From: Echinometra lucunter | Lineage: Eukaryota; Echinodermata; Echinoidea; Camarodonta; Echinometridae | Assembly (NCBI GenBank): GCA_029962745.1 | Contig: CM057158.1 | Location: 10,861,780 to 10,925,779, forward strand | Length of the DNA: 64,000 nt | Direction: 5' to 3' | Shown: positions 1-64,000 of the stretch, in pieces | How the letters are laid out: the number at the start of each line of letters is the position of its first letter | How positions within the stretch are numbered: the first letter of the stretch is position 1 | The notes under the pieces: generated by a model | What the model was told of the DNA's origin: nothing | What the model saw: only the letters and a program-made list of their open reading frames with translations | Databases searched by the model: none | Made by a program: the position numbers and the translations under genes

Positions 1-907
1 CACAGCTTCCAAGAAGAGCCTCACATGACAGTATGATTAGTACCAATATTCAAATTCAGTTTAATCCTGTGAATATTTCATGGAGTTCTGGACCCACATA
101 CTGTACATCAAGTTCAATAAGGAATAGATTCAACTAGCCAGTAGCCATAATGTGTCTCGCCACATCCATGTGCTATCATTCTTGCAGGTAAATTGTAATT
201 TGATCGCATTTGACCTTTGACCTACAAACATGACCCTTGACTGCAACTAACAATGAGGTCCTCATAAGCCATCTACCATCCAAGTTAGGTCACAAATGGA
301 CTTGAAAGTTACCAACCCCTGGTAAATGTTAACATTTGACCTGCATACGTGATCTTTGACCCCTAGCCTGTCTCTAGTTTTGCTAGCAAAATGAGAATTG
401 ACATTGAACTGATCAAGTAGTCTCATAATGTCCATCTTGCGTAAAAAGATATATGTGTTAAATTGTCTGACATTCCTTCCATGAATTCTGATGAATTTTA
501 GTGTAAATGTACGAGTGAAGCGCAATATAACTGTCACACTCAGCGGTAGGCTCTGACACCTCCATGCCGACGAGCTCGGCATAAAACACACAGTGATTTG
601 CTGTGTACGTGTGTGCAAATGGAACTCCCATTGTTTTTTTGTGTGTATGAGCACTGTGCGATGCTGCGTTGATAATGTTTTTTTTTTTTTTTTTTTTTTT
701 GGGGGGGGGGGGGTCCGAAAACTAAAGGTTTGGCATTTTGATTGTAAAATACACCCACACAAATGAGTTTTTATTCAGTATCCTATACATAATAAAGGTT
801 TTATGATACAGTCTCTCATCTCATTTGGCAATGAAGTGAAATATTTAAAAATACTCTTCTGAGATTTACAAAAACAAGAGACCAGCTTTAAGGTCACTGT
901 AAGGCAT
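1..907 (+). repeat. Intron-2 segment next to the 5.85 kb insertion (copy 1)
   Basis: Direct copy at 12163-13072 and inverted copy at 49157-50460. It contains two AGGTCA-type sites and a poly-T/poly-G tract (678-713). No gene seen; open frames here encode poly-lysine or poly-proline from the tract. Confidence 0.85.
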
Positions 908-927
908 GTACCATCCTAGTCCACTGC

Positions 928-1036
928 CTGGACTGTTCTCTATGATCCGTACGCACACATATCAGCGCACACCATGGCTATATATATGTACACAAATAAA
1001 GTGCACGTACGGACACACAGCCTGAGAACAGTCCAG
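928..1036. repeat. Terminal hairpin of the 5.85 kb insertion
   Basis: CTGGACTGTTCTC at 928-940 pairs exactly with GAGAACAGTCCAG at 1024-1036; CCGTACG and CGTACGG words inside extend the pairing. The copy near 13093 has one extra T. Confidence 0.7.
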
Positions 1037-1044
1037 TACACCTT

Positions 1045-2004
1045 GGCAGGTTTTATTGCTTTCCCCCTAAATTCAGGGGGAACTTTTATTCCGCCCACTT
1101 CATGTGGTCAAAGATTGCAAGGTCGTGATTGGTTCCCGCTCATGCCAATCAAAAGATTAGGTTATTATGTAACCTTGCACCGATCGTAAACCTATAGTCT
1201 CCTTTTAAAGCCATAACTATTAAATATCATGTAATATCTTTACAATCTAACACAATTACCATGCAAAAAAATCTTAGATATTTAAAAGAAAATCATAATT
1301 GTATATTATTGATTTTAAGAATCAATTCGAACAGGTTGGAAAGTTTTGATATGATTGTAAACTACAAAGACCTATTAAACATGCTTTGCCTGAAGACTAT
1401 TCTGAACTATTCTGACAAGATCGAGAGTGGTACCAGGGAGATGGGAGTTCATTCATGTTGCACCGCTGGGCTGATTTGTCTTATTTTTACAGAAAAGATA
1501 GAGGAAGTTATGGTGTGGTTTGAAGTGTCCGCTCATATACATTTTTACAAGCTATGCCCCACTTTTTACACTCTCTATTTTGTGCCGTATAGTTTATCTA
1601 TCTAGAAAAACTTTACTGACAGTAGGCCTATGATTTTGAAATGGACAATTATATTCTTATTAAATCTGAATGATGTAAAAGTGGAACAAATAAATTCAGT
1701 TCAATTAAATTAAATTCAATCGACTTGTTGACTTCTCATGGAGTTTACATTTGTAACTTTCCTCACACACTTGTCGAATGGTGCGATTTGATGGTAGAAA
1801 AGTCACCAAATACATGTATGTCTTTAAAACTCTTCCGCAAGCCACTCCTTGAAGTTTTCGTAAAATTGATATAGTTTGCAGGTAACTACTAGGTTGATTG
1901 ATTGATAGATTGATAAGATTGATTTACTGATATTTATTCGTCAAGCTTCGAACACAATATAGAAATAGACAAATAACTTTGAAGCTTGATCAGGATAACC
2001 CACG
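1045..2004. other. Unassigned part of the insertion
   Basis: AT-rich, conserved in all copies. A 114-codon frame (1261-1605) has no recognisable motif. GATTGATT short repeats near 1890-1925. Confidence 0.4.
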
Positions 2005-2022
2005 AAAGCTCGAGAGCTTATT

Positions 2023-3339
2023 ATTTTGTGGACTTCTCATGCCCCAGAATCCATACTGAAAACTTTAAATAATACCCAGTTGGCAGATTTCCTTCAGACT
2101 TGGTATATCTTTAGAGAAGGGGATTGTAAGGATATCTTTGGGAAGACTTTCTCAGAGATTGGGGTTGGTCAATCATTATGGTTCAATAAGAAGATACCGT
2201 CAAAGTCAAAACTTTTTCTACATTATGATGAATGGTATGCAAAAATGTATATAAGGTATCAGATTCATTGAACCCTCCTTTACCGGGATACAAGTTATTT
2301 GAAGAATTGATTCTTGATTTCAGTGTTTCTCATAAAGATAGAAGGAAATATAATTTTTTTGTTCAAAAAATACCAAAGTCATGGTTGGAAGCTGCTAACT
2401 CTGAAGATACTGACAATGATGTTGTGGGTATATACTATAGTTATTGATAAACTTGTTCGAACGACAAAAAAAAAAAAAAAACCCAAAAAGAAAACCTAGA
2501 TATGCATATATACTGTAATACAAGACTCCTGTATCCCTGATAAGCGTTATGATTACTGGGAAAATAATTCAAAATGTTCCACAAGATTAAACTGGAATCT
2601 GATTCATAATGTGAACTTTATGTGTTCAATCAGTACTCGTTTGCGCTCTTTTTATTTCAAGGTCTTTCATAAATCCATTGCCTTAAATGACTTTTTGTTT
2701 AGGATAAAGAGAAAGGATTCACCAAACTGTATCTTTTGTGGAACAATGCCTTAATCAATTATTCATTTGTTTTATGATTGTGATATGGTAACCCCCTCCC
2801 CCCCCCCCCCCCCATGGTGTGATTTATTGCAAGTAATTCTTTTAAAACATTATAACTGTTTTACTTTGGATAATTTCAAGAAAATGTTTGGAGTTTCATA
2901 TGACAAATTTCTGTCCTTTATATTTGTATCTTTAGAATATTTCATTTATCTATGCAAATTCAAGAATACTAGACCAAAATTTTAATCAAGAAACATATGA
3001 AAATTCCAAAAGAGACAGTATTTTGTGGCCAAGAAGAAAGGAAAACTCTATATCCACTTTAAGAGAGGGAAATTTGATTTGCAAATTTTTGTGAAGACTG
3101 TTATATTTGTTAGGGTGAAACCGTTCAGATGTTATCAACTATACAGTAGATGTTTTTTAATAACTACCACATTTATAAGATAATAACTGCTTTTTTATTT
3201 ATCTTTTCATTGTCGACATCATTATTCATTCCTGTCATTATTTCATTTTATTTTGTTGGTATTTTAATTGCTTCTTCATTTGCTTTGTGTGTAATCATGA
3301 AAATCAATAAAACATACGAATAATAAAAAATAAAAATAA
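2023..3339 (+). mobile_element. 5'-truncated LINE (ORF2 C-terminus), copy 1
   Basis: Flanked by an 18-bp duplication AAAGCTCGAGAGCTTATT (2005-2022, 3340-3357) and ended by AATAAA plus an A-rich tail. Translation near 2590-2780 gives LRSFYFKVFHKSIALNDF, then DSPNCIFCGTMP, a stop, and IIHLFYDC, the zinc-binding region C-terminal to LINE reverse transcriptase. The in-frame TAA in place of a conserved Glu and the poly-C interruption near 2800 show it is dead. Confidence 0.85.
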
Positions 3340-3357
3340 AAAGCTCGAGAGCTTATT

Positions 3358-3689
3358 TCCAGTGGGGCCCTCAAAATACAAACTTATTAAATTGAAATTA
3401 TATTAGATTGAGAAAATAATGGAAAACAATCATTATTATACATGTATACAATTTCTAAATCAATAAAGTTATTTACAAAATTTGAAACTATCAGTTCAAC
3501 GGGCAGACAAAAGCAAGGTGGTCTGTATTAGGTAATTTTAGTCATAAATCAGGATGTCATTCTCTTCTCGTCTCTGACTCTTATTGACAGTTATTCCCTT
3601 AATTTCCTCTTCAAAATGAGCAAATTAAGTTCTCTATTTTCTTTATATTAACAGATAGGGATTTCCAATGTGTTATACCATGGTAATCA
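3358..3689. other. Unassigned AT-rich stretch
   Basis: Lies between the LINE and the GTGCCCC tract. Nothing recognised. Confidence 0.4.
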
Positions 3690-4560
3690 GAGGCGGCAGA
3701 GCCGGGGGGGGGGGCACAGTGCCCCCACTTTTCCAAGCATCCCAAAAGTGCCCCTTTTTATACTAGTACCCTTGAAAGTGCCCCTGTTCAAACCTGTTCA
3801 GCGCCCCTTTTCTTCTTACGACGGTCATTTTTTTAATAAGTGCCTTTTTTCGATTTAGATAAGTTGCCTTTCTTAAGCCCAACAACTCCCCCTTTTTTAC
3901 TGCCGATTAGTGACCCGTTCCCGTTTTTTAGTAGCGCTAGGCCTATTTTCCCTTTATATGACTGTGATGAATATTCCTAAATTTAAATGTGATAAGTGCC
4001 CCCTTTTGACTGCTCATTTTTTGTTCTAATAGTGCAGTTGCCCTTCTGCTGAGTGACCCTCTTCACCTGTGATAATTTTTCCTTTTTCTATTTGGGCAAG
4101 TGCCCCATTTGGAGTCAGATACATACCCCAGCTAAATGCCCCTTTTCTTTTCTAGTATGTCCGATTTCCCCTTCTGTTAAGATGCTGTAGTGCCACAATT
4201 GCCACTTTTTGTTAGATGTGTTCCTTTTCCATTCCGGCATGTGCCCCCTTTCAATTTGATACACACCCATTTAATTCATGTTCAGTTCCCCTTTTGCTTT
4301 GTAATAAAAGTAATTTTTCCACCCTCGAATCTGATAAGTGTTCTTTTTTTACTTCAAATGAGTGTCCAGTTTGATTATGATAAGCCCCTTTTCCAGGTTT
4401 CTTTTCATTTTATGCAGTGCGATTCTTCTTCTGAAATTGCCCCTTCAAATCTGATAAAAAATGGTCCTTTACGACGGTCTGATTAACGCCTATTTTCTTT
4501 CTTGTGCCACCTCCCCCCCCCCCCTTTATACCTTTTCACATCCAGTGGCTTAGTATAAGT
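3690..4560 (+). repeat. Degenerate GTGCCCCTTTT-periodic tract, copy 1
   Basis: After a poly-G run, variants of AGTGCCCCTTTT recur every 25-45 bp in a T-rich background, often preceded by GATAA. Looks like a decayed minisatellite. Confidence 0.7.
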
Positions 4561-4676
4561 CTTCAAAATAGCTATATATCTAGTATTCAAGAGAAACTGC
4601 ATAAATTGCAGTTTCTCCTATAATTCATTACGGCTAAAGAAGTGGACTCGGAGGCAAAAGTGAGGGGCACAACACT

Positions 4677-4816
4677 TGGTCAACTCATGACTATTCACAT
4701 ATAATTAGCCAAAAATGCATTGATTTCGATTGCAAATCATCAAATTTTTAATGTTAGTCTTCTTAGAATTCTGTTCTCGATCATATATCCTTTTTTTTTA
4801 CCATTGTGTAATCACT
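4677..4816 (+). mobile_element. Relic of the TTAA/AGGGGG MITE, copy 1
   Basis: Matches one end of the 460-bp MITE at 20147-20606, from TTGGTCAACTC to TGTAATCACT followed by TTAA. The other half is missing. Also at 16860-16999 and 40982-41121. Confidence 0.7.
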
Positions 4817-4829
4817 TTAAAAGGTGTGT

Positions 4830-4860
4830 TAGATACAGGGGCGTAGGATGCTTTTCTGAA

Positions 4861-4891
<31 letters not shown>

Positions 4892-5597
4892 CTGAACACA
4901 CACCTGGAAATATCATTTAGGCGCACCTCGCTAGCGCGAAGTCCCTTGCAGGGGGGGGGGGGGGGGATAAGATCTAGGTGGATTACTATTACTTTAATAT
5001 TTAAGGGCATGAAGCGATTTTCAAAATTTGGGGAAAAATATACACTCTCGCTAAAATATGAACCTTGTGAGCGAGAGAAGCGAGCGAGCCAAAATAACCA
5101 CTTCATGTTATAAGAATTGTTATTTTGTCATCTAAATGCACTTCGTAGGCTATAAGAAATAATAATATTCGCCTTCAGATGACTGTGAATCTATTTGACA
5201 CCCTGAATGGTTAGATGCTACGAGCGAGCGAAGCGACAGGGCGAGCGAGATAAACAGATTCTTTTGATTGTAGAAGTGTTTATCATCAAAATACGCAGTA
5301 GGCCTATAAGATGTTTAGAAATATTCGGTCACCTCACTTGCCAAATTTGTTCGCTTTCCGAAACCATCCTGTATCTTATAAAGTATACATTATACATTTG
5401 ACTTTCGCTTGCCGAATTGGGTTGCTTTCCAAAGTTATCCAGTTTCTGATACGAGTGAGTGGAGCAAGCGAGGAAAATATGTATACTCCTTTTCATGGTA
5501 GAAGTGATATTCGTCATCAAAATCTCAGTCATTAATCCATTATCTATTACGAGCGTCCGGAGCGAGCAAGGAAAAATGTATACTCTTTTCGTGGTAT
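4830..5597. repeat. GCGAGC-rich repeat with poly-G tracts, copy 1
   Basis: Begins GGGCGTAGGATG, then a run of 30 G at 4862-4891 and a second G run near 4950. Diverged tandem units containing GAGCGAGCGAAGCGA and TGTATACTC follow. Copies at about 17010-17758 and 40215-40977. Confidence 0.6.
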
Positions 5598-6335
5598 AGA
5601 GGTGCTATTTTCGTATCCTCTGGAAAAGTATTATCAGGACAGATAGGTTCATTAATAACACAGGCTTGAACAAAATCTTTGCACTATCTTTTAAAAATCT
5701 AGCCGGAATCATGTCTAGCTCAGTACTTTTTGAACATTCAATCTGCGAAGCTCATTGAAAACAATTGTTCACTGACTGGTAATAACTCGAAGCTATTCAC
5801 AAGTACACACTTTCCTTCGTAAAAACTCACGAATACAATTTTGTCTGGGCTGAAAAGATGGAGTTTGTCTACTTTTTTGACGGCCACATTTGTAAAATAC
5901 GAATTAAATTCATGAGCTATACCATCTTATCATGACATAATTTCTCATCAATTTTAGACTCTTGTCTCTTGTTCTTTCCTCTTCTTACTTTTTAATCCTA
6001 AACTGTTTAGATTTTGCCAAAGTCTTTTCAAATCATTTGTTTTCTTCCATGTTGTTTTGTAAGTATTCGAGTTTAGCCTTTCTAACCTGTCTTTGGACCA
6101 GATTTCTTAAATCACGAACACCCCCTAATACTGGCAGATCTCACGTTATCCATTATTCAAGCAGATAGTTTTTTCGAATCTTGTTTGTTTTCTTCTATCT
6201 TGTTTTGTAAGTATTCAAGTTTAGCCTTTCTAACCTGTCTTTGGACCAGATTTCTTAAATCACAAATCATACACCACCTAACAAATCTCACGTTATCCAT
6301 TATGTAGGCAGACTTTTAGTTAACTTCAGCTCAGC
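5598..6335 (-). mobile_element. Minus-strand LINE fragment (endonuclease-RT linker and RT start), copy 1
   Basis: Minus-strand translation gives DLRNLVQRQVRKAKLEYLQN and later KSTELDMIPARFLKDSAKIL and INTFPEDTKIAPLYH, typical of the linker and first RT blocks of CR1/L2/Jockey-type ORF2. The linker block is duplicated in tandem (about 6010-6165 and 6175-6335). Frames are broken. Confidence 0.75.
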
Positions 6336-6751
6336 AATATCTGGAAAATTTTCTCCAATACGAGCATATCTTATATCATGGAGGTATACTTCCATGCCAT
6401 GTATTTGGACGTGTGGAACGTCTTGGGAAAGGGTCAATAGCTGCATGCATTGATCACTCTCACATTCACCAATAAACACACACAGACACACATACACACT
6501 GGCCTTGGCTGACCAGCTGACCCCTCATCAAACCAAACATGCATCATTCATGAGAGGGTCCTTATTGGGGAAGCGGGGTCATGGGGTCACTGCTCATAAA
6601 ATCGGACCTCGCTGCCGAGATTTGCTGGTCGTTTTTTTTCGGGGAAGGTGAATTCGTGGGGTAAGTGAATTCGTGGGGAGATACCACATCAGCGCGCGCG
6701 CACGCATGTTCGGGAATTGGTGACAGTTTAAAACGACCAGCAGCTGGTCTA
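6336..6751. other. Right end of the 5.85 kb insertion
   Basis: Contains GTGAATTCGTGGGG twice in tandem and a subterminal inverted pair GCTGGTCGTTTT / AAACGACCAGC. No gene seen. Confidence 0.5.
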
Positions 6752-6761
6752 GTACCATCCA

Positions 6762-7261
6762 NNNNNNNNNNNNNNNNNNNNNNNNNNNNNNNNNNNNNNN
6801 NNNNNNNNNNNNNNNNNNNNNNNNNNNNNNNNNNNNNNNNNNNNNNNNNNNNNNNNNNNNNNNNNNNNNNNNNNNNNNNNNNNNNNNNNNNNNNNNNNNN
6901 NNNNNNNNNNNNNNNNNNNNNNNNNNNNNNNNNNNNNNNNNNNNNNNNNNNNNNNNNNNNNNNNNNNNNNNNNNNNNNNNNNNNNNNNNNNNNNNNNNNN
7001 NNNNNNNNNNNNNNNNNNNNNNNNNNNNNNNNNNNNNNNNNNNNNNNNNNNNNNNNNNNNNNNNNNNNNNNNNNNNNNNNNNNNNNNNNNNNNNNNNNNN
7101 NNNNNNNNNNNNNNNNNNNNNNNNNNNNNNNNNNNNNNNNNNNNNNNNNNNNNNNNNNNNNNNNNNNNNNNNNNNNNNNNNNNNNNNNNNNNNNNNNNNN
7201 NNNNNNNNNNNNNNNNNNNNNNNNNNNNNNNNNNNNNNNNNNNNNNNNNNNNNNNNNNNNN
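6762..7261. other. Assembly gap, 500 N
   Basis: Exactly 500 N. The left contig ends one base after the 9-bp duplication that closes the 5.85 kb insertion; the right contig starts inside the intron/exon-3 block. Confidence 0.99.
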
Positions 7262-8689
7262 TGATTTTGACAAAATGGCACCTGGACGACGTCATAATGA
7301 CTTTTTGACCTTGAAAAAAATTGTGGAACTTGCACTTGTTGACTGATGACTGACCGAAATTTGAATAAAATGGCCTAAAACGTGTGCAAAATGAATTCGA
7401 GACAATTCTGAGCATTTATAATTTTTGTGCGTGCTGACACGCGGACGTGTACGCGTCTAAGTAAATGGAATTTTTGGACCCATGGACATTCATCATGCCG
7501 AATATGAATCATAAATGACATTCCGTTATGTAGATATGATCATGACATGACATGACTCCTGGATGACGTCACGATGAACTGATGAACTTGAAAATGATTG
7601 GAAAACCGAGATTTCATTAAGATTGATGACTGATGAAAATTTGATGAAAATCGACTGAACCAATTCTGAGATTTCGACTACACAAAAAAGTGGGGGGGGG
7701 GGGGGATAAAAAGATTAAAGTACACATTCAAAGAAAATCACAAATATGGCAAATGATGTATCACTAGAAACTGGAAAGCTAACAGATAGCAATAATCAGT
7801 TTTACATCAACTACGTATCAAGTAATTTAAAAATGATACAAATAAAACCACCTTCCAGCATCTGTTATATAGGAGCGATTCGCAAAAAAAATATAACGAT
7901 GTTTACTGACGTCACGAACGGGTTCAACCTTGTCCAAGCAGACGACTCCCATACAGAATGAACATAATTGCATTGCAATTATTTCTCAAATGATAAAGAA
8001 TTTAGTGTATTTTAACGTGCTCATTTTTAACACCATACTAAAAGGAAAATGAAACCAATCTAATAACTGAAATCTCATTTTGTAAATATACAGGATAAGA
8101 GTTAATGAACAATCGACCAAACCACACTTTCAAATCGAAAAGCCCGCCGAATGACTGCATGGACGGTAGTCGCTCCCTCTTGAAACGCCGAAATAGCGCG
8201 GTGTGTGCAGCTGAAAATGCAATTGCGTCTATTTTGTTGATTCCTTTATCACTGTAACGCCTCATTTTCCATCTAAATGATACCATGCACGGGGTTTAGG
8301 GAAGAGAATAGATTAAACATTTAGACTGACGCTAATGAAGTGAAAGAAATAACTGAATAGAGGACGACAAAAGAGGCACTGAAAAATGTGTGAGATGTTA
8401 TGGGACATCGTCTGCTTGTGTAATTAACATACCACCCGTGACGTCACACATCTCAGCGGTGTTTTGAGAGCTCTTCAGGTGCTATGTCGGGGCTGTATTT
8501 TAGCGCCTAATGATAATTAATACTTCGAATATTTCTAAGCGATGTATTTTGACAAACTTGTTCAATCTAAGCTTCACCTACGCAATTATGAAAATTGAGT
8601 CAGTTTTTAAATCAATGAATATCTACTTTAAGAAGAAAGAAAATTCCAGCAAAATTAAAAGTGATCTGTCAAAGATGACAGACTACCTA
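7262..8689. other. Non-genic sequence
   Basis: Contains the CRE-like palindrome GTGACGTCAC near 8440 and several GACGTCA words. A short frame at 8038-8286 (minus) is not conserved in frame in the copy at 55206. No gene recognised. Confidence 0.4.
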
Positions 8690-8814
8690 ATCATGATAAT
8701 AATAATAATAATATTATGATGATAACAAAAATAATAGTATCAATAACAATAATGTTATAATGATAATATTAATAAGTTTAATTTTTATGATGGTAAACCA
8801 ACTACAGCGAAACC

Positions 8815-9206
8815 TGTCCATAGTGGCCACCCGAACAGAGAAAAAAATTGGTCGTTATAGACAGGTGGCACACTGCACCCATGCCGATCATTCATACTGT
8901 AGTACATGGGTCCCTGGTCTTCATTTTCCAAAAAAGCCTGAATTTTTTTGAAAACAAGATCAAAGATCAAAAACTTCTCCATCTCTCTCTCTCCTCCCAG
9001 GCGCACATGCGATCGTTATGATGAACACAGTCAAAGTCGACTTAGAGACCATCTCTCTATAGCAGCCACCCTCCTATAATTGGTCATTTGAATTGATTCC
9101 CATGGATATAAATCATGTGTTTAAGAACCTGTCTGTAGCAACCACCTGTATAAAGGCCAAACTTTTTTCTTTCCCCTTGGGTGGCCATTATAGACAGGTT
9201 TCACTG
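8815..9206 (-). mobile_element. Short element with CAGTGAAACCTGTC termini
   Basis: Ends CAGCGAAACCTGTCC and GACAGGTTTCACTG are inverted repeats extending into GGCCACCC; further AGCAACCACC sub-repeats lie inside. No clear target duplication. Counterpart 53541-54692 holds a nested CTATAG element. Confidence 0.55.
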
Positions 9207-9779
9207 AACATTTTTTTTTTTACTGTAAGTTCCTAAGTTTATTATCAATATTATTGTTATCATCATCATTATTAGCATTTATCATCATCTTTGTCATTAT
9301 CATCAATGTTTTAACAAAGACTGGGGATCGTTTTTCCGAGCGCACATACAGTACGTGCAGGCAGGCTGATCTTTCATGGGTCCAGGATCGTTTTCCAAAC
9401 ACACTCCTGAAACATGCCTCCAATTACACTCCTTCAATTTTCAATACATTACTGTTAGTGTCAATGAGCACATCATTGATGTGCGCTCATCTGGCATCTA
9501 GCTAAAGCAATTAATGCAATTTTCAAGTTTGAATGAACTGTCACTAAATGAATAAGAAACATATATGTATCATGTACATATTAGGAAGTGCCCATTACAG
9601 ATCGGGTTAAATGTCATGTTAAAATGAAACACTGACTGTATGAGATAGATGCATATAAGTACTTTTCTGCTAGTCAACAATATGGAAGAACAAGCATTCA
9701 ATTGTGATTGTGAATAAATTTGCATAAATTACCATAAATGTTTCACACAAAATTTCAAAATGCTTCTTCTTTGTCATTT

Positions 9780-11640
9780 CCCATCCAATTTCACCTTTGT
9801 GTAGCTCAAGTAGCTCTACCAGATGAAAAAAAAAAAATGCTTCTTCTATATTTGTTGACCGATTTTGATTTTTTGTTTTGTTTCATCTGGTAGAACCACT
9901 TGAGGTAAACAGAAAATCTAAACAGAATTTCAAAATTCATTCTGTGAACCTCATGTAGTTCTACCGGATGAAACCAAAAAAAAAAAAAAAATCAAAATCG
10001 GTCAACAAGTGTAAGTAGAAGCATATTTTGTGATTCTGAATAAATTGCATAAATTAGCATAAATAATGTTAGAAACTTGAACAATGATTATATGAATTGG
10101 AAAAATATCTTTCAAAGAAATCTGGAAAATACAAAAGAAAACAAATTGAAACAGTTTAATTTCAAAATGCTGTATAACTCGATTCTTACCAGAAGGATGT
10201 TGTTTTTATGGCAACTTAGTAATTCTGATAAGTGTGAAGCTTGTAATTGCACAGAAGACCTATTTCATGTTTTTTTGAAATGCAAAATGAACATTCCCTT
10301 TTTTCTATTCATGATGGTTAAGAATGTTTATAACATAGGCCTTTGCTTCGGTATCAATACTTTGTTGAAAAATTACCAAGAAAAAGTATTGATCATATCA
10401 TGACTATTGGAGGTATATACAAAATGCGCTTTTGAGGAACGAAAAGGAGAAGATGAAAGGAAGAAAAGACTATGGTTACTTTTTTGAAGGAACTTAAAAC
10501 ACAAATCGATAACAATAATGCCCTTGTGAAAAAGGGAAAACGAAAAAATGCACAATTTGCCTGAAATGTTGAAACTGTTATCTGTAGAATGTTATATTGC
10601 TTTGTAACTGAATGTGAGACTTTTGTGCAGTAAAGAGTGAAAGAAAAAAAAAAATGTTAGAGACAAAATTTCAAAATCCATGTAGAAATTCTGTTGTAGC
10701 TCAAGTAGCCAAGTGTAGCTCTACAGATGAAAGAAAAAATCAAAATCTGTCCATAAATGAAGGAGAAGGATTTTTTTTTTTTTTGGGTGATTTTTTTAAT
10801 AAACTTGCAAAAATTAGCATAATGTTGAGACAGAAATGTCAGGCTCTTGTGTAGAATTCTATGTAGCTCATGTAGCTCTACCAGATTAAACACAATTTCC
10901 ATCAGGCATCGAGATAAAGTTAATTCACACAATTCTTAACTTTCAACAAATTGACAGTGAAATGAATAAGTAAGATATGTATCACATACATATTAGGAAG
11001 TGCCCATTAAGATTGGGCGAAATCAGAGATGCATGTAAGTCTTTCATGCAAGTCAACAATGGAGAGAACAAGCATTGAATAGTGATCTGAATAAATTTGC
11101 CATAAATTACCATGAATAATGTTTGAGACAAAATTTCAAAATTCTGTTTAGACTTTCTGTTTACCTCAAGTGGTCTCTACCAGATGAAACTAAAACAAAA
11201 AATCAAAATCGGTCAACAAATATAGAAGACGCATTTTTTTTTTTCATCTGGTAGAGCTACTTGAGCACACAAAGGTGAAATTAGATGGGAAATGACAAAA
11301 GAAGAAGCATTTTGAAATCGCGGACAGATGACGGACACCAGACCCAGACGCCAGATTGCCATGCCATAGCATAAGCTCATCTGGCCCATTCAGGCTGGAT
11401 GAGCTCCAGAATCAAAATCCGTCCATAAATGAAGAAGAACCATTTTTGAATATAAATTGCATAAACTAGCATATTCAATTAATTCTAAGTTTTTTAGCAG
11501 AAGTTTCAAATCCCCCACCCTAATACCATCATATAAAGCAAACGGAATTGAAATTGGGCAGAAAAGACGAAGAAGAAGCATTTTGAAATCTGTAGACAGG
11601 CCCTGGACCAGGACGCCGGACGACTAATGCCACGCCATGG
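9780..11640. repeat. CATCTGGTAG inverted/tandem repeat array
   Basis: Units with CATCTGGTAGAACTACTTGA, CAAAATCGGTCAACAAA and GCATAAATTAGCATAAAT recur in both orientations and end at CATAAGCTCATCTGGCCCATT. Counterpart about 51060-53110. Confidence 0.65.
10077..10652 (+). mobile_element. Second 5'-truncated LINE family
   Basis: Flanked by AATGTTAGA(A/G)AC (10065-10076, 10653-10664) with a poly-A tail. Translation KLKQFNFKMLYNSILTRR ... KCEACNCTEDLFHVFLKC is the zinc-binding C-terminus of a LINE ORF2, a different family from the one at 2023. Confidence 0.82.
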
Positions 11641-11679
11641 CATAAGCTAATTGGCCCATTCGGGCAGATGGATCATTAC

Positions 11680-11842
11680 CACCAATGGGCCAAGTGTTTG
11701 TAATGGGAACTGTGGTTGTAACAAGTTGATGGACCTTTCTTGCAAACTGAACGAAGTGTAGCGACAGTACATTGAACCAAAACCAGTTGTTATCGTCATG
11801 TTCATTACGCACACTCATGATCTTCGCCTTGATAATCGTTCT
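11680..11842 (-). pseudogene. L1 exon 4: CTLD C-terminal part, frameshifted as assembled
   Basis: Acceptor TTTCACAG, then in phase with NWAG: ENDYQGEDHECA. A 2-bp loss relative to L3 then shifts the frame, a 1-bp loss restores it near CT.ATLRSVCKK, and a 1-bp gain follows in GAAAGG. A GTAATG donor-like site ends it, as in L3. The nearby 1-bp indels typical of this contig make consensus error as likely as true decay. Confidence 0.65.
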
Positions 11843-12836
11843 CTGTGAAAGAAGGGAGATAAGAAAATATGATAAAAATTAATGAATAAAGCATTGATAT
11901 AAATAGCGGTCAGTTACTTTTATACGACTTGACAACAATAGCATTTTTTAATACGATACTGCATTGTGGTCCTATATCTAGTATATACTAGTATCATTAT
12001 CATAAATGTGGGCACCTGTGTGTGATGGTATAATGATGAAGTACTTTATGCTACTCCTGCAAAATTCATCACTTCTTCACAATTTTTTTGTACGATGCAG
12101 TACTGCAGGGTACAGATAGTGATGCCAATGATTAGGTGAGTATATATAGTCATCACATAACCACAGCTTCCAAGAAGAGCCTCACATGACAGTATGATTA
12201 GTACCAATATTCAAATTCAGTTTAATCCTGTGAATATTTCATGGAGTTCTGGACCCACATACTGTACATCAAGTTCAATAAGGAATAGATTCAACTAGCC
12301 AGTAGCCATAATGTGTCTCGCCACATCCATGTGCTATCATTCTTTGCAGGTAAATTGTAATTTGATCGCATTTGACCTTTGACCTACAAACATGACCCTG
12401 ACTGCAACTAACAATGAGGTCCTCATAAGCCATCTACCATCCAAGTAGGTCACAAATGGACTGAAAGTACCAAACCCCTGGTAAATGTTAACATTTGACT
12501 GCATACGTGATCTTTGACCCCTAGCCTGTCCCTAGTTTTTGCTAGCAAAATGAGAATTGACATTGAACTGATCAAGTAGTCTCATAATGTCCATTTGCGT
12601 AAAAAGATATATGTGTTTAAATTGTCTGACATTCCTTCCATGAATTCTGATGAATTTAGTGTGTAATGTACGAGTGAAGCGCAATATAACTGTCACACTC
12701 AGCGGTTAGGCTCTGACACCTCCATGCCGACGAGCTCGGCATAAAACAACAGTGATTTGTGGTACGTGTGTGCAAATGGAACTCCCATTGTTTTTTTTTT
12801 GTGTGTATGAGCACGGTGCGATGATGCGTTGATAAT

Positions 12837-12868
<32 letters not shown>

Positions 12869-14954
12869 GGGGGGGGGGGGGTCCGAAAATAAAGGTTGGC
12901 ATTTTGATTGTAAAATACACCCACACAAAATGAGTTTTTATTCAGTATCCTATACATAATAAAGGTTTTATGATACAGTCTCTCATCTCATTTGGCAATG
13001 AAGTGAAATATTTAAAATACTCTTCTGAGATTTACAAAAAAAGAGACCAGCTTTAAGGTCACTTTAAGGCATGTACCATCCTAGTCCACTGCCTGGACTG
13101 TTTCTCTATGATCCGTACGCACACATATCAGCGCACACCATGGCCTATATATATGTACACCAAATAAAGTGCACGTACGGACACACAGCCTGAGAACAGT
13201 CCAGTACCCTTGGCAGGTTTTATTGCTTTCCCCCTAAATTCAGGGGGAACTTTTATCCGCCCCACTTCATGTGGTCAAAGATTGCAAGGTCGTGATTGGT
13301 TCCCGCTCATGCCAATCAAAAGATTAGGTTATATGTAACCTTGCACCGATCGTAACCTATAGTCTCCTTTTTAAAGCCATAACTATTAAATATCATGTAA
13401 TATCTTTACAATCCTAACACAATTACATGCCAAAAAAATCTTAGATATTTAAAAGAAAATCATAATTGTATATTATTGATTTTAAGAATCAATTCGAACA
13501 GGTTGGAAAGTTTTGATATGATTGTAAACTACAAAGACCTATTAAACATGCTTTGCCTGAAGACTATTCTGAACTATTCTGACAAGATCGAGAGTGGTAC
13601 CAGGGAGATGGGAGTTCATTCATGTTGCACCGCTGGGCTGATTTGTCTTATTTTTACAGAAAAGATAGAGGAAGTTATGGTGTGGTTTGAAGTGTCCGCT
13701 CATATACATTTTTACAAGCTATGCCCCACTTTTTACACTCTCTATTTTGTGCCGTATAGTTTATCTATCTAGAAAAACTTTACTGACAGTAGGCCTATGA
13801 TTTGAAATGGACAATTATATTCTTATTAAATCTGAATGATGTAAAAGTGGAACAAATAAATTCAGTTCAATTAAATTAAATTCAATCGACTTGTTGACTT
13901 CTCATGAGTTTACATTTGTAACTTTTCCTCACACACTTGTCGAATGGTGCGATTTGATGGTAGAAAAGTCACCAAATACATGTATGTCTTTAAAACTCTT
14001 CCGCAAGCCACTCCTTGAAGTTTTCGTAAAATTGATATAGTTTGCAGGTAACTACTAGGTTGATTGATTGATAGATTGATAAGATTGATTTACTGATATT
14101 TATTCGTCAAGCTTCGAACACAATATAGAAATAGACAAATAACTTGAAGCTTGATCAGGATAACCCACGAAAGCTCGAGAGCTTATTATTTTGTGGACTT
14201 CTCATGCCCCAGCATCCATACTGAAAACTTTAAATAATACCCAGTTGGCAGATTTCCTTCAGACTTGGTATATCTTTAGAGAAGGGGATTGTAAGGATAT
14301 CTTTGGAAGACTTTCTCAGAGATTGGGGTTGGTCAATCATTATGGTTCAATAAGAAGATACCGTCAAAGTCAAAACTTTTTCTACATTATGATGAATGGT
14401 ATGCAAAAATGTATATAAGGTATCAGATCATTGAACCCTCCTTTACCGGGATACAAGTTATTTGAAGAATTGATTCTTGATTTCAGTGTTTCTCATAAAG
14501 ATAGAAGGAAATATAATTTTTTGTTCAAAAAATACCAAAGTCATGGTTGGAAGCTGCTAACATCTGAAGATACTGACAATGATGTTGTGGGTATATACTA
14601 TAGTTATTGATAAACTTGTTCGAACGACAAAAAAAAAAAAAACCCAAAAGAAAACCTAGATATGCATATATACTGTAATACAAGACTCCTGTATCCCTGA
14701 TAAGCGTTATGATTACTGGAAAATAATTCAAAATGTTCCACAGATTAAACTGGAATCTGATTCATAATGTGAACTTTATGTGTTCAATCAGTACTCGTTT
14801 GCGCTCTTTTTATTTCAAGGTCTTTCATAAATCCATTGCCTTAAATGACTTTTTGTTAGGATAAAGAGAAAGGATTCACCAAACTGTATCTTTGTGGAAC
14901 AATGCCTTAATCAATTATTCATTTGTTTTATGATTGTGATATGGTAACCCCCTC

Positions 14955-14988
<34 letters not shown>

Positions 14989-17900
14989 ACCCCCCCCGGA
15001 TTTGGTGTGATTTATTGCAAGTAATTCTTTAAAACATTATAACTGTTTTATTTGGATAATTTCAAGAAAATGTTTGGAGTTTCATATGACAAATTTCTGT
15101 CCTTTATATTGTATCTTTAGAATATTTCATTATCTATGCAAATTCAAGAATACTAGACCAAAATTTTAATCAAGAAACAATATGAAAATCCAAAAGAGAC
15201 AGTATTATGTGGCCAAGAAGAAAGGAAAACTCTATATCCACTTTAAGAGAGGGAAATTTGATTTGCAAATTTTTGGAAGACTGTTATATTTGTTAGGGTG
15301 AGAAACCTTTCAGATGTTATCAACTATCCAGTAGATGTTTTTTAATAATACCACATTTATAAGATAATAACTGCTTTTTTATTTATCTTTCATTGTCGAC
15401 ATCATTATTCATTCCTGTCATTATTTCATTTTATTTTGTTGGTATTTTAATTGCTTCTTCATTTGCTTTGTGTGTAATCATGAAATCAATAAAACATACG
15501 AATAATAAAAAATAAAAAATAAAAAGCTCGAGAGCTTATTTCCAGTGGGGCCCTCAAAATACAAACTTATTAAATTGAAATTATATTAGATTGAGAAAAT
15601 AATGGAAAACAATCATTATTATACATGTATACAATTTCTAAATCAATAAAGTTATTTACAAATTTGAAACTATCAGTTCAACGGGCAGACAAAAGCAAGT
15701 TGGTCTGTATTAGGCAATTTTTAGTCATAAATCAGGATGTCATTCTCTTCTCGTCTCTGACTCTTATTGACAGTTATTCCCTTAATTTCCTCTTCAAAAT
15801 GAGCAAATTAAGTTCTCTATTTTCTTTATATTAACAGATAGGGATTTCCAATGTGTTATACCATGGTAATCAGAGGCGGCAGAGCCGGGGGGGGGGGGGG
15901 GCCCAGGGCCCCCACTTTTCCAAGCATCCCAAAAGTGCCCCTTTTTATACTAGTACCCTTGAAAGTGCCCCTGTTCAAACCTGTTCAGCGCCCCTTTTCT
16001 TCTTACGACGGTCATTTTTTTAATAAGTGCCTTTTTTCGATTTAGATAAGTTGCCTTTCTAAGCCCAAACAACTCCCCCTTTTTTACTGCCGATTAGTGA
16101 CCCGTTCCCGTTTTTTAAGTAGCGCTAGGCCTATTTTCCCTTATATGACTGTGATGAATATTCCTAAAATTTAAATGTGATAAGTGCCCCCTTTTGACTG
16201 CTCATTTTTGTTCTAATAGTGCAGTTGCCCTTCTGCTGAGTGACCCTCTTCACCTGTGATAATTTTTCCTTTTTCTATTTGGGCAAGTGCCCCATTTGGA
16301 GTCAGATACATACCCCAGCTAAATGCCCCTTTTCTTTTCTAGTATGTCCGATTTCCCCTTCTGTTAAGATGCTGTAGTGCCACAATTGCCACTTTTTGTT
16401 AGATGTGTTCCTTTTCCATTCCGGCATGTGCCCCCTTTTCAATTTGATACACACCCATTTAATTCATGTTCAGTTCCCCTTTTGCTTTGTAATAAAAGTA
16501 ATTTTTCCACCTCGAATCTGATAAGTGTTCTTTTTTTTACTTCAAATGAGTGTCCAGTTTGATTATGATAAGCCCCTTTTCCAGGTTTTCTTTTCATTTT
16601 ATGCAGTGCGATTCTTCTTCTGAAATTGCCCCTTCAAATCTGATAAAAATGTCCTTTACGTCTGATTAACGCCTATTTTCTTTCTTGTGCCACCTCCCCC
16701 CCCCCCCTTTATACCTTTTCACATCCAGTGGCTTAGTATAAAGTCTTCAAAATAGCTATATATCTAGTATTCAAGAGAAACTGCATAAATTGCAGTTTCT
16801 CCTATAATTCATTACGGCTAAAGAAGTGGACTCGGAGGCAAAAGTGAGTGGCACAACACTTGGTCAACTCATGACTATTCACATATAATTAGCCAAAAAT
16901 GCATTGATTTCGATTGCAAATCATCAAATTTTAATGTTATGTCTTCTTTAGAATTCTGTTCTCGATCATATATCCTTTTTTTACCATTGTGTAATCACTT
17001 TAAAAGGTGTGTTAGATACATGGGCGTAGGATGCTTTTCTGAACGGGGGGGGGGGGGGGCTGAACACACACCTGGAATATCAATTTAGGCGCACCTCGCT
17101 AGCGCGAAGTCCCTTGCAGGGGGGGGGGGGGGGATAAGATCTAGGTGGATTACTATTACTTTAATATTTAAGGGCCATGAAGCGATTTTCAAATTTGGGG
17201 AAAAAATACACTTCTCGCTAAAATATGAACCTTGTGAGCGAGAGAAGCGAGCGAGCCAAAAATAACCACTTCATGTTATAAGAATTGTTATTTTGTCATC
17301 TAAATGCACTTCGTAGGCTATAAGAAATAATAATATTCGCCTTCAGATGACTGTGAATCTATTTTGACACCTGAATGGTTAGATGCTACGAGCGAGCGAA
17401 GCGACAGGCGAGCGAGATAAACAGATTCTTTTGATTGTAGAAGTGTTATTCATCAAAATACGCAGTAGGCCTATAAGATGTTTAGAAATATTCGGTCACC
17501 TCACTTGCCAAATTTGTTCGCTTTCCGAAACCATCCTGTATCTTATAAAGTATACATTTATACATTTGACTTCGCTTGCCGAATTGGTTTGCTTTCCAAA
17601 GTTATCCAGTTTCTGATACGAGTGAGTGGAGCAAGCGAGGAAAAATATGTATACTCCTTTTCATGGTAGAAGTGATAATTCGTCATCAAAATCTCAGTCA
17701 TTATCCATTATCTATTACGAGCGTCCGGAGCGAGCAAGGAAAAATGTATACTCTTTTTCGTGGTATAGAGGTGCTATTTTCGTATCCTCTGGAAAAGTAT
17801 TTATCAGGACAGATAGGTTCATTAAATAACACAAGGGCTTGAACAAAATCTTTGCACTATCTTTTAAAAATCTAGCCGGAATCATGTCTAGCTCAGTACT

Positions 17901-20900
17901 TTTTGATACATTCAATCTGCGAAGCTCATTGAACTTACAAATTGTTCACTGACTGGTAATAACTCGAAGCTATTCACAAGTACACACTTTCCTTCGTAAA
18001 AACTCACGAATACAATTTTTGTCTGGGCTGAAAAGATGGAGTTTGTCTACTAATTTTTGACGGCCACATTTGTAAAATACGAATTAAATTCATGAGCTAT
18101 ACCATCTTATCATGACATAATTTCTCATCAATTTTAGACTCTTGTCTCTTGTTCTTTCCTCTTCTTACTTTTTAATCCTAAACTGTTTAGATTTTGCCAA
18201 AGTCTTTTCAAATCATGTTTGTTTTCTTCCATGTTGTTTTGTAAGTGTTCGAGTTTAGCCTTTCTAACCTGTCTTTGGACCAGATTTCTTAAATCACGAA
18301 CACCCCCTAATACTGGCAGATCTCACGTTATCCATTATTCAAGCAGATAGTTTTTTCGAATCTTGTTTGTTTTCTTCTATCTTGTTTTGTAAGTATTCAA
18401 GTTTAGCCTTTCTAACCTGTCTTTGGACCAGATTTCTTAAATCACAAATCATACACCACCTAACAAATCTCACGTTATCCATTATGTAGGCAGACTTTTA
18501 GTTAACTTCAGCTCAGCAATATCTGGAAAAATTTTTCTCCAATACGATGCATATCTTATATCATGGAGGTATACTTCCATGCCATGTATTTGGACGTGTG
18601 GAACGTCTTGGGAAAGGGTCAATAGCTGCATGCATTGATCACTCTCACATTCACCAATAAACACACACAGACACACATACACACTGGCCTTGGCTGACCA
18701 GCTGACCCCTCATCAAACCAAACATGCATCATTCATGAGAGGGTCCTTATTTGGGAAGCGGGGTCATGGGGTCACTGCTCATTAAAATCGGACCTCGCTG
18801 CCGAGATTTGCTGGTCGTTTTTTTTCGGGGAAGGTGAATTCGTGGGGTAAGTGAATTCGTGGGGAGATACCACATCAGCGCGCGCGCACGCATGTTCGGG
18901 AATTGGTGACAGTTTAAAACGACCAGCAGCTGGTCTAGTACCATCCAAGTTTAGTTACAAATGGGCTAATGGTTCAAAAGTTACTAACCCTAGTAGAAAA
19001 TGTTAACATGTCAACTCATTTGACCTTTGACCCCCAAATCAAACTGAGATCCCAAGTTTAGTTACAAATGGGCTAGTGGTTCACAGTTACTAACTCCAGT
19101 AGAAAAAGTTAACATTGACCTCATTTGACCTTTGACCTACATAAATGACCTTTGACCCCCAAATTACTTTGAGGTCTCTATAGAGCAGCTACCATCCAAG
19201 TTTGGTTCCAAACGGGAAAATGGTTGCAAAGTCATTCAAGTTTTATTCTCATTTGACCTCTGACCTACATACATGACCTTTGGCCCCTAAATTAAATTCA
19301 GGTCCCTATAGACCAATTTCACCTCCGGTTTATGTATTTGGCCCTCTATCGGCGACGCCATTGCTGCGGTGGGCAAGCGCGCTGACCGTGATTGGCTCTG
19401 TGTACAAAATGAATGTAAGATATGAGATATGCCCTGATATTGTACCATTTACTTTATTCTAGATCAGTAAAATAAAGCATGGATACAAGGGTAGATGAGG
19501 TAAGACAATGGCCATATCTGACAGATGTATTTTTGTACTTTCGATGGTTTTTCAACTTAGTTTTGTCAGTAGAAGTTCGATTGCAGCATAGATGCCGTAG
19601 TAAACGATGGCTCTTACCCTGTTTACAAAGTCATGTTTTCACTCATTAAATTTTACGCCAATTTACATAATGATAGTGTTTCTTGACTTCAAAGTCCTTT
19701 CTGTTGATGTTTTTACCCACTGGCGACGAATTCCTTCACATTGCTTACGGAAACCTGTGTAGGGAGTACGGCTTCTCACACAAACAGGCTTCATGAGTCA
19801 AAAGCGAGTGAATTTCGCACTAAGTTAGCTTCCAATTTTTAAACTTTCTCCAATTCTTGTGGCATTTGAGCACCGCACAGCTGTGACCTGAACTTCCCTG
19901 ATAATTTCTCATTTGCAAATATTAAAAGAAATCTGCATATATTGGTCAAAGTAGACAAAAAATCGAACGAATGTACATAACGCGGTATTGACTTGTGTAC
20001 TATAAAAGTTGGAGCACCCACTGCAGTATGTCGAATTGTGTCGAACAGTCTGCTGCCCTCTTGCATTGTGGGATTGGTCTATAGAGCATCCACCATCCAA
20101 GTTTGGTTACAAATGGGCTGGCGGTTCAAAAGTTAGAAAATGTTAAAGTGATTACACAATGGCAATTTTTTTTTGGATATATGATCGAGAATAGAATTCT
20201 AAGAAGAATAACTTTAAAAATTTGATGATTTTCAATCGAAATCAATGCATTTTGGCTAATTTTCTCATAAAAAGTCAAGAGTTGACCAAAAAATTTGAGT
20301 AGGCCTATGCGGTATGACGTAAAAGTGGGTACCCAGCTTCGCGCGTTGATTATGTATTATACGTTGCGCGCATTTTGCTAGAATTGCGCGACAAGGTACC
20401 CACTTTCACGCCATTTTGACGTCAAAATGGGTACCCAGTTGAAACTGGGTCACAGCTGAGGGGTCAAAAATAACCTGAAATCTTACCACATTTGGGGGTT
20501 TCCTTGGCAACACTACTTTTTAAAAAACTCTAGGCAGATGATTTTCTGCTAATAAAATCATGCTCTTTTAAATGAACTAACATTTTTTCAGCATTGGGTA
20601 CCCCCTTTAAGATTTGACCTCATTTGACCTTTGACCTCTAAATTATACTGAGGTCCCTATAGAACATCTACCATCCAAGTATGGTTCCAAACGGGCAAAC
20701 AGTCGCAAAGTTATTCAAATTTCATAAGTGTTACGTACGGACGGACGGACGGACGGACACCACTAAGGATCCTTTCATCTCGCTCCACCTTCGGTGGCTC
20801 AACAATGATATTGGCCATTAGGTTAAATGTAAAACATGTACATTACCTGCCCAATTCTGGAAGTTTATTGGAGTTCCATCAGAAAATGTAGTAAACACTC

Positions 20901-23900
20901 CTTCATTTTCCTCATCAGTTATTCCAATCCATACAAATCCAGTAATAAAATCTAGAATGGAACACACAAACACCCCTGAAAATCTTAAACACTTTTTTTT
21001 TCACTAGAAAGATCAAAACACCTATATTGCAATACTCGGGGACCTTGGATCAGCCTGTACCTTATGAAAGTTAACAGAGTAGCCTGCATTTGCAAGTACT
21101 CAAATATACAAAAATTATTTCATATTTTCTTTCATTCATTTCAAACTTTGAGAATTACAATTACCTTAACACAGTTACGCTTCTTTTCGGTAACTCATAG
21201 TATGATACCACCATGAGGAGATATGTGGCAGTAAATTATAAGGATATGAAATATTCAATACTTGAAACTAGATGACTATTCTCGACTGTGCGCAGTCAAA
21301 AGTAATGCCTCGGCCATTGTCAGATCTGAATAGATCACACAATGAACTTTTAAACTTTTCAAAAACTTTGATAACCTTTAGATCAACGTCAATCCCATAT
21401 GCATGAGTTAAGTTTGAACATGGTTTGTTTATTGGCTCTTAAGTTATTGCAAAAAGAAGCCATCCAAACAAATCAATGTCACTTCCAAATTCATTAGCCA
21501 AGTTTGAAGTTGGTCTGTCAACTGGATTTTAAAAACAGTGTCAACCTTTTGCAGGCCTAAAATCTGACAGACATTCCACAAATCCAGTGGCATATAACAG
21601 AGTGTAATTAATAATAACTTCCCACTAAATGATTAAGCTGGAAGATGGGAGTTGATATTTTTCTTTTTTAAATATTAGATTGATGAGTTAATTTTTTGTG
21701 TCACGAAAAATTGATCAGAAGATTTCAACGCTTTTCAGTCTCTGTAACCTTTGACCTTTGACCTTTGACTTCTAGATGCCCAAATATAGACGAATCATAA
21801 TCACTCCCATAAGCATACATGAGCCAGGTTTGAAGTTCATTTCTCTAAATGGTTTTTAAGTAATTGACCAACAAGCCCTTTTTATGTATATAATGACCGC
21901 TGTGACCTTCAACCTTTAACCTCGTGACTCCAAAATCTGATCAGATCAATGTCACACCTTTATGCATACATGAGCAAAGTTTAAGTTGATCCATCAACTG
22001 TTCGCAGGAACAAGCCATTTTCATGTATACACATGGTTCTCGCCAGTACATAACACCCATGGTTCCAATACCATGCGTAAAGGGTTTCAGACAAGGAAGA
22101 ACCATGTGTGAAATTGCTGCACCATGCGTGGCAGCAAGGGTAAAAAAATATTCGAGTATATATTCCTAACAATAATGATAAATGCCACAGATTGTTTTGC
22201 TTTTTGGCAATGTATTTTTACTATAATGCCATTAGTAGACAACTCCTGCTTACCACGAAGTATTTTTCATCTTTTTACTATAGCATATACTGCTGCCACA
22301 CCTAGTTAACTTTAGGTGTTATTCCGTAAAACTTCCGAAAATTCCACGTTTGACACAGAGGGGGAACCATGTGTGGATTTTTTTTCTAGTGAGAACCCTG
22401 TGTATACAATGACCTCTATGACCGCTGACCTTTGACCTTCTGACCCCTATATCTAAGCTGATCATTGTTATTTCCATATGCATACATGAGCCAAGACTGA
22501 AGTTAATCCGTAAAATGGCTCTCAAGTTATGAGAACAAGCCATCATGTATACAATGACCTCTATGACCTTTAACATTTAACCTTATGACCCCAAAATCTG
22601 ATCATATCAATGTCAGTCCAATATGCATACATGAACCAAGTCGGAAGTTGATCCATCATATATGGTTCTTAAGTTATCATGAGAACAAGCCATTTTCATG
22701 TATACAATGACCTCTATGACCTCTATTTCCTTTGACCTCATGACCCAGTCTAATCAGATCATTGTCACTCTGGTATGCATACATGAGCCAATGTTGAATT
22801 GGATCTGTCAAATTTATCGCAAGAACGAAAATGGGACAGACGGACAGACAGACATTCCAAAAACACAATGCCTCCGGCACTAACCTTTGGTGGGCGGAGG
22901 CATAAAAAGGCAAAATAAGATGTACAATTTAAAACTTGTTAAAAACTGAGAAAATAATTTTATCAACATTTAAAACCAATTAATCAGAGACATTCCCAAA
23001 TGGAGACATAATTTTTCAAGCTTTGCAGCCCCCATATACATGTAGAGATTTCAATCTTTGTCTAGAAGTAGAACATTATCCCTCTTGATTGCTTACCAAA
23101 TATAAAATCATTCTCCTCTTGACTGTGTATGCTCGTTAAGTCAGCTCCTAGTCCTATACAATGTGTTCTGGCATCTGGCCATGTTAACCATAAAGCTGAA
23201 GTGAAACGGTAGCAGTATCCACCTGAAGGTTCATGGAGCCAGCCAGCTTGACAGCCATATTCTGATATGCATGTACACACACAATTTACACACAAAAAAG
23301 AAGGAAAAACAATTTATCAAGAGCAAGATCTATAGTCAAGACCTACTTTGATAAATGAGGTCTATATATGATCCACTTACATAATAACTAGTAAAAAGGA
23401 TAATCTTTTCAGCATCAAGCACATAACCCGTAATAACACGTTTAGGGTATTTACAACAGCAAAAAAATCAAGAAAAAGGGTATTACATGTAAATTTAGAG
23501 GTGATGATACAATCCTTGAATAAAATCCCCGTTACTTAGTGTTAAGGGTATAAAAATCAGAGCTGTTCGACGGGTTTCCCTGTTTACAGTATCAAAACCA
23601 TTCCTACTCCAATTTTTGTTTAAGGTGCTTTTCAGAAAGTGATGTACTTGGACGATGTACAGGCCTAAATGAGACATTCACCGAAAAAGACTAGATCTAT
23701 CTTTTTTAAAAGATGCCTGAAACATGGGGTGTTTGAAAAACGAAGACCAAAGACCAAAGACCCATGAATGATCAGCGTGCCTGCATGTGTACTTGTGCAC
23801 AGGAGACGACCCCCGGTCTTAAATCCAGGCTGTTTAGGAAAACGAAGACTACAGACCCAGATCCATGTACTACTACTAGAATCTGTCTACACTATTCTAA

Positions 23901-24587
23901 TAATAATAATAAGGATAATACTAATGATAATTTTAATGATGACACATATGATAATGACAGTAACAAAAATAACAATAATGAAAATAATATTAATAATAAT
24001 AATAGAGTCTACTAATAATGTCATAATGATGAAAAATAATAAATAAATCTAACTTAGCTAAATTCAACACGTTTGCTGATAGATTCCACACAGAAAAATC
24101 TGCCTCCTTCATAATCATAGGCTCTAACAACTTAGTTCGTTAGCCTCTTAACGTTAGACTTATTATTCGGTGGGGTCCTGCATAGAGTTTATTTACGTTC
24201 TCCAGATTTTAATTCCATGGTAGGGTCTCCCACTCTACAGGATTTTTTGGTCTAGATCTAGTCTAGACTCTAGGTCAAAATGTAAGGTTCATAGGCCTAT
24301 CAGTATCAATCTAGACTACATACGGCCATGAGAGGATCTGGTTGGAAACTGGTACCCGAAGGCGAAGTAGATCTAACGCTAATGCGACTATTTTCCTGAG
24401 GGGCACAGCCCCGAAGGCAAATAGTTGCATTCGGTGATTGGCGTTAATATCTGGGGGCACCATAGTTTAACCAGACCCTCTCACAGCAGTATATTTCTTC
24501 TTACTAATACTAACCTGCTGGTCTGGCTGTCCTGAAACTGAAGATGGCGTTGAAAAAGAATGAAATGAAGATGACATTAACAGACAT
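11680..24587 (-). CDS. L1: C-type lectin gene, four exons
   Basis: Predicted secreted C-type lectin-like protein. The exons (24515-24587, 23097-23261, 20847-20951, 11680-11842) all have AG acceptors and GT donors and all introns are phase 1. The signal-peptide exon starts MSVNVIFISFFF; its last G plus AA of the next exon makes Glu, giving EYGCQAGW. Expected CTLD landmarks follow: YGC, GYCY, DARTHC, WIGITD, DGTP, NWAG. The four exons give roughly 168 residues, a usual size for a single-CTLD protein. Intron 2 is about 9 kb because it holds the 5.85 kb insertion, a CTATAG element and a TTAA MITE. Exon 3 as assembled carries frameshifts, so L1 is either a pseudogene or has consensus errors. The sugar-binding EPN and WND motifs are absent. 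The family call is secure; ligand and function are unknown. Confidence 0.85.
11843..12162. other. Intron 2 of L1
   Basis: Polypyrimidine tract before exon 3; otherwise nothing recognised. Confidence 0.5.
12163..13072 (+). repeat. Intron-2 segment next to the 5.85 kb insertion (copy 2)
   Basis: Copy of positions 1-907, differing mainly by single-base indels. Confidence 0.88.
14188..15522 (+). mobile_element. 5'-truncated LINE, copy 2
   Basis: Same 18-bp duplication at 14170-14187 and 15523-15540. The poly-C tract inside the frame is expanded to over 40 bases here. Confidence 0.85.
15880..16730 (+). repeat. GTGCCCCTTTT-periodic tract, copy 2
   Basis: Same tract in the second insertion copy. 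Confidence 0.7.
17758..18500 (-). mobile_element. Minus-strand LINE fragment, copy 2
   Basis: Same fragment with the same internal duplication. Confidence 0.75.
18947..19305. repeat. Tandem array rich in DR1-type TGACCTTTGACC sites
   Basis: Units of about 120-170 bp contain CCAAGTTTGGTTACAAATGGGC and TTTGACCTTTGACCTACAT. AGGTCAAAGGTCA is the direct-repeat-1 site bound by HNF4/RXR/COUP-type receptors. Continues at 20611-20820; counterparts 37170-37362, 38673-39030, 48540-49147. Confidence 0.7.
19312..20078 (-). mobile_element. CTATAG-targeting element, copy in L1 intron 2
   Basis: Flanked by CTATAG on both sides (19306-19311, 20079-20084) with termini ACCAATTTCAC / GTGGGATTGGT. L3 has a single CTATAG at 48796-48801 at the same place, proving insertion. 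Confidence 0.85.
20147..20606 (-). mobile_element. TTAA/AGGGGG MITE (Kolobok-like), L1 intron 2
   Basis: Flanked by TTAA; ends AGGGGGTACCCAATG and AGTGATTACACAATG. TTAA duplication with a purine-G start fits the Kolobok superfamily. No coding capacity in 460 bp. Empty site at 48735-48738. Confidence 0.78.
20847..20951 (-). CDS. L1 exon 3: CTLD central part
   Basis: 105 nt, acceptor TTCTAG and donor GTAATG. Encodes FVWIGITD (the WIGL core strand), EGVFTTFSDGTP and FQNWAG. The usual F-T-W-S-D-G is F-T-T-F-S-D-G here. Sequence is identical to the L2 exon. Confidence 0.9.
21420..22920 (-). repeat. Tandem array in the intron between CTLD exons, L1
   Basis: About 150-bp units: CATGTATACAATGACCT, TGACCTTTGACC, GATCAGATCAATGTCA, ATGCATACATGAGCCAA. 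One end carries CCTCCGCCCACC and GTCTGTCCGTCTGTCC. Counterparts 35060-36540, 46130-47420, 62015-62790. Confidence 0.72.
22032..22400 (-). mobile_element. hAT-like MITE, L1
   Basis: Termini CA(G/T)GGTTCTC(A/G)C with 8-bp duplication TGTATACA (22024-22031, 22401-22408). CAGGG start and 8-bp duplication fit hAT. Confidence 0.75.
22921..23096. other. Intron next to L1 exon 2
   Basis: No feature recognised beyond the splice donor. Confidence 0.5.
23097..23261 (-). CDS. L1 exon 2: CTLD N-terminal part
   Basis: 165 nt between a TATCAG acceptor and a GTAAGC donor. It encodes the YGC...GYCY long-form N-terminal disulfide pair, LWLTWPDARTHC and LGADLTSI, up to ENDFIF. The open frame upstream (MCVNCVCTCISE) is intronic polypyrimidine-tract sequence. 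Identical at protein level to L2. Confidence 0.9.
23890..24050. repeat. AAT-rich microsatellite region
   Basis: Imperfect AAT/GAT trinucleotides in the leader intron. Counterparts 33955-34080, 45001-45150 and 57890-58030. Confidence 0.8.
24329..24483. mobile_element. Small hairpin MITE next to the L1 leader exon
   Basis: TGAGAGGATCTGGTT and the reverse of TGAGAGGGTCTGGTT bound about 155 bp, 32 bp downstream of the leader-exon donor. Confidence 0.55.
24515..24587 (-). CDS. L1 exon 1: signal peptide
   Basis: 24 codons plus one base, starting at ATG and ending in a GTTAGT donor. It has a hydrophobic core (VNVIFISFFFNAIFSF) followed by RTARPA, a plausible cleavage region. The start is supported by exact phase agreement with the first CTLD exon and by an identical exon in L2. 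Confidence 0.75.
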
Positions 24588-24909
24588 AGCAGGATGGATG
24601 TTGCCTCCAGTTCAAGTTTGTTCCAACGTCGTACTCAGAGTCAAGTTTAAAAAATGACTAGATATAGAGTCTAGGCCTAGTCTCTAAAGTTTCATAGCCG
24701 TTTGGCATATGGGCTAAAAAAAAATAAAAAAAAAATAAGCACTTGCATGCATGATCTATGAAGCAAAGCTAGCGTCAATCAGACGTCATGCATCGGCTTC
24801 AGTTCCGGCCGGCCGGCGCGGCGCTCAGGCAGCAGGGGTAGGTATTATAGGTAGGTATATACGGTTCCACCCAGGTTCCACCACTAGGCCTATATGTGCA
24901 TGTACCGTA

Positions 24910-24916
24910 CTTTATA
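24910..24916 (-). promoter_or_regulatory. Candidate TATA box of L1
   Basis: Minus-strand TATAAAG, the mirror copy of the L2 site, with CACGTG words and CGTACGTACG alternation just upstream (about 24960-25030). Confidence 0.33.
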
Positions 24917-25034
24917 GTGCAATTAACAGGCTGCAGCGCATGCGCGCGCCGCAGGTCTGACGTACGTACGTACGTACTGCTGCACGTCCACTTGAATGCA
25001 CGTGGTGCACGTGGTACGTACCGGTACCATAGAC

Positions 25035-25062
25035 CAGAGTGGATTTAAATAAATCCACTCTG
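25035..25062. mobile_element. 28-bp hAT-like relic consisting of two inverted termini
   Basis: CAGAGTGGATTT, AAAT, then AAATCCACTCTG, bounded by the 8-bp duplication CCATAGAC (25027-25034, 25063-25070). The mirror arm has one uninterrupted CCATAGAC followed by TAATAACACC. Confidence 0.85.
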
Positions 25063-25585
25063 CCATAGACTAATAACACCAAGCCCCCTAAGCTCCGCCA
25101 TTACCTTTCGTCCATTAGAAGCCGAAATAAGCCCTTCTAAATAATTCATGAGCTGTTATGAATTATGCATTTTGTGAGATGATCCCCTTCACACAGCGTA
25201 CCCACATCACAAATAGTACGCGATGCGAAACAATGCAGACATCAGCGCGAGAGGAAAGGTCAAATTGCGTAATATATGTATTTATTGTAATTTTATTCAC
25301 ACATTGCGCGCTGCCCGCGCAAGGGATGTAGCAAATCAACTTCGACCATTCTGATGCACCAGTCAACGCACTTAAACTGGTTATCGATCACAAAAAAGAT
25401 AATAGTACGGGGGCGGAGCCTCCGATCTATCATTCTTCTTTCTTGTTTACGTGACTGGGTACCCAACATATGTATTAAACTGTTATATCTTGTAGTCGAC
25501 GATTTTTTTTTTTTAACTGGTGGCCTCTACAATAGTTGGTTGGATCCTTCTTAAAAAAAAAAAAAAAACATTTTCTCCATGAAGG

Positions 25586-25841
25586 TCTGAACCCTCAAAT
25601 GAATTACCTATCTGTTATAATTTCTAACTGTACTTCAGACTTTGTGTACACATATTTAATTTTAAAATTCACTTTCATTCATTATCAAATCCAAACATCG
25701 ATTTATTTCTTTATTTTTTTGTCTGAACCCTCAAATGAATAACCTATCTGTTATAATTTCTTTCTAACTGTACTTCAGTCTTTGCGTCCACAGATATGAT
25801 TTTAAAATTCACTTTCATTCATTATCTAATCCAAGCATCAT

Positions 25842-25857
<16 letters not shown>
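25586..25857 (+). repeat. 136-bp tandem duplication
   Basis: TCTGAACCCTCAAATGAAT starts at 25586 and again at 25722; both units run to TTTCATTCATTATC. Confidence 0.85.
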
Positions 25858-25888
<31 letters not shown>

Positions 25889-25890
25889 TT
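25841..25890 (+). repeat. TTTA microsatellite
   Basis: About twelve TTTA units without interruption. Confidence 0.95.
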
Positions 25891-26300
25891 CATCTATTTT
25901 TTTTGTTCACTCTCTTTTGCAATACTCCTTTCACCGGCTAATCTGGGAGATGGGAAGAGATTATGAAGGCACTCTGATTGTGGAGAGAAGGGGAAAGAGA
26001 GCTCCAAGAAGAGGGGATAGAAGGGGAAAAAATATAGAACTAAAGAAATAATGACCACACATATTGCCCCATTTGCTGTACATTTTACTAATTCCATTTC
26101 TGCTCTCATACCCTTCAGTCTCAACTAGCTCATTCACATATTTTACTATCAAAAATACTTCTTTTCAAGATATCCTCTCTTTTTTACTCGGCACAGTTGT
26201 TCACTTTCTTTCTCTTGTAGCTTTGCTAGAGCAATCTAAACTTGACACATCACTTCTATCTTTTCACCTTCTCAAGCCTTCACACTTTCGGTTTACCTTC

Positions 26301-26556
26301 ATGGCCGTACGCAAATAGGGGGCAGTCCCCCCCCCCCCCCCCCAAAAAAAAAATTCAACCCCCTTTTTTTTCTTACTTTTCCTTTTTTTTTTTTGGGGGG
26401 GGATGCCCTAAATTACACCCAGATCATTCTATTTCAATTCTAAAAATGCAAAAGCTCCCACTCGGTCACTCTGTTCCCTTGCTTGCACATTTCCTAAAAA
26501 CTGAACAAATTCTTGCCCCCCCCCCCCCTCCAGGAAAAATTCCTGCATACGGCCTT
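26301..26556. mobile_element. Poly-C/poly-G element with GGCCGTACGCA termini
   Basis: GGCCGTACGCA at one end and TGCATACGGCC at the other bound runs of C, A, T and G. A similar motif with G runs occurs elsewhere in the window. Confidence 0.45.
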
Positions 26557-28399
26557 ATTTACCTTTAACAACCCTTCACATTGCACATGCAGGTACATTG
26601 TATCCCCCCCCCCCCATAAGCATACTTTCTATAAGGGATAATATTTTTAGTACACAATATTTCTTAAAATGCTGTAAAAACCGGTTAATCTTACAGTGTT
26701 CAATGCATGTAGGGGGTCTAAAATAAAGATAGGCCATTCAGTCATTTGCGGATAGTAAACTTTTAATTAGAATAATAATTTAATGATTCAACACATTTTA
26801 ACTTCAAACATACAAAACTGAAGTTACCTCGATGTAACATTTGCAGGCATCTTGCCAATCTTCGAATTCATAGAAGTCTAGGGGTTAATGAATTCCTACA
26901 TTCTTTGATTTAGATTCCTATAAAGCAAATATAAAGTAAAAGCCTTTCGTCTCAATTCTAAATTTGAAATGGCAGTTGACATTGTGTCCATTTAATTATG
27001 TACACATATAACTCAGGTAAGATGAGTTGACTTTAATCATTTTAAAAAATAAGAAATCCCCGAATATTTACTCTGTAGCTTTCATTTAATGTGATATTCA
27101 ATGGGACATTTAGTGATAAATTATATCTTAAAATCATCTCTTTGAAAAAATCTTTGCTACTATCTGAAGAAAGCATTATCAGGGAGTAGATGTCATCTGC
27201 AGTCACCATCAAGGCTGTAGTCTAGGTGACAGGAAGGATGAGCCAAAGTCATAATCCAAAACTATGTGGAGAAAAAAAACATACAAACATAATAAATATA
27301 TATCAGATGCATTTAATAAGGATTAGTCACACAACATTTAGACACCTGCAAGAAGGACTAAAATGCACAAGGTAGGAGTGTGCAAGTGAAGAAATCCAGC
27401 TACACATATTTTGTCCTACAGACATTTTAGAATGTCATGTTTCTGATAGCCCAACTGGAGCATACATGATGCAGACAAGATATAAAATGAAAAATACTTC
27501 TGAAGTAAACTAATGCTCATACGGTAATTTAGTAATACTTGGTAATGAAAGGGACTTCGAGTCACAAACAACATTGGACGGGTCAGATTATGCACTGCAT
27601 GATGTAATGTTACTGAAATCTAGTAAATGTAGGTCTAAATACATTTATTTTGTAGACCACTCTATGAAACCAATTAAAGTACTTTGGTAAACTAGAAATC
27701 TCATCTATGACAGTAAATCACATCTAAGACTGCTTAGACCTAATGTGGTCAATGATGGTTAAGGGGATTGGTTACTTATAGCAGCAAACTTACTCTCAAA
27801 TGTTCAAGTCATACATCTCGTAAGTTCCTCTCAGGATTTGTCAATTCCAGTCTGCATCAATCATCTGTTATGGCATCATGCTACAATAAAAGGAAATTTT
27901 TTAAATATGACTGAATAGGGTCTCTACATAAGCTAAATAACCTACTGCATAATTATGTTTAAATGAGATAACCTTCATACACATGAATGCTTTGAAATTG
28001 GGGAGCACTGATACAAATTTACATTAATCTACACGATAGCGAAAGGCACATGGGAGCTTAAATCTAGATAAAAATTTGCATTCATAACTAAAATTAACAA
28101 CTGAAATTTTTCAGTTTCAATTCAGAACCCTTACAATGAAAAATGAGTGTGCCGACCTGTTTACACACTATCTACATTTGGCAATAAATGTTATCTATTG
28201 ATGTGCATTAGGTCTTTCTCCTGTACAAAGGATTTCTGTGAAGTCTCCCAAATGTCGAGTTTTGTCAACACAGACATATTTTGTTATGGAGGAACATGGG
28301 AGAGGGAAAATATTTACATGTGCAATGAAACATACTTTACAATATATAGTTAGAGATATGAATTTGAGTTACAAGTCTCCTGGAAAAGTTAGTTGTTAG

Positions 28400-29310
28400 T
28401 TGTTACCTGTCACTTTACAGGACTTTCTCCTTCATCCTGGACTTGCAGTGACATGTAGTGGACATGTTGTGACATTCATCAGTAGAATCCTTCCAGCCTT
28501 CCAATATCTAACTGTGTGAACAAATAAAATAAAATAAAAATAAAATAAAAATAAAACAAATTTAAAAATCAATATCACTGTACCAAGTTGTAATGCATTT
28601 CTGATTGAGATACTTACACTGAAATATACATGTAGTATTTATAGTTCTATCAAATTTTACTTATCTCTTCATGGTGCATCCAAGATTTTAAATTTCCTTC
28701 ATGTAGTTAATAGAAAACCTTACCACGGAGTTACAAACATTTACATAATATGCCTGTAATCCACCCCCATAAAATGTTTTAGTTCTGCCACCAAAATAGA
28801 ACAGGACTATTGTAAACTGCCATTAACCAGACTACAAAGAAACCATACATGTATTAAACAAGTGTTTGAATAGCCCCCCCCCCCCCTCCCCCCCAAAAAT
28901 GAAATAATAAAAATGATTACAAAAACTAAGAATAAGACTGAATAAATCAAATACATGGAAAAGCATCCACACAGTAGAATTTTCTGTCTACATGTATGTT
29001 CAGAAGGGGGTAGGGTGAGAGCGGGGCTAAGTGACAGTTTGTCCAGATCTAGATCTATTCAAGATTTTAAGAGACTTCCAGAGGTTTAACTGTTTTAGCT
29101 CAACTTTTCAACTGAAGAATGTGGTCATTCTTAGGTAGATTCAACAGTCAGACATAGACTAATGGTCATTCAATAATTGTTTCAACTTCAAATGTTTGGA
29201 GTTTACAAGAGCAACAAAATGGCAAAAGCATCAACCGGAATCGTTAGCCTAAATAATTACCGTCTACGCTCTACCGGAATGCCCTCAAATTCATTACTTT
29301 AATCATCATA
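28400..29310. repeat. Diverged tandem duplicate, unit 1
   Basis: Paralogous to 29345-30110, sharing the exon-like block, CAGATCTAGATCTA, CTCAATAATTGTTTCAACTT and CAACCGG landmarks. Confidence 0.65.
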
Positions 29311-29344
29311 ATGTGAATAAGAAAGAAAAGTGTTCTGGAAAATT

Positions 29345-30110
29345 TTTGTTGTTACCTGTCACTTCAGAGGATTCTCTGCTTCACCTGGGGCCTATACATG
29401 TATTACATGTAGTGATGTTCATCAGTCGAATTCTTCCAGCCTTCCAGTTCCAATATTTCCATCTGTGGGAACAAAAAACAAAAACAAAAACAAAACAAAA
29501 CCAAAAACAAAAACATTATTACAACCAAGCAGATTGCAACATTTACCATGTAATATTTGATAGTTACTTCAAACTGCAGTCAGCAACATTTTCTATCTTC
29601 AGAAGAGGTGGGGTGAGACTGAGAGGTTGAACAAGATTTCAAGATTTCAAGATAATTTATTGTCATGTATAAAAAGTGCACAAAATTTGTTAACGGACAT
29701 GGTAATGTGCATAAATGAAAATAAATAACAGAGTCAACTTGATCCAACTTCCATGTAGACCTATAGTGTCCAGATCTACTTTAGATTTGTTAACAGAATT
29801 TCTGATAACTGTTAACGTTAGATCTTGTAAACTGATGAATGTGGATAGTAAGACCTAGACTAAAGTAACGGTCACTCAATAATTGTTTCAACTTCAAATG
29901 TTAAAGGCTTACAAGAGTTACAAACACTGGCAAAATCAACCGGGGCCGTCGACGTATACAGTGTGTTCATTGTGTGCTCTCCAGTCTGCAATGCAGTGTC
30001 ACTGTTCAGCGAGTCCAATTCCAAATAACATTATTGATTTAGATCCAGATCTAGATATAATAGATCTAGTCTACACACACTAGCGGTCTAGTAATAATCT
30101 AATAAATTCT
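29345..30110. repeat. Diverged tandem duplicate, unit 2
   Basis: Second unit. At 29636-29660 it contains ATTTCAAGATTTCAAGATAA then TTTATTGTCATG, resembling the reversed 3' end of a LINE with an octamer tail. Confidence 0.6.
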
Positions 30111-30716
30111 GCCGGAGTGTTCACTCACAAAAACCCTGTTGTCTAATCTAGGTCTGAATTTGATTTTTCATGACGCCAAACTTCTGATTTGAACAATCTT
30201 AGATATCAAAACCGTTCAAGAACGGTCAACGTGAACACCAGAATTATCATAGATGGCCCCGGCATTACCCCGGTGGAGCTACCTCGAGTACATGGTGCGA
30301 GAACGGGTACCCGCGGTCAATCTAGCTCATGACGATGAAAACCAAACTGTAAGTTCGAGAGTACAATGTTTCTAGCTCTTTCGGAAACAGCTGTTAGCAA
30401 TTATTTCAAATTGTAAAGAAATTATTGTAAATTAAGAAAAATAGCCAACTATTTTGAAACAAATGGTCAAATTTCTTATATTTAATCATAATTGCAGTGG
30501 TACTCACGTTTTCTCTGTGAAGTAGAAACCTCTAACTTTGTGCGAGTAAGCAAGTCATGCATAAATTTGCATAATTGTGACGTAATAAGGTAAATGAATA
30601 ACCATATTTCGAGAACGATATTATCGAAGCAAATACATATTCATGAGGCTATAATCCAATCAAAGGTGCTTATTTCGGTTCATGAATATTTAGAAGGGCT
30701 TATTTTGGGCTTCTAA

Positions 30717-31216
30717 NNNNNNNNNNNNNNNNNNNNNNNNNNNNNNNNNNNNNNNNNNNNNNNNNNNNNNNNNNNNNNNNNNNNNNNNNNNNNNNNNNNN
30801 NNNNNNNNNNNNNNNNNNNNNNNNNNNNNNNNNNNNNNNNNNNNNNNNNNNNNNNNNNNNNNNNNNNNNNNNNNNNNNNNNNNNNNNNNNNNNNNNNNNN
30901 NNNNNNNNNNNNNNNNNNNNNNNNNNNNNNNNNNNNNNNNNNNNNNNNNNNNNNNNNNNNNNNNNNNNNNNNNNNNNNNNNNNNNNNNNNNNNNNNNNNN
31001 NNNNNNNNNNNNNNNNNNNNNNNNNNNNNNNNNNNNNNNNNNNNNNNNNNNNNNNNNNNNNNNNNNNNNNNNNNNNNNNNNNNNNNNNNNNNNNNNNNNN
31101 NNNNNNNNNNNNNNNNNNNNNNNNNNNNNNNNNNNNNNNNNNNNNNNNNNNNNNNNNNNNNNNNNNNNNNNNNNNNNNNNNNNNNNNNNNNNNNNNNNNN
31201 NNNNNNNNNNNNNNNN
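30717..31216. other. Assembly gap, 500 N
   Basis: Exactly 500 N, inside the spacer between the inverted arms. Confidence 0.99.
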
Positions 31217-32928
31217 AAGAGAAAAAACAAACAAACATAGTCTAAGTTCAAGTTACATTTCTAGCTAGAAATAAATCTATACAAGCTGTTGTCGCTCACT
31301 ACAGGCTTTTGTACAGTCACTATGTGCTGTATGTTGTTACGTGCTCAACGTAACAGTTACAGTGGAAAAAAAAAAGAAAAAAAGAAATCAAGCTAGCAAT
31401 AAGAAAAAAAGACAAAATTCATGACTCTATGAGTATGAGTCAAGCATGAAGAACACAAGGTAGCCGCTGTCACTGAACATCGAAGTCGTAAACGAGATTT
31501 TTCACTGTCTGATGTGATTGAAAATTAGTAAGAAATGATACAACTGTAGTGATTATTTTGTGAAAATTTGACGCAGATTTGCTCAACTAACGCTACATCG
31601 AGATACAGTCTGTGTAACGTTAGTATTCACTAACATATGCAGTTAGTAGGAAATCTAGATCTAGCCTAAATGTTTTAGGTCTGGACTATGTCTACATCTG
31701 AATTAGATAGTGGACCAGGTCTAACAACAATAACAGATTTGCCAAAATAAAAAGGGGGATCAGATTTAACTGCTAGTCTTCAGATGTCAACTTATGTTAA
31801 ACTTGAATTTGAAATGCAACAAGTTAACTCCCAGTAACACTAACAAGTAACAGTTAGCCAGGCCCAGGCCAGCTAACATTAGACTAGATCTAGACCAAAG
31901 TGTTCTGTCTCTAACATAGTAACACTAAGCCTCGTATTCTGGTAGGGTCGGCATGGAGGAGTGCTGACCCCACCAAAAAAGAGGCTAACGACTACTGTTA
32001 GAGACAGAACACTTCGGTCTAACGTTAGACATTTTCCTCACTTCACTTGACGTGGATTTGATTGCCAACATCTTCGGTTCTAAGTCGTTAGTCTAACTCT
32101 AAGCTAATTACATTAGGCATAACTGTTACTCTTCAACCAGGTCTAAGTATTTTCAAGACAATAGCCAAATTTCTTCATCTAATAGCAGTGAATAGGAAAT
32201 ATCGTTATGCTGACTGAAGGGGGAGGGGGGGGGGGGATAATTCAACAAAAGAACTAGGAAGATCCATGAATACTGCACGAATTTTCTGATGACGTCCCGT
32301 CCCGCCCGACACTCCGGGCAAGCAGTCAAGACCAAGAGGGTTCTAGTGGCAATCAAGCCGAAATTAAAGCTCACGACGATGAAAAATGTATTGAAAGTTT
32401 GAGAGTAGACTGCCCAAAAATTTATTCATCAAAACACCTTTGCAACTTCTCAAAATGTAAATAAATACCAGTAGATCACTCACAATATTCGGATTTCTTT
32501 ACAATATAAGTCAATTTAAGAAATTCAAGCATAATTACAGTTGTACTCACCGACAAACTTCTTCCCCTAAAATGATCATTCTGTGCGGGTGACGTCATCA
32601 CAGCCAACTAAGTAGCGGAAGTGACGAAAAAAGGTCATATTTCGTCTCGATCTATTCATTTGAATATTTACCATATTCATAAGGCAGGGTCAAATCAAAA
32701 TTTGAGAATATCGCAGTGCGCAAATACAAAAATGAATAATGCATGAGGAAAAATCGATATTTCCCATTTGTATGGCTATCGGAATGGTATCGGGGGCTTC
32801 GGGAACGTTCAAATGTCCCCCCGGAAGTCAGATTTTAATACGCTTAAATACGCTTAGCATGAATGGTGACGCAGTGTTATATATGCAAATGAGGAAAATC
32901 CGCGGGTGCTACATTTCTGTCTATACGG
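31217..32928. other. Spacer, right part
   Basis: Non-genic. 32330-32620 is a diverged direct paralogue of 30310-30560, including the minus-strand GTGAGTAC donor at 32551. Several CTAGATCTAGA and AACGTTAGAC words. Confidence 0.5.
31894..32018. mobile_element. Small hairpin MITE
   Basis: A 23-bp arm beginning ACCAAAGTGTTCTGTC pairs with 31996-32018 with one mismatch. Confidence 0.55.
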
Positions 32929-33050
32929 TGTTATTAGTCTATGGTACCGGTACGTACCACGTGCACCACGTGCATTCAAGTGGACGTGCAGCAGTACGTA
33001 CGTACGTCAGACCTGCGGCGCGCGCATGCGCTGCAGCCTGTTAATTGCAC

Positions 33051-33057
33051 TATAAAG
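33051..33057 (+). promoter_or_regulatory. Candidate TATA box of L2
   Basis: TATAAAG about 325 bp upstream of the leader ATG. Two CACGTG E-boxes 9 bp apart lie about 90 bp further upstream (32958 and 32967). Conserved in the L1 copy. No transcript evidence. Confidence 0.35.
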
Positions 33058-33378
33058 TACGGTACATGCACATATAGGCCTAGTGGTGGAACCTGGGTGG
33101 AACCGTATATACCTACCTATAATACCTACCCCTGCTGCCTGAGCGCCGCGCCGGCCGGCCGGAGCTGAAGCCGATGCATGACGTCTGATTGACGCTAGCT
33201 TTGCTTCATAGATCATGCATGCAAGTGCTTATTTTTTTTAATTTTTTTTTAGCCCATATGCCAAACGGCTATGAAACTTTAGAGACTAGGCCTAGACTCT
33301 ATATCTAGTCATTTTTTAAACTTGACTCTGAGTACGACGTTGGAACAAACTTGAACTGGAGGCAACATCCATCCTGCT

Positions 33379-33451
33379 ATGTCTGTTAATGTCATCTTCA
33401 TTTCATTCTTTTTCAACGCCATCTTCAGTTTCAGGACAGCCAGACCAGCCG
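33379..33451 (+). CDS. L2 exon 1: signal peptide
   Basis: Same 24-residue leader as L1, donor GTTAGT. The last alanine codon is GCC here and GCA in L1, a silent difference. Confidence 0.75.
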
Positions 33452-36400
33452 GTTAGTATTAGTAAGAAGAAATATACTGCTGTGAGAGGGTCTGGTTAAA
33501 CTATGGTGCCCCCAGATATTAACGCCAATCACCGAATGCAACTATTTGCCTTCGGGGCTGTGCCCCTCAGGAAAATAGTCGCATTAGCGTTAGATCTAGA
33601 TCTACTTCGCCTTCGGGTACCAGTTTCCAACCAGATCCTCTCATGGCCGTATGTAGTCTAGATTGATACTGATAGGCCTATGAACCTTACATTTTGACCT
33701 AGAGTCTAGACTAGATCTAGACCAAAAAATCCTGTAGAGTGGGAGACCCTACCATGGAATTAAAATCTGGAGAACGTAAATAAACTCTATGCAGGACCCC
33801 ACCGAATAATAAGTCTAACGTTAAGAGGCTAACGAACTAAGTTGTTAGAGCCTATGATTATGAAGGAGGCAGATTTTTCTGTGTGGAATCTATCAGCAAA
33901 CGTGTTGAATTTAGCTAAGTTAGATTTATTTATTATTTTTCATCATTATGACATTATTAGTAGACTCTATTATTATTATTAATATTATTTTCATTATTGT
34001 TATTTTTGTTACTGTCATTATCATATGTGTCATCATCAAAATTATCATTAGTATTATCCTTATTATTATTATTAGAATAGTGTAGACAGATTCTAGTAGT
34101 AGTACATGGATCTGGGTCTGTAGTCTTCGTTTTCCTAAACAGCCTGGATTTAAGACCGGGGGTCGTCTCCTGTGCACAAGTACACATGCAGGCACGCTGA
34201 TCATTCATGGGTCTTTGGTCTTTGGTCTTCGTTTTTCAAACACCCCATGTTTCAGGCATCTTTTAAAAAAGATAGATCTAGTCTTTTTCGGTGAATGTCT
34301 CATTTAGGCCTGTACATCGTCCAAGTACATCACTTTCTGAAAAGCACCTTAAACAAAAATTCGAGTAGGAATGGTTTTGATACTGTAAACAGGGAAACCC
34401 GTCGAACAGCTCTGATTTTTATACCCTCAACACTAAGTAACGGGGATTTTATTCAAGGATTGTATCATCACCTCTAAATTTACATGTAATACCCTTTTTC
34501 TTGATTTTTTTGCTGTTGTAAATACCCTAAACGTGTTATTACGGGTTATGTGCTTGATGCTGAAAAGATTATCCTTTTTACTAGTTATTATGTAAGTGGA
34601 TCATATATAGACCTCATTTATCAAAGTAGGTCTTGACTATAGATCTTGCTCTTGATAAATTGTTTTTCCTTCTTTTTGTGTGTAAATTGTGTGTGTACAT
34701 GCATATCAGAATATGGCTGTCAAGCTGGCTGGCTCCATGAACCTTCAGGTGGATACTGCTACCGTTTCACTTCAGCTTTATGGTTAACATGGCCAGATGC
34801 CAGAACACATTGTATAGGACTAGGAGCTGACTTAACGAGCATACACAGTCAAGAGGAGAATGATTTTATATTTGGTAAGCAATCAAGAGGGATAATGTTC
34901 TACTTCTAGACAAAGATTGAAATCTCTACATGTATATGGGGGCTGCAAAGCTTGAAAAATTATGTCTCCATTTGGGAATGTCTCTGATTAATTGGTTTTA
35001 AATGTTGATAAAATTATTTTCTCAGTTTTTTAACAAGTTTTAAATTGTACATCTTATTTTGCCTTTTTATGCCTCCGCCCACCAAAGGTTAGTGCCGGAG
35101 GCATTGTGTTTTTGGAATGTCTGTCTGTCCGTCTGTCCCATTTTCGTTCTTGCGATAAATTTGACAGATCCAATTCAACATTGGCTCATGTATGCATACC
35201 AGAGTGACAATGATCTGATTAGACTGGGTCATGAGGTCAAAGGAAATAGAGGTCATAGAGGTCATTGTATACATGAAAATGGCTTGTTCTCATGATAACT
35301 TAAGAACCATATATGATGGATCAACTTCCGACTTGGTTCATGTATGCATATTGGACTGACATTGATATGATCAGATTTTGGGGTCATAAGGTTAAATGTT
35401 AAAGGTCATAGAGGTCATTGTATACATGATGGCTTGTTCTCATAACTTGAGAGCCATTTTACGGATTAACTTCAGTCTTGGCTCATGTATGCATATGGAA
35501 ATAACAATGATCAGCTTAGATATAGGGGTCAGAAGGTCAAAGGTCAGCGGTCATAGAGGTCATTGTATACACAGGGTTCTCACTAGAAAAAAAATCCACA
35601 CATGGTTCCCCCTCTGTGTCAAACGTGGAATTTTCGGAAGTTTTACGGAATAACACCTAAAGTTAACTAGGTGTGGCAGCAGTATATGCTATAGTAAAAG
35701 ATGAAAAATACTTCGTGGTAAGCAGGAGTTGTCTACTAATGGCATTATAGTAAAAATACATTGCCAAAAAGCAAAACAATCTGTGGCATTTATCATTATT
35801 GTTAGGAATATATACTCGAATATTTTTTTACCCTTGCTGCCACGCATGGTGCAGCAATTTCACACATGGTTCTTCCTTGTCTGAAACCCTTTACGCATGG
35901 TATTGGAACCATGGGTGTTATGTACTGGCGAGAACCATGTGTATACATGAAAATGGCTTGTTCCTGCGAACAGTTGATGGATCAACTTAAACTTTGCTCA
36001 TGTATGCATAAAGGTGTGACATTGATCTGATCAGATTTTGGAGTCACGAGGTTAAAGGTTGAAGGTCACAGCGGTCATTATATACATAAAAAGGGCTTGT
36101 TGGTCAATTACTTAAAAACCATTTAGAGAAATGAACTTCAAACCTGGCTCATGTATGCTTATGGGAGTGATTATGATTCGTCTATATTTGGGCATCTAGA
36201 AGTCAAAGGTCAAAGGTCAAAGGTTACAGAGACTGAAAAGCGTTGAAATCTTCTGATCAATTTTTCGTGACACAAAAAATTAACTCATCAATCTAATATT
36301 TAAAAAAGAAAAATATCAACTCCCATCTTCCAGCTTAATCATTTAGTGGGAAGTTATTATTAATTACACTCTGTTATATGCCACTGGATTTGTGGAATGT

Positions 36401-37123
36401 CTGTCAGATTTTAGGCCTGCAAAAGGTTGACACTGTTTTTAAAATCCAGTTGACAGACCAACTTCAAACTTGGCTAATGAATTTGGAAGTGACATTGATT
36501 TGTTTGGATGGCTTCTTTTTGCAATAACTTAAGAACCAATAAACAAACCATGTTCAAACTTAACTCATGCATATGGGATTGACGTTGATCTAAAGGTTAT
36601 CAAAGTTTTTGAAAAGTTTAAAAGTTCATTGTGTGATCTATTCAGATCTGACAATGGCCGAGGCATTACTTTTGACTGCGCACAGTCGAGAATAGTCATC
36701 TAGTTTCAAGTATTGAATATTTCATATCCTTATAATTTACTGCCACATATCTCCTCATGGTGGTATCATACTATGAGTTACCGAAAAGAAGCGTAACTGT
36801 GTTAAGGTAATTGTAATTCTCAAAGTTTGAAATGAATGAAAGAAAATATGAAATAATTTTTGTATATTTGAGTACTTGCAAATGCAGGCTACTCTGTTAA
36901 CTTTCATAAGGTACAGGCTGATCCAAGGTCCCCGAGTATTGCAATATAGGTGTTTTGATCTTTCTAGTGAAAAAAAAGTGTTTAAGATTTTCAGGGGTGT
37001 TTGTGTGTTCCATTCTAGATTTTATTACTGGATTTGTATGGATTGGAATAACTGATGAGGAAAATGAAGGAGTGTTTACTACATTTTCTGATGGAACTCC
37101 AATAAACTTCCAGAATTGGGCAG
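33379..37123 (+). CDS. L2: C-type lectin gene, partial (third CTLD exon missing)
   Basis: Plus-strand twin of L1 within the inverted repeat. Exons 33379-33451 (signal peptide), 34710-34874 and 37019-37123 (CTLD) have consensus splice sites and phase-1 boundaries. CTLD exon sequences match L1. The third CTLD exon should lie downstream of the 5.85 kb insertion but the contig stops at 44274 inside that insertion. The nearest upstream TATA-like site is at 33051. Predicted secreted, lectin-like; calcium-dependent sugar binding is doubtful because the paralogues lack EPN and WND. Confidence 0.85.
33483..33643. mobile_element. Small hairpin MITE next to the L2 leader exon
   Basis: Mirror copy, with an extra AGATCT unit inside. 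Confidence 0.55.
34710..34874 (+). CDS. L2 exon 2: CTLD N-terminal part
   Basis: 165 nt after a TATCAG acceptor, donor GTAAGC. Encodes YGCQAGWLHEPSGGYCYRF then LWLTWPDARTHC and LGADLTSIHSQ. Three cysteines of the long-form CTLD are here. Confidence 0.9.
35060..36540 (+). repeat. Tandem array, L2
   Basis: Mirror copy of the L1 array. Confidence 0.72.
35572..35939 (+). mobile_element. hAT-like MITE, L2
   Basis: Mirror copy, duplications 35564-35571 and 35940-35947. Confidence 0.75.
37019..37123 (+). CDS. L2 exon 3: CTLD central part
   Basis: 105 nt, acceptor TTCTAG, donor GTAATG. Encodes FVWIGITDEENEGVF, SDGTPINFQNWAG. Confidence 0.9.
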
Positions 37124-37366
37124 GTAATGTTGTACATGTTTTACATTTAACCTAATGGCCAATATCATTGTTGAGCCACCGAAGGTGGAGCGAGATGAAA
37201 GGATCCTTAGTGGTGTCCGTCCGTCCGTCCGTCCGTACGTAACACTTATGAAATTTGAATAACTTTGCGACTGTTTGCCCGTTTGGAACCATACTTGGAT
37301 GGTAGATGTTCTATAGGGACCTCAGTATAATTTAGAGGTCAAAGGTCAAATGAGGTCAAATCTTAA

Positions 37367-37826
37367 AGGGGGTACCCAATGCTGAAAAAATGTTAGTTCA
37401 TTTAAAAGAGCATGATTTTATTAGCAGAAAATCATCTGCCTAGAGTTTTTTAAAAAGTAGTGTTGCCAAGGAAACCCCCAAATGTGGTAAGATTTCAGGT
37501 TATTTTTGACCCCTCAGCTGTGACCCAGTTTCAACTGGGTACCCATTTTGACGTCAAAATGGCGTGAAAGTGGGTACCTTGTCGCGCAATTCTAGCAAAA
37601 TGCGCGCAACGTATAATACATAATCACCGCGCGAAGCTGGGTACCCACTTTTACGTCATACCGCATAGGCCTACTCAAATTTTTTGGTCAACTCTTGACT
37701 TTTTATGAGAAAATTAGCCAAAATGCATTGATTTCGATTGAAAATCATCAAATTTTTAAAGTTATTCTTCTTAGAATTCCATTCTCGATCATATATCAAA
37801 AAAAAAATTGCCATTGTGTAATCACT
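37367..37826 (+). mobile_element. TTAA/AGGGGG MITE, L2 intron 2
   Basis: Mirror copy of the L1 insertion. Confidence 0.78.
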
Positions 37827-37894
37827 TTAACATTTTCTAACTTTTGAACCGCCAGCCCATTTGTAACCAAACTTGGATGGTGGATGCTCTATAG

Positions 37895-38666
37895 ACCAAT
37901 CCCACAATGCAAGAGGGCAGCAGACTGTTCGACACAATTCGACATACTGCAGTGGGTGCTCCAACTTTTATAGTACACAAGTCAATACCGCGTTATGTAC
38001 ATTCGTTCGATTTTTTGTCTACTTTGACCAATATATGCAGATTTCTTTTAATATTTGCAAATGAGAAATTATCAGGGAAGTTCAGGTCACAGCTGTGCGG
38101 TGCTCAAATGCCACAAGAATTGGAGAAAGTTTTAAAAATTGGAAGCTAACTTAGTGCGAAATTCACTCGCTTTTGACTCATGAAGCCTGTTTGTGTGAGA
38201 AGCCGTACTCCCTACACAGGTTTCCGTAAGCAATGTGAAGGAATTCGTCGCCAGTGGGTAAAAAAACATCAACAGAAAGGACTTTGAAGTCAAGAAACAC
38301 TATCATTATGTAAATTGGCGTAAAATTTAATGAGTGAAAACATGACTTTGTAAACAGGGTAAGAGCCATCGTTTACTACGGCATCTATGCTGCAATCGAA
38401 CTTCTACTGACAAAACTAAGTTGAAAAAACCATCGAAAGTACAAAAATACATCTGTCAGATATGGCCATTGTCTTACCTCATCTACCCTTGTATCCATGC
38501 TTATTTTACTGATCTAGAATAAAGTAAATGGTACAATATCAGGGCATATCTCATATCTTACATTCATTTTGTACACAGAGAGCCAATCACGGTCAGCGCG
38601 CTTGCCCACCGCAGCAATGGCGTCGCCGATAGAGGGCCAAATACATAAACCGGAGGTGAAATTGGT
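37895..38666 (+). mobile_element. CTATAG-targeting element, copy in L2 intron 2
   Basis: Mirror of the L1 insertion, flanked by CTATAG at 37889-37894 and 38667-38672. Confidence 0.85.
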
Positions 38667-39485
38667 CTATAGGGACCTGAATTTAATTTAGAGGCCAAAG
38701 GTCATGTATGTAGGTCAGAGGTCAAATGAGAATAAAACTTGAATGACTTTGCAACCATTTTCCCGTTTGGAACCAAACTTGGATGGTAGCTGCTCTATAG
38801 AGACCTCAAAGTAATTTGGGGGTCAAGGTCATTTATGTAGGTCAAAGGTCAAATGAGGTCAATGTTAACTTTTTCTACTGGAGTTAGTAACTGTGAACCA
38901 CTAGCCCATTTGTAACTAAACTTGGGATCTCAGTTTGATTTGGTGGTCAAAGGTCAAATGAGTTGACATGTTAACATTTTCTACTAGGGTTAGTAACTTT
39001 TGAACCATTAGCCCATTTGTAACTAAACTTGGATGGTACTAGACAGCTGCTGGTCGTTTTAAACTGTCACCAATTCCCGAACATGCGTGCGCGCGCGCTG
39101 ATGTGGTATCTCCCCACGAATTCACTACCCCACGAATTCACCTTCCCCGAAAAAAACGACCAGCAAATCTCGGCAGCGAGGTTCCGATTTTAATGAGCAG
39201 TGACCCCATGACCCCGCTTCCCAAATAAGGACCCTCTCATGAATGATGCATGTTTGGTTTGATGAGGGGTCAGCTGGTCAGGCCAAGGCCAGTGTGTATG
39301 TGTGTCTGTGGTGTGTTTATTGGTGAATGTGAGAGTGATCAATGCATGCAGCTATTGACCCTTTCCCAAGACGTTCCACACGTCCAAATACATGGCATGG
39401 AAGTATACCTCCATGATATAAGATATGCATCGTATTGGAGAAAACTTTTTTCCAGATATTGCTGAGCTGAAGTTAACTAAAAGTC

Positions 39486-40214
39486 TGCCTACATAATGGA
39501 TAACGGAGATTTGTTAGGTGGTGTATGATTTGTGATTTAAGAATCTGGTCCAAAGACAGGTTTAGAAAGGCTAAACTTGAATACTTACAAAACAAGATAG
39601 AAGGAAAACAAACAAGATTCGAAAAAACTATCTGCTTGAATAATGGATAACGTGAGATCTGCCAGTATTAGGGTGTGTTCGTGATTTAAGAAATCTGGTC
39701 CAAAGACAGGTTAGAAAGGCTAAACTCGAACACTTACAAAACAACATGGAAGAAAAACAAACATGATTTGAAAAGACTTTGGCAAAATCTAAACGTTTAG
39801 GATTAAAAAGTAAGAAGAGGAAAGACAAGAGACAAGAGTCTAAAATTGATGAGAAATTATGTCATGATAAGCTGGTATAGCTCATGAATTTAATTCGTAT
39901 TTTACAAATGTGGCTGTCAAAAATTAGTAGACAAACTCCATCTTTCAGCCCAGACAAAAATTGTATTCGGAGTTTTTACGAAGGGAAAGTGTGTACTTGT
40001 GAATAGCTTCGAGTTGATACCAGTCAGTGAACAATTTGTAAGTTCAATGAGCTTCGCAGATTGAATGTATCAAAAAGTACTGAGCTAGACATGATTCCGG
40101 CTAGATTTTAAAAATAGTGCAAAGATTTTGTTCAAGCCTTGTGTTATTTAATGAACCTATCTGTCCTGATAAATACTTTTCCAGAGGATACGAAAATAGC
40201 ACCTCTATACCACG
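39486..40214 (+). mobile_element. LINE fragment, copy 3
   Basis: Inverted copy of the same fragment within the truncated insertion. Confidence 0.72.
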
Positions 40215-41269
40215 AAAAAGAGTACATTTTTCCTTGCTCGCCTCCGGACGCTCGTAATAGATAATGGATAATGACTGAGATTTTGATGACGATTATCACT
40301 TTACCATGAAAAGGAGTATACATATTTTTCCTCGCTTGCTCCACTCCCTCGTATCAGAAACTGGATAACTTTGGGAAAGCAAACCATTCGGCAAGCGAAG
40401 TCAAATGTATAAATGTATACTTTATAAGATACAGGATGGTTTCGGAAAGCGAACAAATTTGGCAAGTGAGGTGACCGAATATTTCTAAACATCTTATAGG
40501 CCTACTGCCGTATTTGATGAATAACACTTCTAACAATCAAAAGAATCTGTTTATCTCGCTCGGCCTGTCGCTTCGCTCGCTCGTAGCATCTAACCATTCA
40601 GGTGTCACAAATAGATTCACAGTCATCTGAAGGCGAATATTATTATTCTTATAGCCTACGAAGTGCATTTAGATGACAAAATAACAATTCTTATAACATG
40701 AAGTGGTTTATTTTTGGCTCGCTCGCTTCTCTCCGCTCACAAGTTCATATTTTAGCGAGAAGTGTATTTTTTCCCAAATTTTGAAAAATCGCTTACATGG
40801 CCTTAAATATTAAAGTAATAGTAATCCACCTAGATCTTATCCCCCCCCCCCCCCCTGCAAGGGACTTCGCGCTAGCGAGGTGCGCCTAAATTGATATTTC
40901 CAGGTGTGTGTTCAGCCCCCCCCCCCCCCACCCCCCCGTTCAGAAAGCATCCTACGCCCATGTATCTAACACACCTTTTAAAGTGATTACACAATGGTAA
41001 AAAAAAGGATATATGATCGAGAACAGAATTCTAAGAAGAATAACATTAAAAATTTGATGATTTGCAATCGAAATCAATGCATTTTTGGCTAATTATATGT
41101 GAATAGTCATGAGTTGACCAAGTGTTGTGCCCCTCACTTTTGCCTCCGAGTCCACTTCTTTAGCCGTAATGAATTATAGGAGAAACTGCAATTTATGCAG
41201 TTTCTCTTGAATACTAGATATATAGCTATTTTGAAGACTTTATACTAAGCCACTGGATGTGAAAAGGTA

Positions 41270-42090
41270 TAAAGGGGGGGGGAGGTGGCACAAGAAAGAA
41301 ATAGGCGTTAATCAGACGTAAAGGACATTTTTATCAGATTTGAAGGGGCAATTCAGAAGAAGAATCGCACTGCATAAAATGAAAGAAAACCTGGAAAAGG
41401 GGCTTATCATAATCAAACTGGACACTCATTTGAAGTAAAAAAAAGAAAACTTATCAGATTCGAGGTGAAAAATTACTTTTATTACAAAGCAAAGGGGAAC
41501 TGAACATGAATTAAATGGGTGTGTATCAATTGAAAAGGGGGCACATGCCGGAATGGAAAAGGAACACATCTAACAAAAAGTGGCAATTGTGGCACTACAG
41601 CATCTTAACAGAAGGGGAAATCGGACATACTAGAAAAGAAAAGGGGCATTTAGCTGGGGTATGTATCTGACTCCAAATGGGGCACTTGCCCAATAGAAAA
41701 AGGAAAAATTATCACAGGTGAAGAGGGTCACTCAGCAGAAGGGCAACTGCACTATTAGAACAAAAAATGAGCAGTCAAAAGGGGGCACTTATCACATTTA
41801 AATTTAGGAATATTCATCACAGTCATATAAAGGGAAAATAGGCCTAGCGCTACTAAAAAAAGGGAACGGGTCACTAATCGGCAGTAAAAAAGGGGGAGTT
41901 GTTGGGCTTAAGAAAGGCAACTTATCTAAATCGAAAAAAGGCACTTATTAAAAAAATGACCGTCGTAAGAAGAAAAGGGGCGCTGAACAGGTTTGAACAG
42001 GGGCACTTTCAAGGGTACTAGTATAAAAAGGGGCACTTTTGGGATGCTTGGAAAAGTGGGGGCACTGTGCCCCCCCCCCCGGCTCTGCCG
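41270..42090 (-). repeat. GTGCCCCTTTT-periodic tract, copy 3
   Basis: Inverted copy reading as AAAAGGGGCAC. Confidence 0.7.
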
Positions 42091-42443
42091 CCTCTGATTA
42101 CCATGGTATAACACATTGGAAATCCCTATCTGTTAATATAAAGAAAATAGAGAACTTAATTTGCTCATTTTGAAGAGAGGAAATTAAGGAATAACTGTCA
42201 ATAAGAGTCAGAGACGAGAAGAGAATGACATCCTGATTTATGACTGAAATTGCCTAATACAGACCACCTTGCTTTTGTCTGCCCGTTGAACTGATAGTTT
42301 CAAATTTTGTAAATAACTTTATTGATTTAGAAATTGTATACATGTATAATAATGATTGTTTTCCATTATTTCTCAATCTAATATAATTTCAATTTAATAA
42401 GTTTGTATTTTGAGGGCCCACTGGAAATAAGCTCTCGAGCTTT

Positions 42444-43732
42444 TTATTATTTTTTATTATTCGTATGTTTTATTGATTTTCATGATTACACACAAAGCAA
42501 TAAATAAGCAGCAATAAAATACCAACAAAATAAAATGAAATAATGACAGGAATGAATAATGATGTCGACAATGAAAAGATAAATAAAAAAGCAGTTATAT
42601 CTTATAAATGGGGTAGTTATTAAAAAACATCTACTGTATAGTTGATAACATCTGAACGTTTCACCCTAACAAATATAACAGTCTTCACAAAAATTTGCAA
42701 TCAAATTTCCCTCTCTTAAAGTGGATATAGAGTTTCCTTCTTCTTGGCCACATAATACTGTCTCTTTGGAATTTCATATGTTTCTTGATTAAAATTTTGG
42801 TCTAGTATTCTTGAATTGCATAGATAAATGAAATATTCTAAAGATACAAATATAAAGGACAGAAATTTGTCATATGAACTCCAAACATTTTCTTGAAATT
42901 ATCCAAAGTAAAACAGTTATAATGTTTTAAAAGAATTACTTGCAATAAATCACACATGGGGGGGGGGGGGAGGGGGTTACCATATCACAATCATAAAAAC
43001 AATGAATAATTGATTAAGGCATGTTCCACAAAGATACAGTTTGGTGAATCCTTTCTCTTTATCCTAAACAAAAAGTCATTTAAGGCAATGGATTTATGAA
43101 AGACCTTGAAATAAAAAGAGCGCAAACGAGTACTGATTGAACACATAAAGTTCACATTATGAATCAGATTCCAGTTTAATCTTGTGGAACATTTTGAATT
43201 ATTTCCCAGTAATCATAAACGCTTATCAGGGATAAGGAGTCTTGTATTACAGTATATATGCATATCTAGGTTTTCTTTTGGTTTTTTTTTTTTTTGTCGT
43301 TCGAACAAGTTTATCACAAACTATAGTATATACCCACAACATCATTGTCAGTATCTTCAGAGTTAGCAGCTTCCAACCATGACTTTGGTATTTTTGAACA
43401 AAAAAATTATTTCCTTCTATCTTTATGAGAAACACTGAAATCAAGAATCAATTCTTCAAATAACTTGTATCCGGTCGGTAAAGGAGGGTTCAATGATCTG
43501 ATACCTTAATACATTTTGCATACCATTCATCAAAATGTAGAAAAAGTTTTGACTTTGACGGTATCTTCTTATTGAACCATAATGATTGACCAACCCCAAT
43601 CTCTGAGAAAGTCTTCCCAAAGATATCCTTACAATCCCCTTCTCTAAAGATACCAAGTCTGAAGGAAATCTGCCAACTGGTATTATTTAAAGTTTTCAGT
43701 ATGGATTCTGGGGCATGAGAAGTCCACAAAAT
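42444..43732 (-). mobile_element. 5'-truncated LINE, copy 3
   Basis: Inverted copy with the duplication at 42426-42443 and 43733-43750. The same internal stop is kept. Confidence 0.85.
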
Positions 43733-44274
43733 AATAAGCTCTCGAGCTTTCGTGGGTATCCTGATCAAGCTTCAAAGTTATTTGTCTATGTCTATATTGT
43801 GTTCGAAGCTTGACGAATAAATATCAGTAAATCAATTATCAATCTATCAATCAATCAACCTAGTAGTTACCTGCAAACTATATCAATTTTTACGAAAACT
43901 TCAAGGAGTGGCTTGCGGAAGAGTTTTAAAGACATACATGTATTTGGTGACTTTTCTACCATCAAATCGCACCATTCGACAAGTGTGTGAGGAAAGTTAC
44001 AAATGTAACTCCATGAGAAGTCAACAAGTCGATTGAATTTAATTTAATTGAACTGAATTTATTTGTTCCACTTTTACATCATTCAGATTTAATAAGAATA
44101 TAATTGTCCATTTCAAAATCATAGGCCTACTGTCAGTAAATTTTCTAGATAGATAAACTATACGGCACAAAAAGAGAGTGTAAAAAAGTGGGGCATAGCT
44201 TGTAAAAATGTATATGAGCGGACACTTCAAACACACACCATAACTCCTCTATCTTTTCTGTAAAAATAAGACAA

Positions 44275-44774
44275 NNNNNNNNNNNNNNNNNNNNNNNNNN
44301 NNNNNNNNNNNNNNNNNNNNNNNNNNNNNNNNNNNNNNNNNNNNNNNNNNNNNNNNNNNNNNNNNNNNNNNNNNNNNNNNNNNNNNNNNNNNNNNNNNNN
44401 NNNNNNNNNNNNNNNNNNNNNNNNNNNNNNNNNNNNNNNNNNNNNNNNNNNNNNNNNNNNNNNNNNNNNNNNNNNNNNNNNNNNNNNNNNNNNNNNNNNN
44501 NNNNNNNNNNNNNNNNNNNNNNNNNNNNNNNNNNNNNNNNNNNNNNNNNNNNNNNNNNNNNNNNNNNNNNNNNNNNNNNNNNNNNNNNNNNNNNNNNNNN
44601 NNNNNNNNNNNNNNNNNNNNNNNNNNNNNNNNNNNNNNNNNNNNNNNNNNNNNNNNNNNNNNNNNNNNNNNNNNNNNNNNNNNNNNNNNNNNNNNNNNNN
44701 NNNNNNNNNNNNNNNNNNNNNNNNNNNNNNNNNNNNNNNNNNNNNNNNNNNNNNNNNNNNNNNNNNNNNNNNNN
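44275..44774. other. Assembly gap, 500 N
   Basis: Exactly 500 N. It interrupts the third copy of the 5.85 kb insertion and hides the third CTLD exon of L2 and the leader exon of L3. Confidence 0.99.
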
Positions 44775-45781
44775 CTAGATCTAGACCAAAAAATCCTTTA
44801 GAGTTGGAGACCCTACCATGGAATTAAAATCTGGACAACGTAGAGTCTATGCAGGACCCCACCGAATAATAAGTCTAACTTTAAGAGGCTAACGAACTAA
44901 CTTGTTGAACTTAAAGTTAAGCCTAGTATGATTGTGAAGGAGGCAGATTTTTCTGGGTGGAATCTATCAGCAAACATGTGTTGAATTTAGCTAAGTTAGA
45001 TTTATTTATTATTTTTCATCATTATGACATTATTAGTAGACTCTATTATTATTATTAATATCATTTTCATTATTGTTATTTTGTTACTATCATTATCATT
45101 TGTGTCATCATTAATTGTCATTAGTATTATCCTTATTATTATTAGAATAGTGTATAGATTCTAGTACGTGGATCTGGGTCTGTAGTCTTCGTTTTCCTAA
45201 ACAGCCTGGATTTTTTTTCAAAATGAAGACCGGGGATCGTCTCCTGTGCACAAGTACACATGCAGGCACGCTGATCATTCATGGGCCTTTGGTCTTTGGT
45301 CTTCTTTTTTCATGTTTTTCATGTTTCAGGCATCTTTTTAAAAAGATAGATCTAGTTTTTTTCGGTGAATTACTCATTTAGGCCTGTACATCATCCAAGT
45401 ACATCACTTTCTGAAAAGCACCTTAAACAAGAACTGGAGTAGGAATGGTTTTGATACTGTAAACAGGGATACCCGTCGAACGGACTCTGATTTTTATACC
45501 CTTAACACTAACGGGAATTTTATTCAAGGATTGTATCATCACCTCTAAATTTACATGTAATACCCTTTTTCTTGATTTTTTTGCTGTTGTAAATACCCTT
45601 AACGTGTTATTACGGGTTATGTGCTTGATGCTGAAAAGATTACCCTTTTTACTAGTTATCATGTAAGTGGATCATATATAGACCTCATTTATCAAAGTAG
45701 GTCTTGACTATAGATCTTGCTCTTGATAAATTGTTTTTCCTTCTTTTTTGTGTGTAAATTGTGTGTGTACATGCATATCAG

Positions 45782-45946
45782 AATATGGCTGTCAAGCTGG
45801 CTGGGTCCATGAACCTTCAGGTGGATACTGCTACCGTTACAATTCAGCTTTATGGGTAACATGGCAAGATGCCAGAACACATTGTATAGGACTAGGAGCT
45901 GACTTAACGAGCATACACAGTCAAGAGGAGAATGATTTTATATTTG
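45782..45946 (+). CDS. L3 exon: CTLD N-terminal part
   Basis: 165 nt, same splice sites as L2. Five substitutions from L2, all replacement: L to V in GW(L/V)HE, F to Y and T to N after CYR, L to V in LW(L/V)TW, P to Q in TW(P/Q)DAR. Confidence 0.9.
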
Positions 45947-48900
45947 GTAAGCAATCAAGAGGGATAATGTTCTACTTCTAGACAAAGATTGAAATCGCAT
46001 GTATATGGGGGTTGCAAAGCTTGGAAAATTATGTCTCCATTTGGGAATGTCTCTGATTAATTGGTTTTAAATGTTGATGAAAATATTTTCTCATTTTTTA
46101 ACAAGTTTTAAATTGTACATCTTATTTTGCCTTTTTATGCCTCCGCCCACCGATGGTTAGTGCCGGAGGCATTGTGTTTTTGGAATGTCTGTCTGTCCGT
46201 CTGTCCCATTTTCGTTCTTGCGATAACTTTGACAGATCCAATTCAAATTTGGCTCATGTATGCATACCAGAGTGACAATGATCTGATTAGATTGGGTCAT
46301 GAGGTCAAAGGTCATAAGGTCATTGTATACATGAAAATGGCTTGTTCTCATGATAACTTAAGAACCATATATGATGGATCAACTTCAGACTTGGTTCATG
46401 TATGCATATTGGACTGACATTGATATGATCAGATTTTGGAGTCATAAGGTTAAATGTTAAAGGTCATAGAGGTCATTGTATACATGATGGCTCGTTCTCA
46501 TAACTTGAGAGCCATTAACAGATTAACTTCAGTCTTGGCTCATGTATGCATATGGAAATAACAATAATCAGCTTAGATATAGGGGTCACAAGGTCAAAGG
46601 TCAGCGGTCATATAGGTCATTGTATACACAGGGTTCTCACTAGAAAAAAATCCACACATGGTTCCCCCTCTGTGTCAAACGTGGAATTTTCGGAAGTTTT
46701 ACGGAATAACGCCTAAAGTTAGATGTAGGCAGCAGTATATGCTATAGCAAAAAGATGAAAAATACTTCTTGGTAAGCAGGAGTTGTCTACTAATGGCATT
46801 ATAGTCAAAATACATTGTCAAAAAGCAAAACAATCTGTGGCATTTATCATTATTGTTAAGAATATATACTCGAATATTTTTTTACCCTTGCTGCCACGCA
46901 TGGTGCAGCAATTTCACACATGGTTCTTCCTTGTCTGAAACCCTTTACGCATGGTATTGGAACCATGGGTGTTATGTACTGGCGAGAACCATGTGTATAC
47001 ATGAAAATGGCTTGTTCCTGCGAACAGTTGATGGATCAACTTAAACTTGGCTCATGTATGCATAAAGGTGTGACATTGATCTGATCAGATTTTGGAGTCA
47101 CGGGGTTAAAGGTTGAAGGTCACAGAGGTCATTATATACATAAAAAGGGCTTGTTGGTCAATTACTTAAATTAACTCATCAATCTAATATTTAAAAAAGA
47201 AAAATATCAACTCCCATCTTCCAGCTTAATCATTTAGTGGGAAGTTATTATTAATTACACCCTGTTATATGCCACTGGATTTGTGGAATGTCTGTCAGAT
47301 TTTAGGCCTGCAAAAGGTTGACACTGTCTTTAAAATCTAGTTGAAAGACCAACTTCAAACTTGGCTAATGAATTTGGAAGTGACATTGATTTGTTTGGAT
47401 GGCTTGTTTTTGCAATAACTTAAAGGGGGTACCCAATGCTGAAACAACGTTAGTTCATTTAAAAAAGCATGATTTTATTAGCAGAAAATCATCTGCCTAA
47501 ATTTTTTTTTTAAGTCGTGTTGCCAAGGAAAATCCAAAATGTGGTAAGATTTCAGGATATTTTTGACCCCTCAGCTGTGACCCAGTTTCAACTGGGTACC
47601 CACTTTGACGTCAAAATGACGTCAAAGTGGGTACCTTGTTGCGCAATTCTAGCAAAATGCGCGCAAGGTATAATACAAATTGTACAGTCTAGCGCGCAGC
47701 ACAACTGCAATGCGCGAAGCTGGGTAACCACTTTTACGTCATACCTCATACTCAAATTTTTTGGTCAACTCTTGACTTTTTATGAGAAAATTAGCCAAAA
47801 TGCATTGATTTCGATTGAAAATCATCAAATTTTTATTGTTATTCTTCTTAGAATTCTATTTTCGATCATATATCAAAAAAAAATTTGCCATTGTGTAATC
47901 ACTTTAAGAACCAATAAACAAACCAAGTTCAAACTAAACTCGTGCATATGGATTGACGTTGATCTAAAGGTTATCAAAGTTTTTGAAAAGTTTAGAAGTT
48001 CATTGTGTGATCTATTTCAGATCTGACAATGGCGGAGGCATTACTTTTGACTGCACACAGTTGAGAATAGTCACCTAGTTTCAAGTATTGAATATTTCAT
48101 ATTCTCATAATTTACTGCAACATATCTCCTCATGGAGGTATCATATTATGAGTTACCGAAAAGAAGCGTAACTGTGTTAAGGTTATTGTAATTCTCAAAG
48201 TTTGAAATGAATGAAAGAAAATATGAAATAATTTTTGTATGTGTGAGTACTTGCAAATGCAGGCTACTATGTTAACTTTCATAAAGTACAGACTGATCCA
48301 AGGTCCCCGAGTATTACAATATAGGTATTTTGATCTTGCTAGTGAAAAAAAAAGTGTTTAAGATTTTCAGGGGTGTTTGTGTGTTCCATTCTAGATTTTA
48401 TTACTGGATTTGTATGGATTGGAATAACTGATGAGGAAGAGGAAGGAGTGTTTACTACATTTTCTGATGGAACTCCAATAACCTTCCAGAATTGGGCAGG
48501 TAATGTTGTACATGTATTATATTTAACCTAATGGCCAATATCATTTTTGAGCCACCGAAGGTGGAGCGAGACGAAAGGATCCTTAGTGGTGTCCGTCCGT
48601 CTGTACGTATGTAACGCTTATAAAACTTGAATAACTTTGCGACTGTTTGCCCGTTTGGAACCATACTTGGATGGTAGATGTTCTATAGGGACCTCAGTAT
48701 AATTTACAGGTCAAAGGTCAAATGAGGTCAAATCTTAACATTTTCTAACTTTAAAACACCAGCCCATTTGTAACCAAACTTGGACGGTGGATGCTCTATA
48801 GGGAATTTAATTTGGGGGCCAAAGATCATGTATGTAGGTCAGAGGTCAAATGAGAATAAAACTTGAATGACTTTGCAACCATTTTCCCGTTTGGAACCAA

Positions 48901-51036
48901 ACTTGGATGGTAGCTGCTCTATTGAGACCTCAAAGTAATTGGGGGGTCGAAGGTCATTTATGTAGGTCAAAGGTCAATGTTAACTTTTTCTGCTGGAGTT
49001 AGTAACTGTGAACCACTAGCCCATTTGTTAAACTAAACTTGGGATCTCAGTTTGATTTGGGGGTCAAAGGTCAAATGAGTTGACATGTTAACATTTTCTA
49101 CTAGGGTTAGTAACTTTTGAACCACTAGCCCGTTTGTAACCAAACTTGGATGGTACATGCCTTACAGTGACCTTAAAGCTGGTCTCTAGTTTTGGTAAAT
49201 CTCAGAAAAGTATTTTTAAATATTTCACTTCATTGCCAAAATGAGATGAGAGACTGTATCATAAAACCTTTATGATGTATAGGATACTGATTACTGAATA
49301 AAAACTCATTTGTGTGGGTGTATTTTTCAATCAAAATGCCAAATCTTTAGTTTTCAGACCCCTAAAACATTCTCAACGCAGCATCACACAGTGCTCATAC
49401 ACACACACAAAAAAAAACAATGGGAGTTCCATTTGGCCACAGGTACATAGCGAATCACTGTGTGTTTTATGCCGAGCTCGTCAGCATGGAGGTGTCAGAG
49501 CCTACCGTTGAGTGTGACCGTTATACTGCGTTTCACTCGTACATTTACTATAAAATTCATCAGAATTCATGGAAGGAATGTCAGACAATTTAACACATAT
49601 ATCTTTTCATGCAAGATGGACATTATGAGACTATACTTGCTCAGTTCAATGTCAATTCTCATTTTGCTAGCAAAACTAGAGACAGGATAGGGGTCAGAGA
49701 TCACGTATGCAGGTCAAATGTTAACATTTACCAGGGGTTGGTAACTTTCAAGCCCATTTGTAACCTAACTTGGATGATAGATGGCTTATAAGGACCTCAG
49801 TGTTAGTTGCAGTCAAGGGTCATGTTTGTAGGTCAAAGGTCAAATGCGATCAAATTACAATTTACCTGCAAGAATGATGGCAAGTGGATGTGACGAGACA
49901 CATTATGGCTACTGGCTTGTTGAATCTATTCCTTATTGAACTTGATGTACAGTATGTGGGCCCATAACTGCATGAAATATTCACAGGATTAACCCATTCA
50001 TGACAGAGGTCCACATTTTGTGGTTTCGCCTTGTATCTTTTGATGCAAAGCCCTAAAAATCATAGCCAAATACATGAGCAGAAAGAGCAAAAAATTCTAC
50101 ATAAACTGGGCCCATTTTGGTTGCATTAATATTTGTTGTTTGATGCTGAAAATTTTTTTAAAGGAAAATAAGCATTAAAATCCTTAAATTGGCAATGTGA
50201 TAGAAAGTTTAAATCACTGTTTTCCCCTGCAAATTGGCAACTTTTTGACTTCTCATCATAATTTCCGTCAATTTATATTCATTTCAGATACATGATGTTT
50301 TATAAGAAAATGTAGCAATAAAATAAAAATGTTGGTTTGCCAATTTGAAGAATAAAAGCTGATTCAAATTAGGCTTTAAATAATTCCTGTCAGGAATGGG
50401 TTAAACTGAATTTGAATACTGGTACCAATTGTCATGTGAGGCTCTCCTTGGAAGCTATGGTATGTGATGACTGTATGTACTCACCTAATCATTGGCATCA
50501 CAATTACACAAAAGATTTGAATATAGACAGTATATACCTGGGTTATATCCATCAAATTTATCTGGCTCTAGATCTCCTATTCTGCTAATAATTTCTGCAT
50601 CCTGCAGTACTGCATCGTACAAAAAAATGTGAAGAAGTGATGAATTTTGCAGGAGTAGCATAAAAGTACTTCATAATTATACCATCACACACAGGTGCCC
50701 ACATTTATGATAATGATACTAGTATATACTATATATAGGACCACAATGCAATATTGGTATTAAAAAATGCTATAATTGTCAAGTCATATAAAGTCTAACT
50801 GAATGCTATCTATATCATTTCTTTATTTCATTAGTTTTTATCCCATTTTCTTATCTCCCCTTCTTTCACAGAGAAGTCTTATCAAACCGATCATCGTGAT
50901 TGTGCTGCATTGAAACATGACCCTAACAACTGGTTTTGGTTTTCATGTACTACTTCTACACTTCGTTCAGTTTGCAAGAAAGTCCATCAACTTGTTACCA
51001 CCACAGTTCCTATTACAAACACTCTGCCCATTGGTG
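45782..51036 (+). CDS. L3: C-type lectin gene, complete CTLD (leader exon in the gap)
   Basis: Exons 45782-45946, 48395-48499 and 50872-51036 reconstruct an uninterrupted long-form CTLD. It has six cysteines (YGC, GYCY, THC, RDCA, FSCT, SVCKK), WIGITD and NWAGEKSYQ. The Glu-Pro-Asn sugar motif is E-K-S and the W-N-D motif is W-F-S, so canonical calcium-site-2 ligands are missing. After SVCKK the frame continues as VHQLVTTTVPITNTLPIG, a Thr-rich linker, and meets a GTAATG donor-like site in phase 1. Without splicing there it would read on to 51305. The signal-peptide exon seen in L1 and L2 would fall in the gap before 44775. Intron 2 is short because the 5.85 kb insertion is absent. Confidence 0.88.
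46130..47420 (+). repeat. Tandem array, L3
   Basis: Same array, shorter by a deletion of about 170 bp at 47167. Confidence 0.72.
46629..46993 (+). mobile_element. hAT-like MITE, L3
   Basis: Same insertion, duplications 46621-46628 and 46994-47001. Absent from L4. Confidence 0.75.
47424..47903 (+). mobile_element. TTAA/AGGGGG MITE, second locus in L3
   Basis: Same family inserted at a different TTAA. Single TTAA in L2 (36529), L1 (21439) and L4 (62780). Confidence 0.82.
48395..48499 (+). CDS. L3 exon: CTLD central part
   Basis: 105 nt. Encodes FVWIGITDEEEEGVF, SDGTPITFQNWAG. The three substitutions from L2 change two codons (AAT to GAG, AAC to ACC), both replacement. Confidence 0.9.
49157..50460 (-). 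repeat. L3 copy of the intron-2 segment
   Basis: Inverted counterpart of 1-907. It lacks the poly-T/poly-G expansion and holds a TTAA/CCC MITE. Confidence 0.88.
49993..50400 (+). mobile_element. TTAA/CCC MITE (piggyBac-like)
   Basis: TTAA on both sides; termini CCCATTCATGACAG and CTGTCAGGAATGGG match 13 of 14. Empty TTAA at 61-64 and 12222-12225. Confidence 0.82.
50872..51036 (+). CDS. L3 exon: CTLD C-terminal part plus Thr-rich linker
   Basis: Acceptor TTTCACAG joins in phase to exon 48395-48499. Encodes EKSYQTDHRDCAALKHD, NNWFWFSCTTSTLRSVCKK, then the TTTVPITNT linker. The end at GGTG/GTAATG is inferred; the same sequence is conserved in the L1 copy. Confidence 0.8.
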
Positions 51037-52103
51037 GTAATGATTTTTTGGTCCATCTTGCCCGAATGGGCCAATTAAGCTTATGCCATGGCGTGGCATT
51101 AGTTGTCCGGCGTCTGGTGTCCAGGGCCTGTCCACAATTTCAAAATGCTTCTTCTTCGTCTTTTCTTGTCCAATTTCAATTCCCTTTGCTTTATATAATA
51201 GTATTAGGTGGGGGATTTGAAACTTCTGCTAAAAACTTAGAATTCATTGAATATACTAGTTTATGCAAATTTATTCAAAAATGTTTCTTCTTCTTCATTT
51301 ATTGACTGATTTTGATTCTGGAGCTCATCCAGCCTGAATGGGCCAGATGAGCTTATGCTGTGGCACGGCGTCTGGCGTCCAGCGTCTGGCGTCTGGTGTC
51401 TGTCGTCCGTCCGCGATTTCAAACTTCTTCTTTGTCATTTCCCATCCAATTTCACCTTTGTGTAGCTCAAGTAGCTCTACCAGATGAAAAAAAAAATGCT
51501 TCTTCTATATTTGTTGACCGATTTTGATTTTTTGTTTTTGTTTTTGTTTCATCTGGTAGAACTACTTGAGGTAAACAGAAAGTCTAAACAGAATTTTGAA
51601 ATTTTTGTCTCAGACATTATTCATGGTAATTTATGCAGATTTATTCAGATCACTTTTCAATGCTTGTTCTCCAATTTTTGACTTGCATAAAAGACTTACA
51701 TGCATCTCTGATACAGGTCAATGTTTCATTTTAACATGACATTTCGCCCAATCTGTAATGGGCACTTCCTAATATGTATGTGATACATATCTTACTTATT
51801 CATTTCACCGTCAATTCGTTGAAAGTTAAGAATTGTGTGAATTACTTTATCTCGATGCCTGATGGAAATTGTGTTTAATCTGGTAGACCTACATGAGCTA
51901 CATAGAATTCTACACAGAATCCTGACATTTCTGTCTCAAACGTTATTTATGCTAATTTTTGCAAGTCTATTTTAAAAAAATCACCAAAAAATGCTTCTCC
52001 TTCATTTATGGTCAGATTTTGATTTTTTTTTCTTTCATCTGGTAGAGCTACTTGAGCTACACAGAATTTCTACACAGAATTTTGAAATTTCGTCTCTAAC
52101 ATT

Positions 52104-52701
52104 TTTTTTTTCCTTTCACTCTTAAAAGGTGCATTTACTGCAACAAAAGTCTCACATTCAGTTACAAAGCAATATAACATTCTACAGATACAGTTTCAAC
52201 ATTTCAGGCAAATTGTATATTTTTCGTTTTCCTTTTTTCACAAGGGCATTATTGTTATCGATTTGTGTTTTAAGTTCCTTCAAAAAAGTAAACCACAGTC
52301 TTTTCTTCCTTTCATCTTTTCCCTTTTCGTTCCTCAAAATCAACATTTTGTATATACTCCAATAGTCATGATATGATCCATACTTTTTCTTGGTAATTTT
52401 TCAACAAAGTATTAATACCGAAGCAAAGGCCTACGTTATAAACATTCTTAACCATCATGAATAGATATTCACGAAAGAAAGGAATGTTCATTTTGCATTT
52501 CAAAAAAATATGAAATAGGTCTTCTGTGCAATTACAAGCTTCACACTTACCAGAATTACTAAGTTGCCATAAAAACACAATCCTTCTGGTAAGAATCGAG
52601 TTATACAGCATTTTGAAATTAAACTGTTTCAATTTGTTTTCTTTTGTATATTCCAGATTTCTTTGAAAGATATTTTTCCATTCCATATAATCATTGTTCA
52701 A
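52104..52701 (-). mobile_element. Second LINE family, inverted copy
   Basis: Same insertion (duplications 52092-52103 and 52702-52713), so it predates the duplication. It has an uninterrupted 111-codon frame. Confidence 0.82.
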
Positions 52702-53687
52702 GTTTCTAACATTATTTATGCTAATTTATGCAAATTTATTCAGAAATCACAAAATATGCTTGTACTTACACTTGTTGACCGATTTTGATTTTTTTTTTTT
52801 TTTTGGTTTCATCCGGTAGAACTACATGAGGTTCACAGAACTTCTACACAGAATTTTGAAATTTTGTGTGAAACATTTATGGTAATTTATGCAAATTTAT
52901 TCACAGTCACAATTGAATGCTTGTTCCATATTTGTTGACTAGCAGAAAAGTACTTATATGCATCTATCTCATACAGGTCAGTGTTTCATTTTAACATGAC
53001 ATTTAACCCGATCTGTAATGAGCACTTCCTAATATGTACATGATACATATAGGTTTCTTATTCATTTAGTGACAGTTCATTCAAAATTGAAAATTGCATT
53101 AATTGCTTTAGCTAGATGCCGGATGAGCGCACATCATTGACGTGCTCATTGACACTAACAGTAATGTATTTAAAATTGAAGGAGTGTAGATTGGAGGCAT
53201 TTTTCAGGAGTGTGTTTGGAAAACGATCCTGGACCCGTGAAAGATCAGCCTGCCCGCGCGTACTGTATGTGCGCTCGGAAAAACGATCCCCAGTCTTTGC
53301 TTCTTGTTTTAAAAAAAACCCTAACAAAAGTTAGGTGTTCTGAAAAACAAAGGCCGGTGACCCATGTATGATACAATAATACTACAGTAGTATAATACTG
53401 CAATACTATGATACTGAAACACTATCAGAATGATAAAAACAATGATGATAATGACAAAGATGATGATAAATGCTAATAATGATGATGATAATAATAATAT
53501 TGATAATAAGCTTAGGAACTTACAGTAAAAAAAAATGCTCCAGTGAAACCTGCCTATAATGGCCACCCAAGGGGAAAGAAAAATGTTTGGCTAGACAGGT
53601 GGTTGCTACAGACAGGTTCTTAAACACATGATTTATATCCATGGGAATCAATTTAAGTGACCACTTATAGGAGGGTGGCTGCTATAG

Positions 53688-54432
53688 ACCAATTTCACAA
53701 CGCAAGAGGGCAGCAGACAGTTCGACACAGTTCGACATACTGCGGTGGGCGCTCCAACTTTTATAGTACACAAGTCAATAGCGCGTTATGTACATTCGTT
53801 CGATTTTTTTGTCTATTTTGACCAGTATATGCAGATTTGTTTTAATATTTGCAATGAGAAATTATCAGGGAAGTTCAGTTCAGTTTAAAAATTGGAAGCT
53901 AACTGAGTGCGAAATTCACTCGCTTTTGACTCATGAAGCCTGTTTGTGTGAGAAGCCGTACTCCCTACACTGGTTTCCGTAAGCAATGCAAAGGAATCCG
54001 TCGCCAGTGGGTAAAAATATCAACAGAAAGGACTTTGAAGTCAAGAAACATTATCAATATGTACTTTGGCGTAAAATGTAATGAGTGAAAACATGACTTT
54101 GTAAACAGGGTAAGATTTAGGGCTCCCGTTTACTACGGCTTCTATGCTGCAATCGAACTTTTACTGACAAAACTAAGTAGAAAAACCATAGAAAGTACAA
54201 AAATACACCATACCTTCATCCGTCAGATATGACCATTGTCTTACCTCATCTACCCATGTATCCATGCTTTATTTTATTGATCTAGAATAAAGTAAATTGA
54301 ACAATATCGGGGCATATGTCATATCTTACATTCATTTTGTGCACAGAGCCAATCGCGGTCAGCGTGCTTGCCAACCGCAGCAATGGCGTCGCCGATAGAG
54401 GGCCAAATACATAAGCCGGAGGTGAAATTGGT
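53688..54432 (+). mobile_element. CTATAG-targeting element, second locus
   Basis: Same family at a different site, flanked by CTATAG (53682-53687, 54433-54438); the L1-side block has the empty site at 9057-9062. Termini ACCAATTTCAC and GTGAAATTGGT are exact inverted repeats. Confidence 0.87.
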
Positions 54433-54692
54433 CTATAGAGAGATGGTCTCTAAGTCGGCTTTGACTGTGTTCATCATAAGTGATCGCATGTGCGCCTGGG
54501 AAGAGAGAGAGAGTTGGAGAAGTTTTTGATCTTTGAACTTTGTTTTTAAAAAAATCCAGGCTTTTTTGGAAAATGAAGACCAGGGACCCATGTACTACTG
54601 TATGAATGATCGGCATGGGTGCAGTGTGCCACCTGTCTATAACGACCATTTTTTTTCTCTGTTCGGGTGGCCACTATGGACAGGTTTTGCTG

Positions 54693-57080
54693 TAGTTGGT
54701 TTACCATCATAAAGATTAAGCTTATTAATATTATTATCATTATAACATTATTGTTATTGATACTATTATTTTTGTTATCATCATAATTATTATCATCATG
54801 ATTTGGTGGTCCGTCATCTTTGATAGATCACCTTTTAATTTCGCTGGAATTTTCTTCTTAAAGTAGATATTCATTGATTTAAAAACTGACTCAATTTTCA
54901 TAATTGCGTAGGTGAAGCTTAGATTGAACAAGTTTGTCAAAATGCATCGCTTAGAAATATTCGAAGTATTAATTATTATCAATTAGGCGCTAAAATACAG
55001 CCCCGACATAGCGCCTGAAGAGCTCTCAAAACACCGCTGAGATGTGTGACGTCACGGGTGGGATGTCAATTACACAAGCAGACGATGTCCTATAACATTT
55101 CACACATTTTCAGTGCCTCTTTTGTCGTCCTCTATTCAGTTATTTCTTTCACTTCATTAGCGTCAGTCTAAATGTTTAATCTATTCTCTTCCCTAAACCC
55201 CGTGCATGGTATCATTTAGATGGAAAATGAGGCGTTACAGTGATAAAGAAATCAACAAAATAGACGCAATTGCATTTTCAGCTGCACACACTGCGCTATG
55301 TTCGGCGTTTCAAGAGGGAGCGACTACCTTCCATGCAATCATTCGGCAGGCTTTTCGATTTGAAAGTGTGGTTTCTTCGACTGTTCATTAACTCTTATCC
55401 TGTATATTTACAAAAATGAGATTTCAGTTATTAGATTTGGTTTCATTTCCCTTTTAGTATGGTGTAAAAATGAGCACGTTAAAATACACTTAATTCTTTA
55501 TTATTTGAGAAATAATTGCACTGCAATTATGTTCATTCTGTATGGGATGTCCTCTGCTTGGACAGGGTTGAACCCGTTCGTGACGTCAGTAAAACATCGT
55601 TATTTCTTTTTTTTATTTATTTATTTTTTTTTTTGCGAATCGCTCCTATATCACAGATGCTGGAAGGTGGTTTTATTTGTATCATTTTTAAATTACTTGA
55701 TACGTAGTTGACGTGAAACTGATATGATTGCTATCTGTTAGCTTTCCAGTTTCTAGTGATCATTTGCCATATTTGTGATTTTCTTTGAATATGTACTTTA
55801 ATCTTTTTATCCCCCCCCCCCTCCTTTTTTGTGTAGTCGAAATCTCAGAATTGGTTCAGTCAATTTTCATCAAATTTTCATCGGTCATCAATCTTAATGA
55901 GATCTCGGTTTTCCAATCATTTTCAAGTTCATCAGTTCATCGTGACGTCATCCAAGAGCCATTTTGTAAATGTCATGTCATGATCATATCTACATAACGG
56001 AATGTCATTTCTGATTCATATTTGGCATGATGAATGTCCATGGGTCCAAACAATTCCATTTATTTAGACGCCTACACGTACGTCCGCGTGTCAGCACGCG
56101 CGCAAAAATTATAAATGCTCAGAATTGTCTCAAATTCTTTTTGCACACGTTTTAGGCCAGTTTATTCAACTTTCGGTCAGTCATCAGTCACCACAAGTGC
56201 AAGTTCCACATTTTTTTCAAGGTCAAAAAGTCATTATGACCTCGTCCAGGTGCCATTTTGTCAAAATCAACAAATGGTCATATCTCCCAAACTGGATCAT
56301 GAATCCTCTTCAAAATTGGAACAGAATCACATCTTGGACAAACATCATGCACACGCAAAACTAGAACCCTAGATCAATTCAAATTTTTTTAGCGTTTTTT
56401 TTTTTTTTAAAGTGTCAACGTCATTTTCTTGTCCATCTTTTCCTTTGAATCTCTATAATCATGCCTTCCTCAACAAAAACAACTGTCTACTTTTGAAGGT
56501 AATGCCTGTCCATTTTATATACAACCCAAAAATTTTGAAATTGTTGCGTCTTTTCTCTCAATTAGCAAATGAAATACAGAAAATTTCAATAGTAATTTCC
56601 CTTAAAGACCAATCTTCCACCTATTTTTCGGCAGTGATATCTTTGATACTGAATGTTTAGACTTAATGAAATTCAGCACAAGCATTATGCTTTATAAGAA
56701 AATTCTTCACTTAAATATTCAAAGTCATCAAGTCAATATGACTTCTAGGCGCCATTTTGTCAAAATCACCTAAAGGTTATACTTTCATAACGGAAGATCA
56801 TTTCTCATATGTGGCATGATTGAAGTTCACATCAGTCCAAAGATTTCCAACAACTTAGACCTGCACAATACGCGTACGTCCGTGCGTCAGCGCGCAAAAA
56901 TAAAAAATGCTCAGAATCTATCAAATTCATTTTTCACACGATTCAGGCCATTTCAAGCCTTCCACAAATTTGCGCGCGCCATATTTGCATGCGCAGCCCA
57001 TGCAAAATGTAAAAATGCCATTTTTTTTTTTTGCATGATTTGCACTCCTGATAGAATTTTTGGCAATATTCGACAATCTG
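54693..57080. other. Non-genic region downstream of L3
   Basis: The first part mirrors 7262-8810. 56680-57000 is a diverged direct repeat of 55860-56180 (GCCATTTTGTCAAAATCA, GCTCAGAAT). No gene recognised. Confidence 0.45.
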
Positions 57081-57217
57081 GGGAGCGTTTCATGAAGAGT
57101 TTTGTCGGTGATTTTCAACGATTAATTTGCTGTCAGCCAATCATATGCGAGGATTTTCAGTAGCTTGTAACATTTGTCGGTGATTTTCACCGACAAAACT
57201 CTTCATGAAACGCTCCC
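57081..57217. mobile_element. 137-bp MITE with GGGAGCGTTTCATGAA termini
   Basis: Inverted ends of about 31 bp (GGGAGCGTTTCATGAAGAG) with a 3-bp CTG duplication (57078-57080, 57218-57220). 3-bp duplication and G-rich end fit PIF/Harbinger. Confidence 0.7.
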
Positions 57218-57220
57218 CTG

Positions 57221-57889
57221 GAGTCGCTTTCAATTTACCGAAAAGTCGCACGTGCGCACTAAAGCTCAAAATCCGTGCGTGCATCTATGGGGCAAATAAT
57301 ACAAAAATGTGCAAAAACAAGCCTTTTAGGAATCCGCCATAGCTCCTTAGAAAGGGTGGAGACACCCCAATTTTTTTTACATATTCTGAAAGCTTATGAT
57401 TTCTAGATTTAAATTCATGAAGAAAAATGGCCCTTTCATGGTTAGAAAGTAATCATATATTCTCATCTCATGTCAAAACTTCAATTTTAAATTTACGACG
57501 ATATATTTCCTGTATTCAATTGTTGATATTTTGCGTATGGTTAATCGATTTTCTTCAGGATTTCGATATGTTGTAGCTGAGACAATTCCCTACGAGGCAT
57601 TTGAATTTGATTTCATTTTGACAATGGCATCATGGTCCAATTTTGGAATAAATAGATGCATTTAAATTTGTCACATTTTACGTGTATTCCCTATGGGACC
57701 CAACTCTTTCTCAAATCTTGATTCTACATTCCAGTCTTCTTTGAGCAATACATCTGTTATTTCTCCTCAATTTTCACGGAGCTTCGAATGTGTTCTAGCT
57801 CAAAAAATTATCTACGAGGAGGGTGACATTGATTTTTAATCAAACTTTGTTAGACTACCTAATACGTCCCCAGTGACAAATGCAAATAT
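57221..57889. other. Non-genic sequence
   Basis: AT-rich, nothing recognised. This is where an L4 leader exon would be expected by position, but no homologue of the L1/L2 leader is present. Confidence 0.45.
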
Positions 57890-58067
57890 ATCATTATTAT
57901 TATCATCATTATTATTATTATTATTTTCATTGATATTATTATTACTATTATTATTACTATTATTATTATTTGTGTCATTAATATTGTCATTTCTATTATC
58001 ATTATTGTTATTTTCCTTATCAAGATATTGTATCAGTGTTATTGTACTTATAAAAAAAATTCATATA

Positions 58068-58862
58068 AACACAACAAAAAAGTAACTCCCCCCTAATTCA
58101 AAGTAGCATAACTTTTTAACGAAAAAGTTTGGAGCAAAATAATTTGGCAGGAGTGTTTCTTCACTTATTGACTTACTTCTGTGTGAAAATGAGATTGATC
58201 CGTCAACTCATGCATGAGCGAGCAAACATTAAAGGCAAAAATGTCACTTTTCAAAAGTCACAAGAGTCATTTTGGGGCTCTGTGAAACAAACCTGTGGCG
58301 AATTTGAATTCTTCCTTTGTTTGATCCAGTCATGCCTATCCCCGACACTTTTCATGTTTATCACAGTTTGGGTGAACTCAGTTTTTTTGAGAAAAATTAT
58401 GTTCAGCCCTCCAAAATCTGCAAAATCCATTCAGTTTGTGGAAAAAACTGGCATCAACCAACATGAGTCAGCACATTATGTGAAAATACCAGGTATTCGT
58501 TTTTTTCCGGCATTAAACAGTAAGTTTTCAGTATTTATTGCTTCATCGTTCGCACTTTTGTCACTCAACCATGCATGGCACAACCTCGAAAAACATCAAC
58601 AACACTTAAAAAACGCCAGAAAAACCTTGTTTCACAAATCCCCCCAAATGACTCTTGTGACTTTTGAAAAAATGATATTTTTGCCTTTAATGTCTGCTCA
58701 CTCGTGCATGACTTGACAGATCAATCTCATTTTCAAACAGAAGTTAGTCAATAAGTGTAGGAACACTCCTGCCAAATTATTTTCCTAAAAACGTCTTCTT
58801 TTTTTTTTATATAAAGTTATGCTATTTTGAATTAGGGGGGAGTTACTTTTTTTGGTGTGTTT
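58068..58862. mobile_element. Foldback element with long inverted termini
   Basis: AAAGTAACTCCCCCCTAATT at one end and its reverse at the other; the arms extend over 200 bp. L1-L3 lack it between the AAT-rich tract and AGTACATGG. It carries a 195-codon frame (58129-58716) across both arms that shows no known domain. Confidence 0.75.
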
Positions 58863-59812
58863 AGTACATGGATCCCTGGTCTTTATGGTCTTCAATTTTC
58901 CTTAACAGCCTGGATTTTTTCAAAAAGAAGACCGGGGATTGTCTCCTGGGTGCCAGTACAGATGCAGACACACCGATCATTCATAGGCCTTTGGTCTTTT
59001 GTCTTCGTTTTCCAAACACCCCATGTTTCAAGATTCTTAAAAAACGTAGTCTCTTTCCGGGAATGTCTCATTTAGGCCTGTACATCATCCAAGTACATCA
59101 CTTTCTGAAGAGCACCTTAAACAAGAATTAAAGTAGGAGTGGTTTTGATACTGAAAACAACGAAACCTCTCTAACGTCCTTGATTTTTATACCCTTAACA
59201 GGGATTTTGTTCAAGAATTGTATCATCACCTCTAAATTTAAGGCCCTTATTCTTGATTTTTTGCTGTTTTAGATTCCCTAAACGCGTTATGTGCCTAATG
59301 CTGAAAAGATTACCCTTTTACTCTTTATCATGTACGTGGACCATGTATTGGCCTTAGGCTGTGGTCACAAAAGAGAACGGCGACCGACCGATGAGCAGCC
59401 TGCTGGGGCGCCGCTGGAATTCAGGCATCGCCCCACGATTTTTGGAGAAGTCGAGCGGGCTCCAACGCAGTGACAGTGACCGAATAATGACCCATCGATC
59501 CCCGCACGATCTCCCATTGGTCATCGGCAGATTTTAAGAAATCGCCCGCGGGCCAGCCGGTTATCATCTGGACATCTGCGGGTGTCCCGTAGGTGTACCG
59601 GCGGTGGCCCACCGGTCTCCCCGGTCTCCGCCGGGAATTTCTCAAGAACGACCTGGGTATATAATATGTGATTGCCCCTACGCCATCAAGAACAACGGTT
59701 TTACTCTGCATCTGACAGGTCAACTAGGTCTACGATGCCGTTGATTCCACTTCAATGACCACGACATCGAGGACATCGAGACCCACGAGCCCATAGGCTG
59801 AGCAGTGCCTTA

Positions 59813-61165
59813 TACCGTGTGTCTAAAAAAAAACGTAACACTTTTGAAATGGTTGCCAAATTGAGCATATGTAATTTTATGAAGAAATGTCGATATGCAT
59901 AGAAAGCTGAAAGACCAACCTTTCATATGATATGAAAAATTGGAAAAAAAATCATGCTTCGATGAACAGTGTTCACTTAAGTTAGAGGTATGAAAATGTG
60001 CCTGCGCAGGATTTTTCCTTCCAATTTTGGACAGGTAAGTTACTTGTAGCTTACAAAATAAGGTCGATATGAGATATTCATGATCGATGGATCAACAGGA
60101 TATTTTGAATACCTTGAATACCATTCCTTTTTCTCTGTTATTTATCAATCCCGAAACACCACCGCCCACCCCCCCCCCCACACACACACACGCACACACA
60201 CTTCCACTCCCATCTTATTGTATCATTGATCTGGTAGATGTGAACGGGATTAAGGATGAATGAGAATTGGCTAAATTGAAATATTCCAAATCATAACATT
60301 ACGCAACCCACTGTCCTCCCCTCCCACACACACACACACACACACACACATACAACCTTCTTCCTATCCTCTCACCTACTCCTTCCTTTTTTATCACTTT
60401 TCTTCTGAAAGTTTGGTGGATCATTTTTTTTCCATTAATAATCAAATTATTAACCAGTCACTCATTTTGATCAATGAAATCAATCGATAAATCACTGAAA
60501 CATTAATTCCATCAAGCAATTGCTCAAACCAATTATCACACGCACACAAACCACACACACACACGCACGTACACATACACCCACGCGCGCGCGCACACAC
60601 ACACACACACACACATTAGGTCAGACATGACAAAAACAAGTTAAATCTTTTTTTTTAAAGATGTTCATGTTTCTTTTATTTTTTTTTCTTATTTACAACT
60701 GCTTTGTTCATCTTAAAATGAAAGATCTGACAAAAGTAATCAGTTCATAGTCCACATGGCTATCTTTTCTTCTTGACTGAATATCACGGCTTTCAAAGTA
60801 CCGATTGAGTAAGGGTACCGGCATGGGTGGTGTTTGGGGATTGATAAATGACAGAGAGAAAGGACTGGTATTCAAAACATCCTTTTAACTCTTAATCCAT
60901 CGATCATGAATATCTCATATCAAATTTATTTTGTATGCTATACCTGTCCAAAATTGGAAGGAAAAATCCTGCGCAGGCCCATTTTCATACCTCTAACTTA
61001 AGTGAACCCTGTTCATCGAAGCATGATTTTTTTTCAATTTTTTCATTTCATATGAAAGGTTGGTCCTTTAGCTTTCCATACATATTGACATTTTTTCATG
61101 AAATAATAAATGCTCAATTTGGCAACCATTTCAAAAGTGTTACGTTTTTTTTGAGACACACGGTA
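59813..61165. mobile_element. Nested TA-flanked foldback element (mariner-like)
   Basis: TACCGTGTGTCT ... AGACACACGGTA flanked by TA. Arms of about 350 bp (to about 60168, from about 60816) are roughly 90% identical; CA microsatellites fill the loop. Confidence 0.72.
60540..60616 (+). repeat. CA/CG microsatellite
   Basis: Alternating CACACA with a CGCGCG core; further CA runs near 60180 and 60330. Confidence 0.9.
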
Positions 61166-61656
61166 TATGGCTGGGCAGAAGCCGCGGGTAATCAAACAGG
61201 CGCCACCTGCATGCCGGTCTATTTTGAACTAGCCGACCGGCGACCGACCGATCTCCAAGCGACGACCGGTCAGCGACCTCTCTGCAGTCTTTTCCTCTAG
61301 CGCCTTCGATTTTTTACCTTAATTGCTCGACAGAGACCACTCGATTAGGTCGGTCTCCAGGCGGTGACCGCCCGAGCACCAAGCGTATTTACGGCGGCGA
61401 GTGAAAAGTGAGCCGGCGCCGCCGATATTTTAACTCCTCGCTAAAACTTCAGCGGCGACTGAGCGATGCTCTAAATAACAGCAGTGCCCAGGTGGCTGCC
61501 ACTCGGTGACCGGGTGAAATTGGGTTTTTGGCTGTGTGACCATAGCCATACTTAAATCAAAGTAGGTCTTGACCATAGTTTAGATCTAGCCTCTTAATGT
61601 TTTTTTTTTTTTTTTTTTTTTTTTGTGTGTAAATTGTGTGTGTACATGCATATCAG

Positions 61657-61821
61657 TTTATGGCTGTGAAGCTGGCTGGTTCCATGAATCTTCCAGAGGA
61701 TACTGCTACCTGTTCATTGAAAATTTATGGTTGACGTGGGCAGATGCCAGAACACATTGCTTAGGTCTGGGAGCTGACTTAACGAGCATACAGGGTATAT
61801 GGGAGAATGATTTGATATTTG
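61657..61821 (+). CDS. L4 exon: CTLD N-terminal part
   Basis: 165 nt, acceptor TATCAG behind a long poly-T tract, donor GTAAGC. Starts TT TAT GGC TGT, so the junction residue would be Val if the preceding exon ends in G. Confidence 0.85.
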
Positions 61822-63362
61822 GTAAGCAATCAAGAGGGATAATGTTCTGCTTTTAGACAAAGATTGAAATCTCTGTACATGTATATCGGGGCTGCAGAGC
61901 TTGGAAAAATTATGTCTACATTTGGGGACGTCTCTGATTAATTGGTTTCAAATGTTGATGAAAATATTTTCTCATTTTTTAATAAGTTTTAAATTGTAAA
62001 TCTAATTTTGCCATTTCTTGCCTCCACCCACCGAAGGTTAGTGCCAGAGGCATTTTATTTTCGGAATGTCTGTCCGTCCGTCTGTCCCATTTTCATTCTC
62101 GCGATAACTTTAACAGATCCATTTTTACAGATCCGATTCAACCTTGGCTCATGTATGCATACCGGAGTGACAATGATCTGATTAGATTTTGGGTTCACAA
62201 GGTCAAAGGTCAAAGTCATAGAGGTAATTTTATACATGAAAATGACTCGTTCTCACGATAACTTGGGAACCATTTGACGAATCTACTTCAAACTTGGCTC
62301 ATGCATGCATATGGGACTGACAATGATCTGATAAGATTTTGGGGTTACAGAGTTAAATGTCGAAGGTCACAGATCTTGTGTACATAAAAAGGGCTTGTTC
62401 TCCCAATAACTTGAGAATCATTTAATGAAATCGACTTCAAACCTGGATCATGTATGCTAATGGAGTGATGATTTGTCTCTATTCATGCATCAAGAGGTCA
62501 AAGGTCAAAGGTTATAGAGACTGAAAACTCTTGAAATCTAATGATCTGTTTTTCATGACAGGAAAAATTAACTCAGTCTAAAAAAAAAAAGCTATTAACT
62601 CCCATCTTCCAGCTTAATCATTTAGTGGGAAGTTATTATCAATGAGACTGCTATATACCACAGGACTTGTGGAATGTCAGATTTTAGGCCTGCAAAAGGT
62701 TGACACTGTCTTTAATATCCAATTGACTTATGAATTTTTAAGTGACAATGATTTGTTTGGATGGTGTTTTTGCAATAACTTAAGAATCAATGAACAAACC
62801 AAGTTCAGACTAAACTCACGCATGCAGGAGTGGCATTGATCCAAAAGTTATCAAAATTTTTGAAAAGTTTAAAAGTTCAGTGTGTGTGATCTATTTCAGA
62901 TCTGACAATGGCTGAGGCATTACTTTTGACTGCGTGCAGGCGAGAATACATCTAGTTTCAAGTATTGAATATTTCATGTTCTCATAATTTATTGCAACAT
63001 GCCTCCTCATGGAGGTATCATACTATGAAGCGTAACTGTGTTAAGGTTATTGTAATTCTCAAAGTTTGAAATGAATGAAAGAAAATATGAAATAATTTTG
63101 TATGTGTGAGTACTTAAAATAGACGCTACGTTGTTGACTTTCATAAGGTACTGACTGATCCACAGTCCTCAAGTATTGAGTAATATAGGTATTTTGATCT
63201 GTTAGGTGAAAAAAGTGTCTAAGATTTTCGGGTGTGTGTGTGTGTGGTCCATTCCAGATCTTATTACAGGATTTGCATGGATTGGAATAACTGATGAGGA
63301 AGAGGAAGGAGTGTTTACTACATTTACTGATGGAACTCCAGTAACCTTCCAGAATTGGGCAG
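61657..63362 (+). CDS. L4: divergent C-type lectin CTLD exons, partial
   Basis: Two CTLD exons (61657-61821 and 63258-63362) in the same phase-1 layout. The first encodes YGCEAGWFHESSRGYCYLF, LWLTWADARTHCLGLGADL and ENDLIFG. The second encodes FAWIGITDEEEEGVF, TDGTPVTFQNWAG. L4 is the most diverged copy; in the first exon about 18 codons differ by replacement and 5 silently from L3. No signal-peptide exon was found between L3 and L4, and the third exon is expected beyond 64000. It may be a separate gene with a leader I missed, or a second CTLD of L3. Confidence 0.82.
62015..62790 (+). repeat. Tandem array, L4
   Basis: Shorter, lacks the hAT-like MITE found in L1-L3. Confidence 0.68.
63258..63362 (+). 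CDS. L4 exon: CTLD central part
   Basis: 105 nt, acceptor TTCCAG, donor GTAATG. Retains WIGITD, DGTP and NWAG. The nuclear-receptor-type repeat that follows this exon in L1-L3 is absent here. Confidence 0.85.
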
Positions 63363-64000
63363 GTAATGTTGTACATGTATTATATTTAACCTAATGGCCA
63401 ATATCATTGAATCTATTCTTTATTGAACTGTACAGTACGTGGGCCCATAACTGCATGAAATATTCACAGGATGAAATTGAATTTGAATATTGGTACTAAT
63501 CATACCGTCATGTGAGGCTCTTCTTGGAAACTGTGGTATGCGATGACTACTCACTTAATCAATGGCATCACAGTTAAATGATTTGAATATAGACAGTATA
63601 TACCTGGGTTATATCCATCAAATTTATCTGGCTCTAGATCTGCTAATCTGCTGATAAGGTAAATGAAGGAGTGTTTCTACACCCTGCAGTACTGCATCAT
63701 GCAAACAAATGTGTAGAAGTGATGAATTTTGCAGGAATAGCATAAAGTACTTCATAATAGACCAGTTCGGAGTTAGCTCATATCTCAAACGACCCCTAAA
63801 TATCCACAGATATTGTAAACATGGAGAGGTCATTTTTACATACTTGAATAATCACTTCCAAAGTGACTGAGGTGCCTCATGAATAGCTTTTATTTTCCCT
63901 TTTGAAAAGAATGCTTCCACCTGGGTATCATGGAATGCACATGGGTGCAAAATAATTAGCAAATTATCAAGAATTCATGTCAGTGGGTTTTAGATTTTTG
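63363..64000. other. L4 intron 2, start
   Basis: Resembles 50440-50690 of L3 up to about 63755, then diverges. No exon seen; the third CTLD exon is expected further on. Confidence 0.5.

Follow-up and report, generated by a model that had tools for sequence, protein, structure and literature searches.

The CTLD of close copies in a cluster of lectin genes of Echinometra lucunter varies almost solely by replacements, and the exons located behind the CTLD are constrained. It is probable that the four units of the cluster studied here, L1 to L4, are the N-terminal CTLD exons of REJ/polycystin-1-like receptors with a positively selected CTLD, a reading that further supposes two haplotypes, a receptor with two CTLDs and a role as sperm receptor. 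The units lie in the window, that is, the whole stretch of 64,000 nucleotides that was analysed (C8:10861780-10925779), and its CTLD exons and scaffold gaps are the following, in positions of the window:

6762..7261, no strand, 500-N scaffold gap separating contigs a and b; the two contig ends have an 11.7 kb overlap across it
11680..11842, minus strand, L1 CTLD exon C, its frame broken by one-base indels in contig b
20847..20951, minus strand, L1 CTLD exon B, identical to L2
23097..23261, minus strand, L1 CTLD exon A, identical to L2
30717..31216, no strand, 500-N scaffold gap (run of N) between contigs b (L1) and c (L2)
34710..34874, plus strand, L2 CTLD exon A, aligned with L3
37019..37123, plus strand, L2 CTLD exon B; contig c stops at 44274, before any exon C
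44275..44774, no strand, 500-N scaffold gap (run of N) between contigs c (L2) and d (L3, L4)
45782..45946, plus strand, L3 CTLD exon A, phase 1-1, AG/GT borders
48395..48499, plus strand, L3 CTLD exon B, phase 1-1
50872..51036, plus strand, L3 CTLD exon C, encoding the final three cysteines of the domain plus a linker rich in T/V/P; acceptor TCTTTCACAG, donor G/GTAATG of phase 1
61657..61821, plus strand, L4 CTLD exon A, phase-1 acceptor
63258..63362, plus strand, L4 CTLD exon B, aligned with L2 and L3

The coding sequence of the CTLD is split over three exons, the first two of which (A and B) are both of phase 1-1 with AG/GT borders. The third exon of L3 (50872-51036) is absent from the initial annotation and was discovered by tblastx between clusters (P2, P4, L3 and L4), further copies being then read directly; the view that the CTLD lacks a third exon and consists of neutrally evolving fragments was dropped after this result. 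The corresponding exon of L1 has an open frame in the overlapping contig a (C8:10861457-10861293, just left of the window), and exon C of L4, together with its REJ and GPS exons, is located to the right of the window, from C8:10926016 onwards. Whole-frame Pfam scans had recovered exon A of L1, L2 and L3 only, missing the other known exons, and a PDB scan of one frame missed the exon B of L4 lying inside that very frame; because known exons escaped them, the silence of such scans is uninformative. Rfam and tRNA searches gave nothing useful, and a protein search in a large database gave no candidate. When exon C is included, the CTLD of L3 matches positions 4-107 of the 107 of the Pfam model Lectin_C (PF00059) with an E of 4.4e-15, the query carrying four extra residues from the intron end.

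A search of the 743 Mb genome with exon B returned ten matches on C8 and a weak one on C16 (E 9.8e-4) that was set aside. Genome and local searches together gave ten pairs of exons A and B on C8, named P1 to P6 and L1 to L4, of which P3 and P4 are the same sequence, and the cluster is located at C8:10.55-10.96 Mb. REJ-type exons are present behind P1, P2, P4, P5, P6 and L4; behind L1 and L3, the stretch up to the next unit or the contig end yielded none. The genome-wide search for REJ yielded 64 matches; six of them follow L4 in order, covering model positions 35-415 of 452, and two of these six contain an in-frame stop within the matched stretch. The exon pieces behind L4, joined by hand, matched REJ (PF02010) with an E of 6.6e-80 and, at C8:10961640-10962317, GPS (PF01825) with an E of 3.1e-9. 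GPS exons lie behind P1 as well as L4, and a third at 10.807 Mb. From the sequence, we infer that CTLD and REJ exons are joined in one transcript. The phase-1 donor of L3 exon C is retained in both versions, and exon A of L4 has a phase-1 acceptor. These matching phases suggest a receptor with two CTLDs, L3 first and L4 second, in which the CTLD of L1/L3 would be an additional lectin domain, placed first and spliced to the CTLD of L4 type within one gene. Exon C of P4 (C8:10767377-10767760) runs into a long TTTVP repeat; P6 has a long version of this repeat as well, P5 and L4 a short one. Elsewhere in the genome, four REJ pieces in domain order at C2131:13658-22792 perhaps represent another version of a cluster gene. 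Bindin, known from echinoderms, was detected in this genome with an E of 4.1e-69 and in none of 14 control genomes; its two partial places 13 kb apart (C17:7868407-7882904) could be a false duplication.

The alignment of seven CTLDs showed the conserved cysteines and the WIG core of the fold. The calcium-site motifs of carbohydrate-binding C-type lectins are EPN/QPD and WND, and both are absent from the seven CTLDs used, on inspection of the alignment by eye. As judged from this alignment, L1 to L4 have the CTLD fold without the classical sugar site, and since the classical motifs are missing, the ligand may be something other than a conventionally bound sugar. The closest solved sequences are the CTLDs of LY75, mannose receptor and PLA2R (E 6e-44 for the whole chain of LY75), a likeness that includes an N-terminal stretch with conserved GC and W; members of this family, which are different receptors, are not known to have REJ or GPS.

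Unmerged contig overlaps inflate the copy counts of the cluster, and any analysis of dN/dS between paralogues must therefore first separate alleles from copies. Three gaps, each of exactly 500 N, separate contigs a, b, c and d in the window. BLAST aligned 11,551 bases between contigs a and b, among which there are 38 substitutions (0.33%) as well as 183 gap openings. This homology joins the start of one contig to the other contig's end on the far side of the gap, and is an overlap left unmerged. Contigs b and c, in opposite orientation, have 11,265 bases in common; here the substitutions number 44 (0.39%) and the gap openings 132. Application of a second aligner gave substitution rates of 1.21% for b-c, 1.39% for a-b and 2.27% for a-c, and only 0.19% for the half of b-c that contains L1 and L2. 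L1 and L2 show no difference in the 165 bases of exon A or the 105 bases of exon B. Because the substitutions between b and c are few and the indels are mostly of one base or in homopolymers (82 of 102 are single-base, and homopolymers contain 54), the most likely reading of L1 and L2 is a single sequence that was assembled twice. The same overlap defect was found for P3 and P4 (contigs e and f), with 10,331 bases at 0.52% and contig ends overlapping across a gap. Every N gap in the window parts overlapping or homologous contigs, and the apparent tandem or inverted duplications at 1-6761, 12162-18947 and 39030-44274 arise at least partly for this reason.

Moved repeats excepted, contig d, which contains L3 and L4, follows the order of b plus a for the most part, at a divergence of about 2-6%, and d and b/a are probably two haplotypes, L3 being the other haplotype of L1/L2. 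That L1/L2 and L3 are recent true paralogues and not alleles, with L1/L2 as a real, very young inverted duplicate, is a possibility of some weight, if not the probable one. Such a duplicate is conceivable because the b-c homology begins inside both contigs, away from the contig ends. Further, a third version of the L4 unit (contig x1, with P5) is roughly 3-7% apart from both a and d; three versions at this distance do not fit a simple two-haplotype reading, and part of the cluster could be a true duplication. An L1-type unit was not found in the 33 kb upstream of P5 in contig x1. Against paralogy, d aligns with b and a in largely collinear order up to contig ends beside N gaps, the contig ends of a/b and e/f overlap across gaps, and gaps between copies have been described as a mark of false duplication (PMC9516828). 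The preferred reading of L1/L2 and L3 is that of two haplotypes, and the four paralogues of the initial annotation are probably only two: L1 is practically L2, haplotype versions are likelier than paralogues in the case of L2 and L3, and L4 stands as a separate, second CTLD.

Several mobile-element-like sequences were observed around the exons. An element of 0.47-0.49 kb, located after exon B in L2 (37362-37830) and before exon B in L3 (47419-47907), probably represents a transposable element that occupies a different site in each version. Contigs c (39030-44274), b (13643-18947) and a (1476-6761) share a 5-6 kb block that is missing at the matching place in d, perhaps as an insertion polymorphism. 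Between L3 and L4, about 800 bases (58066-58863) match their own reverse complement (70%), and 59807-60163 forms with 60826-61171 an 87% inverted repeat about 350 bases long; the repeats at 58066-58863 and 59807-61171 look like mobile elements.

The report that exons A and B of L2 and L3 differ only by replacements was confirmed by recounting. Ungapped alignment gave five substitutions in exon A (34710-34874 against 45782-45946) and three in exon B (37019-37123 against 48395-48499), that is, eight in 270 bases and seven codons, none of them silent. Saturation had been discounted, correctly so, since intron divergence is only 3.2% (63/1961); yet exons A and B, at 3.0% (8/270), change no faster than the intron. 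Eight replacements out of eight have a probability of 0.09-0.14, given about 212 replacement and 55 silent sites and varying with the transition bias assumed, and 84 of 1297 intron windows translated as coding, with 6-10 substitutions each, are also without silent change. The likelihood-ratio test on this pair alone gives p = 0.061, and omega for exons A and B of L2, L3 and L4 is 0.90 (p 0.81; range about 0.4 to 2.2). Because the intron is equally diverged and the result has a chance of about 1 in 10, exons A and B of L2 and L3 are insufficient for selection: the observation is true and, taken alone, no proof of it. For L4, the codon counts in the initial annotation were near the truth (17 replacement and 5 silent codons in exon A against L3, counted from the codon table), but the claim of the same bias was rejected: L2 and L4 differ in this exon by 19.5 replacement (N) and 7.5 silent (S) changes on 129 and 33 sites, and the resulting pN/pS of about 0.66 fits neutrality.

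Counting over exons A, B and C gave an N:S of 25:1 between L1/L2 and L3, on about 300 replacement and 76 silent sites, with a probability of 0.006-0.023 for one silent change or fewer in 26. The ratio is 26.5:2.5 for P6-L4, 22:2 for P5-L4 and 14.5:2.5 for P5-P6, and the more distant pairs are nearly neutral overall, with 46:13 for I1-L4, I1 being a composite of L2 exons A and B with exon C of contig a, and 26:9 for P2-P4. Before counting, P3 (the sequence of P4) and L1 (that of L2) were removed; P1, which is diverged and has an exon C out of frame as assembled, was aligned and enters neither the listed pairs nor the site models. Exon C is the fastest-changing of the three CTLD exons between L1/L2 and L3, with 17 of the 25 replacements, and holds 12 of the 26.5 in P6-L4, where exon A has 11. 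Divergence of exon C from its flanks was tested for these two pairs only, the exon being unlocated in the two comparisons with P5 in the first row, and exon C was faster in both: 18/110 (16.4%) against 49/986 (5.0%; p 4e-5) for L1/L2-L3, and 12/113 (10.6%) against 111/2396 (4.6%; p 0.011) for P6-L4. Exons A and B showed no significant speed-up over introns in four comparisons (lowest p 0.058). With exon C included, the replacement rate of L1/L2-L3 exceeds the intron rate (25/300 against 62/1960, p 1e-4). Behind the CTLD, the exons of P6-L4 have 10.5 silent and 17.5 replacement changes (pN/pS 0.48), and pN/pS is 0.47 for P5-P6, 0.90 for P5-L4 and 0.37-0.48 for pairs with P2 or P4. The Fisher test of CTLD against post-CTLD exons gave p 0.02 for P6-L4 and was not significant for P5-P6 (p 0.15) or P5-L4 (p 0.24).

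Site models were fitted with our own implementation to seven CTLD sequences. The model with positive selection was preferred (M1a against M2a, 2dlnL 19.05, p 7e-5), M2a assigning 21% of sites an omega of 3.9 and 39% an omega of 0.08; a single omega for the seven sequences is 0.86, indistinguishable from 1 (p 0.42). None of the 42 completed null simulations reached 19.05 (95% point 5.6, maximum 7.89). By exon, the test gave p 0.021 for A+B, 0.0025 for C and 0.054 for A; it gave p 2.6e-5 without P2 and P4, 6e-4 without four loop columns and 1.3e-5 with another topology. A positively selected class is thus supported across the copies, not in every subset, since without L3 and P6 the test is not significant (p 0.079). 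Naive posteriors above 0.9 were obtained at alignment columns 21, 23, 47, 94, 96, 101, 106, 114, 117 and 118, and 7 of these 10 fall in exon C, which in CTLDs makes up much of the long-loop, ligand-facing half. The diversifying selection proposed in the initial annotation is consequently upheld once exon C and copies outside the window are added (25:1; 2dlnL 19.05), and finds no backing in exons A and B when only L2, L3 and L4 are compared (omega 0.90, p 0.81).

Gene conversion among the copies is likely, and it is able to inflate site models. As the explanation of the excess itself, namely that a patch from a diverged copy entered exon C of one haplotype and that its replacements are old and arrived together, conversion is doubtful. 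It is in line with the SYQT common to L3 exon C and P4, and with the end of L4, which reads LRSVCKK as in L1/L3, while those of P5 and P6 do not. A donor with a pS of about 0.2 would, on the other hand, predict about 4 silent changes, whereas exon C shows 1 against 17 replacements; the excess is repeated in P5/P6/L4; and conversion moves variants and does not create an excess of replacements. Positive selection on the CTLD is preferred to conversion as the source of the excess.

The CTLDs of L1/L2 and L3 differ at 19 of 125 residues (about 15%), with one silent change. By analogy with s-Themis, the locus might be a within-species hypervariable system of mate or self recognition, formed by alleles of a sperm REJ receptor with gain or loss of a whole CTLD unit between haplotypes, which we consider unlikely. 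Ciona s-Themis is described as a sperm polycystin-1-like self-sterility protein, hypervariable within species, and shares with the locus the REJ and GPS domains in addition to a region that is hypervariable within species (PMC7018956). Unlike in s-Themis, the variable part here is the CTLD.

Neutral drift or relaxed constraint, by which the exons would be leftovers of decaying duplicates and the eight replacements out of eight a product of chance, is quite unlikely. It would account for exons A and B of L2 and L3, with their probability of about 0.1, their intron-like divergence and the same pattern in 84 of 1297 intron windows, and also for the single omega that does not differ from 1. Decaying exons would hardly show, however, 270 bases free of indels where about 1.4 kb of aligned intron has 25 and 27 in the two comparisons with L4, an exon B slower than the intron (5/105 against 182/1349 for L3-L4, p 0.009; less clear for L2-L4, p 0.075), strong constraint at 39% of CTLD codons, or a replacement rate above the intron rate once exon C is counted. 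The pseudogene reading of the lectin exons was rejected. Selection driven by pathogens on an immune lectin family, the identity first suggested for these genes, is likewise improbable. The CTLD fold itself and the at least 151 Lectin_C matches in the genome, as expected of a large repertoire, agree with it; the REJ and GPS domains behind the CTLD in the same gene cluster, as in polycystin-1-type receptors, the absence of EPN/QPD and WND on reading the alignment, and the gamete role reported for REJ-family CTLDs (PMC1934368) do not. Errors of an unpolished long-read assembly are a very improbable source of the differences: there is redundancy among contigs a, b, c and between e, f, and one-base and homopolymer indels like those between b and c also occur in L1 exon C and P3 exon B, but exons A and B of L1 and L2 are identical across separate contigs, b has the base of a at 20 of the 21 exon C positions where a differs from d (L3 itself being in one contig only), and random errors predict an N:S near 4:1 against the 25:1 observed, so sequencing error was rejected.

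The REJ family is described as having CTLD, REJ, GPS, PLAT and 1-11 TM as frequent features, and REJ CRDs from six species as being under positive selection (PMC1934368, the latter citing Mah 2005). The locus resembles suREJ/SpREJ 1-3 in the presence of CTLD, REJ domain and GPS in one gene region and in the positive selection reported for the lectin domains (PMC1934368). It differs from them in that copies or haplotypes of one genome are compared here and in that several genes are clustered on one scaffold, with a second CTLD unit in some versions. No report of this cluster was found in the lectin/REJ literature among the matches listed, which is weak evidence, subscription journals being mostly uncovered. 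The locus is best regarded as one more member of the REJ kind, for whose lectin domains positive selection has already been reported; less expected here are the contrast inside a single genome, the presence of an extra CTLD unit and the clustering. By analogy, the CTLD would be the ligand-contact part of a putative sperm-surface receptor, and its change may be driven by coevolution with an egg-coat ligand, as has been argued for sea urchin REJ1-3. The cluster would thereby offer a concrete, testable gamete-recognition locus in a probable broadcast spawner, where positive selection is visible between copies or haplotypes of one genome in the lectin part, while the REJ part is constrained.
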